Origin: Orobanche coerulescens
Taxonomy: Eukaryota > Streptophyta > Magnoliopsida > Lamiales > Orobanchaceae
Direction of reading: 5' to 3'
DNA length: 64,000 nucleotides
Assembly: GCA_033398695.1 (NCBI GenBank)
Contig: CM065806.1
Location: 43,797,001-43,861,000, forward strand
The position numbers and the translations under genes are program-made. Below are positions 1 to 64,000 of the stretch, piece after piece. Numbering within the stretch: the first letter of the stretch is position 1; every line of letters starts with the position of its first letter. The notes under the pieces were generated by a model. It was not told the DNA's origin. It did no database searches and saw nothing but the letters and a program-made list of their open reading frames with translations.

Positions 1-2
1 AG

Positions 3-566
3 GGAGGAGCAGATCCAGAAGAACAGGCTGACCAGCCTGAAGGCAAGAAGAGGAGGACTAGAGGAGGTTTTGAGCCTACTCTAGAGTGGGAAGGAAAGGA
101 GTTGTGGTTTGTGGAGGACTTTGTTCCATATGAAGCTCTAGAAATGTGCAGATCTGCAAGAAAGAAGTTTATTAGAGACTACTACATCTGGGAAATACTC
201 CAGGATGATAATCTTTCCCCACAGTAGATCTTCATAAATTTCATGGAAGAAGCTCATCCGCAACTCTGGGCTATTCTGAAAAAACATGCTGAGAAACTAA
301 ACGCTTATCCCATGATCCCTCCATTTAGTGCCAAAGTCCCTCCTACTTTGGAAAGATGAGGTGCGTTGGATGAACTTGCGCTACAAAGGAAAATCAAGAA
401 ACTATGTCTTGAGAACAAATTTTTATCCCAAGAACAGCAAGACTTCGTAGCTCTTGTCGTGAAAAGGAAGTATGGTCTTGCCCCACTCAAGACAAGACCA
501 ATCGGAGCTAAACCCTTCAGACCTGCCAAACAGCCTATTCGAAGAGGCAGAGGAAGAGGCAGATGA
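3..566 (+). pseudogene. C4: broken 3' ORF between pol and 3' LTR of a Sirevirus-like copia element
   Basis: One reading frame stays open from the window edge to the TGA at 564-566 except for two in-frame stops, TAG at 225-227 and TGA at 357-359. The product is charged and ends in a very basic RGRGRGR tail. It has no RT, integrase or RNase H motif and no clear membrane segment. It lies immediately upstream of a PPT and an LTR, where some Sireviruses carry an extra (env-like) ORF, so I infer an extra 3' ORF and cannot assign a function. The 5' end lies outside the window. The segment after the second stop could start at Met 366 and give 66 aa, but this is more likely the tail of the longer frame. 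Confidence 0.55.
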
Positions 567-786
567 CTTTCACTTATTTTTTTTTTGTACTTGTAATGAT
601 TTATGTACTTGAAAATTTTCTTGTAAAATTCAGCCATGTAATTAATTTGATAACAGTCTTTTTGAATGACAATTCCCAGTTGTCTCAAAAATTAGACTGA
701 CTTTAGTTTGTGTCTTGCACTTAAGTGCAGACTTGATCATTTGATTACTTGTTTAAAGTTTTGCCATCATCAAAATAGGGGGAATT
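567..786 (+). other. C4 3' untranslated region with polypurine tract
   Basis: AT-rich non-coding stretch ending in a purine tract (AAAATAGGGGGAA, about 772-784) directly before the LTR. The tract primes plus-strand DNA synthesis in LTR retrotransposons. Confidence 0.75.
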
Positions 787-2141
787 TGTTAGGAATACTT
801 GTTAGATTTTGATGATGTCATCAGTATAAATTCAAATGTTTATTACTTGGCAAAAATGTAAGGAAGAACCAAATGAGTATCTTCTATAGGCCAAAAATAA
901 GTTAGGCTAAAAATCGGCTAAGTACTAAGTACAGCTAAGTTCATCAGAGAGGATCAGCCGAGTCAAGTCAGAGTAGTTCTGGTCAACAAAAATTTATCAG
1001 AGATGTTTGACCAGACTGCAGCCAAGGTACCTCAGACAAGTCACCTGATCAGTGAAGTCATAAACAGTGAACATCAGAGAGGTCCAGACTGCAGAGATGT
1101 TAACTGCTCATCAGCCTAGTCGAGATCAGCCAAGTACTCCAAGTCCACGTCAGCATGCGTTGAAAAGTCAAGTATTACGGAAAGTCACATGCAACGTGAA
1201 GAGACAAATTGGAGAGATTCCCGCAAGAGATATGATTTAAATAAATCATCCAGACCCACCTTGAAGACTTTAATCATTTTATATTCAAAAGATTCGGCGC
1301 ATCACATGCAGAGTCTTCAAAACGGTCGGAAAATAGATTAAAATATGGGAATCCAGCCTTGCAACGTTCAGAAAGAAAACAATGAAGTCTACCTCTCCAA
1401 CGGACGGATTTGTTCAAAAGATTTGCAACGGCTATAAGGAAAAGTTCAGAGATCGTGACCTATTTATTTCCGAAGATTTGAAGCTGAGGAAACCTTACCT
1501 TACGATAATCGGTGCTAACATACTTTCAAGCGATCAAAGCATTCAATCTATCAAAAAGCGAAATACAGCATCGAGAAAAGAGCGGTTCTAAAAGTTCATA
1601 CTTAAAGAAGCTCTTAGTTGGAGAAGACAAAAACTCTTGTCTATAATCCTGAGTTCGGGGTACTTCACTCGTTGATGTTAAGAGACTATAAAGGCATCCA
1701 AGGATCGAGGATCAAGAGGTGCAAGGCAGTCAAGTGTGGTACAATGGCACGGATTTCCACTGGTTGGAAGCTGTTGTAGTTTTGTTTGAATCACTGTAAT
1801 ATTTATCACTGGTTGAGAATTATAGTGAATTCATCTCCAACTGGTTTGGAGAAAAGTGGATTAGTAGAGGATTACCCCACCTCTGAGACCACTATAATCG
1901 CTGCGTTCAATTCGTTTTATTGCATCATACTTTAACTGGTGCATTCATTGTTAAGTGTTTCATTAGTTGCTTTCTATTCGTCATCAGCTGACTTCCGCAT
2001 ATATTAAAGAACAAACGACTCCAAGTCATTTGTTTACCTATCAGCTGAAGAAACTCACTCTTCGTGAAAAAGAGTTTAAGAGTTTCAACAAGTCTATTCA
2101 CCTCCCCTCTAGACTTGTTCCTGGACGACTTGTGACCTACA
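787..2141 (+). repeat. C4 3' LTR (Sirevirus-like)
   Basis: It starts TGTTAGGAATACTTG right after the PPT and ends near TGACCTACA, giving about 1.35 kb with TG...CA ends. A TATA-like ACTATAAAGG lies at about 1683-1692. The start with a TTTTGATGATG box resembles Sirevirus LTRs. The right end is inferred from the loss of LTR-like composition, because the partner LTR is outside the window; it could be off by some tens of bases. The short ORFs inside show no recognisable domain. Confidence 0.6.
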
Positions 2142-3132
2142 TAGATGTTAGAAAACATCGGGTTATGTTGTTTTATGGATTATGAATGTGAATTTGGATA
2201 ATTCGTGTTCTTGAAGAACCCTTAAGTTACATGTTATGATTTTGGAAGGATTTCAGATAATTTTGGAATGTGATTATTCACGATAATAATCGGTAAATTG
2301 TTTTCTATGAATTTACAAGTATGAACGAGAAGGAGTTTTGTCTTCGTATTTGGAGTTGAAGTTGGAATCGAATATGTTATAAAATCCTTAATGTCGAGAT
2401 GAATTGATAATTGATTTGATGAGTACGTTTTAAAGTGTTGGTGTTTTGGATATGAATATGGAATATTCATATCTAAATCTAAGTTATGTGTCTTGGTACA
2501 ATGTTCGTATAGGAATACGGATATGATTCCAGATTTGATAAGGTTATGATTCACTTTTGAGTTTGAGAATTCATACGTGTTGAATAAGTGTTCAATTCGG
2601 ATAATGGAAATATTTGAAACCTTTGGACTATGGTATTCTATAATGTTGAGTTGATCGGATTGTCCGGATTAATTATGATAATCGGTAATTGGTTTATATT
2701 ATGAATTTACAAGGAGGAACTTGTATCCGTATTTAAGGCTGAATTTGGAATCGGTAATGTTAGACCCTTGTTGATTTAAATTGATTATTGATATGATCTT
2801 CGGATTGTGGAATCGTATTGTGGTTTTGAATTCGTTTGATTGGTTCGGATTATTTGGATTTGTATTTAATCGGGATATTGTAGAACCGTTGTGTTTGTTG
2901 ATCGGTTATTGATTGTTATTTGTGATCATCGAGTTACGGCTTGTATTGTGGATATGAGTTCGTATTTGTTGAGTTGGATTAGTTTGTTTTATGTATATGA
3001 TCGAGGTATTGTTGAGCCGTTGAGTCACTTGGTTGGATATGTCGGTTATTGATTTTTATCGAATGTGTGTTAATTGGTTATTGCAATAGGTTGTGATGTT
3101 TTGATCGTGGATTATGACCGTTGTGTTGCGGT
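2142..3132 (+). repeat. G3: left visible part of its 5' LTR, interrupted by G1a
   Basis: T/G-rich non-coding sequence without credible ORFs. It contains a degenerate duplication: about 2283-2385 resembles 2678-2765 (shared ATAATCGGTAA, TATGAATTTACAAG and TTGGAATCG blocks). It ends in GCGGT at 3128-3132, the target duplication of the G1a insertion, and resumes at 20626. The continuation ends in an LTR terminus plus a primer site, so this is LTR sequence. The true start of the LTR is not visible; C4 probably cut it. Confidence 0.55.
3128..3132. repeat. Target-site duplication of G1a, left copy (GCGGT)
   Basis: Identical to 20621-20625, immediately outside the two G1a LTRs. Confidence 0.9.
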
Positions 3133-3506
3133 TGTAATACCCGTATTTCGATTTCCGGTAATTTCTTTTTTTCGGCAAAAGTCTATTTTGACGACTCGCT
3201 CATGACCGTTTCGTCAATACGAGAATGATTAATTCTACACTTTTTGTCATCAGAGTTCGTTTCGGTGTCGTTTTGTTGAGTTCCGTGTCCTTAATCGACT
3301 TTTTCACGTGTGAGTTCGACTTTGTAAAGTCACCATTAATTCTTGGAAACTCCAAAAATTCTGAATCTTTTCAATGTTATATACCATCAAGTTAGCTTTG
3401 CAATGGCTCAAACGGTGAGTCAATCGGAGTCCGGACGAAGGAGTTATGGTTAAAATAGCTAAGACTGCATGATGTGCCTTTTTAGTGTTGGAGTGGACTG
3501 TACCGT

Positions 3507-3603
3507 GTGCCGCGGCACACTTTGGCTGGGCCGCGGCACTAAGCTTGTGCTGGGCAGTTTTTTTGGCCGTGGTCTGCGGCACACTTGTCCTGTACCGCGG
3601 CAC
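3507..3603. promoter_or_regulatory. G1a 5' LTR promoter: repeated GTGCCGCGGCAC-type palindromes
   Basis: GTGCCGCGGCAC (3507-3518, perfect palindrome) is followed by related CCGCGG/CTGCGG dyads centred near 3533, 3576 and 3597. Steps are 21, 43 and 21 bp, so one position near 3552 is degenerate. The last dyad ends about 17 bp before the TATA box. A role in transcription is inferred from position. Confidence 0.6.
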
Positions 3604-3619
3604 ACAGTGCAGATCAGCC

Positions 3620-3626
3620 TATTTAA
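3620..3626 (+). promoter_or_regulatory. TATA box of G1a 5' LTR (TATTTAAGG)
   Basis: CTATTTAAGGCCTGG recurs in G1b (minus, about 62487-62494) and in closely similar form in G3 (42167) and G2a (minus, about 35566-35575). This conservation marks it as the core promoter. Confidence 0.7.
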
Positions 3627-4671
3627 GGCCTGGCAACGTGTTTTTCACCCATTTTCTCATCCTCTTCCTTCTCTTCCGCGGCTGCAGGTGTGGAGATCAT
3701 GGAAAGATTTTGTTGGACAATCAATCCATGAAGTCTTGGAGTTCATATCATCAATCATCCATCCTATAACATCCTCCGATCTACCAAATCAGGTCAGATT
3801 TCCTAGAAATCTAATTTTGCGGATTTTGGGTATTTTGTTCGATTTCGTCCATTTAATCCGATTTAACTTAGGATTGTGATGGATTGATGATTATTTAGAT
3901 ATATTATATCATTTCCTTTATTATTCCATTGTTGGATCGTTTCGATTCGTTGTTTTGGTCGAGTTCTTAGTCAACGCCTTGAAGGTGTCCGGTATAATGT
4001 CATAGAGGGGTTTTCGGGCATTCTACGATTATTCTTCCTCGTATGATCAATGACTTATTGATTATATGTTGTTAGGGTAGAGTTTCTTGCGAATAAACCA
4101 AGTTGAACCCTTCTGTTTGTTTTCGTCTTCCTTTTCGAAAGCATCGGGCGTTTCGAAGCTTTCCGGTTGAGCTGTGTTCGTCGGGATACTTGCGTGCCGA
4201 TTTCGAGGCAAGTATCTTGCCCATACATTTCATGTTTCGTTGATATAATTCTTGATAAATGATTTTATGCGAAATCCAATGTTTAATGAATGTAAAAAGG
4301 GATTGGTATGTTCTCGATAAATGTTGTCTTTCAACGATAATTCGTATACTTCGTGAATATGTGTTCTCGGAATATGTGTGTTGGTTTTATATGTTGAAAG
4401 ATAATATGATCTCTTCGAGTGAGTTAATAGACCGTAATCCTTTTCCGGGGATTACGTATTGTTATTGTGTACTTGTTCGGTAAGAACGTAATGTGTGTGA
4501 TATTAGTTGTTACTCTTTGAAAGGAGGTTGTGACGCTTAATGTTGTTTGGCTTCATAAGTTATTATTGTTGTGTCTTGATGCATGTGATGTGCCTCCGGG
4601 TATGATTGTTGAATCTCCGGGATCCATACTTGCTAAGTATGGGTCGGGCGTGACCGTAGGGTTATCCAAAT

Positions 4672-4806
4672 CGGGTATGTCTTGCGGGGACCCCGAGGTT
4701 CGTGGCTTGTTAGACCGATGCCGAGATAACTTGTGGGGTTATCATCGGGTATGTCTTGCGGGGACTCCGAGGTTCGTGGCTTGTTAGCACGATGCCGGGA
4801 TAACTT
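4672..4806 (+). repeat. Tandem duplication in G1a 5' LTR
   Basis: Two copies of a unit of about 74 bp beginning CGGGTATGTCTTGCGGGGA and ending near the GATGCCG(A/G)GATAACTT motif. The same duplication is present in the 3' LTR at about 19614-19747. Confidence 0.75.
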
Positions 4807-5683
4807 ATGGTTGTGGTTTGATTATGTACGTATATGTGCTTGTAGTCACGTGACTGCGGTTACGGTGACATGTGATATGATATAGTTTCCCTGTGAGTTA
4901 TTCACTCGTGTTTGTTCTACGAGAGCATCTCAGGTCCGTGGATTGCTAGCACGGGACGCGAATAATCTCTGGAAACAGGTTGTTATGGTATGATCGGGTC
5001 GTGGACCCCAATTGTTGTTATCAAATTTATGTTTTGGGAAAATGACTTTTGGGCTGTGTCCCTAAATGTTTTTTTGAAAGGCTTGAGAATTCTTAAATCC
5101 CAATGTATTCAAAACTCCCGAGGTCGTAAAATATTTTTCACAAGATGTATATCGGGTTTACCCTATCTTTCGATTTAATCGTTTGATTAAGTGATTCACC
5201 TCGGGAAGTATGTTTGTGATTAACATGTTTCGTGGAGTATGATATGTATGGCTCATTTTCGTATTTTATACTTGCACTAGCAAAACAGTGGAGTTTTGCT
5301 AACCCCCGAGTATTCGGGGGGTGGATGTCTGTTTTTGCATTCAGGTTCGGGAGCATAACACAGGGTCGGCACGAAGGATGATGAAAGATGAACGATACTA
5401 ATCACACGAGGACCCTTTGATGTCGTATTGGTCTAGTTGTATTTTCTTTTCCGTTGCAGTATCTTTTCCCCGTTGTACGGGAGTTTATTGTATTTCGACC
5501 CCTGCGTGGGATGGTATTGTAATCTAGTTGTATGCTTTATTGAAAGGCCAGATCGGTCTACTGAGTCATTTTAGCCTTAAAGGCATTGTCGATATGTTTA
5601 ATGATGTTACTAGCCTGGTAGATCCTTGAGGAAAGGTTCTACGGTGTGTAATATCCCTGAGCGGATTGGGGGTGTTACATAAA

Positions 5684-5695
5684 TGGTATCAGAGC
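5684..5695 (+). other. G1a primer binding site (initiator tRNA-Met type)
   Basis: TGGTATCAGAGC starts 4 nt after the LTR end. It is the standard complement of the 3' end of plant initiator tRNA-Met and primes minus-strand DNA. Confidence 0.9.
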
Positions 5696-6821
5696 TTAGG
5701 TTGTGGAAATCTAGGCTGTCGGATCAGTGGTGTCTATTGAGTTTTGTCTCGTCGGATTTTGTCTGATTGAGTCGTGTCGCGACGCATCATCTGAGTTTGT
5801 TGGTCGTGATTAGTATCGTGGGGCGATCATCATCTTCGTGCGACCTGTGGATGTAAGTCTCCCTTCTTTGTGTTGTGCCTCGTATGATACGAGCTATTTT
5901 TATGATTATTTGTTAAGTGACGGAATCCTATTATGGATTTTGATTTCTTGATACGTGACTATTTGACTCTCATATTTCGTTCATGTGAGGAGTAGTGTTG
6001 CTGGATTGTGCATGTTGGACTATATTTATTTTATCCGCCACGTGAGTTCTTTTGTAATGGCTTTCGGTATTTTACCGACTGAGTTTTATTTCGAAAACCG
6101 ATTCCCTTAACCGAGTTTTTGGCATTATGGCCTTGATCGTTTTGGCAAAATTCTTATGACGGTATTTAGTATTTTGTAAATGGCTTTTGTGAGTTTTTGA
6201 AATATTACCGTCATCGGCCTTTTTTGGCATTTTTGTAAATGGTTTTTAGCCTGGTGAGTTCCGGCGCGGGACCCACGGCGCTATGATGTTCCGTGTATTT
6301 ACCTGAAATTTTTGGGCATTCTAGCCCATTGAATTATCCTTGAAAAACTTGAGTATCTTAGAAAATAAATTTCGAGACATACTTTCAAAATGAATTATTT
6401 CCTCGTGGTACATCCAAGGTGCCACAATATGTTTCAAAATTCTTCTACCTCGAGGACCCAAAATGTTTTGAGATATTCTCAATGTTTTATAAACACTTTT
6501 ACTTAGACCCGAGGGTCGAATATTTCTGAATGTTTTACACCAAAAGGAAAGTGTCCTCATTTTTGTTCAAACGCAAGATGATTTTCAAAGTCTCGACAAT
6601 GATGTCTGTCCAACTTTTTGTAAGGTGATACTCAAGATCAACTAGTGTTTGCAAAATTTTTCTTTCAAAAGGTGGTTGTTTCGTGATGTTTAGTAACTGT
6701 ATGCTGGATATCTTTCGGACCGCTGAGGTCGCCGAACGATACCGCCATTGTTGGGGTGTTTGTATGTGTGTTGCTTTACGATGGTAATCGTTGTAAGTGT
6801 TGCATGTTATGATTTCCTGTT
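5696..6821 (+). other. G1a leader, non-coding
   Basis: About 1.1 kb without a credible ORF. The part at about 6040-6300 resembles the end of the G3 LTR (about 22700-23060): both contain 'ggtatttta.ccgac', 'ttggcatt' and GGTTTTTAGCCTGGTG followed by a GGCGCGGGACCCACGG-like block. Confidence 0.6.
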
Positions 6822-7847
6822 GTGCTGAGTGGTTTCTTATTCAGTATGCTGCGGGGCAGAGGTGGTGGTCGTGGCGACCGGATGCGTGATCGGGATCACG
6901 CTACCGGTGATGGTATTGGTATTGGTGTTGCTACTATTTTGCAGCAAATAGCTACACAGATGACTCAGTTGACTCAGGCAGTTCAGCGCGTTACAGAGGT
7001 GACCCAGAACACTGGCGCAAATCAGTGGCTTCGGGAGGTGATTAGTATGAACCCCCCTCGATTCGCCGGTGTTGCGGATGTGTTGGGCTGGGATGGTTGG
7101 ATTTTCCAGTTGGGAAAGATATTCGAGGCTGTCGATTGTCCTGAAGAGCGGAAGGTACCTATTGCGCAGTACCTTCTTGATAAAGATGCCGCTAATTGGT
7201 GGGAAGCTGTTAAGCCTCGTGATCGTGATGTCACGTGGGCGGAGTTCCAGGCATTGATGGAAGCTGAGTTCTGCCCGAAACCGATTAGAGAGCAAAGGAT
7301 TCACGAATTTTATTTGGCAGAACCGCAAGATATTTCAATGTCACATGCTATAATCGACTATAGCAAACAACTCAGTTATGTGCGAGATCGGGTGAGAACC
7401 GAGGAAGAGAGGATCTTTCATTTTGACAGACGAATGAAGCCAGAGATTCGCGAGTATATGTCAAGACTCACTTGCACTTCGTTGAGGGACTACCAAGATC
7501 GAGTCTTGGCCCGTGAACTAGCTTCGTTATCATCAGAGCGTGTGCCTGAGTCTAAGAAGCAGATGAAGTCCGATGACCGTGTGGACAGTGCAGGAGCTGG
7601 TGGTTCTAGTTCTCAATGTCGTAGTCTTTCTGCTATGAAGCTCTGTCGCTCGTTACGTGGGACTAAGAGTTTCAAGTCGTCTGTTTTGACTCCTGGTAAA
7701 GCCAGGAGGTGTTTTAACTGTAATGTGGCGGGGCATGTCCGTGCACATTGTCCTTCTCCGCTAGTAACGCGTTACAAGTGCGGGCTTGAGGGACACCGGG
7801 TTCAGTTTTGCGAGTTAGTTGCCAAACCTTTCGAGGCACGAACTTGA
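6822..7847 (+). CDS. gag: G1a Gag polyprotein (chromovirus-like), nucleocapsid with one intact zinc knuckle
   Basis: Intact 341-aa frame. Gag assembles the cytoplasmic virus-like particle and packages element RNA. Residues about 70-230 match the retrotransposon gag core (FAG...WIFQLGKIFEAV, NWWEAV, MEAEFCPKPIREQ, LARELASLS). A zinc knuckle CX2CX4HX4C is at residues 297-310. A second knuckle-like stretch about 20 residues later has lost its first Cys (RYKCGLEGH...C). The N terminus is Gly/Arg-rich. Translation may begin at the second Met (6846), just before the RGRGGGRG stretch. No protease or RT follows; the frame ends and the non-coding tail begins. The intact frame in an element otherwise lacking pol suggests Gag was kept by selection or that the insertion is recent. 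Confidence 0.85.
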   Translation: MLSGFLFSMLRGRGGGRGDRMRDRDHATGDGIGIGVATILQQIATQMTQLTQAVQRVTEVTQNTGANQWLREVISMNPPRFAGVADVLGWDGWIFQLGKIFEAVDCPEERKVPIAQYLLDKDAANWWEAVKPRDRDVTWAEFQALMEAEFCPKPIREQRIHEFYLAEPQDISMSHAIIDYSKQLSYVRDRVRTEEERIFHFDRRMKPEIREYMSRLTCTSLRDYQDRVLARELASLSSERVPESKKQMKSDDRVDSAGAGGSSSQCRSLSAMKLCRSLRGTKSFKSSVLTPGKARRCFNCNVAGHVRAHCPSPLVTRYKCGLEGHRVQFCELVAKPFEART

Positions 7848-8744
7848 GCACTAATATCAGGACCGGCTCCGAGGAGTCCCTGAGGAGCGTGGTTTATCAG
7901 TTGTATGTTATGTTATTTCCTTACCTTGTTGTTTCGAATTTCGGAAATTAACTTCTATTCAAAGTGGATTGGGTTTTGAACTTCTGTATTTTCGACTCTG
8001 TCGCCTCGTTTATGTTCGTTGACATTTTCTGAGCTTGCCTTGTCCCTTGTTTTTGTTGATCGAACGAATGTGGTATTGTTTCGGGATGAATCGTTTGTCG
8101 TTGTGACTTTTCAATCGCTATCCCCTTTCCTGTGGATCTTATGGGAATGCACGTCTTGTTGTTCTCACCAGATCATCCTGGGAGTTGTTTTTTGAATTTT
8201 ATTGTTCTTCGTGATTCGAACATGATTGTTCGATTTTTGTTGTCTCGATCGTTGTGGTTCGATCGTTTGATTGTTCGGTTTTTGTTGATCTCGTTTCGTG
8301 ATTGTTGAGCGTTCAGACTCCTTCCTAATTTCCTTATATTCGGGAAATTTGTCTCGTTTTCGATCTTCCAACCCTTGGGCGGTGGAATTCCGTATTTGTT
8401 CAGCGATTGGATCGCATTTTGATTGATGTACCGTTGGGTCGGTCAATCTTATTGATTTTCGTTCGTTGTGTTTTGTGATTGTTCGGATAATTGACTTGAC
8501 TATATTATCCGTTTGATGACGCTTGTCATTTGTTGGTTTTATTATATCCCTAACGGCGACGTTGTGTTGGTCGTCGTGGAGCGTGTTTTCACGCCGTATA
8601 TTCCTTTGCGTTGCTTGTAACGTTTCGCCGATGGGCGTAAGTTACGCGTTTCTTGTGTATCTTGTTGAGTTTTCCTGGCAGGGATATTACTTCTCCCTAC
8701 TTGTTTTAAGTTTCGGGACGAAACTTCTTTTAAGGAGGGTAGAA
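7848..8744 (+). other. G1a 3' non-coding tail with stem-loop and polypurine tract
   Basis: About 900 bp without coding potential. It ends with an inverted repeat AAGTTTCG-GGA-CGAAACTT (8708-8726) and the PPT TTTTAAGGAGGGTAGAA (8728-8744). The same tail is found in inverse orientation in G1b at 63117-64000. Confidence 0.75.
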
Positions 8745-10188
8745 TGTAATACCCGTAATTTCGATTTCCGGTAATTTCTTTTTTTCGGCGGAATTCCATT
8801 TTGACGACTCGCTCATGACCGTTTCGTCAATCCGAGAATGATTAATTCTACACTTTTTGTCATCCGAGTTCGTTTCGGTGTCGTTTTGTTGAGTTCCGTG
8901 TCCTTAATCGACTTTTTCACGTGTGAGTTCGACTTTGTAAAGTCACCATTAATTCTTGGAAAGTCCAAAAATTCTGAATCTTTTCAATGTTATAGACCAT
9001 CAAGTTAGCTTTGCAATGGCTCAAACGGTGAGTCAATCGGAGTCCGGACGAAGGAGTTATGGTCGAAATAGCTAAGACTGCATGATGTGCCTTTTTAGTG
9101 TTGGAGTGGACTGTACCGTGTGCCGCGGCACACTTTGGCTGGGCCGAGGCACTAAGCTAGTGCTGGGCAGTTTTTTTGGCCGTGGGCCGCGGCACACTTG
9201 TCCTGTACCGCTGCACACAGTGCAGATCAGCCCAACGTGTTTTTCACCCATTTTCTCATCATCTTCCTTCTCTTCCGCGGCTGCAGGTGTGGAAATCATG
9301 GAAATATGTTGTTGGACAATCAATCCATGAAGTCTTGGAGTTCATATCATCAATCATCCATCCTATAACATCCTCCGATCTACCGAATCAGGTCAGATTT
9401 CCTAGAAATCTAATTTTGCGGATTTTGGGTATTTTGTTCGATTTCGTCCGTTTAATCCGATTTAACTTAGGATTGTGATGGAATGATGATTATTTAGATG
9501 TATTATATCATTTCCTTTATTATTCCATTGTTGGATCGTTTCGATTCGTTGTTTTGGTCGAGTTCTTAGTCAACGCCTTGAAGGTGTCCGATATAATGTC
9601 ATAGAGGGGTTTTCGGGCATTCTACGATTATTCTTCCTCGTATGATCAATGATTTATTGATTATATGTTGTTAGGGTCTAGTTTCTTGCGAATAAACCAA
9701 GTTGAACCCTTCTGTTTGTTGTCGTCTTCCTTTTCGAAAGCATCGGGCGTTTCGAAGCTTTCCGATTGAGCTGTGTTCGTCGGGATACTTGCGTGCCGAT
9801 TTCGAGGCAAGTATCTTGCCCATACATTTCATGTTTCGTTGATATAATTCTTGATAAATGATTTTATGCGAAATCCAATGTTTAATGAACGTAAAAAGGG
9901 ATTGGTATGTTCTCGATAAATGTTGTCTTTCAACGATAACTCGTATACTTCGTGAATATGTGTTCTCGGAATATGTGTGTTGGTTTTATATGTTGAAAGA
10001 TAATATGATCTCTTCGAGTGAGTTAATAGACCGTAATCTTTTGCCGGGGATTACATATTGTTATTGTGTACTTGTTCGGTAAGAACGTTATGTGTGTGAT
10101 ATTAGTTGTTACTCCTTGAAAGGAGGTTGTGACGCTTAATGTTGTTTGGCTTCATAAGTGATTATTGTTGTATGCTTGATGCATGTGA
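8745..10188 (+). repeat. G1a 3' LTR, first part (before C1 insertion)
   Basis: Copy of 3133-4590. Compared with the 5' LTR it lacks exactly 14 bp (TATTTAAGGCCTGG) at about 9232, which removes the TATA box. It is split by C1 and resumes at 19530. Confidence 0.9.
10184..10188. repeat. Target-site duplication of C1, left copy (TGTGA)
   Basis: Identical to 19525-19529. The unsplit LTR (about 4583-4592) reads across this point as GCATGTGATGTGCC. Confidence 0.95.
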
Positions 10189-12042
10189 TGTTAGGAATAT
10201 GCCCTCGAATGCCACTCAGGGGATGAGAGAGTAAGGGCATTATACTTGTAATTATGGAATAATTAATAAAAAGGCAATACGATTCATTCACTGTTTATTG
10301 TATTTCAATTGCATTCTTGACTTGGTAAACATTGAAGTGAAGTCCATGTAAATAAATCGAACATTCCATTCTCGTTATGGGATAAGAGAAAATGTACTGG
10401 AAGTGTTTAAAGTTTATTTACGTAAATTGTTCGCAAGTCAATAAACTTAAAATGGGCATTAAGTTTTAATATGACTTGTATAACTGATGCTAGGACGTGT
10501 GCACGTCTTGATAGCATAGTTATAAGTATATTGGTGGAGCCAGTATACTCGAACACGACTCATACTCGATTCACCACACGGTATTCACTCTGAGAGTCGA
10601 TGACGAATCGAAAGGTTGTGATAGTATACGTGGACCTTTGACTTGAGGGTTCAGAGAAGATGTGCCTGTGACGTTTAGTTTGTCATTAGAGTAGTTAGAC
10701 TCATTTGCTTAATTGCCGAGTCGACCTCGAAGTGCGGACTATACGGGCGGTAGCGATCTTTGTACGCCAAGAAAGGATTCTATCTCTGTTAGTGAGCGGG
10801 CGAATGTCTATACGGTTAATGGCAAATAAGATCATAAGTCTTTGGCAAGCATTCGATATAGTCGTATTAGATACACTATTAATCAATGGTCTTGATTTGC
10901 ATTAACACATGTATAGAGTTTAGTCAACAATGAGGGTTTGACTTTACCGTGACCAAGACTTGACCGGACATCGATGAAGGGTCTATACGTATATAGTATT
11001 CACGACATAATGGTTCCGGAATGATCCCTTCATTCGTTCTCGATCGGGGTTTACAAATGCGGCCCGCTAGTGGCTAAGTCCGCCCGCACTCATTGGTTCC
11101 TCCTAATGCCGGTGAGACGGACCTACGAGTCGCGCATCGAGCGTTGACGGATAAATGTGAATTTATTATCTCTCTTAATATTAGATATTGGATATTTAAT
11201 TATGATTTATTGGATAAATCAAATATCGGTCTTATGAATTTAAATTAAGTTACCGGGTAATTAATTTAATTCATAAATTATATTTCTTAGAGAAATATAT
11301 ATATTTGTATTTGATATAATTAATGAATTAATTAGATTAATTAATTAATATAAATACATTGATGATTAAAAGGAGTGTATTTAACGGAGTCGTTTGACGA
11401 ACGTCCGGTACACGAGCCGAGTGGCTCGGCTCGTTTTCTAGAAACTTCCTTGTGGCCACTCCTCATGGCATGGCATGATCTTGCATGTGTGTGGGAACTC
11501 ACTTAGAGTTGAGATTCCCACATAATTGTGAATGATAGTTGTAAAGGAATATTTATTCTTTTATAATATATATATCATTACATTATAAATGATGAAAAGA
11601 GACAACAACAAAAATATACTCACTCATGTAGAGCAGCCTGCCGTGAGCTTTGAATGAGGGAGGAGAAATTTTTTTTTTTTTCTTTTCTATAATTTTCATC
11701 TTAGAGGTGTTATAAAAGTTAAGAAAAATTGAGAGAAAAAATTCCTACGAGTTCCCTAGCCGTGTTCTTGGAGAACGGAGTCTCGTTGAAATTTTTCCGG
11801 GCAACTTCCGACGCGTGTGAAGTAGAGGCTTCGAACTTTCGGTGCTTGGAACAAAGGGATTTCGTGTTCGGGACGAGGTTCGTGATCATCATCCAATTTT
11901 ACGAAGAATTATTTCAAAGGCTTCAAGGGTATGATCTTTATCTTCGCATTTATTTTTCGTATATACGTTACTTGATCGATCCTGTTTGGGATTCGTTTTT
12001 TATTTCCGCTGCGTATTTCGTTTTATTTTCGGAATCCCAACA
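10189..12042 (+). repeat. C1 5' LTR
   Basis: 1854 bp from TGTTAGGAATATGCC to GGAATCCCAACA. It has a TATA-like TTATAAAAG near 11710, a poly-T stretch at about 11670, and a perfect inverted repeat with 10-bp arms and a TGG loop at 11412-11434. It differs from the 3' LTR largely by 1-3 nt indels in its first 1.3 kb. Confidence 0.92.
11412..11434. promoter_or_regulatory. Perfect inverted repeat in C1 LTR (10-bp arms, 3-nt loop)
   Basis: Arms ACGAGCCGAG and CTCGGCTCGT. Conserved in the 3' LTR at 18898-18920. It uses the same GCCGAG half-site as the palindrome cluster in the C1 leader. Confidence 0.7.
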
Positions 12043-12043
12043 G

Positions 12044-12055
12044 TGGTATCGGAGC
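12044..12055 (+). other. C1 primer binding site
   Basis: TGGTATCGGAGC, one mismatch from the initiator-Met type, 1 nt after the LTR. Confidence 0.85.
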
Positions 12056-12218
12056 GAGGTCAATGATACCGTATATACGATTATTTGTGCATTTTGAATG
12101 CTTTTGGATGATGATTATGATTTAGAATCATGTTTGGAATAATTTTAGATTTTAAATTGTTCGTTGTAGCATCACGTTTTTGAAAACGGGCCGAAAAACG
12201 AAGAAACGGGGCTGCTGG

Positions 12219-12362
12219 CAGTGGTGCCGGCAGCACTGCCTGGGCTGCCTGCCCAGGCTGCCGAGCATGCTCGGCCATGACTCGGCCAGGGGCTGAGAGT
12301 GCTCGGCCAGGGGGCCGAGCATGATCGGCCAGTCTGCCGAGCAGTGGCTCGGCCAGGCAGCC
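12219..12362. repeat. C1 leader: GCCGAGCATGCTCGGC palindrome cluster
   Basis: Perfect 16-bp palindrome at 12260-12275. Variants follow at 12314-12329 and 12336-12353, with half-sites (CTCGGCC) between them, roughly 20 bp apart. Nearly the same motif occurs in the G3 LTR (about 41910-41960). Confidence 0.65.
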
Positions 12363-13359
12363 CTCGGGTTTTTGGCCCGATTTTGAATCGGGCCGCGGGC
12401 TGGGCCTAAACCGGATTGTCCGGGACTCCGTTTTAAGTTTATATTTTATTGTAATTATTTCCCAAAATTTAAATTGGATTTTAATTTGACTAAATTAATA
12501 TTTGGAATATTTTTGAGTTAAGGGAAATAAATTAAACGAGAATATTTTTTTTTGGCCGGATTACTTCGAACGAATTAAAATGATGATTATTAGTATTAAT
12601 TTGATTAATACCATTAAAATTGAATAGATTAATTTTATATTGATTAGATTAATATATTAATTGATTATTTAATTTTAATGCCACTTTATATTAATTGGAT
12701 TAATATAGTAGAAATTGAATAGATTAATTTTATAGATTAATTAGATTAATTTATATTAAAATTAATTGTTTAATTTCGTTGCCATTACATGTTGTATGGA
12801 ATCCTTATGTGATGGTGATATAGCTCGTGGACTTAGTTTTGATTTGTTCGATTCGATTGGGTTGTAAAGGCCGTTTTGAGCCTATTTATATTTACTAGAA
12901 AATTTGTATAGGATGCATTTTTCAATGATGTAAGTATTATTTTGGGTATGACGAAGACCGAAGACAACCGACCGAGAAGACGAAGAATCGAAGAATGTAT
13001 TTTTTATATTTATAGGGTCAGTCCCGTGGCCCAGAACTTAGGACGTAGGTCCATGAGCTATATGTTGGTAGTAACTAGGTTACTATTTTCTGTTTTTCAT
13101 TTTGAATGATTGACAAACATACAAACGCGCGTATAATTGAATTAATGTGCAAAGTGTAACATTAATCGCGAAATTCTCCCGACTACAAACAGACTAAGTT
13201 TGAAAAAGGTTACGAGGTTTCCTACCCTCCATCAAACTCGTAGAAAATTGATACCCGAGCTGGTGTGCTATGCTTCCGAGTTATCGGGGTAGTACATTTG
13301 GTAGAGGTTGAAAAATTCTTGAGTGCATTAGATGCCTTCGGTTGGTGATAAATTTCGCC

Positions 13360-13550
13360 CCTAGAAACCTGATAGTCAAACTGATAGACGTTGATGGTCA
13401 ACAACTTAGATAGTCTGGATTGCCAAGAAACCTGATAGGTTGAGGGCATGAAGACTAGGGGTAAAAGAAGATCAAATCATCCGTTAGACGGGTTGGTGTT
13501 AGACACCACTTTACAGAAATTAATTGGCAAGAAACCTGATAGGTTGCGTC
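13360..13550 (+). repeat. C1 leader: repeated AAACCTGATAGGTT hairpin motif
   Basis: AAGAAACCTGATAGGTTG occurs near 13427 and 13527, with a partial copy near 13363. AACCT-GAT-AGGTT can form a small hairpin. C2 keeps it twice (about 48535-48560 and, altered, 48453-48475), so it predates their split. Confidence 0.55.
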
Positions 13551-13723
13551 TGTTAAAATTTGTAAAGAACTTGATCACCACTAAGAAGTCGATCTAACCA
13601 TGATTTCCGGATTATAACATGGGAGTGTATAATTCCGATAAAATTAGTGGGAGCCGAGACAAGAATTATACAAGACCTTAAGTTCTATACTCGGTCATAA
13701 TTAAACAAGTCACTAATTTAATC

Positions 13724-14575
13724 TTGTCTAAATCTTTGCAGAAAACGAAATTGAATCTCTCTAAAATGGCTAAAAACCCACTTGCAATACTACTTGAAAA
13801 GAATCTCCTAATTGGCCCTAACTTTGTTGATGGTTGCGAATCGATGATTGTACTCAGATGGAGTCTCTGGGATACGCCTTGGAGGCGGACATTCCACCGA
13901 CTCCAATCCGGACTAGGGGTAATCAGAAGACATTGACGTCCATGAAAAATGGGTCAAGGATGATGTGCTAGTCCGTGGTTTTATGATGGGCTCAATGACT
14001 AATGAGTGCAGAGAGCGCACGAGAAAATGACTTCGCTTGGCGATTCTCGCACACTTGACCGAACTTTATGGAGAGCACGGTAGATCGCTAGATATGAGAT
14101 ATCAAAGCAGTTGTTCGGTGCTAGGATGAAAGAAGGGGAGAAAGTGGGAGACCACGTCCTCAAAATGATCTCTATGATTGAGAGGCTCGAGGTGCTCAAC
14201 TTTAATATGGATTTATCCCTTCAAATTGATCTCATCCTTCAATCTCTACCCGACTCTTTCACGCAGCTTGTAATGAATTTCAACCGTAATGAAATTACAT
14301 GCACATTAGTCGGGCTAATGAATAACCGTGACGGCACGGTCTAACATGAAGACTAAACCGAGAGAGGCTGCTCTTGTGATTTCTTCCGGCCTAAGAGGTC
14401 CAAGAACAAGAAGAAAAAGACCTACGAGCAAGACAAACCCAAGAAAGGGGTGCAAAGGAAAGGGCAAGGCCCGAAAGGTTCAAAAGGTAGGCGGTCCAAA
14501 ACCTACGGACAAATGCCTTGAATGCGGTGAGTGGGCCATCGCGAAGGACTTGTCCCAAGATTAATGGCGCATCAG
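13724..14575 (+). pseudogene. gag: C1 gag remnant
   Basis: The N-terminal frame (AKNPLAILLEKN) matches the C2 Gag start (MNPLVILLEKN). A middle frame at 14111-14344 carries the Gag core (FGARMKEGEKVGDHVLKMISMIERLE, then LQSLPDSFTQ). A lysine-rich frame at 14328-14564 ends in a damaged zinc knuckle (KCLECGEWA..., with the His/Cys half lost). At least three frame changes relative to C2. Non-functional. Confidence 0.85.
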
Positions 14576-15499
14576 TGCACGGAACTTTTTGTTTTTGAAA
14601 CTAATTGTTCCGCCATCGTATATTACGCTTCATGGATTACGATTCAGTGCCACTTCTCACATTTGTACTATGAATCGGGATCTGAACGGCAGTAGAAAAC
14701 TTGAAGTCGGGAAATAATGATCACCTGTTGGAAGCGGACAAAGTGTCGAGGCAACCGATATTGGATCAATCCTTCCGGGTTTAGAATCGGTTTTATTTTG
14801 ACATTAGATGAAGTACTTGTTTTGCCCAAGGGGCATAAAAACAGTATCCATTCAGTCTTGGACCGGAAAGGATTTTGTTTCTTCATTGGCAATGGCGCTT
14901 GTAAAATTTATTTTCAAATAAATTGGTTGGAGCATACATTGTTGAATGGTTTATATCATCCGAACATGCAAAATAAAACAAGGTGAACACTATAACTAGG
15001 AAACGTGGTAGGCAAGATACTAATCAAGCTCTTAAATGGCACCTTAGACTTGGTCATGTTGGTCGACTCAAGGTTCGTAAATGGAGAAAGATGGACTTTT
15101 AAGTCCATTGGGTGTAGAACCCTATCCAACTTGTGAATCTTGCCTTAGAGGCAAAATGACTAAGTTCCCCTTCACAGGGACTTTTGAAAGGGCCGCGATA
15201 AACTTGGATTGGTGCATACCGATGTTTGTGGTGCTTTAGAAGTAGCCCGAGACGGATATCAATATTTCATAACATTCACAGATGATCATACTAGGTATGG
15301 GATTGTGTACTTAATGAAACATAAATCAAGCCTTTGCTAAATTCAAAGAATTTAAGGCTCTAGTTGAAAAACAAACTGGATGTCATATCAAAGCACTTCG
15401 GTCGGACCGAGGTGGCGAATATATGAGCCGAGTTTGATGAGTTCCTTAAGGAACATGGAATAGTTTCACAATTCACGCCTCCGGGAACCCCACGCTTAA
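14576..15499 (+). pseudogene. C1 protease and N-terminal integrase remnant
   Basis: Fragments match C2 in several frames: the protease side (TLDEVLVLPKGHK at about 14790-14840), the GAG-pre-integrase region (KWHLRLGHV at about 15035), CESCLRGKMTK at about 15130, HTDVCGAL at about 15210, and the RSDRGGEY block near 15400. The order follows the usual copia polyprotein. Each step needs a frame change. Confidence 0.8.
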
Positions 15500-16560
15500 A
15501 TGGTGTTTGAAAGGAGAAATCGGACTTTGTTGGACATGGTTCGCTCCATGTTAAATTACACCGATTTACCTATTTACTCGGGGTATGCCTTACTAACCGC
15601 TGCCTATATCCTAAATAGATGTCCTTCCAAATCTGTTCCTATCACTCCGCATGAGATGTGGAAGGGTAAGAAACCAAGCCTTAATCACATAAGGATTTGG
15701 GGATGTCCAGCCTATGTCAAAAAGGCTAAGGTGGACAAACTGGAAGCGAGGTCCATAAAAGGACGTTTCATAGGATACCCAGAGGACTCGATGGGTTATC
15801 TATTCTACATGCCAGAAGACCATAGGGTCGTTGTGGCATTACAAGCGCACTTCCTTGAGGATGAATTCATTCAGGAAGGTGGCTCGGGTAGAAATATCTC
15901 TTTGGAAGAGCATGATGAAAGTCCTAAGGAGACATCTGATCAGGGATCAAGAACCGAACCTATTGTAACACAGCCTCCACTTCGAAGGTCTGATAGGGTA
16001 TCTCACTTACCTGAGAGGTATGGCTATACACATGTCGAGGAACTGGGTCTCCACGACACACCTGATAGCAGTGAAAACGACCCTGTCACCTATGACCAAG
16101 CGATAGTGGATGTAGACTCCGATAAATGGCAAGAAGCAATGAAAGCTGAGATAGACTCGATGCATACCAATCAGGTCTGGACTCTAGTAGATCTTCCAAC
16201 TGGCATGAGGACTATTGGAAATAAATGGATCTATAAGAGAAAGACTGATGGGGATGGCAAGGTTGATGCCTATAAGGCCAGGCTTGTGGCAAAGGGTTAT
16301 ACCCAAAGGGCAGGAATCGATTATCATGATACCTTCTCGCCCGTAGCTATGATAAAGTCGATTCGCATGATGCTTGCCATTGCTGCCTATTATGATTATG
16401 AAATATGGCAAATGGATGTCAAAACGGCTTTTCTAAATGGATACCTCGAGGAGGAAATCTATATGGAACAGCCTAAAGGTTTTATGTCCAAAGCTAATAT
16501 TCATAAAGTGTGTAAGCTGCAACGAGCCATTTATGGTCTGAAGCAAGCTTCTCGGAGTTG
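15500..16560 (+). pseudogene. C1 integrase C-terminal half and first part of RT
   Basis: Open frame beginning in the integrase (RRNRTLLDMVRSML, then NRCPSKSVP, then HEMWKGKKPSLNHIRIWGCPAYV) and running into RT (WQEAMKAEIDSMHTNQVWTLVDLP, then KWIYKRKTDGDGKV, then VARLV/AKGYTQ, then QMDVKTAFLNG). The frame is lost near 16560 in LKQASRSWNLRF. The Met at 15500 is not a biological start; it only follows a frameshift. Confidence 0.9.
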
Positions 16561-17091
16561 GAACCTTCGATTTGTGAAGCGATTAAGGACTTTGACTTCG
16601 AACGAAATGAGGAGGAACCGTGTGTTTACAAAAAGGTCAGTGGGAGCAACATTGCGTTCTTAGTACTATATGTAGATGATATTCTGCTTATAGGAAATAA
16701 CATAGCAATGCTCAGCACTGTGAAAGCTTGGCTTTCTAAGACGTTCTCCATGAAAGACTTGGGAGAAGCTTCCTATATTCTAGGGATCCGTCTTTACAGA
16801 GATAGACCACGAAGAATGATAGGACTTTCCCAAGCCCTTTATATCGATAAAATCCTGAGAAGATTCAAGATGGATGAATCTAAAAGAGGGTTCCTTCCCA
16901 TGCGACATGGAATTCATCTCACCACGAAAATGTGTCCTCAAAGTGAGGAAGACAAGAGAGAGATGAGTAAGGTACCCTATGCCTCGGCAGTGGGTAGCCT
17001 CATGTACGCTATGTTGTGTACGAGACCAGACTTAGCCTACGCTGTGAGTATGGTAAGTCGATTTCAAGCAAACCCGGGAAGGGAACATTGA
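16558..17091 (+). pseudogene. C1 RT second part (YVDD box)
   Basis: Continues RT in a shifted frame: EEPCVYKKVSGS, catalytic LYVDDILLIGN, MKDLGEASYILGI, ending at RFQANPGREH where another indel breaks it. Confidence 0.9.
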
Positions 17092-17646
17092 CCGCCGTAA
17101 AGAACATTCTTAAGTACTTAAGAAGAACTAGAGATTTAGTTCTTACTTATGGTGGTGGAGAATCGAAGGTGATTGGATTCACCGATTCGATTTTCAAGGA
17201 GACAATGACGACTCTAAGTCGACATCCGGGTATTTATTTACTCTCAATGGAGGAGCAAGATCTTGGAGAAGCTCCAAGGCACTGCCACTGCAGATTCCAC
17301 CTGCCAAGCAGTATCAAGTCGCCTCGAGGCTAGCAAAGAAGCATTTTGGATGCGAAGTTTATACAAGAACTTCAAGTGGTGCCTAACGCGGAGTTGCCTA
17401 TATCACTATTCTCGTGATAATGATGGAGCTGCCGCCCAAGCCAAGGAGCCGAGGGCTCACCACAACACCAAGCATATAGAGAGAAAGTACCACATCGTTC
17501 GAGATGGTGGAAAAAGGATATGTTTCATTGGAAAGAGTAGACTCAAGAAGACAATGTCTCGACCACGACTAAGCCATTATCTCAGCCGCCGTCTTAGAAA
17601 GACATCGAAGAACATGGGTATTGGATACCATGATGTGTGGCATTGA
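17092..17646 (+). pseudogene. C1 RNase H remnant
   Basis: Matches the C2 RNase H in alternating frames: LKYLRRTRDLVLTYGGGE, then TATADSTCQA, then HNTKHIERKYHIVR, ending at YHDVWH and a TGA. Several indels. Confidence 0.85.
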
Positions 17647-17649
17647 GTG

Positions 17650-17661
17650 CAAGTGGGAGAT
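17650..17661 (+). other. C1 polypurine tract
   Basis: CAAGTGGGAGAT directly before the 3' LTR; the same tract (complement ATCTCCCACTTG) borders the C2 LTR. Confidence 0.85.
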
Positions 17662-19524
17662 TGTTAGGAATATGCCCTCGAATGCCACTCGGGGGATGAG
17701 AGAGTAAGGGCATTATACTTGTAATTATGGAATAATTAATAAAAGCAATACGATTCATTCACCGTTTATTGTATTTCAATTGCATTCTTGACTTGGTAAA
17801 CATTGAAGTGAAGTCCATGTAAATAAATCGAACATTCCATTCTCGTTATGGGATAAGAGAAAATGTCTTGGAAGTGTTTAAAGTTTATTTACGTAAATTG
17901 TTCGCAAGTCAATAAACTTAAAATGGGCATTAAGTTTTAATATGACTTGTATAATCGATGCTAGGACGTGTGCACGCCTTGATAGCATAGTTATAAGTAT
18001 ATTGGTGGAGCCAAGTATACTCGAACACGACTCATACTCGATTCATCACACGGTATTCACTCTCGGAGAGTCGATGACGAATCGAAAGGTTGTGATAGTA
18101 TACGTGGACCTTTGACTTGAGGGTTCATAGAAGATGTGCTGTGACGTTTAGTTTGTCATTAGAGTAGTTAGACTCATTTGCTTAATTGCCGAGTCGACCT
18201 CGAGTGCGGACTATACGGCGGTGTAGCGATCTTCTTTGTACGCCAAGAAAGGATTCTATCTCTGTTAGTGAGCAGCGAATGTCCTATACGGTTAATGGCA
18301 AATAAGATCATAAGTCTTTGGCAAAGCATTCGATATAGTCGTATTAGATACACTATTAATCAGTCGGTCTTGATTTGCATTAACACATGTATATACTTTA
18401 GTCAACAAGTAGGGTTTGACTTTACCGTGACCAAGACTTGACCGGGACATCCGATGAAGGGTCTATACGTATATAGTATTCACGACATAATGGTTCTGGA
18501 ATGATCCCTTCATTCGTTCTCAGTCGGGGTTTACAGTGCGGCCCGCTAGGCTGGCTAAGTGCTGCCCGCACTCATTGGTTCCTCCTAATGCCGGCTGAGA
18601 CGGACCTACGGAGTCGCGCATCAGGAGCGTTGACGGATAAATGTGAATTTATTATCTCTCTATTAATATTAGATATTGGATATTTAATTATGATTTATTG
18701 GATAAATCAAATATCGGTCTTATGAATTTAAATTAAGTTACCGGGTAATTAATTTAATTCATAAATTATATTTCTTAGAGAAATATATATTTGTATTTGA
18801 TATAATTAATTAATTAATTAGATTAATTAATTAATATAAATACATTGATGATTAAAAGGAGTGTATTTAACGGAGTCGTTTGACGAACGTCCGGTACACG
18901 AGCCGAGTGGCTCGGCTCGTTTTCTAGGAAACTTCCTTGTGGCCACCCACTCCTCATGGCATGGCATGATCTTGCATGTGTGTGGGAACTCACTTAGAGT
19001 TGAGATTCCCACATAATTGTGAATGATAGTTGTAAAGGAATATTTATTCTTTTATAATATATATATCATTACATTATAAATGATGAAAAGAGACAACAAC
19101 AAAAATATACTCACTCATGTAGAGCACTGCGTGAGCTTTGAATGAGGGAGGAGAAATTTTTTTTTTTTCTATAATTTTCATCTTAGAGGTGTTATAAAAG
19201 TTAAGAAAAATTGAGAGAAAAAATTCCTACGAGTTCCCTAGCCGTGTTCTTGGAGAACGGAGTCTCGTTGAAATTTTTCCGGGCAACTTCCGACGCGTGT
19301 GAAGTAGAGGCTTCGAACTTTCGGTGCTTGGAACAAAGGGATTTCGTGTTCGGGACGAGGTTCGTGATCATCATCCAATTTTACGAAGAATTATTTCAAA
19401 GGCTTCAAGGGTATGATCTTTATCTTCGCATTTATTTTTCGTATATACGTTACTTGATCGATCCTGTTTGGGATTCGTTTTTTATTTCCGCTGCGTATTT
19501 CGTTTTATTTTCGGAATCCCAACA
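17662..19524 (+). repeat. C1 3' LTR
   Basis: 1863 bp, TGTTAGGAATATGCC to GGAATCCCAACA, partner of 10189-12042. It is followed at once by the TGTGA duplication and the remainder of the G1a 3' LTR. Confidence 0.92.
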
Positions 19525-19529
19525 TGTGA

Positions 19530-20620
19530 TGTGCCTCCGGGTATGATTGTTGAATCTCCGGGATCCATACTTGCTAAGTATGGGTTGGGCGTGACCGTAG
19601 GGTTATCCAAATCGGGTATGTCTTGCGGGGACTCCGAGATTCGTGGCTTGTTAGCCCGATGCTGAGATAACTTGTGGGGTTATCATCGGGTATGTCTTGC
19701 GGAGACTCCGAGGTTCGTGGCTTGTTAGCACGATGCCGGGATAACTTATGGTTGTGGTTTGATTATGTACGTATATGTGCTTGTAGTCACGTGACTGCGG
19801 TTACGGTGACATGTGATTTGATATAGTTTCCCTATGGGTTATTCACTCGGGTTTGTTCTACGGGAGCATCTGAGGTCTGTGGCTTGCTAGCACGGGACGC
19901 GAATAATCTATGGAAACAGGTTGTTATGGTATGATCGGGTCGTGGACCCCACTTGTTGTTATCGAATTTATGTTTTGGGAAAATGACTTTTGGGCTGTGT
20001 CCCTAAATGTTTTTTTCAAAGGCCTGAGAATTCTTAAATCCCAATGCATTCAAAACTCCCGAGGTCGTAAAATATTTTTCACAAGATGTATATCGGGTTT
20101 ACCCTATCTTTCGATTTAATCGTTTGAATAAGTGATTCACCTCGGGAAGTATGTTTATGATTAACATGTTTCGTGGAGTATGATATGTATGGCTCGTTTT
20201 CGTATTTTATACTTGCACTAGCAAAACAGTGGAGTTTTGCTAACCCCCGAGTATTCGGGGGGTGGATGTCTGTTTTTGCATTCAGGTTCGGGAGCATAAC
20301 ACAGGGTCGGCACGAAGGATGATGAAAGATGAACGATACTAATCACACGAGGACCCGTTGATGTCGTATTGATCTAGTTGTATTTTATTTTCCGCTGCAG
20401 TATCTTTTCCCCGTTGTATGGGAGTTTATTGTATTTCGACCCCTGCGTGGGCTAGTATTGTAATCGAGTTGTATGCTTTATTGAAAGGCCAAATCGGTCT
20501 ACTGAGTCATTTTAGCCTTAAAGGCATTGTCGATATGTTTAATGATGTTACTAGCCTGGTAGATCCTTGAGGAAAGGTTCTACGGCGTGTAATATCCCTG
20601 AGCGGATTGGGGGTGTTACA
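19530..20620 (+). repeat. G1a 3' LTR, second part
   Basis: Continues the LTR interrupted at 10188 (matches about 4593-5679) and ends TGTTACA, followed by the GCGGT target duplication at 20621-20625. Confidence 0.92.
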
Positions 20621-20625
20621 GCGGT
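20621..20625. repeat. Target-site duplication of G1a, right copy (GCGGT)
   Basis: Identical to 3128-3132. Confidence 0.9.
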
Positions 20626-21070
20626 TGAGGATGAAGAGCTCGTAGATTGCTTTTGGTCGGGGCAGAGGAGCTCGTAGACTAAGGCAATGGATTTGGTAAC
20701 GGCTTCATGGTATCGGTATCGAGGCAAGTTTCTACTTGTTCAGTTTATAATATTTGATGAATGGTTTCGTTTTCATTTCATTTATAATTCGTATAGCAAT
20801 GTTGTTAGAAATGTAAGTTGTTGGGATAATGGTTTGTATATCGTGCTCTGGTTGTATTAAATCATAAGGTATATGATTTAATTGTGTTCAAGGAAGACAT
20901 GAGTTATCTTTGGTCAAGGATATAGAATATCGGATATCGAGGATAGTTATTGTGATGACATAAGTATCGGGATAAAGGCTTATTGATATTGAATGGATGG
21001 TACCTTATTTGAGATTATTTGTATAACTGTATATTCGTTCAGGGATATTGTTTGTGGAAAGGATGTTGTC

Positions 21071-21400
21071 TTTGGCTTTGAGGTAATTTATGTATTGCTC
21101 AGTTATGAGATAATTATTATGTTGAGTTGTTGTATATGTTGTATGTTGAGGCTTCGTATATTGAGATTCATACTGGTTGTTCGTTGAGGGATGTTGATCC
21201 CAGGACTATTGTTGGTATTAATGGTTGTGTTGATCGTCTCATTGGGGGATGTTGATGGACATGGTTCTCGACTTTGAGGTAATCTAAGTATTTGTCCAGT
21301 CATGTGGATAATTAGTATGTTGAGTTGTTGTATATGTTGAGGTTCGTGTAATGAGTTTCGTATCGGTTATTAGTTGAGGGATGTTCACCCCAGGACTGTT
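21071..21400 (+). repeat. Degenerate tandem duplication (about 200-bp period) in G3 LTR
   Basis: CTTTGAGGTAAT...GTTGAGTTGTTGTATATGTTG...TTGAGGGATGTT occurs twice, near 21075 and 21273. Each copy ends in a 'CCCAGGACTRTTGTT' block. Confidence 0.7.
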
Positions 21401-21929
21401 GTATTGAGATCGTAGATCATGTTGGTCGTTCATTTGGGGATGATGATCCCAGGATTGATGTTTTGGATATTGATTAGTCGTGTCGACTTTTCATTGTCAG
21501 TCTGTTGTTGTTCACTTCGGTGAGTCTTTTGATCCTTATTGGATATGTATTTCTTTGAGTTTCGTCGTCATGTTGCATCGTGACATATCTGGAGTCAAAT
21601 ATGCGTGCCGATTGGTTATTATGTAGGATTTTTAGCCGGGCACATGGTTATGTGTTGATATTTCCACATTGAACCGTGCACACGAGACGTAGTTCGTGAG
21701 GCTAATTAGGTACAAGACCACACGTGTATGTGATCAATACCCGGGGTGGCTTGTGCACGGACACATTTTCGGATCGGGCGTACTATGATTTCCATCTTTG
21801 AGCCATATTGTTTGGTCGTTCATCCTCCATTCATGGTTGGGTATGTTCGACGGTTTGTGACTGGTTGTTCATACGCCCGAGGGGTATGTTCGACAGTCGG
21901 AGTTATTTCTTTGAGATCCATTATTGTTG

Positions 21930-22110
21930 ATCATTTGGAGTTTACCTTGTTGATGGTATTCGCGGTTATTGTTGGTCCTTTGTCGATCATTTGGAGTCTA
22001 CCTTGTTGAGGGTATTCTTGGTTATTGTTGATCCTCTATTGATCGTGTTGGGAGTTTACCATGTTGAGGGTACTCTCGGTTATCGTTGATCCTTTATTGG
22101 TCGTATTGGA
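21930..22110 (+). repeat. Minisatellite (about 55-60 bp, three copies) in G3 LTR
   Basis: Units share GGAGT(T/C)TACC(T/A)TGTTGA, then GGGTA, then GGTTATTGTTG(A/G)TCC. Confidence 0.75.
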
Positions 22111-23085
22111 GTTATTACGTCGATGATATTTTCAGTGATGTTTTGGTTGATCATTGTTATTGATCGTATGAGCATTCGGACTGTACGTCGATGTTCAGGA
22201 TTTGTTATCATTATCATGTGATATAGTATGTTGTGTGTTATTGGTTTATCCAGGTTGAGATTCGATTGTGTAATCTCGACGGACAGGATTTGGCACATAT
22301 TGGATTATTTCCACACTTATGAGTTATGATGATGTTTTGAGGATTGTTGGTATTTTTGGAATACAGATAATTGTTGTTGAGTTCATTTCGTCATTTGAGA
22401 ATGCGAAATGCGGATTATGGTAAGGATTGGATTGTTATGGATTGGTAAGGTTATGTCGGTAAGATTACTTTGGTAGTAGTCTTACTATATTATTACATTG
22501 GTATGTAATTATTTATGATGATGTGATCGGTATCATTATTGAGTATTGTGGCTGACCCCGTCGTGGTCTTTATTTTTAGGTACTCGGAGATCGACCTAGT
22601 AGCGGTCGTGAAGGGATGAGCTTCCCGATGTGATACTGGCGGTGGCATGTTTTGGAGTATCGAGTATTTATTTTCTGGTTATTCATTTCCGCTGCAAATG
22701 TATATTTCAAAATGGCTCTTTGGTATTTTTACCAACTCGTGTGTATTTAAAATGGCCTTTTGGCATTTTGCGAACTTGGGTTATTTCGTCAAACCCTTTT
22801 TCCTAACTATTTTATCTGTACGTTTAAGTGGTGTCTTAACATACATTTTTAACTATCGAGTTTTGGCACTTCGCCTTGTATTTTCAAATGGTATTTTATG
22901 ACGGTATTTGAGAACTATGTTTTTGGAAAATATTTGAGTATTTAACAAATATTACCATCATCGGTCTTTTGGCGTTTTTAAACGTTTTTGAAATGGTTTT
23001 GTAAACGGTTTTTAGCCTGGTGGGTTCCGGCGTGGGGCCCACGGCACTTTAATATCCCGGATGGTTTTGGCGGTGTTACAGAAGA

Positions 23086-23097
23086 TGGTATCGGAGC
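23086..23097 (+). other. G3 primer binding site
   Basis: TGGTATCGGAGC, 5 nt after the LTR end. Only 12 nt further the C3 array begins, so the G3 leader is cut here. Confidence 0.8.
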
Positions 23098-23104
23098 TTG
23101 GGTT

Positions 23105-23109
23105 TTGTG
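23105..23109. repeat. Target-site duplication of the C3 array, left copy (TTGTG)
   Basis: Identical to 33255-33259 at the other end of the whole array. No other TTGTG duplication separates the units. Confidence 0.95.
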
Positions 23110-24148
23110 TGTTGGGTACGGAATCGGATATTGCGCCGTGTTGCAGAAGCGTAAATATCAAGTGCGGAAATTTAAAACATACAAGGATTTATAGAGGTTC
23201 GGCTATAAACGAGCCTACGTCCTCTCTCGGTATCTTTTTCTATAGGATCAAGATAAAAACATCTTCTCCTCTCTTCTATCGGTCGAGGTATAACCGTTAC
23301 AATCACGTCTTCTATTGGTCCGTGATAAACCACTTGCACTTGTCTTTGTGTCGGTCCAAGTTAAACCGTTTTCCTTTTCCTAGGACAAGGAATCAACCTC
23401 TCTAGCTTTCTATGGGCACTAGATAAGCCTCACTTGATAGCGATTGTGATTCTAATAATGCCGGATCCTCGATCCTAATAACACCGAATCCAATCGTATC
23501 TTTTCTTTTAACACTCGTGTATGTTTTCGTGAATTCTCACTCAAACACTTACAATTAAGCTCAATATCAACAACAAGAATATGTATAATAGTATCACAAG
23601 TATAGACTATTTGCTCAGGGTTGTTGTACTCAAATAATACCATAGGGATGGTATTTATCGGCTCCATTATCAAACTAGCCGTTAGCTGCCAGACTGCTCA
23701 TTACGTACGTTATATGCTTCCCATTACGTACGCAAACTTATTTACGTACGCTAACCAGACACTGTTACGTACGTTAGATTCTCCCAGATTCAGTCCAGTC
23801 ACATTCGTTTCTTTCTTTACGTACATTATCATACTTCCCATTACGTACATTAATAGTACGTCACTTCTGACATCATATGTCCGTTGCCACCTTTTTGACT
23901 TCGACTCCTCCAACGTTCACTTGTTTGAACTGTATTACGTACGTTATATTACTTCCATTACATACGTAAGTCTGCTTCATTTACGTACGTTAATCATGCT
24001 GAGTTACGTACGTTAGGCTTGTGCAGAACACTATTTTCCAGCTTCGTTTCCTTCGATGCTTGCTTCGTCTCTTCGTTGTTTTGTTTTGCTTATCAACATT
24101 AATCATCAAAACACTTTTAATTTATGTATGGAATAAAATGTTCCAACA
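23110..24148 (-). repeat. C3 LTR 1 (3' LTR of unit 1)
   Basis: 1039 bp. On the minus strand it starts TGTTGGAACATTTTATTCC and ends CGTACCCAACA. A TATA-like GATAAATA (minus) lies at 23652-23659; the other copies read TATAAATA or TATAAATG. Ten TTACGTACGTTA-type sites lie at 23701-24015. Confidence 0.92.
23701..24015. promoter_or_regulatory. C3 LTR 1: phased TTACGTACGTTA palindrome array
   Basis: Sites at 23701, 23724, 23742, 23765 (steps 23, 18, 23); 23817, 23841 (24); 23935, 23958, 23981, 24004 (23, 23, 23). Each is a 12-mer with at most a few mismatches to TTACGTACGTWA. In the element's orientation the array lies directly upstream of the TATA box. The core holds overlapping ACGT (bZIP-type) and GTAC (SBP-box-type) cores. 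Binding is inferred, not shown. Confidence 0.75.
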
Positions 24149-24548
24149 ATCTCCCCCTTTTTGATGATTACAAAACAACACTTCGTCAATGGGATTTACC
24201 TGCGAAAATACAAATATATGTATATGTGTACAGACCAAAATTTTTGACTTTGTCCGTTTTAGTTTCTTCTCCCATTTTTTCTGTCATTTTCGAATTCTCC
24301 TTTTCATTTTTTTTTTATTTTCTCCCCCTTTTAGGGTTAATCTCATTTTCGACTTATTTTTCTCCTTCTCCATTCTCTCCCCCTTTTTGTTTTCATCAAA
24401 AAGTGGATAAAATATCAACTGAAATAAATAATACCAAAATATAAAATATGCATGATACAATTTATGAATAATTGCATAAAGGTTAAAAACTCCCCATGAG
24501 AATAATATCTCCCATTAAAAAATACTCTCCCTGAGTAAAATACAAAAA
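24149..24548 (-). other. C3 unit 1 3' UTR with several polypurine tracts
   Basis: On the minus strand, AAAAAGGGGGAGAT (24149-24162) abuts the LTR. Further GGGGGAG-type tracts lie near 24324-24330 and 24378-24386. Repeated upstream PPTs are a recalled Sirevirus feature. Confidence 0.75.
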
Positions 24549-26089
24549 TCAATTTTTGGGGATCCAACCTATAGTTGGTTTTTGTTTCGAGACATAAACA
24601 ATATTTGAAATATTTGTTCCTTTAGGAACCCAAATTTTCTTAATTTTTATCGTCCGGTGAGGGCTTTTGCAATTTGAAACGTGATGCCTCATTTTCAAAC
24701 ACTTTTCGCAATGGGGTATTTTAAAATTAACGGATTCGTTTTTCGAACGTGGTTTGAATCCTAACTCCTCTTTATTTAAAGTATATTTTTGAACACATAA
24801 CATTTGTTCAAATTTATCGTTGCCGCACGAGAATTTTCTTGTCAAATATTTTAGTTCATCTTGAACTTTTAAAAGATCATTCTTCAAAATATTCTCATTT
24901 TCAATGCATTTTGAATGATCGATTGCGACAAATTTTCCCTTCTCGATAATTTTGGAATTTTCAATTTCCAAAGATTTAATTTTAGACTTAAGGGATTTAA
25001 TTTCCGATAAAGCATTTTGGAAATCCGTATGTAATAACTCAAATGCATCAAAAATTTCGTCACGGGAGGATGTACTTACTTGGCTTTCAACGTCGCTGTT
25101 GTCGAACGAACTCCGTGCCATGAGAGCGAGATTATTTTGATTGATAAAATCATCATCTTCGTCTTCATCACTCCATGTTGCCACGAGAACCTCCTTTTTT
25201 GGTTTGGCTCGGCAATGCTTAGCGAAGTGGCCTGGTTTTCCACATAGTCGACAAGAATTGTCGAACTTCTTAGATTCACTCGAGATATCCTTCTTCCTCC
25301 GGTTTAATAAGGTTTGGAATTTATTAATATTTTTGGCATAATATGCTGCTTCTTCGTTGCTTTCTTCCACCGGGATTTCTTCTTTCTTTTTCGACATATT
25401 AGCCTTCATGGCTAATGATCGTTCCTTTGGCTTCGGCTTGACACTTCGTGATTTTAATACAATCTCATAATTGATTAGTGAACCAACAAGGGCACTAAAA
25501 TCGAGCGTGTTGAGATCTTTAGATTCCATAATCGCGGTCACGGTGCCGTCCCATTCGCTAGGTAGTGATCGTAAAATTTTCTTAACTTTTTCACTACTAG
25601 ATAATGGTTTTCCGAATGACACAAGTCCATTTGTGATGACCGAGAATCGGTCGAGCATATTGGTGATGGACTCGTCACCTTTCATCATGAATAACTCGTA
25701 GTCATGGATAAGCATATTGATTTTCGTCTCCTTGACTTGAGTCGTCCCTTCGTGTGTGATTTCTAGAATTTTCCATATTTCTTTCGCACTCTCACACGAT
25801 GAGATTCGATTGACCTCTTCCGGATTTAAGGCACAAAATAAGAGTTCAGTAGCCTTACAATTTAGATGGTCATTTTTCCAATCGGCATCGTCGTATTCTT
25901 CGAAAGATTTGAGCGTACCGTCGGATTTGATAGGAACTTTCGGGCCAAGGCAAATGATCTTCCAAATCTCTATATCGTAGGCACGAATAAAGATCGACAT
26001 CTTTTCTTCCATGTCAAATAATTTGAGCCATCAAAGAACGGTGGTCGGTTGAGAGCAAGGCCTTCGACAGGAGCAAGTTGAAATGCCAT
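24549..26089 (-). pseudogene. gag: C3 unit 1 Gag (longest intact frame of the array)
   Basis: The main frame is open from Met at 26012 to 24549 (487 aa). Features: N-terminal Gag domain (IRAYDIEIWKII, YDDADWKNDHLN, EIWKILEITHEG, ILRSLPSEWDGTVTAI), zinc knuckle CRLCGKPGHFAKHC at residues about 253-266, an acidic DEDEDDD stretch, and a coiled coil (ALSEIKSLKSKIKSLEIENSK). It ends with KIWVPKGT...GWIPKN, the join where protease normally begins. An upstream ATG at 26089 opens a 1-nt-shifted frame (MAFQLAPVEGLALNRPPFF...NYLTWK) that fits the true Gag N terminus. The same 1-nt shift is present in all three units. Listed as a pseudogene for that reason, though the 487-aa frame could still be made. 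Confidence 0.75.
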
Positions 26090-26132
26090 TGGATCTTTTC
26101 TCCTCGGATGTTAAGCCGCGTATTGGAGTACC

Positions 26133-26146
26133 GCTCCGATACCAAT
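26133..26146 (-). other. C3 primer binding site, unit 1
   Basis: Minus strand reads ATTGGTATCGGAGC directly next to LTR 2; identical at 29168-29181 and 32202-32215 for units 2 and 3. Confidence 0.85.
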
Positions 26147-27185
26147 TGTTGGGTACGGAATCGGATATTGCGCCGTGTTGCGGAAGCGTAAATATCAAGT
26201 GCGGAAATTTAAAGCACACAAGGATTTATAGAGGTTCGGCTATAAACGAGCCTACGTCCTCTCTCGGTATCTTTTTCTATAGGATCAAGATAAAAACCTC
26301 TTCTCCTCTCTTCTATCGGTCGAGGTATAACCGTTACAATCACGTCTTCTATTGGTCCGTGATAAACCACTTGCACTTATCTTTGTGTCGGTCCAAGTTA
26401 AATCGTTTTCCTTTTCGTAGGACAAGGAATCAACCTCTCTAGCTTTCTATGGGTACTAGATAAACCTCACTCGATAGCGATTGTGATTCTAATAATGCCG
26501 GATCCTTGATCCTAATAACACCGAATCCAATCGTATCTTTTCTTTTACCACTCGTGTATGTTTTCGTGAATTCTCACTCAAACACTTACAATTAAGCTCA
26601 ATATCAACAACAAGAATGTGTATAATAGTATCACAAGTATGGACTATTTGCTCAAGGTTGTTGTACTCAAATAATACCCTAGGGGTGGCATTTATAGGCT
26701 CCATTATCAAACTAGCCGTTAGCTGCCAGACTGCTCATTACGTACGTTATATGCTTCCCATTACGTACGCAAGCTTATTTACGTACGCTAACCAGACACT
26801 GTTACGTACGTTAGATTCTCCCAGATTCAGTCCAGTAAAATTCGTTTCTTTCTTTACGTACGTTATCATACTTCTCATTACGTACATTAATAGTACGTCA
26901 CTGCTGACATCATATGTCCGTTGCCACCTTTTTGACTTCGACTCATCCAACGTTCACTTGTTTGAACTGTATTACGTACGTTATATTACTTCCATTACAT
27001 ACGTAAGTCTTCTTAATTTACGTACGTTAATCATGCTGAGTTACGTACGTTAGGCTTGTGCAGAACACTATTTTCCAGCTTCGTTTCCTTCGATGCTTTC
27101 TTCATCTCTTCGTTGTTTTGTTTTGCTTATCAACATTAATCATCAAAACACTTTTAATTTATGTATGGAATAAAATGTTCCAACA
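26147..27185 (-). repeat. C3 LTR 2 (shared by units 1 and 2)
   Basis: 1039 bp. TATA (minus TATAAATG) at about 26690-26697. TACGTACGTA array at about 26738-27052 with the same spacing as LTR 1. Confidence 0.92.
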
Positions 27186-27582
27186 ATCTCCCCCTTTTTG
27201 ATGATTACAAAACAACACTTCGTCAATGGGATTTACCTGCGAAAATACAAATACATGTATATGTGTACAGACCAAAGTTTTCGACTTTGTCCGTTTTAGT
27301 TTCTTCTCCCATTTTTTCTGTCATTTTCGAATTCTCCTTTTCATTTTTTGATTTTCTCCCCCTTTTAGGGTTAATCTCATTTTCGACTTATTTTTCTCCT
27401 TGTCCATTCTCTCCCCCTTTTTGTTTTCATCAAAAAGTGGATAAAATATCAACTGAAATAAATAATACCAAAATATAAAATATGCATGATAGAATTTATG
27501 AATAATTGCATAAAGGTTAAAAACTCCCCATGAGAATAATATCTCCCATTAAAAAATACTCCCCCTGAGTAAAATACAAAAA
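27186..27582 (-). other. C3 unit 2 3' UTR and polypurine tracts
   Basis: Near-identical to 24149-24548; PPT (minus AAAAAGGGGGAGAT) next to LTR 2. Confidence 0.75.
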
Positions 27583-29124
27583 TCAATTTTTGGGGATCCA
27601 ACCTATAGTTGGTTTTTGTTTCGAGACATAAACAATAATTGAAATATTTGTTCCTTTAGGAACCCAAATTTTCTTAATTTTTATCGTCCGGTGAGGGCTT
27701 TTGCAATTTGAAACGTGTTGCCCGATTTTCAAACACTTTTCGCAATGGGGTATTTTAAAATTAACGGATTCGTTTTTCGAACGTGGTTTGAATCCTAACC
27801 CCTCTTTATTTAAAGTATATTTTTGAACACATAACATTTGTTCAAATTTATCGTTGCCGCACGAGAATTTTCTTGTCAAAGATTTTAGTTCATCTTGAAC
27901 TTTTAAAAGATCATTCTTCAAAATATTCTCATTTTCAATGCATTTTGAATGATCGATTGCGACAAATTTTCCCTTCTCGATAATTTTGGAATTTTCAATT
28001 TCCAAAGATTTAATTTTAGACTTAAGGGATTTAATTTCCGATAAAGCATTTTGGAAATCCATATGTAATAACTCAAATGCATCAAAAATTTCGTCACGGG
28101 AGGATGTACTTACTTGGCTTTCAACGTCGCTGTTGTCGAACGAACTCCGGGCCATGAGAGCGAGATTATTTTGATTGATAAAATCATCATCTTCGTCTTC
28201 ATCGCTCCATGTTGCCACGAGAACCTCCTTTTTTGGTTTGGCTCGGCAATGCTTAGCGAAGTGGCCTGGTTTTCCACATAGTCGACAAGAATTTTCGAAC
28301 TTCTTAGATTCACTCGAGATATCCTTCTTCCTACGGTTTAATAAGTTTTGGAATTTATTAATATTTTTGGCATAATATGCTGCTACTTCGTCGCTTTCTT
28401 CCACCGGGATTTCTTCTTTCTTTTTCGACATATTAGCCTTCATGGCTAATGATCGTTCCTTTGGCTTCGGCTTGACACTTCGTGATTTTAATACAATCTC
28501 ATAATTGATTAGTGAACCAACAAGGGCACTTAAAATCGAGCGTGTTGAGATCTTTAGATTCCATAATCGCGATCACGATGCCGTCCCATTCGCTAGGTAG
28601 TGATCGTAAAATTTTCTTAACTTTTTCACTACTAGATAATGGTTTTCCGAATGACACAAGTCCATTTGTGATGACCGAGAATTGGTCGAGCATATTGGTG
28701 ATGGACTCGTCACCTTTCATCATGAATAACTCGTAGTCATGGAGAAGCATATTGATTTTCGTCTCCTTGACATGAGTCGTCCCTTCGTGTATGATTTCTA
28801 GAATTTTCCATATTTCTTTCGCACTCTCACACGATGAGATTCGATTGACCTCTTCCGGATTTAAGGCACAAAATAAGAGTTGAGTAGCCTTACAATTTAG
28901 ATGGTCATTTTTCCAATCGGCATCGTCGTATTCTTCGAAAGATTTGAGCGTACCGTCGGATTTGATAGGAACTTTCGGGCCAAGGCAAATGATCTTCCAA
29001 ATCTCTATATCGTAGGCACGAATAAAGATCGACATCTTTTCTTCCATGTCAAATAATTTGAGCCATCAAAGAAAGGTGGTCGGTTGAGAGCAAGGCCTTC
29101 GACAGGAGCAAGTTGAAATGCCAT
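27583..29124 (-). pseudogene. gag: C3 unit 2 Gag, frameshifted
   Basis: Same protein as unit 1 but split. The N-terminal part starts at 29047 and runs to about 28531, where one extra T (CACTTAAAATCG against CACTAAAATCG) shifts the frame. The C-terminal part with knuckle CRLCGKPGHFAKHC continues to 27583. The N-terminal 1-nt shift near 29047 is shared with units 1 and 3. Confidence 0.88.
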
Positions 29125-29181
29125 TGGATCTTTTCTCCTCGGATGTTAAGCCGCGTATTGGAGTACCGCTCCGATACCAAT

Positions 29182-30219
29182 TGTTGGGTACGGAATCGGA
29201 TATTGCGCCGTGTTGCGGAAGCGTAAATATCAAGTGCGGAAATTTAAAGCACACAAGGATTTATAGAGGTTCGGCTATAAACGAGCCTACGTCCTCTCTC
29301 GGTATCTTTTTCTATAGGATCAAGATAAAAACCTCTTCTCCTCTCTTCTATCGGTCGAGTATAACCGTTACAATCACGTCATCTATTGGTCCGTGATAAA
29401 CCACTTGCACTTATCTTTGTGTCGGTCCAAGTTAAATCGTTTTCCTTTTCGTAGGACAAGGAATCAACCTCTCTAGCTTTCTATGGGTACTAGATAAACC
29501 TCACTCGATAGCGATTGTGATTCTAATAATGCCGGATCCTTGATCCTAATAACACCGAATCCAATCGTATCTTTTCTTTTACCACTCGTGTATGTTTTCG
29601 TGAATTCTCACTCAAACACTTACAATTAAGCTCAATATCAACAACAAGAATGTGTATAATAGTATCACAAGTATAGACTATTTGCTCAAGGTTGTTGTAC
29701 TCAAATAATACCTTAGGGGTGGTATTTATAGGCTCCATTATCAAACTAGCCGTTAGCTGCCAGACTGCTCATTACGTACGTTATATGCTTCCCATTACGT
29801 ACGCAAGCTTATTTACGTACGCTAACCAGACACTGTTACGTACGTTAGATTCTCCCAGATTCAGTCCAGTAAAATTCGTTTCTTTCTTTACGTACGTTAT
29901 CATACTTCTCATTACATACATTAATAGTACGTCACTGCTGACATCATATGTCCGTTGCCACCTTTTTGACTTCGACTCCTCCAACGTTCACTTGTTTGAA
30001 CTGTATTACGTACGTTATATTACTTCCATTACATATGTAAGTCTTCTTCATTTACGTACGTTAATCATGCTGAGTTACGTACGTTAGGCTTGTGCAGAAC
30101 ACTATTTTCCAGCTTCGTTTCCTTCGATGCTTGCTTCGTCTCTTCGTTGTTTTGTTTTGCTTATCAACATTAATCATCAAAACACTTTTAATTTATGTAT
30201 GGAATAAAATGTTCCAACA
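29182..30219 (-). repeat. C3 LTR 3 (shared by units 2 and 3)
   Basis: 1038 bp; TATA (minus) near 29722-29730; TACGTACGTA array at about 29770-30088. Confidence 0.92.
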
Positions 30220-30616
30220 ATCTCCCCCTTTTTGATGATTACAAAACAACACTTCGTCAATGGGATTTACCTGCGAAAATACAAATACATGTATATGTGT
30301 ACAGACCAAAGTTTTCGACTTTGTCCGTTTTAGTTTCTTCTCCCATTTTTTCTGTCATTTTCGAATTCTCCTTTTCATTTTTTGATTTTCTCCCCCTTTT
30401 AGGGTTAATCTCATTTTCGACTTATTTTTCTCCTTGTCCATTCTCTCCCCCTTTTTGCTTTCATCAAAAAGTGGATAAAATATCAACTGAAATAAATAAT
30501 ACCAAAATATAAAATATGCATGATAGAATTTATGAATAATTGCATAAAGGTTAAAAACTCCCCATGAGAATAATATCTCCCATTAAAAAATACTCCCCCT
30601 GAGTAAAATACAAAAA
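30220..30616 (-). other. C3 unit 3 3' UTR and polypurine tracts
   Basis: Near-identical to the corresponding part of unit 2. Confidence 0.75.
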
Positions 30617-32158
30617 TCAATTTTTGGGGATCCAACCTATAGTTGGTTTTTGTTTCGAGACATAAACAATATTTGAAATATTTGTTCCTTTAGGAACCCA
30701 AATTTTCTTAATTTTTATCGTCCGGTGAGGGCTTTTGCAATTTGAAACGTGTTGCCCGATTTTCAAACACTTTTCGCAATGGGGTATTTTAAAATTAACG
30801 GATTCATTTTTCGAACGTGGTTTGAATCCTAACCCCTCTTTATTTAAAGTATATTTTTGAACACATAACATTTGTTCAAATTTATCGTTGCCGCACGAGA
30901 ATTTTCTTGTCAAAGATTTTAGTTCATCTTGAACTTTTAAAAGATCATTCTTCAAAATATTCTCATTTTCAATGCATTTTGAATGATCGATTGCGACAAA
31001 TTTTCCCTTCTCGATAATTTTGGAATTTTCAATTTCCAAAGATTTAATTTTAGACTTAAGGGATTTAATTTCCGATAAAGCATTTTGGAAATCCATATGT
31101 AATAACTCAAATGCATCAAAAATTTCGTCACGGGAGGATGTACTTACTTGGCTTTCAACGTCGCTGTTGTCGAACGAACTCCGGGCCATGAGAGCGAGAT
31201 TATTTTGATTGATAAAATCATCATCTTCGTCTTCATCGCTCCATGTTGCCACGAGAACCTCCTTTTTTGGTTTGGCTCGGCAATGCTTAGCGAAGTGGCC
31301 TGGTTTTCCACATAGTCGACAAGAATTTCCGAACTTCTTAGATTCACTCGAGATATCCTTCTTCCTCCGGTTTAATAAGTTTTGGAATTTATTAATATTT
31401 TTGGCATAATATGCTGCTACTTCGTCGCTTTCTTCCACCGGGATTTCTTCTTTCTTTTTCGACATATTAGCCTTCATGGCCAATGATCGTTCCTTTGGCT
31501 TCGGCTTGACACTTCGTGATTTTAATACAATCTCATAATTGATTAGTGAACCAACAAGGGCACTAAAATCGAGCGTGTTGAGATCTTTAGATTCCATAAT
31601 CGCGGTCACGGTTTCCGTCCCATTCGCTAGGTAGTGATCGTAAAATTTTCTTAACTTTTTCACTACTAGATAATGGTTTTCCAAATGACACAAGTCCATT
31701 TGTGATGACCGAGAATCGGTCGAGCATATTGGTGATGGACTCGTCACCTTTCATCATGAATAACTCGTAGTCATGGAGAAGCATATTGATTTTCGTCTCC
31801 TTGACATGAGTCGTCCCTTCGTGTGTGATTTCTAGAATTTTCCATATTTCTTTCGCACTCTCACACGATGAGATTCGATTGACCTCTTCCGGATTTAAGG
31901 CACAAAATAAGAGTTGAGTAGCCTTACAATTTAGATGGTCATTTTTCCAATCGGCATCGTCGTATTCTTCGAAAGATTTGAGCGTACCGTCGGATTTGAT
32001 AGGAACTTTCAGGCCAAGGCAAATGATCTTCCAAATCTCTATATCGTAGGCACGAATAAAGATCGACATCTTTTCTTCCATGTCAAATAATTTGAGCCAT
32101 CAAAGAAAGGTGGTCGGTTGAGAGCAAGGCCTTCGACAGGAGCAAGTTGAAATGCCAT
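30617..32158 (-). pseudogene. gag: C3 unit 3 Gag, frameshifted
   Basis: The N-terminal part (from 32081) and C-terminal part (to 30617) are joined by a frame change near 31612, where GGTTTCCG replaces GGTGCCG. The position differs from the unit 2 lesion, so these two frameshifts arose after the units were copied. Knuckle and coiled coil are preserved. Sequence is closer to unit 2 than to unit 1. Confidence 0.88.
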
Positions 32159-32215
32159 TGGATCTTTTCTCCTCGGATGTTAAGCCGTGTATTGGAGTAC
32201 CGCTCCGATACCAAT

Positions 32216-33254
32216 TGTTGGGTACGGAATCGGATATTGCGCCGTGTTGCGGAAGCGTAAATATCAAGTGCGGAAATTTAAAGCACACAAGGATTTATAG
32301 AGGTTCGGCTATAAACGAGCCTACGTCCTCTCTCGGTATCTTTTTCTATAGGATCAAGATAAAAACCTCTTCTCCTCTCTTCTATCGGTCGAGGTATAAC
32401 CGTTACAATCACGTCTTCTATTGGTCCGTGATAAACCACTTGCACTTATCTTTGTGTCGGTCCAAGTTAAATCGTTTTCCTTTTCGTAGGACAAGGAATC
32501 AACCTCTCTAGCTTTCTATGGGTACTAGATAAACCTCACTCGATAGCGATTGTGATTCTAATAATGCCGGATCCTTGATCCTAATAACACCGAATCCAAT
32601 CATATCTTTTCTTTTACCACTCGTGTATGTTTTCGTGAATTCTCACTCAAACACTTACAATTAAGCTCAATATCAACAACAAGAATGTGTATAATAGTAT
32701 CACAAGTATAGACTATTTGCTCAAGGTTGTTGTACTCAAATAATACCCTAGGGGTGGTATTTATAGGCTCCATTATCAAACTAGCCGTTAGCTTCCAGAC
32801 TGCTCATTACGTACGTTATATGCTTCCCATTACGTATGCAAGCTTATTTACGTACGCTAACCAGACACTGTTACGTACGTTAGATTCTCCCAGATTCAGT
32901 CCAGTAACATTCGTTTCTTTCTTTACGTACGTTATCATACTTCTCATTACGTACATTAATAGTATGTCACTGCTGACATCATATGTCTGTTGCCACCTTT
33001 TTGACTTCGACTCCTCCAACGTTCACTTGTTTGAACTGTATTACGTACGTTATATTACTTCCATTACATACGTAAGTCTGCTTCATTTACGTACGTTAAT
33101 CATGCTGAGTTACGTACGTTAGGCTTGTGCAGAACACTATTTTCCAGCTTCGTTTCCTTCGATGCTTGCTTCGTCTCTTTGTTGTTTTGTTTTGCTTATC
33201 AACATTAATCATCAAAACACTTTTAATTTATGTATGGAACAAAATGTTCCAACA
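32216..33254 (-). repeat. C3 LTR 4 (5' LTR of unit 3)
   Basis: 1039 bp. Plus-strand end reads GGAACAAAATGTTCC (perfect palindromic arms), whereas LTRs 1-3 read GGAATAAAATGTTCC. It shares this base with LTR 5 (39867-40905). Followed by the TTGTG duplication. Confidence 0.92.
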
Positions 33255-33259
33255 TTGTG
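33255..33259. repeat. Target-site duplication of the C3 array, right copy (TTGTG)
   Basis: Identical to 23105-23109. Confidence 0.95.
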
Positions 33260-33617
33260 AAACCTAGACGTGTGTGTTATGTGGCTCTACCGGTACGATA
33301 GTAGCGTGATTTTTGAAAATGAGTTTTTTCTGACTTTTGAGTCAAATCGATTTTTGGAGTTTCCAAAATTTTCGAGATCTTTTCAAACTGCTATTTGTGA
33401 TATTGGTGTGTGTTGGTTGTGTTGAGACTTCGTATGGGAGTCGTGTGCTAGTATCACAGGAGATATTGGCTTCACGCACCTGTAAGTATATTGGTTTGGT
33501 TATTTCGCTTGTGGCGACACTTGATTGTTTTGTGATGAGTTGGAAATTTTGGATTTATCTGTTGTTGGCGACAGGTTGCAAGTTTCGAGGACGAAACTTA
33601 TCATAAGGGGGGTAGTA
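33260..33617 (+). other. G3: short internal remnant with stem-loop and polypurine tract
   Basis: About 360 bp of non-coding sequence, all that separates the primer-site side of G3 from its 3' LTR. It ends with the inverted repeat AAGTTTCG-AGGA-CGAAACTT (33580-33599) and PPT ATAAGGGGGGTAGTA. A second copy lies at 40911-41266. The G3 coding region is missing. Confidence 0.7.
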
Positions 33618-33733
33618 TGTAATACCCGGATTTTCAGTATAAATTTTTCGCGTTATTTTATCTGAGGTATATTGTATAGCTTGGTGTCTATACAGTATGG
33701 ATAAAATAAATTGATAACCGAGACAGTTATACT
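33618..33733 (+). repeat. G3 3' LTR start, truncated by G2a
   Basis: Starts TGTAATACCCGGATTTTCAG after the PPT; identical in kind to 41267-41383. Cut after ATACT (33729-33733) by the G2a insertion. Confidence 0.8.
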
Positions 33734-34203
33734 TGTAACACCCCGAGATATTCAGAATTATTACAGCGCCGTAAACCCTTTAAGTAAGGATTTACAAGGC
33801 TAAATAAAAGAAATGTAAATATAATTCAACCTGACAACTGAAGTTCAAAATACAGAACTGGTTCAACTGATTCAAAGAGTTAACTTATACAACCATATCG
33901 AAAATGACATTGTTAAAACACACGTACTCGAGTACGAAAGTGAACCAAGAAGACAAATAAAAATAAACATCAACCACATCACTGAGCCATTTTATCGTCC
34001 TGTCGGTACTGTGGTTGCTTCCCCGCTCCTCGGCTACCTGAACATCAAAACAATGTCCACACCCGAAGGGGTTAGCAAAACAATGCTAGTACAAGTATCA
34101 TAATACATAAATCATCAGTGCATCATAAAACAGGCAAAACGGACTTCCGTCATCGGAATCCAACGATGTGAATCCTCACGATTCCATCAACACAATACAG
34201 GGT

Positions 34204-34380
34204 AATCCAGCGATACAGCGCCCTTGGTATAGATCCCCATGATGATCCCGTCGTACCAACGCATGGTGGAAAACCCGTCCAGCGATCCAGCGCCCTCAGC
34301 ATAGATCCCCATGATGATCCCGTCGGACCAACGCATGGTGGACATTCGATCCAGCGCCCTCAGCATAGATCCTCATGACC
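34204..34380. repeat. Tandem repeat in G2a LTR (about 73-bp unit, 2.4 copies)
   Basis: Units share CAGCGCCCT, AGATCCCCATGATGATCCCG and CCAACGCATGGTGGA; the third copy is partial. Confidence 0.75.
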
Positions 34381-35586
34381 CCCCCTTGGATCATTTATAC
34401 CATAAACCAATCAATTATGCATACATATATGCATTTCAATATGTTCATCAATACGAACAATTAACACGAATACCACGAGAAATTAAAGAAATAGATCTCA
34501 TATTCGACAACATGAACAAAACCATATGCATGATCAAAGTTCTAATATGAATCAAACTCAACAAATGATACATGCCTCAAAAACGGCAAGAATGAAATAC
34601 TCCAACAAACGTCATGCGTCCGTATGTCACCGCCCACGATCGACCCCTATGCAAGGCTCGGACCTTGTTCAAAAAGAGATACAAGGAACTTAACATACCA
34701 CTCGACACTAACATACGATCATCGAATACTTATATTAGGGTCTTAAAGTAGTGACGCTAGGTTGGTTCACGGTTATAACACTAGATAAGAACTGAACCGG
34801 AAACGATAAGGCACTACAGGAGAGTTGAACGATCATTTAGAGGATGAAATACCGATGTTTAAAAGTTCGATGTTTTACAAGGTATTGAAGATTTCGTGTT
34901 TTAATAAGGGATTAAATTCTAAATCCTCATATGACCGACTATTATGATTTTACCACCAATGTTACTCAAGATGACAAGCATGCTCGAATATTACGCAAGG
35001 AAAACGATACTACGGTGATCCGGTTTGAGTTCAAAGACTTGGATGATAAATCAACCTCAAGAACATGGAGAATATTGTCAAAGCCAATTCTTCTAACATA
35101 CATGAATTACCCAGTTGAACATAAAAAGGGTTCAGAGAATCTAACTAAAATCATGCTTATTACTTCGACGAATTAAGGATACTCCATGTTAAGGTTTTCA
35201 TCCACCGAGGCTATCTCAATACTCTACGTAATGGAAGAAAGACAAGGTATAATCGGGTTCTAAACTTCAAAATATGGTGCTGGACTCAAAAGATCATTAA
35301 CTAATCCAATGATTTCCGAAACAAGCTCAAAGTATAGCTAAGAATGTAAATTCTAGCTCGGTGAATCGTAACATACCTTAAGAGATGTAAGAATAAAGAA
35401 GGTCTTCAATAAACTCTTCACCGGAAGCTTGAACACCAATCTACAAGGCCTAAGCTCCCCAAGAACCGTCTCAGAAGATGATATGAAGGATAAGAGGTGA
35501 TGAAAGATCTCCAGAACATGAATAATCGGCCAAACGAAAGGTGAGAAATGAAATAGGGTCGAGGTCTATAAATAGAATTCTGGGCA

Positions 35587-35963
35587 TTACGTACGTTATG
35601 CAATTACCCTTACGTACGTAACAAACTTAACGTGCGTTATACTTTAGCCTTAGCGTACGTAATTGTCTGAACAGAATTCACTAACCTGATTTCGCCATTT
35701 CCTTACGTACGTAATCACAAGGGTTTTACGTACGTAATATCCATGTCCTTAGCGTACGTAAAACATGCACCATAGCGTACGTAACACCTATGTCCAGGTT
35801 CACGCGGAAATCACACGAATCTTCCCCGGCCCTTCCTCGGCCCACACACGCCGACCCTTATCCGAACCCAAGTTGACTTATCTTACGTACGTTAAGATCA
35901 TCATATAACGTACGTAATACTGAATCTTTAGCGTACGTTATGGACGCCTAATAGCGTACATAA
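35587..35963. promoter_or_regulatory. G2a LTR: three tetrads of TTACGTACGTAA-type palindromes
   Basis: Sites at 35587, 35610, 35628, 35651 (steps 23, 18, 23); 35703, 35726, 35750, 35773 (23, 24, 23); 35883, 35906, 35929, 35952 (23, 23, 23). Variants are TAGCGTACGTAA and TAACGTACGTAA. The nearest site is roughly 12-16 bp from the TATA box in the element's orientation. Confidence 0.75.
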
Positions 35964-36113
35964 GTACGTGCAGAATCATGCATGAAATGTTGAAGATATA
36001 TATAAACATAAGGGCACAAATACGGGAAACCAATCTACGATTTACAACATCACGAATTCGAAATAATATAAGGTCGAGTACAAGGTAAATACACCATTTA
36101 TCCGGGCATTACA

Positions 36114-36150
36114 TACTACCCCTCTAAAAAGAAGTTTCGGCCCGAAACTT
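36114..36150 (-). other. G2a polypurine tract and upstream stem-loop
   Basis: Minus strand: inverted repeat AAGTTTCG-GGC-CGAAACTT (36132-36150), then TCTTTTTAGAGGGGTAGTA, then the LTR. Confidence 0.8.
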
Positions 36151-36223
36151 AAAACAAAAATAATTCCGGGTATCTCGACTTCATACTCTCCTCTGTCTCC
36201 CATGTTGCTTCTTCGACTCCATG

Positions 36224-36747
36224 TCACGGCCACTGAACTTTTACCAAGGAGATCGGTTTACTCCTCAACTGCTTGACTCGACTCTCGAGTATATTGATTG
36301 GTCTCTCTTCGAAGGTGCTGTCATTAGCTATCTCGATCTCGTCGAAATCAATAATATGACTGGGATCTGGTACATACTTCCGCAAATGGGATACGTGAAA
36401 CACGTTGTGAACATGACTCAGCGATGGTGGCAAGGCCAACTGTATGCTAAATCCCTAACTCTCTCGAGGATCTCAAATGGTCCAATATATCTCGGAGTTA
36501 GCTTACCTTTCCTCCCAAAACGGAAAATTCCTCGCGTAGGAGACACCTTCAATAGTACGTGGTCCCCAATGTCGAACTCTAGTGGGCGACGACGCACGTA
36601 TGCATAAGACTTCTGTCGACTCTGGGCAGTCAACAGTCTTTCCCGAATCAAAGCTATCTTCTCTTGAGTCTGAACTATCAATTCCGGTTCCGTCCCGATC
36701 AAATCCGAAGAATCATCCCAGCACAGGGGTGATCGGCATCTCCTCCC
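36224..36747 (-). pseudogene. G2a integrase C-terminal region
   Basis: Two overlapping frames. 36418-36702 carries ELIVQTQEK, RRRPLEFDIGDHVLLKVSP and GKLTPRYIGPFEILERV (GPY/F-type module). 36224-36439 carries HNVFHVSHLRKYVPDPSHII and ends SLVKVQWP, typical of chromovirus integrase tails. A frameshift after LERV separates them. A TAA at 36748-36750 (after APFEAL) separates them from the catalytic core. Confidence 0.85.
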
Positions 36748-37667
36748 TTACAAAGCTTCAAATGGTGCCATCTTAATAGAAGCATGCCAACTATTATTGT
36801 AGGTGAATTCAATCAATGGCAAATGAATTTCCCAATCAGTTGACCAATCCGAAGCACAAGCTCTCAGCATGTCTTCTACTGTTTGTATAGTCCTTTCGGA
36901 CTGACCGTCCATTTGAGGATGATAAGCCGTGCTAAAGTTCAGCTCGGTCCCCAAAGCCCTATGAACTGCCTTCCAGACGTGCGACACAAAGCAACCATCT
37001 CGATCTGAAACAATGGTCTTCGGCGTCCCATGCTGACTATCTCTATAATAAATACTCGTGCCAATTTCTCTGGTCCCCAAGTGTCTTTAATTCCTAGGAA
37101 ATGAGCCGACTTGGTTAGTCGATCAACTATAACCCAAATCATGTTCATTCCCGTCTTGGTCCTTGGCATATTGGTGATGAAATCCATCGAGATATCCTCC
37201 CACTTCCACTCAAGAATCGGAAGCGGTTTTAACATTCCGGCAGGTCGCCGATGTTCAATCTTAACCTGCTGACAAGTCAAACACTTCGAAACGTACTCTG
37301 CTATATCCTTCTTTATATTTCCCCACCAGAAGTTTTGTTTTAGATCCTTATACATCTTACTGCTGCCTGGGTGAATAGAATAGGGAGCGATGTGAGCTTC
37401 CTTCAAAATTGTCCGTCTCAAATCATCATCATCGGGAACGCAAAGTCGACTTTGAAATCTCAGAAATCCATCATCTTGTATAACGAATCCTGGGGCTTTT
37501 CCTTTCTTTACTTCGTCACATAATCGAAGGTTCAGAGAATCGTTCAGCTGCTTAGATTTGATTTCCTCGACTAGGGACGAAGTCAGTTCCATCACATATA
37601 GTTTCCCTTGGATTTCTGGTGACCATATTTCAATCCCTTCGCGGATCAGTTCTCGTTGAATGCTAGT
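36748..37667 (-). pseudogene. G2a integrase (zinc-binding and catalytic core)
   Basis: H2C2 zinc module (HIAPYSIHPGSSKMYKDLKQ, then CLTCQQVK), catalytic core starting DFITNMPRTKTGMN and VDRLTKSAHF, then after a frameshift near 37000-37060 SDRDGCFVSHVW, YHPQMDGQSERTIQ and NNSWHASIKMAPFEAL. The D...D...E residues can be placed in the combined frames. A TAA at 37668-37670 separates this from RNase H. Non-functional. Confidence 0.88.
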
Positions 37668-38657
37668 TTAGGACGTAAGTGCTTCCAACACTCGAAGAGA
37701 AACAAGTTTACGGCTCAATGCATCGGCTACTACGTTTGCTTTACCCGGATGATAGAGAATTTCCAAGTCGTAATCCTTGATCAATTCCAGCCACCTTCTC
37801 TGCCTCATGTTTAATTCTTTCTGACTGAAAATGTACTTGAGGCTTTTATGATCTGTAAAGATCTGAAAATGGGTGCCGTATAAATAATGTCGCCAAATAT
37901 TCAAGGCAAAGACCACAACTGCTAACTCCAGATCATGAGTCGGGTAATTAACTTCGTACGGTTTTAATTGCTGAGAAGCATAGGCAATCACCTTATCCTT
38001 TTGCATCAACACACATCTCAGACCCTGATTTGAAGCGTCGCTGTATACTATGAATCCATCAGTTCCATCTGGTAATACTAATATAGGTGCTGTCGTCAGT
38101 CTCTTCTTAAGTTCATCAAAACCAGCCTGACATTTCTCATCCCACGTGAACTTTTGAGCTTTCTGTAATAGCTGAGTGAGTGGACGAGCAATTTTGGAAA
38201 ATCCCTCTACAAAACGGCGATAATATCCAGCAAGTCCTAAGAAGCTTCGGCCTTCTTTCACGTTATTAGGAGCTTTCCATTCCAATATTGCTTTGACTTT
38301 TTTCGGGTCCACCTGAACTCCGTCAGTTGATATCACATGCCCTAGGAAGGTTACTTCCCTAAGCCAGAACTCGCATTTGGAAAGCTTCGCATAAAGCTGT
38401 TCATTTCTCAAGGTGCTCAAAACCACACGCAAATGCTCGGCATGCTCCTCTGCGTCTTTCGAATATATCAAGATGTCATCGATGAAGACGACCACAAATT
38501 TATCCAAATATTCTAAGAATACCCGATTCATCAATTGCATGAATACCGCAGGAGCATTAGTAAGTCCAAATGGCATCACTACAAATTCATAATGCCCGTA
38601 CCGGGATCTGAAAGCAGACTTCGGTATATCTGATTCCTTAATTCTCAACTGATGGTA
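37668..38657 (-). pseudogene. G2a RT (second part) and RNase H
   Basis: [24 protein letters not shown], catalytic [28 protein letters not shown]. RNase [55 protein letters not shown]. Open from 38648 to 37671. The RT frame continues upstream past a single TGA at 38658-38660, where a Gly is expected (LRS-stop-YHQL). Confidence 0.92.
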
Positions 38658-38660
38658 TCA

Positions 38661-39566
38661 TGATCGCAAATCAATCTTCGAGAATACCCTTACCCCTTGC
38701 AGTTGATCAAACAAGTCGTCGATCCGAGGTATAGGATACTTATTCTTGATTGTCACTTTGTTGAGCTCCCTGTAATCAATACATAATCGGAGGGATCCGT
38801 CTTTCTTCCGGACAAAGAGAACGGGTGCTCCCCAAGGAGAAACGCTAGGTTGAATATAACCCTTCTGTAATAATTCCTCCAATTGCTTCTTTAGTTCATA
38901 CATCTCGGTTGGCGCCATGCGGTATGGTGCTCTGGAAATAGGAGCGGCTCCAAGCTCTAATTCGATAGTGAACTCCACTTCTCTCTGCGGAGGTAACCCA
39001 GGTAGTTCTTCAGGAAATACATCTGATAATTCATTCACAACTGGAATAGATGAGAGCTCTACTCCTTCTTCTTTCCTCATGGCATAGCACCAAAATCCAT
39101 GACATCCCTGCTTCAGTAATTTCACGGCTTTCATTGCTTTGATCAATTTTCTCGAGCTTCCCGGTCTCCATCCTCTGAATAAGTGTTCAGATCCGTCATC
39201 AGCAATGATAGAAATGACTCTCTTTCGGTAATTCAGAATAGCTCCATAACGGTTGAGCCAATCGTCTCTGAGAATTAAGTCGTCACCATGTATGTCAACT
39301 ACAATAAGATTTGATGGCCAATCTCTCCCTCCTATAGACACTGGAAAATCTCTAGCTTCTAGGGTTCCCACAATATTCTCTCCATTCGGTAATCCCACAA
39401 CATAAGGTTCACAGTCATACAAGCACGAGATTTTCAAACGATTAACACAGTTCAAAGATATAAAAGAATGCGTAGCTCCTGAATCGAATAAGACACTAAC
39501 TGGTTGCAAAAGGATCTGAATCGTACCTGATGCAACAGCTGTGTTCTGATCGTCTGACTTCTTCAT
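38661..39566 (-). pseudogene. G2a protease and first part of RT
   Basis: Aspartic protease motif [13 protein letters not shown] near residues 28-40, followed by IILDDWL-like residues (here [15 protein letters not shown]). RT start: [79 protein letters not shown]. Ends at TGA 38658-38660. The Met at 39566 is internal to the polyprotein. Confidence 0.92.
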
Positions 39567-39804
39567 CTCGTAAATACGCGGAGGAACGGACCCAGCGTTG
39601 GATGCCTCTTTTTTCCCAACATTCTGCTGCTGGAAACCGCTTTGCTGCGTCTGGTTTACACTAGTGTCCTTCGGAACCGGTACAGAAGTGCGAGTACCAA
39701 AAGATCAAGTCGCATTTCCACAAAATGTTGCGCGATGCCCTTCCTGTCCACACTCGAAACAGGTCACAACAGGCGCGAAACAGTCACGTCGAACAGCTGT
39801 GTAA
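39567..39804 (-). pseudogene. G2a end of gag (zinc knuckle) and linker
   Basis: On the minus strand a knuckle CFECGQEGHRATFC (CX2CX4HX4C) is readable near 39730-39775, followed by a stop and a linker to protease. No gag sequence is found upstream of about 39804. Confidence 0.75.
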
Positions 39805-39863
39805 GATCCTCGAGGAGAGGGTCTACGGCGTGTAATATCCCTGAGTGGATTGGGGGTGTTACA
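39805..39863 (+). repeat. 59-bp scrap: 3' end of a G1 LTR
   Basis: GATCCTCGAGGAGAGGGTCT...GGGGGTGTTACA matches the G1 LTR terminus; it is closer to G1b (complement of 60557-60615) than to G1a. It ends exactly at the LTR boundary. Confidence 0.8.
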
Positions 39864-39866
39864 AAT

Positions 39867-40905
39867 TGTTGTGTATGGAATCGGATATTGCGCCGTGTTG
39901 CGGAAGCGTAAATATCAAGTGCGGAAATTTAAAGCACACAAGGATTTATAGAGGTTCGGCTATAAACGAGCCTACATCCTCTCTCGGTATCTTTTTCTAT
40001 AGGATTAAGATAAAAACCTCTTCTCCTCTCTTCTATCGGTCGAGGTATAACTGTTACAATCACGTCTTCTATTGGTCCGTGATAAACCACTTGCACTTGT
40101 CTTTGTGTCGGTCCATGTTAAACCGTTTTCCTTTTCGTAGGACAAGGAATCAACCTCTCTAGCTTTCTATGGGTGCTAGATAAACCTCACTCGATAGCGA
40201 TTGTGATTCTAATAATGCCGGATCCTTGATCCTAATAACACCGAATCCAATCATATCTTTTCTTTTACCACTCGTGTATGTTTTCGTGAATTCTCACTCA
40301 AACACTTACAATTAAGCTCAGTATCAACAACAAGAATGTTTATAATAGTATCACAAGTATAGACTATTTGCTCAAGGTTGTTGTACTCAAATAATGCCAT
40401 AGGGATGGTATTTATAGGCTCCATTATCAAACTAGCCGTTAGCTGCCAGACTGCTCATTACGTACGTTATATGCTTCCCATTACGTACGCAAGGTTATTT
40501 ACGTATGCTAACCAGACACTGTTACGTACGTTAGCTTCTCCCAGATTCAGTCCAGTAACATTCGTTTCTTTCTTTACGTACGTTATCATACTTCTCATTA
40601 CGTACGTTAATAGTACGTCACTGCTGACATCATATGTCCGTTGCCACCTTTTTTACTTCGAATCCTCCAACGTTCACTTGTTTGAACTGTATTACGTATG
40701 TTATATTACTTCCATTACATACGTAAGTCTGCTTCATTTATGTACGTTAATCATGCTGAGTTACGTACGTTAGGCTTGTGCAGAACACTATTTTCCAGCT
40801 TCGTTTCCTTCCATGCTTGCTTCGTCTCTTCATTGTTTTGTTTTGCTTATCAACATTAATCATCAAAACACTTTTAATTTATGTGTGGAACAAAATGTTC
40901 CAACA
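39867..40905 (-). repeat. C3 LTR 5 with duplicated G3 flank
   Basis: 1039-bp LTR of the C3 family preceded by AAT (left over from the primer site) and followed by TTGTG (40906-40910) and the same G3 tail as LTR 4. It shares the GGAACAAAATG variant with LTR 4. TACGTACGTA array at about 40456-40772; TATA (minus) at about 40410-40417. Confidence 0.9.
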
Positions 40906-41266
40906 TTGTGAAACCCAGGCGTGTGTGTTATGTGGCTCTACCGGTACGATAGTAGTGTGATTTTTGAAAATGAGTTTTTCTGACTTTTGAGTCAAATCGA
41001 TTTTTGGAGTTTCCAAAATTTTTGAGATCTTTTCAAACTGCTATTTGTGATATTGGTGTGTGTTGGTTGTGTTGAGACTTGGTATGGGAGTCGTGTGCTA
41101 GTATCACGGGAGATATCGGATTCACGCACCTGTAAGTATATTGGTTTAGTTATTTCGCTTGTGGCGACACTTGATTTTTTTGTGATGAGTTGGACATTTT
41201 GGATTTATCTGTTGTTGGCGACAGGTTGCAAGTTTCGAGGACGAAACTTATTATAAGGGGGTAGTA
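40906..41266 (+). other. G3 internal remnant, second copy
   Basis: Near-identical to 33255-33617, with stem-loop at 41230-41249 and PPT ATAAGGGGGTAGTA. Non-coding. Confidence 0.8.
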
Positions 41267-42246
41267 TGTAATATCCGGATTTTCAGTATAAATTTTTCGC
41301 GTTATTTTATCTGAGGTATATTGTATAGCTTGGTGTCTATACAGTATGGATAAAATAAATTGATAACCGAGACAGTTATACTGGTGTGATTATCGTTTTT
41401 GATTGACAGATTTATTCAGGATATGTTGTATCAGGTTGAACTGATTTGGATATCAGGTATACCGTATGAGAATATTTTTGGATTCAGTATGTGTATTCAG
41501 TATGCCGTATGTTCGTATTCGGTATGTCGAGACGTCGGACAGGAACAGTTGGATTTTTGGCTAAGTATAAAGGCCATTACGTACGTTAAGCCTTGGAGTT
41601 TACGTACGTAAAATGTTTTAGCTTACGTACGTTATATAGTGTACATAACGTACGTAACAAGAGGAATCGGACAGTAGGGCCCGTGGTCGGCGGCTTTCGG
41701 CGCAGATGTGGACAGGTGAGTCAACGGATGTAGTTACGTACGTTATACAGGGTGTATTACGTACGTAATACGAGTATAATACTATAGCAAGTCAACATAC
41801 GTATTACGTACGCAACGGAATAAGTGTTACGTACGTTACGGGGCGGCTGGCCGAGTCGTGGCCGAGAGGACCTGTAGTGGCCGAGCATGGTCAGCAGTGA
41901 CTCGCAGGGATGGCCGAGCATGGTCGGCAGTGACTTGCAGGGGTGGCCGATCACGGTCGGCAGTGACACGCAGGGATGGCTAGGACTGGCCGATTACGTA
42001 CGTAAGGCTGTGGCCACTTACGGCCGTAAGGCCCAGTTACGTACGTAAGCCAGCTGCCGGTTACGTACGTAAGGGTGCCGAACGGACTGGGTAGTGAATA
42101 GGCCATGGCCGGTTACGTACGTAAGCCATGGCCGGTTACGGCCATAATGGTCCGGCAGGTCCCGCCTATTTAAAGGCCTGGACCGAGTCATCCGGCCATT
42201 TTCATGTTTTCTCTTCATTTCTTCACGATTTCTTCAGCAAAATTGA
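41267..42246 (+). repeat. G3 3' LTR start, second copy, truncated by C2
   Basis: Starts TGTAATATCCGGATTTTCAG. The first TATA-like TATAAAGG (41565) sits before the palindrome array. A better placed TATTTAAAGGCC is at 42167, followed by a T/C-rich start region. It contains TACGTACGTA sites and GGCCGAGCATGGTCGG repeats. Cut by C2 at 42247. Confidence 0.8.
41577..42147. promoter_or_regulatory. G3 LTR: phased TTACGTACGTAA palindromes plus GCCGAGCATGGTCGGC block
   Basis: Sites at 41577, 41600, 41623, 41646 (23, 23, 23); 41734, 41757 (23); 41804, 41827 (23); 41994, 42018, 42037, 42061 (24, 19, 24; 42018 is TTACGGCCGTAA); 42113, 42136 (23). Between about 41848 and 41975, GGCCGAGCATGGTC(A/G)GCAGTGA recurs with a period near 40 bp. 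The last site ends about 20 bp before TATA at 42167. Confidence 0.75.
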
Positions 42247-44205
42247 TGGTTGGGATTCGGTGCATAAAACGAAGGCCCAGCGGAAGCGGTAAAATGAAAA
42301 TTAATTCGATCTGAATCCCTACGAGGATCGATCGAGCTACGTATATACGAATATATAAACGAAAAGCAAGAGTCGTAAGAAACTAACCCTCGAAGTCCGT
42401 TGATTAAATGGTAACCTTCTCTTGAGCTATTCCCCAAGCTTTAGTTTGATCTCTACGAGTCCAATCCGCTCCAAGCTCTTGAACGATCTAACGCCGAAAG
42501 CACCGCGTCCCTACTTGCCACGCGCTGGAAAAACGATCGGAACAACAACACTCGATTAACCTTTAAGGTTACGGCTAGAATCAAGTGATGAAGCTATTAT
42601 TATTACACTCTAAGTGTATAATATATCTCTCTCAATATATCTTGAATTTTGTCCAAGAAAATTCAAGAACAAAAGTGAAGAAGATGATGAAGACTTGAGA
42701 AAAAATGATTTTTCTCTCTCTCTCTCTGTTTCTCACTACTCATGGTTGGAAGCTTGTTGTGGTAAGTGAAGTGAGTCTTCATTATATTCTTATTCAACTC
42801 CCTAAGATATCCTACTTTAGACAATATCACCAAGGGGTGATATTTGTCCCCTTGATTGGTCACAAGTCCACCACCCTTGAAAGTGTAGACCAAGACTAAG
42901 TAAGGGAGTTGGTGATGGGGTGTCCATCTAGAAGGAATCGAATGAGTTCGATTCGTTTTGGACTCCCATGAGTCCAAACAAATAAACTCTTATTCAGTTC
43001 CGATGTATTTGTGTCGATTAATTAATCCAATCAACTAATCACATTAAATACATAATAACATAATTAATTTCTCCAATAAATTAATTATCCAATAAATTAA
43101 TTTAGACATCCAATGTCCCAAAATCAATTAGACATCCAATGTCCAATAAATTAGATATCTAATATCTAATATTTATAATGAGAGAACAAGCTCGATTCAT
43201 TCTGTCGTCAATCCTAATGCACGACTCGGTAGGTCCGTCTCAGTCAGCAATGGGAGGAACCAAAGAGTAGTAGCACCACCTAGCCAGCCTAGTGGCCTAC
43301 ACTGTACCCCGACTGAGAACGAATGATTGGGATCATTCAAGAACCATTCTGTCGTGAATACCAGTAAACGTATAAACCCTTCTTTCAAATGTCCGATCAA
43401 GTTATGGGGTCACGGTCAGTCAAACCCCATCTGTACTTGATTCTATGCATGCGTTAATGCAAATCGAGATCATCGAGCTCTCGTGTATCTAATACAGCTA
43501 GCTCTAATGCTTTGTCCAAAGACTTATGATATCATCTGCCAATAACCGCATAGGACATATAACCCATTCACTAAGAGGAGAAAGAATTCTATCTTGGTAT
43601 TCAGTAGGACCTACTACTTGCCCATCAAGATGCACGTCGAGGTTGACCCCCGCCTTCCGGTTTATAGGGTCGAACTACTCTAATGAAAATCTTGACGTCA
43701 CAAGCACATCCCTACTAAATCCTCAAGTCGAAGGTTCACGAATACCTATCACAACCTTTCGATTCCATCATTGACTGTCCCGGAGTGAAATCCGTGTGAC
43801 GAATCGAGGGTGAGTCGGTTCGAGTATACTAATCTAATTAGCATACCTATAACATGTGCTCCCACTAACCATTAGTGTTCGACAGGCACTCTTCTTGTCA
43901 AAGAACACGTCATACAAGTCTTCACATAAACTTAACGCCCAGTCAAGTTACATCGACTTGGGAACGATTAAGTATTTGAGCTATAAACCTTTCCAGTGAC
44001 GACCCCCTTATCCAATAAGGAGTGGAACGTTTTGCTCTCAAATACACGGACTAGTTTCTACATGTATATTTACGAGTTAGGAATACCAGTAACTACCAGA
44101 AAATAAAGAAACATACATTGCCTTATATTGATGATTTACATAATAACAAGTACAATGCCCTCACTCAACATCCTCTGAGTGGCATTCGAGGGCATACTCC
44201 TAACA
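42247..44205 (-). repeat. C2 3' LTR
   Basis: 1959 bp. The plus strand starts TGGTTGGGATTCGG (C1 would read TGTTGGGATTCCG) and ends GGCATACTCCTAACA. It contains a (CT)n tract at about 42714-42733. Short ORFs are not supported. Confidence 0.88.
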
Positions 44206-44217
44206 ATCTCCCACTTG
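44206..44217 (-). other. C2 polypurine tract
   Basis: Minus strand CAAGTGGGAGAT next to the LTR, identical to the C1 PPT. Confidence 0.85.
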
Positions 44218-44220
44218 CAC

Positions 44221-45079
44221 TCAATGCCACACACTATGGTATCTAATACATATGTTCTCCAGATGACGCTCCAAGCTAGTATGAGAAAGTGGCTTGGTCA
44301 GTGGATCAGCGACGTTGTCGGCCGAGTCTACTCTGTGCAGCACAATGTATCCCTTGCAAACAAATTCTCTTACGAGATGATACTTCCTCTCAATATGTTT
44401 GGTGCTGTTGTGAAACCTCGGCTCCTTGGCACATTCTGACTCTATCGTTGTCGCAGATGCAATGAACAGTGACTTGGACATGGTATCACTTGAAGTTCTT
44501 CTAGAAACTTCTTAATCCAGAACCTTTCCTTGGAAGCCTCTGAGGTTGCTTAATACTCAGCCTGACAGGTGGAATCAGCAGTCGCGCTTTGGTTGGCGCT
44601 ACGCCAAGATACTGTTCCTCCATTAAGAGTAAATATATAGCCAGAAGTAGACATCGAGTCGTCCTTCAGTCCTCGGAAGTCCGAGTCAGTGAATTCCACC
44701 CCATCCAATTCTCCACCTCCATACATTAGAACCATATCTCTAGTCTTTCTTAAGTACTTGAGAACGTTTTTTACGGCAGTCCAATGTTCCCTACATGGGT
44801 TTGCCTCAAACCTACTCACCACGCTTACAGCATGCGCGATGTCAGGTCTTGTACACAACATAGCATACATAAGGCTACCCACGGCCGAAGCATATGGAAT
44901 ATTACTCATTTCCTTTCGTTGTCCTCACTTTGAGGACACATCTTCAAGGAGAGTTTTATTCCATGTTGCATCGGTAGGAACCCTCTTTTAGAATCATCCA
45001 TTTTAAATCGCTTTAAGATCTTATCTATATAGAGGGCTTGGGAAAGGCCTATTGTTCTCTTCGCTCTATCCCGGTAGAG
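44221..45079 (-). pseudogene. C2 RT end and RNase H
   Basis: PYASAVGSLMYAMLCTRPDI, HWTAVKNVLKYLRKTRD, FTDSDFRG, ADSTCQAEY and then an in-frame TAA at 44550-44552. The frame continues to the tail HNSTKHIERKYHLVRE, then DPLTKPL, ending YHSVWH at 44221. A frameshift near 44910-44925 separates it from the RT part. Confidence 0.88.
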
Positions 45080-46003
45080 TCAAATTCCAAGAATATAGGT
45101 GGCTTCTCCCAAGTCTTTCATGGAGAAATTACTCGAAAGCCAAGCTTTTACAGAACTAAGCATTCCCACATCATTTCCTATTAGTAGAATATCATCCACA
45201 TATAGTACTAAGAATGCGATGTTGCTCCCACTAACCCTCTTGTATACACAAGGTTCCTCTTCATTTTGCACGAAGTCAAACTCTTTGATCGCCTCGTCAA
45301 AACGAAGGTTCCAACTACGCGACGCTTGCTTTAGTCCATAAATGGAACGCTGAAGCTTGCACACTTTATGAATATCGACTTCGGACACAAAGCCTTTAGG
45401 CTGCTCCATATAGATTTCCTCCTCGACGAATCCATTAAGTAAAGCCATCTTTACGTCCATTTGTCATATCTCATAATCGTGGTAGGCAGCTATAGCAAGC
45501 ATCATGCAAATAAACTTGATCATGGCTACGGGCGAGAAGGTATCATTGTAATCGATCCCTTCCTTTTGGGTATAACCCTTTGCCATAAGCCTGGCCTTAT
45601 AGGCGTCAACCTTCCCATCACCATCAGTCTTTCTCTTGTAGATCCACTTATTCCCAATAGGCACTATGCCCTTGGGGCGGTCTACTAGAGTCCAGACCTG
45701 ATTGACATGCATCGAGTCTATCTCATCTTCCATAGCTTCACGCCATTTCGCGGAGTCTACATCCACCATCGCTTGGTCATAGGTCATCGGGTCGGTCTCT
45801 TGGCTATCACTTGGAACCTCATGGAGACCCATCTCCTCCAAGTACACAAGCCCATACCTCTCAGGTAAATGAGACACCCTACTAGACCTACGAGGTGGTT
45901 GTACTTGTGTTTCAGAAAGTTCGGTTCCAGTTTCTTGCACAGGTGTCTCCCGAGGAGTTTCATTGTATTCTTCTAAAGAAATACTTCTACCTGCTCCGCC
46001 TTC
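45080..46003 (-). pseudogene. C2 reverse transcriptase
   Basis: KWREAMEDEIDSMHVNQVWTLVDRP, KWIYKRKTDGDGKVDAYKARL, then TGA at 45464-45466 in place of Trp (YEI-stop-QMDVKMALLNG), then LKQASRSWNLRF, LYVDDILLIGND and MKDLGEATYILGI, then TGA at 45080-45082 in place of Arg. Everything is in one frame apart from these stops. Confidence 0.9.
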
Positions 46004-47749
46004 CTAAATGAACTCATCTTCCAGGAAGTGTGCTTGTAAAGCAACAACGATCTTTCGATCTTCGGGCATGTATAATCGATATCCCATCATCCCTGACGGG
46101 AATCCAATGAAACATCCCTTCGCAGACCTAGCTTCCAACTTTTCCACCTTAGTCTTCTTGACATAGGCGGGACATCCCCAAATCCTAATATGATTAAGAC
46201 TTGGTTTCCTTCCCTCCCACATCTCATGTGGAGTTTTAGGAACGGATTTGGAAGGACATCTGTTTAAGATATAAGCGGCAGTCAGGAGTGCATACCCCCA
46301 CAGGTAAATTGGTAAGTCAGTATAGCCCAGCATGGAATGGACCATGTTTAACAGGGTCTGGTTCCTTCTTTCTGACACACCATTTAACTGAGGAGTACTT
46401 GGAGGTGTTAGTTGTGAAACTATTCCATGTTCCTTAAGGAAATCGTCAAACTCCGTACTCATATACTCTCCACCTCGGTCCGACCGAAGTGCTTTGATAT
46501 GATTACCAGTTTGTTTCTCGACTAGGGCCTTGAATTCCTGGAATTTCTCAAAGGCCTCGGATTTATGTTTCATTAAGTATACATAACCATACCTAGTATG
46601 ATCATCCGTAAACGTAATGAAACATTGATATCCGTCGCGTGCTGCTTCCAAAGCACCACATACGTTGGTATGGATTATTCCCAGTTTATCAGCGGCTCTT
46701 TCAAATGTCCCTGTGAAGGGGGACTTAGTCATTTTGCCTTTAAGGCAAGATTCACAAGTAGGGAAGGGATCTGATCCCAATGGACCCATAAGTCCATCTT
46801 TTTCCATCTTATAAACATTGGTCTGACCAACATGACCAAGTCTAAGATGCCATTTCAAAAATTGATTGGTTTCATCCCTACCACGTTTTCTAGTCATAGT
46901 ATTCACAACTACTTTGTTGATGAGATTTAGATGATACAATCCATTCAACAATGTAGCAGTACCCACTAGTTTATTTCTAAAATAAATTTTGCAGGAACCA
47001 TCACCAATGAAAAATGAAAAGCCTTTTCGGTCCATGACAGGAATGGATACAATGTTTTTGTGCCCCTTGGGCAAAACAAGTACATCTTCTAAAGTCAAAA
47101 CAAAGCCGGATTCTAAACCCAAAAGAAGTGATCCTATGTCGGTCGCCTCGACACAATGCCCGTTTCCGACTGTGATCATAACTTCTCCAGCTCCAAGCTT
47201 CCTACTTTGTTCCAGATCCTGATTCATGGTACAAATATGAGAACTAGCACCAGAATCCAGTATCCAGGAAGTAGAAAATACAGTAGCATAACAATTTGTT
47301 TCAAAAACTAAAAGTTCTGTACCTGAAGTGCCATGAAGAATCAGACAGTCTCTAGCCCAGTGGCCCAGCTCACCGCACTTGAGACAAGCATCCTTCTTCT
47401 TCTTGTTCTTCGGAACCATCGGGGCCTTGCCCTTACCCTTAAGGTCCTTAACTAGTGGTCCAGTTTGCTTCTTGGTCTTTTTCTTCTTGTTCTTAGACCT
47501 CCGAGGTCCAGAAGAAATCACAAGAGCAGACTCCTTCATCCGCGGAGTCTTCATCTGAGACTGAGCGGTCACAAGTTTGTTCATTAGCCCAGCTAAGTTA
47601 CATGCAATCTCATTGCAGTTGAAGTTCAACTCAAACTGTGAGAAGGAATCAGGGAGAGACTGTAGGATAAGGTCGGTTTGGAGAGAAGTATCCATTTTAA
47701 AATCAAGAGCCTCGAATCTCTCGATCATGGATATCATTTTGAGGACGTG
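46004..47749 (-). pseudogene. C2 nucleocapsid knuckle, protease and integrase
   Basis: About 580 open codons. Zinc knuckle CLKCGELGHWARDC, protease WILDSGASSHIC, GAG-pre-integrase WHLRLGHVGQTN and CESCLKGKMTKSPF, integrase core FTDDHTRYGYVYLMK, LRSDRGGEYMSTEF, GVSERRNQTLL. The expected catalytic Asp in HTDVCG is Asn (HTNVCG), so the core is dead even where the frame is open. Ends at TAG 46004-46006 where C1 has CAG. The frame continues upstream into gag through TAA 47750-47752. Confidence 0.92.
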
Positions 47750-48163
47750 TTACCCAACCTTCTCACCTTCCTTCATCCTAGCACCGAACAGTTGCTTGGA
47801 TATCTCATATCTTGCAGTTCTGCTGTGCTCACCATAAAGCTCGGTTAAGTGAGATAGAATCTGCCTAGCAGAAGTCATTTTCTCATGAGCTCTCTGAAGC
47901 TCATTAGACATGGAAGCCATCATATAAGCACGGACTTTCACGTTATCCTTAACCCACTTTTCGTGGTTTTCAATCTCTTCCTGATTGGCTCGGGTCCGCA
48001 CAGGAGGCGCCGGAATGTCCATCTCTAAGACGTATCCAAGTGCCTCTATACTGAGGACAATCATCAGATTGCGGAGCCAATGCACAAAGTTAGGTCCCAT
48101 TAAGGTGTTCTTTTCGAGTAGAATTACGAGTGGATTCATTGTCATATTGAGATTTGTCTGCAT
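47750..48163 (-). pseudogene. gag: C2 gag N-terminal part
   Basis: MNPLVILLEKNTLMGPNF, then WVKDNVKVRAYMMASMSNELQ, LTELYGEHSRTARYEISKQLFGARM, ending EGEKVG-stop where C1 reads EGEKVGDHVLK. The Gag-Pol frame resumes right after the stop. The start is taken at Met 48163; Met codons a few residues downstream are alternatives. Confidence 0.85.
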
Positions 48164-49656
48164 TAAGTATAACAGATTAATTAGTGACTTGTTATATTAT
48201 GATCTGAGTATAGAATTAAGGTCTTTTCTATTCTTGTTACCCAGCTCCCACTATTTTTTTATCGGAATAACACACTCTCATGTGATTTCCGGAAGTATCG
48301 CCGCTCTACTTCATAGTGGTGATCGAGTTCTTTATAAATCTTAATAGAGGGCAACCGAACATGTTTCTAGTCTATTAATTTTCATAAAGTGGTGTCCAAC
48401 ACCAACCCATCTAATGGATGATTCGATCTTCTTTTTCCCCGTGTTCACTCCCCTCAACCTATACGGTTTCTATGGTTCGTGAACAAGTTAAGTTTATACC
48501 ATCGACGCAAATCAGTTTCACAATTGAATCTTATCCGGCAACCTATCAGGTTTCTAGGGATAAAATTTGCTCCAACCGAAGGCATCCAATGCGCTCCCGG
48601 TAATTTATCCGTCCTCCCCGAACGACTACTCGATAACTCGGAAGCATAGCACATCCGTTTGGATTTCAATTTCCCGAATGCTCGATGGAGGGAAGGAAAA
48701 CCTTGAAACCTTATAAACTTAACAATTTGTTGTGGGAGAATTTTCGCGATTAACGTTACACTTTGCACATTAATCATATCAGCGCATTTGTGGCATTCAG
48801 ACAATATGAAACAACCATTCACAACCTAGTTTCTACCAACATGTGGTTCATGGACCGTTCCTAGAAAACAAAAACTCCGTAATCTAATTACAAGTCTTCG
48901 TCTTCTCGAAATGGATCTTCCTCCGGTCTTCGTCATTACATATAAATTTTACACTGAAAATTGCATAATAGATACAAATTTTTCTAGTAAAATAAATAGG
49001 CTCAAAACGGCCTTTACAACCCAATCGAATAAAACGAATGATTCAAACACTAAGTCCACGAACCACATCCCCATTCAAAAGCATTCATCCAATAAATACT
49101 AAATAAATGGAAAGCATAGAGATACATTGATCCAATCAACAATACGAACAGATCAAATCGATTCACACAATCGGTAATATGAAAACGTTCAAAATAATTC
49201 GGTCGACCATAAATATTCCAATTAATAAAATTTCCCTTATAAAATGAAATACCATAAATCATTTTAATCATATTAAATCTAATTTAACATGCGGGAGATT
49301 AATTTTCAAGAATACGAAAAAAATCTAGCCGGGCGAAAATGGCTGCCATGGCGAGTCCTGCCGGCACTGCCGGGACACGGCCGTGCCGAATGGCATGGTC
49401 GGGTCGTGCGGAAGTGTCCAAGACCTTCTGCCCGGACTCGGCCGTGTCGCTGACACTGATCGAGTCACTTAGGAAGGCTGCCGGCAGACACGGCCGTGTC
49501 GCTTGACACGGCCAGTGCTGCACTGGCGATGCTGGCTGCCGGACACGGCCCGTGTCACCAGACACGGCCGAGTCCCCCTGGTAGCTTCCTGCCCTTTGTC
49601 CGAAAAGTCGTCCGAAGACGATTCGGAGCTCGATTTTCGACCGGATATCCAATATC
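48164..49656 (-). other. C2 leader, non-coding, with palindrome cluster
   Basis: Matches the C1 leader in order (hairpin repeats at about 48453-48560, GGGTTGTAAAGGCCGTTTTG complement at about 48995-49030, AT-rich part, GC-rich cluster). The GC-rich cluster (49370-49575) has a different motif from C1. No credible ORF. Confidence 0.75.
49370..49575. repeat. C2 leader: GACACGGCCGTGTC palindrome cluster
   Basis: Perfect 14-bp palindrome at 49487-49500, with variants near 49374, 49436, 49452, 49505, 49541 and 49561, often 16-19 bp apart. The same motif appears in the G1b LTR (62502-62765). Confidence 0.65.
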
Positions 49657-49816
49657 TGTAACACCCCCGATATATTCAGGAATATTACAGCGCCGTAAAT
49701 TCTTTACATAAGAATTTACAAGGCTGATTAAAGGAAATGACAATAACGGATACCAATTTATGAAATTGCTAAAATAAAATACAACCGTCTGGTTCAAAAC
49801 CGAGAATACAAATTGT
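49657..49816 (-). repeat. G2b: first 160 bp of a G2-like LTR, cut by G4a
   Basis: TGTAACACCCCCGATATATTC...ATTACAGCGCCGTAAA...TTTACAAGGCT parallels 33734 onward. It is inserted in the C2 leader after ATATC. Confidence 0.8.
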
Positions 49817-50918
49817 TGTGTCAAGATTTATTCACCTCGACAGGCGATCGACTATAAGGCCGAGCGACCGAGTCAACACCAGTCAAACTATGTCTAGCTC
49901 GCCTAATCGAAGATACCAGACCACTATCAGGTACCTAGCGATCGACTCCCGAGGCGATCGCTCTTTGGCATCTGGCGAACGACTCTAGTGTCCGGCTAAG
50001 GACAATCGGCCTACGCCCCGAACAGAGACGATCGCCCGGTAAAGTCATCGAAGACTGGATCTCAGAACAGCACCCACGTGCAGATCCACAAAAGGCGCTG
50101 ACAGACAAGACCTTTGACCCCAGCCTGTCACCTACCTCACCTCTCGACAGTGTCCGCCGAAAGTTACAAAGTGGGACCGCCCGTGACAGCGACTCAGACG
50201 CGTGCAGGCTCCCCATCGACTGCATACCGGCTTCCAAAGAATACCATGACTTTAAGGGAACAAGCCCATGTGCTAAAACACGATCGCCCGATTATTATAA
50301 TACAGAAAAGGCGATCGCCCTACATATCCAAGTCCTATAAATAGAGAACCTCCTCCTACTGGAAAAAGGTTCCCAACTCATTCACTTACATTCCGAATTC
50401 ATTCACGGAAATACAGAAGAACATACATATCATCAAGCTCCCATCTTTCTCGCCGGAATCTACCTCAGGATTTCTCTCTCAGAATCTCTCATCCAGAATA
50501 CGATCGGCAGAGGCAAGAAGTCTCCACAAGGCAGATTCCAAGAGATTCATAAGCCCCGGAGCTCAAGCATCCAGCTAAAACTCGTCGTGAGAGACTGTCG
50601 ATCTCTCACCGCCGCGAGTGTTCATCTCCTTTGTTACAAGAACTCACAGAGCATCACATCTGGTTCTTCCGGCAATCTACACGCTCACTAGCTAAGATAA
50701 CAAGAATCTTTACACTCATTGTAATTGTATTCTTACATTAGTACTTGTATCCCCGAATATTAGTATTAATAATATCTCGCGAGAGCATTCAAGCCCGGGA
50801 CTAACAACCCCGGCAAATCTTGTGTTATTTATCTTTCTCACGGAAGTGTTCTCGCATTTGTTTGCTATCCATCCATTCCAGCAATATCTATCTCCGGATA
50901 ATATTTTGGGTAGCAACA
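49817..50918 (+). repeat. G4a 5' LTR
   Basis: 1102 bp, TGTGTCAAGATTTATTC to GGGTAGCAACA. TATA (CTATAAATAG) at about 50335-50344. CGATCG palindromes recur at 49845, 49939, 49955, 50029, 50281 and 50313; the last ends about 17 bp before TATA. Confidence 0.9.
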
Positions 50919-50937
50919 ATTGGCGCTAGAGGAAGGG
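50919..50937 (+). other. G4a primer binding site (TTGGCGC type)
   Basis: ATTGGCGCTAGAGGAAGGG immediately after the LTR. It is not the initiator-Met type used by the other elements here; the tRNA was not identified. Confidence 0.7.
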
Positions 50938-51045
50938 CATCTATACCTTCATTTTTCATTCCTACCGTCCCGAGGAACACTCACTGTTCTCGAGGCATAT
51001 ACTTGAAGTGATACTCACTGCGCTTCAAAGAAAACCTTCAGAATC

Positions 51046-52470
51046 ATGACATCCGCCGGAACATCGAAGAAAGCCACTCTACGAACCACCGAACACCATA
51101 TCCCGGCTCAATCCGAACCCCAGCCGACGACCGGGGGAAGCCGTGGCAACGCGAGACTCTCGATCCCGCACCTGAGGGATGACCCCAACCTCTCACTAGA
51201 CCGTTCCAAACCGAGGAACAAATCGAGGATGCTATGGCCATCCTAGAGGAGAGACGGAGAGCATGCGCGTCGCCCGCAATAACTCCCTCGATCGTCCGCC
51301 GCTTAGGAAAACGGAAATTCAACGGGCTACTGGGCGAGCGATCGCCAGAAATCCCCAATTCGCGAGAAAGGGCTCTCGCACGACCGGACGGATCCGTATT
51401 CAATCGCTTGGGGCGCGACCCATCCTGGCGACCGGGGCATTCTGTTTCCAACCACGATGAGACAGAATTCGAATCCGTCACCAGGAGTTCGACCTACCCA
51501 ACTCACAGCCGAACGCAGGTCAGCCGTCTGACTCCCATCCCAATCGCCAGGGGATCAATACTCGATCACCTCGGCTCCCGCTCCGAGTGCCGAGCCGCGA
51601 GAAGCCAAGCCACGGCGATGGCCGCTATACAACGCCAGCTCGACGAGATGAAAGCACTCTTGGACACTGGGGCAAGCGCCAGCAGAAAGATCACCGGGCC
51701 GACCGAGCCACTCGCGGTCCACATCGAGCTTGCCCCCGTGCAACCAACGATCGCTCCTCCCAAAACACTTCTGTATGAAGGGAGATCGGACCCCGAAACC
51801 CACCTAAGTAAATTCCGAATCTACATGACTGGGTGTGGGGCATCTGACGCAACCAAATGCCGGATCTTCCCGTTAACATTGGGCGAGATGGCCCATAGGT
51901 GGTACGCCTCACTACCACCACGATCGATCATCTCCTTTGAGAAACTGGCGAATGACTTCACGTCATACTTTGCCACCAAGGTCTCCAGACCAGAAGGCCC
52001 CCACCGCGTGATGAAAATCAGGCAGGGGAAAGACGAAACCGACGCAGATTACATCGACAGAGTAGACGAAATCATCCTCACTAGCGAACCCGTCAGTGAC
52101 GAGCTCGCTCTCTATTCGGTCCTGGGGGGATTCTACGGTCATTCACCCATGTTTAGACATCTCACAAAGGATATTCCCCCAACCTACGCGATCTTCCGCG
52201 CTAAGGCTGCCGACTTTCTGGCCAGGAAAAGGCTACTCACCTTCCACCAAGGCGAAGAAGCGCCAACTCCTGCCCGAAAGAAGGCGATCGCCAAATCAAA
52301 GAAGGCGATCGCCAAGCCACCCCGAGATCTCAAGGCCTTCGAGGACATGGAAGCCCATCTCCTACATACGTTCAACCGAACTCCGGCCCACATTTTCTAT
52401 GCCATTAAGGGGCACGAACCGCTAAACAAGCCAAAGACGAAAAGGGACCACAGTCACCTGGACAACAATA
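51046..52470 (+). pseudogene. gag: G4a Gag, frameshifted near the N terminus and truncated
   Basis: Start MTSAGTSKK at 51046. A missing base near 51205 moves the frame to the main ORF (MAILEERRRACASPA, 51234). The core is of Tat type: ETHLSKFRIYMTGCG, FPLTLGEMAHRWYASLPPRSI, FTSYFATKV, MKIRQGKDETDADYIDRV, LYSVLGGFYG, then a KKAIAKSKK basic stretch and HTFNRTPAHIFYAIKGHEPL. It stops being Gag exactly at LDNN, where the G4b LTR begins. In G4b the same point continues into a zinc knuckle. The ORF's last 67 residues are LTR read-through. Confidence 0.88.
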
Positions 52471-53568
52471 TGTTGCTACCCAAAATATTATCCGGAGATA
52501 GATATTGCTGGAATGGATGGATAGCAAACAAATGCGAGAACACTTCCGTGAGAAAGATAAATAACACAAGATTTGCCGGGGTTGTTAGTCCCGTGCTTGA
52601 ATGCTCTCGCGAGATATTATTAATACTAATATTCGGGGATACAAGTACTAATGTAAGAATACAATTACAATGAGTGTAAAGATTCTTGTTATCTTAGATA
52701 GTGAGCGTGTAGATTGCCGGAAGAACTAGATGTGATGCTCTGTGAGTTCTTGTAACAAAGGAGATGAACAGTCGCGGCGGTGATAGATCGACAGTCTCGC
52801 ACGGCGAGTTTTAGATGGATGCTTGAGCTCCTGGGCTTATGAATCTCTTGGAATCTGCCTTGTGGAGACTTCTTGCCTCTGCCGATCGTATTCTGGATGA
52901 GAGATTCTGAGAGAGAAATCCTGAGGTAGATTCCGGCGAGAAAGCTGGGAGCTTGATGATTTGTATGTTCTTCTGTATTTCCGCGGATGAATTCGGAATG
53001 TAAGTGAATGAGTTGGGAACCTTTTTCCAGTAGGAGGAGGTTCTCTATTTATAGGACTTGGATATACTGGGCGATCGCCTTTGCTGTATTATAATAATCG
53101 GGCGATCGTCTTTTAGCACATGGGCTTGTTCCCTTAAAGTCTACTACATTGGCGGCCAGATTTGTCCAATGGGGAGCCTGCACGCGTCCTGAGTCGCTGT
53201 CATGGGCGGTCCCACTTCGTAACTTTCGGCGGACTTGTCAGTAGGTGAGGTAGGTGACAGGCTGGGGTCAAAGGTCTTGTCTGTCAGCGCCTTTTTTGGA
53301 TCTGCACGTGGGTGCTGTTCTGAGATCCAGTCTTCGATGACTTTGACGGTCGATCATCTCTGTTCGGGGCGTAGGCCGGTTGTCCTTAGAAGGGCACTAG
53401 AGTCGATCGCCAGATGCCAAAGGACGATCGCCTTGGGAGTCGATCGCTAGGTACCTGATGGTGGTCTGGTATCTTCGATTAGGCGAGCTAGCCATAGTTT
53501 GACTGGGGTTGACTCGGTCGCTCGGCCTTATAGTCGATCGCCTGTCGGGATGAATAAATCTTGACACA
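52471..53568 (-). repeat. G4b 3' LTR
   Basis: 1098 bp; plus strand TGTTGCTACCC to CTTGACACA, the inverse of the G4a LTR. TATA (minus CTATAAATAG) at about 53047-53056. Around 53142-53168 it differs completely from the other two LTRs. Confidence 0.9.
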
Positions 53569-53590
53569 AAAATTGCCCCCCAGCTCGCTC
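53569..53590 (-). other. G4b polypurine tract
   Basis: Minus strand GAGCTGGGGGGCAATTTT next to the LTR. Confidence 0.75.
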
Positions 53591-54095
53591 CTATGTTGAA
53601 AACGTGGGGTGAGGTGGTTCTGCTGGCGATCGCTGAATTTCGACGAGCGACTCTGCGTTTCCCTGAACTGGCGATCGTCATTGAGCTGATTGAAACTGAA
53701 TTTGGATGACCTGGTTGGCCACTAAACTGCGCGGGAAATGGCAATGGGCGTGGAAAAGTCTCCGCGCACGTGTCGGGCTTCTGTTGGAGGATATCAATGG
53801 TCATTAATGACTCCTCGACTGACGCGTCCTAGAAAAGACGCGTACGCGGGTCTCGAGGGAGTCAATGAATGCGACGGCTGCACCTCCGACCCTTGAGATT
53901 CTTCTTATTTGCACAGGAGTCCTTTTCGCCTCCTATAAAAGGACGTGAGGACGCAGCGTCAAAACTCTTATGCGATTCATCTCTAGAGAAAGAAGGACTT
54001 TGCTGAAGAACGCTTCTGAGAGATTCGACTGCCGATCGTCGATCAATTTCATCTTTGGGTAAGAAAAAATCCTTTTCTCCCTTTTTTCTTTGAGA
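53591..54095 (+). promoter_or_regulatory. Promoter region and 5' UTR of the antisense gene in G4b
   Basis: TCCTATAAAAGG (TATA at 53934-53940) on the plus strand, about 155 bp upstream of the ATG at 54096. The promoter role is inferred from spacing and from the spliced ORF that follows. On the minus strand this is the G4b 3' UTR. Confidence 0.6.
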
Positions 54096-55011
54096 ATGGC
54101 TGGAACGTCATCATCACATGGAGTGGGTACTTCGCCGGCCACGGACATCGATCGTCCGGGAGGACCTTCTTCCGACTTCCACTGAGACGGCCGCCGAGGC
54201 TATTCGGGCCGGAATTGACCCCGCCAAATCGAGGCTTTATTTAATGAAGCCGACGTCGCTAATGAAGCGGCTGAAGATGCATTTATCGCAGATAGAGAGA
54301 GATCTCGCGATTAGGACTACCGGGAGCAAGATAGCGCTTCGGCCGCCTATCTCGGCTTTGGCCGAGATTATGGAGAAGTTGGCCGGTCCGTCTCCGAGAT
54401 TCGATTTCCGGTTACTCGGGCCGCCTACCCTTATCGCCTTCCCAAACGGTCGCAGATCTGCAGCCGATCTTTGTGGTCGCTTGGCCAAATCCGGAGTTCG
54501 GCGACCAGGAAAGATCTGGCCATCTGGAGGACGAGGTTCCATGTTCCTTCGGATGTGGAAATATTTGCGCCGGTGGAGAATGAGCGCGCCGATAAACCCT
54601 CGATGGGTATGGTCGCCGTGAATGAGGCGATTATGGAGGTCGGGCTACGCTTCCCTCTATCTTTTGCTGTCTCCCACCTGCTGGCCGCTTGGAACGTGGT
54701 GCCACTTCAGCTAACGCCGAACGCTTGGCTCCAGATAATCTGCACTCTCACTCTGTTTGGCGGTCACCGCCTGTACCGCCTCCCATTGCCGTCAGAGATG
54801 AACCATTTGTTCAAGCTGACGGCTCAGAAAGGGTCGGTCGGAGGTTACCATATTCAGGGCCGATCTGGTCGGGTAATCCTCGGAGTCCCGAATAAGGCGC
54901 GGGGCGATCCGACGAAGTGGTTCTGGGTCGCCAGCGCGTGGAGGGCTTCTGCGAGCGACAATCCTTCGGGCGAGCTGGAGATCCCTACTGAGTTTCGGGA
55001 GAGGAATTCCG

Positions 55012-55080
55012 GTAAGGGTTTAGACTCTCCCTTCATTCGGATGTGTTTTGAACTGATCTAATTTGATTTCGACTTTGCAG
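55012..55080 (+). other. Intron 1 of the antisense gene
   Basis: Donor TCCG|GTAAGG, acceptor CTTTGCAG|GTTTTC. The reading frame NSG-FHIPAVEELPFDF continues across it. Confidence 0.75.
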
Positions 55081-55245
55081 GTTTTCACATTCCGGCGGTC
55101 GAGGAGCTGCCCTTTGATTTCCTGGTTGTCTGGGAGCAGATACGGAGCTTGTCGGACGACGATCTTGATGCTAGCCGGATCAATAAGGAGAGTCGTTGGT
55201 TATCGGCTCGGCTATTTCGTTTCCCGAGACATCTCTCGGTACCAG

Positions 55246-55331
55246 GTATGAGTTTCTGCGACCTTCACTTTCTAGGCGATCGCCTTACTTGAGGAAAATA
55301 TCTAACTATTGATCGATCGTCTTAACTGTAG
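55246..55331 (+). other. Intron 2 of the antisense gene
   Basis: Donor ACCAG|GTATGAG, acceptor AACTGTAG|AGGTTCGC; frame HLSVP-G/E-VRFPRFLEPPPE is kept. Confidence 0.7.
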
Positions 55332-55722
55332 AGGTTCGCTTTCCTCGCTTTCTGGAGCCCCCGCCGGAGATCGCCATGTCGAATCCTGGAGTTCTGGGCC
55401 GTCTCCGCCACAAGAAGTCGTCTCGGTCCCCACCTGTTGCGCTGCCAATTGTTCCGGAGGCGGAGCCTCACGTGGAGCCGATCGTGGCTGAGGAGGGAGT
55501 TCTGGAGGAGGGGCTTCGAACGAATCGCAAAAGGCCGAAGCCGGAAGAAACTCCGGTTTCTGCCCCTGGCAATGAGGTGCCGATCGCCGCGCCTCCGATC
55601 ACCGTTCTCGCTCCGGAGAATGAGCCGCCCTCTGCGGTTTTTATGCGAGAGATGGCGATCGCTGACGCTGAGACTCCTCGAGGGAAACCGTATTTCGGTC
55701 GCGACCCCGAGAGGGCTGAGAG

Positions 55723-55792
55723 GTAGATTGCATTTTTGGGTTGAAACTTGCATTTGCGAAGGAGTTGTGTTAACTTTGTTGTTTTGATGTAG
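55723..55792 (+). other. Intron 3 of the antisense gene
   Basis: Donor GAGAG|GTAGATT, acceptor TGATGTAG|GATCCG; frame PERAE-R-IRRTDPSCPPMVLDF is kept. Confidence 0.7.
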
Positions 55793-56736
55793 GATCCGTC
55801 GCACAGATCCATCTTGCCCGCCGATGGTGTTGGATTTCTTAGCGAGTCGATCTCCTCGCCAGTCCTGTGACATCCCGCAATACGTCAGCAAGGCCGCTTC
55901 TGCTTTACCGAAGGCCTGGACAACCGATCTAAATGCGATCGCTCGTCAGCGATCGGGGAGTACGATGCAGGTTGTTCTCACCCTTTCTCTCCAGACGGCG
56001 ACGATGGCTGTCCAGGCTGCGCAGGAGTTTGAGGGGCGACCTTCCACTATTCGCCTGCAGGCGGATCTCGAGGCGGCTCGGAAAGAGAACGCCGAGTTCG
56101 CCAATAAGATCGTGGCAATGGAGAAGGACTCTTTGGAGGCAGCCAAGCGGGCGAGCCAAGAGCTTGAGCTGGCGAGGAAGGAAACCGAGATGTCTCGTTT
56201 GGTGGTTGACCGATTTCGGGACAAGATGAATAATGTCATCCGGGCGCAGAAGGTTGCTGAGGAGGAGGCCGATCGTCAGAAGGTGACGATCGCTCGGTTG
56301 ACTAGCGAGCTGGCGGAGTCGAGGGAGAAGGTAGCTGCGAAGGAGGCCGAGCTCCAAGGGTCGCAACAGGCGATGGCGGAGCTGAAAAGAGAGGTAGAGG
56401 CGACCAAGGCTGATACCCTTTCAAAACTTGGAGTTTGTCAGTGAGTTCGCCTATTATATGGCGTTCGCCGACTCGATCCGAGCAGCTAAGAAGGGAGGGC
56501 TGGAGGTCGGCCCTCTTGCCGAGAATTTCAAGGCGTATGCGCTGGAGCATCCTCTCCATCCTGCTTTCTCCTTGCCGATTTTGGATCTCTCGGAGCTTAG
56601 CGTGGATCTGAGCTGGTATCCGACTCCGGCGAACCTCGTTCATCCTGACGATCCGGAGGACGGGGAGGTCGCCCGAAATCGGGAAGGACCACGAGTCGAG
56701 CCGACGCCTCAAGGCGAAGGCCAAAGTGAGGCCTGA

Positions 56737-57964
56737 GGCTCTTTGCTCTTGCTTGCTTGTTTTAGCTTTTTGTCTTGTAGTTTTATAGTTTTCTCTTTGT
56801 AGCATTTTGGTCTTCGGGCGACCGTGTATTTTGATCCTTCAAGCAATGAAATGAATGTTTGATTTTCTGACTTATCACTTGAATGATTGTTATTTTTGAG
56901 TCTTTGTTTGACTTTGTACAAATGTGTGAGGAGAGATCGTTGCGAGGGTAGTTCCAAATGAATTGATAAACTCATAAAGATAACTTTTACAACAAATTCG
57001 ATCACTGCACAACATCTGAAAAATGACGACCTCCGTATGTGGTTGAATAGGGACGATCGTCGTAAAGGTAGTCCGCACTCTTTCCCCTTGTTTTTATTCA
57101 CTTAGTGAAAGTAAGGGGATGAAAATAATTCGTCGAGTGAGCGGTCTTCAACTTTGTCGAATCCTCGAGGACGGTCGTCCGTCTTGAGGAACCGTGCACG
57201 ATCGCGGAGTTCGATGGACCGACTCCATGACCATGTCTTGTGCGCGAACGACATTGTCTGTCTCGTGACTCATTTTATTGTGAGGGTCCTCTGTTAGGCT
57301 GCGCCTCGCCTCGTATTTAAACGAAGGGCGTGCGGTCTTGGTCTAGAGGAGTCCTTGCGCGGGGCAGCGTCGGATGATTCAACTCCACACCCGCAGCTTG
57401 TTAGCTCTGCTTCCACCTCGGGTCGCCATGACGATGGCGACCCTCGACGGTGTACGTTGAGATGGGGGTAGTGACGCGTCGCATTGTCCGGGTTCACCAC
57501 GTTAAACGACGAATCTTTGAGGGGGGGCGATCGTGTCCACTGATTAATTTTGGAGGGCCCTCAGACTATGCCGGCCTCGTATTTAAACGAAGGGCGGGCG
57601 ATCTTGGCCCAAAGGGACCTTGCATGGCCTAAGCAGTCGGTTCCATCGACCACCAGGACCATGGCTGCACTCTTCTACCTTGGATCGTCATGTAGATGCC
57701 GACCTTCGACGGTGTACGTTGTGCGGGGGAGGTGATCTCGTGCCTTAGTCCATCATGTTAGATGGTGAACTGTAGACGGCGAGCGAGTCCTCCAATTTCT
57801 TAAATAAGGAGGGAGATCGGGGAGACTTCCGAGGTCCCGTTCTCTTGATTGAAGCATGTAGAGACGGTCGCTGAGGTTAATCTAGGGGTAGGCTCGTAGG
57901 AGCTTCACAACCTGTTTTGTGTTCGACTCGGACGATCGTGTATAGAGATTGGTTAGGGATTCGG
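56737..57964 (-). other. G4b region between gag and antisense gene: non-coding with tandem repeats
   Basis: Two degenerate direct copies about 265 bp apart, near 57306-57480 and 57570-57740. They share CCTCGTATTTAAACGAAGGG, CTTGG...CCTTGC, and GACGGTGTACGTTG. A weaker third TTAAATAAGGAGGG lies near 57800. No RT, integrase or protease motif was found on the minus strand. Possible poly(A) signals of the antisense gene (AATGAA) lie near 56845-56855. Confidence 0.65.
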
Positions 57965-59492
57965 CTAAGCCAATAAGCTGTCCAACTTGCCCTCGAACAA
58001 TCTCCAGAGCTGTTTGAGGAGGTCGCGGCATTGGTTGGTGCTGTGGCCGGGACTCTTATGGTAGGCACAATATTGATTGTTGTCCAGGCGACCGTGTTCC
58101 CTTATCGCCTTTGGCTTGTTTAGCGGTTCGTGCCCCTTAATGGCATAGAAAATGTGGGCCGGAGTTCGGTTGAACGTATGGAGGAGATGGGATTCCATGT
58201 CCTCGAAGGCCTTGAGATCTCCGGGTGGCTTGGCGATCGACTTCTTTGATTTGGCGATCGCCTTCTTTCGGGCAGGAGTTGGCGCTTTTTCGCCTTAGTG
58301 GAAGGTGAGTAGCCTTTGTCTGGATAGAAAGTCGGCAGCCTTAGCGCGGAAGATCGCGGTGGTTGGGGGAATATCCTTTGTGAGATGTCTAAACATGGGT
58401 GAATGACCGTAGAATCCCCCCAGGACCGAATAGAGAGCGAACTCGTCACTGACGGGATCGCTGGTGAGGATGATTTCGTCTACTCGGTTGATGTAATCTG
58501 CATCGGTTTCGTCTTTCCCCTGCCTAATTTTCATCACTCGGTGGGGGCCTTCTGGTCTGGCGACCTTGGTGGCGAAGTATGACGTGAAGTCATTCGCCAG
58601 TTTCTCAAATGAGATGATCGATCGTGGTGGTAGTGAGGCGTACCACCTATGGGCCAGCTCGCCCAATGTTAACGGGAAGATCCGGCATTTGGTTGCGTCA
58701 GATGCCCCACACCCAGTCATGTAGATTCAGAATTTACTTAGGTGGGTTTCGGGGTCCGATCTCCCTTCATACAAAGGTGTTTTGGGAGGAGCGATCGTTG
58801 GTTGCACGGGGGCAAGCTCGATGTGGACCGCGAGTGGCTCGGTCGGCCGTTGATCTTCACGGGGCGCTTGCCCCAGTGTCCAAGAGTGCTTTCATCTCGT
58901 CGAGCTGGCGTTGTATAGCGGCCATCGCCGTGGCCTGGCTTCTCGCGGCTCGGCGCTCGGAGCGGGAGCCGAGGCGATCGAGTACTGATCCCCTGGCGAT
59001 CGGGACGGGAGTCAAATGGCTGACCTGCGTTCGGCGGTGAGTTGGATAGGCCGAACTCCTGGTGACGGATTCGGATTTCGTCTCCTCGTGGTTGGAAACA
59101 GAATGCCCCGGTCGCCAGGATGGGTCGCGCCCCAAGCGATTGAATACGGATCCGTCCGGTCGTGCGAGAGCCCTTTCTCGCGAATTGGGGCTTTACGCGA
59201 TCGCCGCCCAAGAGCCTGAATTTCCATTTTCCCATGCGGCGGACGATCGAGGGAGTTATTGCGGGCGACGCGCATGCTCTCCGTCGCTCCTCTAGGATGG
59301 CCATAGCCTCCTCGATCTGTTCCTCGGTTTGGAACTGGTCGAGTGAGAGGTAGGGGCCATCCCTGAGGTGCGGGATCGAGAGTCTCGCATTGCCGCGGCT
59401 TTCCCCGGTCGTCGGCTGGGTTCGGATTGAGCCCGGATATGGTGTCCGGCGGTTCGGAGAGTGTCTTTCTTCGATGTACCGGCGGATGTCAT
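57965..59492 (-). pseudogene. gag: G4b Gag, frameshifted
   Basis: MTSAGTSKK starts at 59492. One G fewer in a G-run near 59407 shifts the frame. Later frames carry MAILEERRRACASPA (59304), the core MTGCGASDATKCRIFPLTLGELAHRWYA (58720), MKIRQGKDETDADYINRV, and the C-terminal frame 58198-57965. The last ends in a CX2HX4HX4C knuckle (CAYHKSPGHSTNQC), a variant with His in the second position. Several indels relative to G4a, so non-functional. Confidence 0.88.
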
Positions 59493-59600
59493 GATTCTGA
59501 AGGTTTTCTTTGAAGCGCAGTGAGTGTCACTTCAAGTATATGCCCCGAGAACAGTGAGTGTTCTTCGGGACGGTAGGAATGAAAAATGAAGGTATAGATC

Positions 59601-59619
59601 CCCTCCTTCTAGCGCCAAT
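59601..59619 (-). other. G4b primer binding site (TTGGCGC type)
   Basis: Minus strand ATTGGCGCTAGAAGGAGGG, 2 differences from G4a. Confidence 0.7.
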
Positions 59620-60556
59620 TGTTGCTACCCAAAATATTATCCGTAGATAGATATTGCTGGAATTGATGGATAGCAAACAAATGCAAGAACACTTCCGTGA
59701 GAAAGATAAATAACACAAGATTTGCCGGGATTGTTAGTCCCGGGCTTGAATGCTCTCGTGAGATATTATTAATACTAATATTCGGGGATACAAGTACTAA
59801 TGTAAGAATAGAATTACAATGGGTGTAAAGATTCTTGTTATCTTAGCTAGTGAGCGTGTAGATTGCCGGAAGAACCAGATGTGATGCTCTGTGAGTTCTT
59901 GTAACAAAGGAGATGAACAGTCGCGGCGGTGAGAGATCGACAGTCTCTCACGGCGAGATTTAGCTGGATGCTTGAGCTCCTGGGCTTATGAATCTCTTGG
60001 AATCTGCCTTGTGGAGACTTCTTGCCTCTGCCAATCGTATTCTGGATGAGAGATTCTGAGAGAGAAATCCTGAGGTAGATTCCGGCGAGAAAGCTGGGAG
60101 CTTGATGATATGTATGTTCTTCTGTATTTTCGCGGATGAATTCGGAATGTAAGTGAATGAGTTGGGAACCTTTTTCCAGTAGGAGGAGGTTCTCTATTTA
60201 TAGGACTTGGATATACCGGGCGAGCGCCTTTGCTGTATTATAATAATCGGGCGATCGTCTTTTAGCACATGGGCTTGTTCCCTTAAAGTCTGCGGCTGCT
60301 GCTGGCAGCCAGCTGTACGGTCCAATGGGGAACCTGCACGCGTCCTGAGTCGCTGTCACGGGCGGTCCCACTTCGTAACTTTCGGCGGACTTGTCAGTAG
60401 GTGAGGTAGGTGACAGGCTGGGGTCAAAGGTCTTGTCTGTCAGCGCCTTTTGTGGATCTACACGTGGGTGCTGTTCTGAGATCCAGTCTTCGATGACTTT
60501 GACGGGCGATCATCTCTGTTCGGGGAGTAGGCCGGTTGTCCTTAGAAGGGCACTAG
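59620..60556 (-). repeat. G4b 5' LTR, truncated by G1b
   Basis: Matches 52471-53396 except a replaced segment near 60288-60320. TATA (minus) at about 60195-60204. Cut after CACTAG; the remainder should follow G1b outside the window. Confidence 0.88.
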
Positions 60557-63116
60557 TGTAACACCCCCAAATCCGCTCAGGGATATTACACGCCGTAGAC
60601 CCTCTCCTCGAGGATCTACCAGGCTGATAACTAAAATCAAACATCTAAACCTCGCCTTTAAGGCTAAAATGACTCAGTAGACCGATTTGGTCTTTCAACA
60701 AATACATACAACTCAAATACAACTCATGCCCACGCAGGGGTCAAAATACAACCACACCCGTACAACGGGAAAATATACTGCAGCGGAAAAGAAAATACAA
60801 CTAGACCAATACGACAAAGAACGGATCCTCGTGTGTTTAGTATCGTTCATCTTTCATCTTCCTTCGTGCCGACTTCGTGCTATGCTCCAAAATCAATGCA
60901 AAATAGACATCCACCCCCGAATACTGGGGTTAGCAAACTCCACTGTTTTGCTAGTGCAAGTACAAGTGCAAAAATACGAGCCATACAATACAAGTTCCAA
61001 GAACAATAATAATCAGGAATCCTCAAAGATCCAAACGTAAAGAAAAGTACTTCCCGAGGCAAGAGTTTGAGTAAACATTTCCAAAACCGAAAGATCGCAA
61101 ATAAGGGAAACAATTTACAAAACAGTTTAAAATGCCATCGAGAGTTTTAATAGAAAACAATTTAGGATTATAAAATCCTTCTCTTTCCAAAAATCAATAG
61201 GGTCACAGCCCAAATGTTTTGTTTTCGCAAATAGGAAACCACCAACAATTTACAGGGTCAGAGCCCAACATCACGTGTCCTCAACGGACGTAAAATCAAC
61301 GAAACATAATCACACACGCGCATCGTCTAGGACCGGGACGCTACCACCGACGTCCCACTCGAGGCCTCGAAGGACCCTCCCGAGCTGGCTAGCGAAACAA
61401 ATCACACACATCTCACGGTTGGATCAATCGCTAGTTGCATCCTGGCCACATGATCACATGCCATGTGCCACCGTAGATTATCTCAGGCTCTCACGGTTGG
61501 ATCAATCACTTGTTGCATCCTGACCACATGATCACGTGCCATGTGTCACCGTAGACCTTCAACCGTATCCGCACATTCACACAAATAACATATCACATCA
61601 AGGATATTCCAACAATTCTCCCAGAGCATCAAACACTTAGCAAAACACCACGTCAAACCACAATGCACCGAAATGAAACAATATACGTCCACACGCAAAT
61701 ACCAAGTGCAACATCAACACCAAACATATCCATAGAGTTCACATAGTCATTCTCAAACCACACCATTCACAAAACACACGCGTTTTGAAAGCAAGCCTTT
61801 AACAAGGCTAAACCGAATCTTTTGAAAACTCATTTCAAACAATCAAACAACCACATAAAGACGATCACCAATTATCATATTCACAAAACAAGAATAGTAT
61901 GGACAAGGTACTTGCCTCAAAATCGGCACGCAAGTATCCCGACGAACACGGCTCAACCGGAAAGCTTCGAAACGCCCAATGCTATTGAAACGGAAGACGA
62001 CGGCGAACGAAAGGGTTCAACACGCTTTCTTCGCAAGAAACACGACCCTAACATCATACAATCAATAAATCATCGATCATACGAGGAAGAATAATCGTAG
62101 AACGCCCAAAACCCTCTAAGACATTTTAGGACACCTTCAAGGCGTCACCAAGAACTCGACTCAAACAACGAATCGATACGATCCAACCATGGAATAATAA
62201 AGGAAATGATATAATACATCTAAATATTCATCAATACATCATAATCCTAAGTTAAATCGGATTAAATGGATGTAAACAACCAAAACACCCAATATCCCCA
62301 AAACTAGATTTCTAGGAAATCCGACTGATTCGGTAGATCGGAGGATGTTATAGGACGGATGATTGATGATATGAACCTCAAAACTTCATGGATTCATTGT
62401 CCAACAACATCTCTAGAAGATTCACATACCCACACCGCGTACGGGAAGAAAAGAATGAGAAAATGGTGAAGAAAACGCCGCCAGGCCTTAAATAGCCGAC
62501 AGACTCGACCGTGTCCGGCAGGGACTCGACCGTGTCTGCTAGACACGGTCGCGGCGGAAGGGCCTTCCGATAGTGACCCGTCCAGCGGCGACTTCGGCGA
62601 CTTCGGCCGTGTCTGGAACACGGTCGGGCGTCTGGCTCGGTTACGCCTACCGGAAGAGTTCGACTCGGCCGTGCGACGACAGTCGGGTCCCGAGGCGAGA
62701 CTCGCATTTCCGGGACGAAATGCACGGCCGTGTCGGACGACACGGCCGAGTTCGGCCGGCAGTGATCGGCCAATAACGAGCGGGTGAGCTAAAACGACCA
62801 TAACTCTCTCGTCCGGACTCAGATTGACTCACCGTTTGAACCATTGGAAAACTAACTTGATGCTCTATAATGTTGCAAAGATTCAGAATTTTTGGAGTTT
62901 CCAAGAATTAATGGTGACTTTACAAAGTCGAACTCCCACGTGAAAAAGTCGATTAATGACACGGAACTCAACAAAACGACACCGAAACGAACTCGGATGA
63001 CAAAAAGTGCAGAATTAATCATTCTCAGAATGACGAAACGGTCATGAGCGAGTCGTCAAAATGGACTTCCGCCGAAAAAAAGAAAATTACCGAAATTCGG
63101 AATTGCGGATATTACA
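60557..63116 (-). repeat. G1b 3' LTR
   Basis: 2560 bp; plus strand TGTAACACCCCCAAATCC to GGATATTACA, inverse of the G1a LTR. TATA (minus CTATTTAAGG) at about 62487-62495. A tandem duplication of about 95 bp at 61412-61555 (CTCACGGTTGGATCAATC units) replaces the 74-bp one of G1a. Confidence 0.88.
62502..62765. promoter_or_regulatory. G1b LTR: ACACGGCCGTGT-type palindrome cluster
   Basis: GACTCGACCGTGTC at 62502 and 62523 (21-bp step), inverse form at 62542, then variants near 62599, 62616, 62722 and 62739. It begins about 8-14 bp from the TATA box in the element's orientation. G1a has GTGCCGCGGCAC motifs at the equivalent place. Confidence 0.65.
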
Positions 63117-64000
63117 TTCTACCCTCCTTAAAAGAAGTTTCGTCCCGAAACTTAAAATAAGTAGGGAGGAGCAATATCCCCTGTCAGGAAAACTCGACGA
63201 GATACACAAAAACCGAGAAAATCGCGCCCGACGGCGAAACGTTGCAAGAAACGCAAAGAGACATACGACGTGAAACACGCTCCACGACGACCAACACAAC
63301 GCCACCGATAGAGACACAATAAACCAACAAGTGACAAGCGTCATCAAACAGATAATACAATCAAGTCGATTATCCGAACAATCGCAAAACACAACGAACG
63401 AAAATCAACACGATTGACTAACCTAACGGTACATCAATCAACACGCGAGTCAATCGCTGAACAAATACGGAATTCCACCGCCCAAGGGTTGGAAGATCGA
63501 AAACAAGACTAATTTCCTGAACATAAGGAAATTAAGGAGCCTGAATGCTCAACAATCACGAAACGAGAACAAAAGCCGAACAAACAAATGATCGAGACAA
63601 CAAAAATCGAACAATCATGTCCGAAATACGAAGGATAATAAAATTCAAACAACAACCCCAAGGTTCACATCTAGACTCGAGACAATATATGATCCGGTGA
63701 AAACAACAGGATGTGCATTCATATAAGATCCACAGGAAAGGGAATAGCAATAGAAAAGTCACAACGACAAACGAGTTATTCCGAAATAATACCACACTCG
63801 TTCGATCAACAAAAGCAAGGGGCAAGACAAGCTCAGAAATGTCAACGAACATAAACGAGTCGACAGAGTCGAAAATACAAAAGTTCAAGATCCAGTCCAC
63901 TTCGAATAAAAGAACTAGTAGAACCAAAAGATGTTACTTCCGAACAAGATTCACAAGAATCGAACCGAACTCGGAAAAGCCACAGCGAAAACTAGATTGA
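63117..64000 (-). other. G1b polypurine tract, stem-loop and 3' non-coding tail
   Basis: Minus strand: CTTTTAAGGAGGGTAGAA next to the LTR, inverted repeat AAGTTTCG-GGA-CGAAACTT at 63135-63153, then non-coding sequence matching the G1a tail. ORFs here show no recognisable domain. Confidence 0.75.

Follow-up and report, generated by a model that had tools for sequence, protein, structure and literature searches.

The U3 regions of three LTR retrotransposon families, one copia family (C3) and two gypsy families (G2a and G3), carry arrays of 12-bp palindromes at a 23-bp step in the window, i.e. the whole 64,000-nucleotide stretch of DNA that was analysed. We infer, with a probability of roughly 0.7, that these arrays bind one symmetric, probably homodimeric, sequence-specific protein that is used by many LTR families.

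The presence of the arrays in the window was confirmed. A total of 159 strand-counted matches with at most two mismatches were found (mean of shuffles 8.8, largest 17), and every site with no or one mismatch to TWRCGTACGYWA lies inside C3, G2a or G3. Counting one LTR per family, the window holds 36 sites, and of the 33 distances between adjacent sites, 22 amount to 23 or 24 bp; when sites were placed at random 20,000 times within the same spans, the mean was 1.6 and the maximum 9. The edge of the motif is sharp at 12 bp, with flanking positions at 0.2 bit or less, and each site contains two CpGs. The tetrads of palindromes originally described for the three families were recovered in all coordinates and steps, together with a further pair of sites in C3 (23817/23841) and further sites in G3 (41734, 41757, 41804, 41827, 42113 and 42136).

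In C3, ten sites are found on the minus strand at 23701..24015, with steps toward the TATA box of 23/23/23, 94, 24, 52 and 23/18/23. The same ten sites recur, also on the minus strand, in the LTR copies at 26738..27052, 29772..30086, 32807..33121 (LTR 32216-33254) and 40458..40772 (LTR 39867-40905), so that five C3 LTRs in the window carry the array. The G2a array (35587..35963, minus strand; LTR from 36113 down to 33735) comprises twelve sites with steps of 23/23/23, 110, 23/24/23, 52 and 23/18/23 toward the TATA box, and the G3 array (41577..42147, plus strand; LTR start at 41267) comprises fourteen sites with steps of 23/23/23, 88, 23/47/23, 167, 24/19/24, 52 and 23. Two G3 sites, neither assigned to a strand, have the centre GC: TTACGGCCGTAA (42018..42029) keeps both half-sites and is without GTAC or ACGT, and TTACGGCCATAA (42136..42147) keeps a single half-site. 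In all three families the array lies within the LTR, between the LTR start and the TATA box, and its described place just upstream of that box was borne out: the TATA-like box follows the last site by 41 bp in C3 (TATAAATA in the copy at 32807..33121), by 12 bp in G2a (approximately 35567..35575; TATTTATA on the minus strand, canonical TATAAATA on the plus strand) and by 19 bp in G3 (TATTTAAA, 42167..42174, plus strand).

Conservation of the sites among the five C3 LTRs is weak; non-CpG changes number 0/82 in sites versus 38/843 outside them (Fisher 0.042), and CpG positions are changed in 8/38 versus 15/76 (p = 1). A neighbour test on the 18- and 52-bp steps gave 10, 25 and 565 of 200,000 for gap ranges up to 170, 120 and 60 bp, respectively, and 7,774 of 200,000 when the observed gaps were merely permuted; a looser superposition test was not significant. 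When a chance ORF spanning the C3 array was searched against proteins, 40 candidates came up, none at E 0.1.

The arrays recur throughout the host genome (3.65 Gb), in which the plus-strand word TTACGTACGTWA occurs 292,328 times versus 7,699 times for the reversed word. A systematic sample of twenty 10-kb stretches contains 122 sites of the dyad TWRCG-NN-CGYWA (exact TWRCGNNCGYWA), distributed over 11 of the stretches. Four altered-letter dyads gave 0-3 matches each in the same stretches, as did controls with other centre lengths, except a 1-bp centre with 15 matches. The original prediction had been staked on a 22-24 bp excess in other family members, and such an excess is present in the genome stretches (85/122 dyads with a neighbour at this distance); the proposed shared, spacing-coded U3 array is found in further copies and further families of the genome as well.

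Thirty arrays fell into 12 groups without detectable spacer similarity between groups. When one array from each of the ten usable groups was taken, 64 of 101 steps were 22-24 bp (null mean 7.9, maximum 18), and each of the eight steps of 17-21 bp with two neighbours stands between steps of 23 or 24. The 50-53 bp class of gap, a range widened after inspection of the data, accounts for 9 of the 27 gaps between 30 and 140 bp and is seen in six of the ten groups. The recurring grammar is one of pairs at 23 bp, a gap between pairs of 18-21 or 23 bp, and a block gap of 50-53 bp. The two half-sites of one site are identical in 79 of the 122 sites, compared with a mean of 62.5 and a maximum of 76 in 2000 within-locus permutations. 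For arrays outside C3, G2a and G3, promoter position was judged only by a TATA-like word near the edge; 17 of 26 arrays have such a word no more than 70 bp from an edge, the rate for random intervals being 13%, and the other nine have none nearby. One LTR start in a sampled stretch (L032:8088) has no adjoining array.

The conserved part of the site consists of two inverted TWRCG half-sites, and the 2-bp centre varies among families (TA, CA, GC, CG). The suggestion that a bZIP-type ACGT or an SBP-type GTAC is the recognised core did not hold. Neither core is required, because 44 of the 122 exact dyad sites in the genome sample contain neither GTAC nor ACGT; whole arrays have the centres GC, CA or CG, and in L035 the centre is GC or CC at all eight sites. 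The core of SBP/SPL proteins is GTAC, and the half-site of NAC proteins is of the TWRCGT type. None of the candidate classes accounts for every site: GTAC is found in 31/36 window sites and 72/122 genome-sample sites, ACGT (bZIP/A-box) in 33/36 and 57/122, and a TWRCGT-type half-site on at least one strand in 34/36 and, by centre counts, in 105/122. TACGTA is described as an A-box and potential target of bZIP and NAC in the accessible part of PMC8309469, and the accessible part of PMC11656987 makes no mention of SBP, NAC, palindromes, bZIP or spacing.

For binding by one homodimer, two TWRCG half-sites would face each other across the family-variable 2-bp centre, and dimers would be placed as pairs 23 bp apart, with 18-21 or 23 bp to the next pair and 50-53 bp between blocks; the fixed pair and block spacing suggests that adjacent dimers touch or are bridged. 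Such an assembly, adjacent to the TATA box, would either boost transcription from the LTR or protect the promoter from silencing. Binding on one face of the DNA, as originally proposed, was rejected on helix geometry: each 23-bp step adds a turn of about 69 degrees, and the sites of a 23/23/23 tetrad therefore lie at 0, 69, 137 and 206 degrees (10.5 bp per turn) and not on one helix face. A bolder reading, put forward tentatively, is that one dimeric protein, host- or element-coded, may be the key that much of this genome's complement of LTR retrotransposons has in common, with copia and gypsy elements converged on one spacing grammar, the dyad centre drifting freely, and unrelated elements switched or unsilenced together. 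The promoters of plant LTR retrotransposons are commonly regarded as specific to each family. A dyad of fixed spacing that many families share, with exact copies numbering hundreds of thousands, would implicate a single factor in the concerted activity of the repeats with which the host genome is filled; the likely host family is one of parasitic plants.

An ancient LTR module that was passed down or transferred between copia and gypsy, with spacer likeness since lost, is an unlikely source of the shared pattern, though C3 and G2a have identical block order, both with 52 and 23/18/23, and register-aligned identities of 26/74, 27/74 and 34/101 were reached by 237, 157 and 383 of 5000 shuffles (two of the four comparisons at 3-5%, uncorrected). 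Against it, C3/G3 identity is only 17/74 (3983/5000 shuffles as high), spacer sets between families are at shuffle level (227, 470 and 217 of 500), and the twelve array groups are without detectable likeness. Recent horizontal exchange of the module, as had been suggested, finds no support in blastn among the three U3 regions with sites masked (best match E 0.09). The families had also been called unrelated in their LTR ends, which stands for C3 versus either gypsy family (alignment around the LTR start at shuffle level only) and is wrong for G2a and G3, since this pair aligns around the LTR start (48/71 identical columns; score 46, versus at most 17 in 2000 shuffles). Within C3 the spacers are mutually alike (0.468 versus 0.386, reached in 1/500 shuffles), and judging by these sequences the C3 sites spread by duplication, as probably did those of arrays in which a single word, e.g. 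TAGCGCACGCTA, prevails; likeness inside a family is therefore partly descent. Functionless expansion of a 23-bp unit, through slippage or unequal crossing-over, would fit these two observations, but is very improbable for the arrays at large, since spacers within G2a and within G3 differ (275 and 108 of 500) while the sites agree, and groups with no likeness in sequence have identical steps.

Slightly less probable than an ancient module is a target for silencing or anti-silencing, at which a protein, perhaps transposon-coded, would remove or place DNA methylation over the element in the manner of VANC, and other families with the motif would profit or suffer. As far as the accessible part of PMC5735166 describes them, VANC targets of VANDAL elements are likewise dense, duplication-driven arrays of short motifs in non-coding TE DNA, and VANC6 motifs are also found in the unrelated AT9TSD1; the two CpGs in each site, and the MULE protein encoded in the L027 stretch, which has a weak FAR1 DNA-binding match, are in keeping with such a role. 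However, the VANC motifs are different, belong to DNA transposons and are directional (VANC21 sites have one orientation), whereas the sites here are palindromic and in LTRs. The known motifs form no arrays in the window (YAGTATTAY, three matches, two of them inside arrays; AGTTGTMC, none), no candidate protein is linked to the sites, and the anatomy is shared with that expected for the dimer-bound array. Pairing of adjacent palindromes as RNA hairpins or cruciforms is scarcely credible: one piece of G2a gave a better fold than shuffled versions (z -2.86, 1/200), as is inevitable for palindromes, but neighbouring sites are uncompensated (2.0 mismatches if paired versus 1.94 for any two same-family sites), and RNA hairpins were rejected on this ground.

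Among the matches listed, no such arrays were described in the literature, by titles and abstract beginnings, and nothing on retrotransposons was found for the exact 12-mer, judged by title. Repeated activator boxes are known in plant LTR U3 regions, e.g. in Tnt1; they too are short sites ahead of the TATA box of the LTR, but here one dyad with a fixed geometry of 23, 18-21 and 50-53 bp is common to many families. The U3 of HTLV-1 also has phased repeats with an ACGT-type core, but these are three imperfect 21-bp repeats with a known viral co-activator. Heat-dependent factors interact with a 5' LTR of moso bamboo, according to the accessible part of PMC8656106. The IMG/VR contig L001 has an array resembling the present ones, its eight sites being like TTACGTACGTAA and spaced 22-23 bp, but it belongs to a bacterial phage (portal and terminase matches), precedes a small gene whose ribbon-helix-helix match is weak, and is an independent case. 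In genome contigs, the pair pattern was also observed at five loci of two spirochaete MAGs, with two to five sites each at a 22-bp step; these were set aside.

The window is plant DNA filled with nested LTR retrotransposons. The gag ORF of the copia family C3 matches the Pfam copia-type gag; among the best 120 of 557 protein matches, the closest named relatives come from Orobanche gracilis (two proteins, at 73% identity over 61% of the query and 78% over 41%) and O. minor (one protein, at 54% over 63%), and three further proteins (51-54% over 98%) also rank near the top. A host in Orobanchaceae is therefore probable. The C3 LTRs are in minus orientation, and a purine tract precedes TGTTGGAACA. 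In region 23110-33254, a non-autonomous copia element forms a tandem LTR-gag array, with three internal parts of about 2 kb, each containing gag alone, set between four C3 LTRs; the first unit carries gag as a single long ORF (493 aa), and the other two carry it split.

The pol region of G2a shows the gypsy domain order (protease, reverse transcriptase, RNase H, integrase zinc-binding) and has many plant relatives (best 120 of 7454 matches). The G2a LTR extends leftward from 36113 to 33735, and its downstream portion contains a direct repeat (34206-34378; about 100 bp, 85%). The plus-strand LTR of G3 begins at 41267. No coding part of G3 was found, with stops in all three plus frames of 40906-41266, and the family was assigned to its class because its LTR start aligns with that of G2a (48 of 71 columns; score 46, against at most 17 in 2000 shuffles); the window therefore offers two independent backgrounds. 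The G2a LTR end (33734-33735) falls within a G3 LTR, of which an uninterrupted copy lies around 41382; 32209-33733 and 39860-41382 are two copies (~97% identity) of a C3 LTR plus a G3 3' end and LTR start.

When the window was searched for exact 8-, 10- and 12-bp palindromes with three occurrences in 300 bp, excluding words made of A and T alone or of two letters, only ACGTACGT-centred words were recovered. The site is a 12-bp dyad of inverted TWRCG half-sites around a 2-bp centre; exact TWRCGNNCGYWA occurs 60 times, always within C3, G2a or G3. With one LTR per family, 36 sites were compared (10, 12 and 14, respectively); T1, C4 and A12 were invariant and the flanks carried at most 0.2 bit, the core counts being partly circular as sites were picked by likeness to the palindrome.

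Neighboring sites were 23 or 24 bp apart in 22 of 33 steps. Read toward the TATA-like box, the steps are 23/23/23, 94, 24, 52, 23/18/23, then 41 bp in C3; 23/23/23, 110, 23/24/23, 52, 23/18/23, then 12 bp in G2a; and 23/23/23, 88, 23/47/23, 167, 24/19/24, 52, 23, then 19 bp in G3. Read along the element, the G2a box is TATTTATA, with the canonical form on the opposite strand.

The same spacing recurs in many families. Arrays (at least three sites, at most two mismatches) were collected from the window, five 23-kb first-hit loci (L007-L009, L011 and L014; L010, L012 and L013 were excluded as overlapping) and twenty genome stretches. Site-masked blastn (at least 60 bp, E 1e-4, single linkage) placed these 30 arrays into 12 groups, two of which were dropped for too few 22-24 bp steps. 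With one array for each of the remaining 10 groups, 64 of 101 steps were 22-24 bp, against a null mean of 7.9 and maximum of 18; 49 of the 64 were exactly 23. In all eight cases with both neighbors, a short step (18-21 bp) was flanked by 23 or 24 on either side. Gaps of 50-53 bp, a range broadened from 52 after inspecting the data, made up 9 of 27 and were present in 6 of the 10 groups. Several of the 11 arrays in the G2a group are ordered 23/23/23, 106-129, block, 50-53, 23/18/23, and a C3 relative in host locus L028 reads 23/18/23, 52, 23, 95, 23/23/23. Array-bearing stretches contain both gypsy-type and copia-type coding sequence; among the stretches, an LTR start was observed next to an array only in L028 and L034, and the LTR start at L032:8088 has no array beside it. 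Of 26 arrays, 17 had a TATA-like word no more than 70 bp from an edge, compared with 13% of random intervals; in 16 of the 17 it lay at a single edge only. C3 copies make up six of the 26, and G3 was scored as a miss because its last pair lay outside the array limits used.

Across the genome (3,646,015,169 bases, 1279 contigs), the plus strand carries 292,328 and the minus strand 291,790 occurrences of TTACGTACGTWA, and the reversed word occurs 7,699 and 7,439 times, respectively; the version of the word with A in position 11 enters the counts of both strands. In twenty 10-kb stretches at preset places on ten contigs, exact TWRCGNNCGYWA was present in 11, with 122 sites, 85 of them with a neighbor at 22-24 bp. 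Changed-letter controls gave 2, 3, 0 and 3 matches, and centers of 3, 6 and 0 bp gave 0, 2 and 2. The 1-bp center may be a real minor form of the dyad, since it gave 15 matches, six of them phased. Eleven-base relatives with this center (e.g., TTACGACGTAA), some at 22-23 bp steps, are seen in L025, L032 and L034. With three stretches added (230 kb out of 3.65 Gb), the count rose to 141 sites spread over 13 of 23 stretches; of 83 neighbor steps up to 60 bp, 45 were exactly 23.

The dyad center is free to vary: TA 72, CA 26, GC 11, TG 5, CG 3 and others 5 among the 122 sites, and entire arrays are built on TAGCGCACGCTA, TAGCGCGCGCTA or TTACGGCCGTAA. Both GTAC and ACGT are missing from 44 of 122 sites; NAC, bZIP and SBP, the latter two suggested by the original prediction, were rejected as required cores, each failing in part of the sites. 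Left and right half-sites were equal in 79 of 122 (permutation: 43.8 globally, 62.5 within loci, maximum 76), as a homodimer would demand, same-family copies being non-independent. The best-supported reading is that a dimeric protein would recognize the inverted TWRCG half-sites, with predicted contacts between neighbors; it could be an activator or an anti-silencer, these data fitting either.

Between families, spacers are at shuffle level. Register-aligned identities were 26/74, 17/74, 27/74 and 34/101, values equalled or exceeded in 237, 3983, 157 and 383 of 5000 shuffles, respectively, and a faint old relation may exist. Within C3 the spacers resemble one another. Among five C3 LTRs, variable non-CpG positions numbered 0/82 in sites, 5/73 in spacers and 33/770 elsewhere, and variable CpG positions 8/38 in sites and 15/76 elsewhere; all eight site differences were C/T or G/A at CpG. 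This conservation signal is weak because a single tandem array accounts for four of the five LTRs.

Phage contig L001 shows that this combination of word and step can have independent origins: there, eight TTACGTACGTAA-like sites spaced 22-23 bp apart (5761-5931) immediately precede a 98-aa gene. This gene has weak CopG/RHH matches, below cut-off. In rumen spirochaete MAGs (L002-L006), two to five copies of the word occur at an exact 22-bp step. A further array-bearing stretch of the host genome, L027, contains, at 4457-6970, a MULE transposase ORF with a weak FAR1 match and, near it, an ORF with a weak otubain match.
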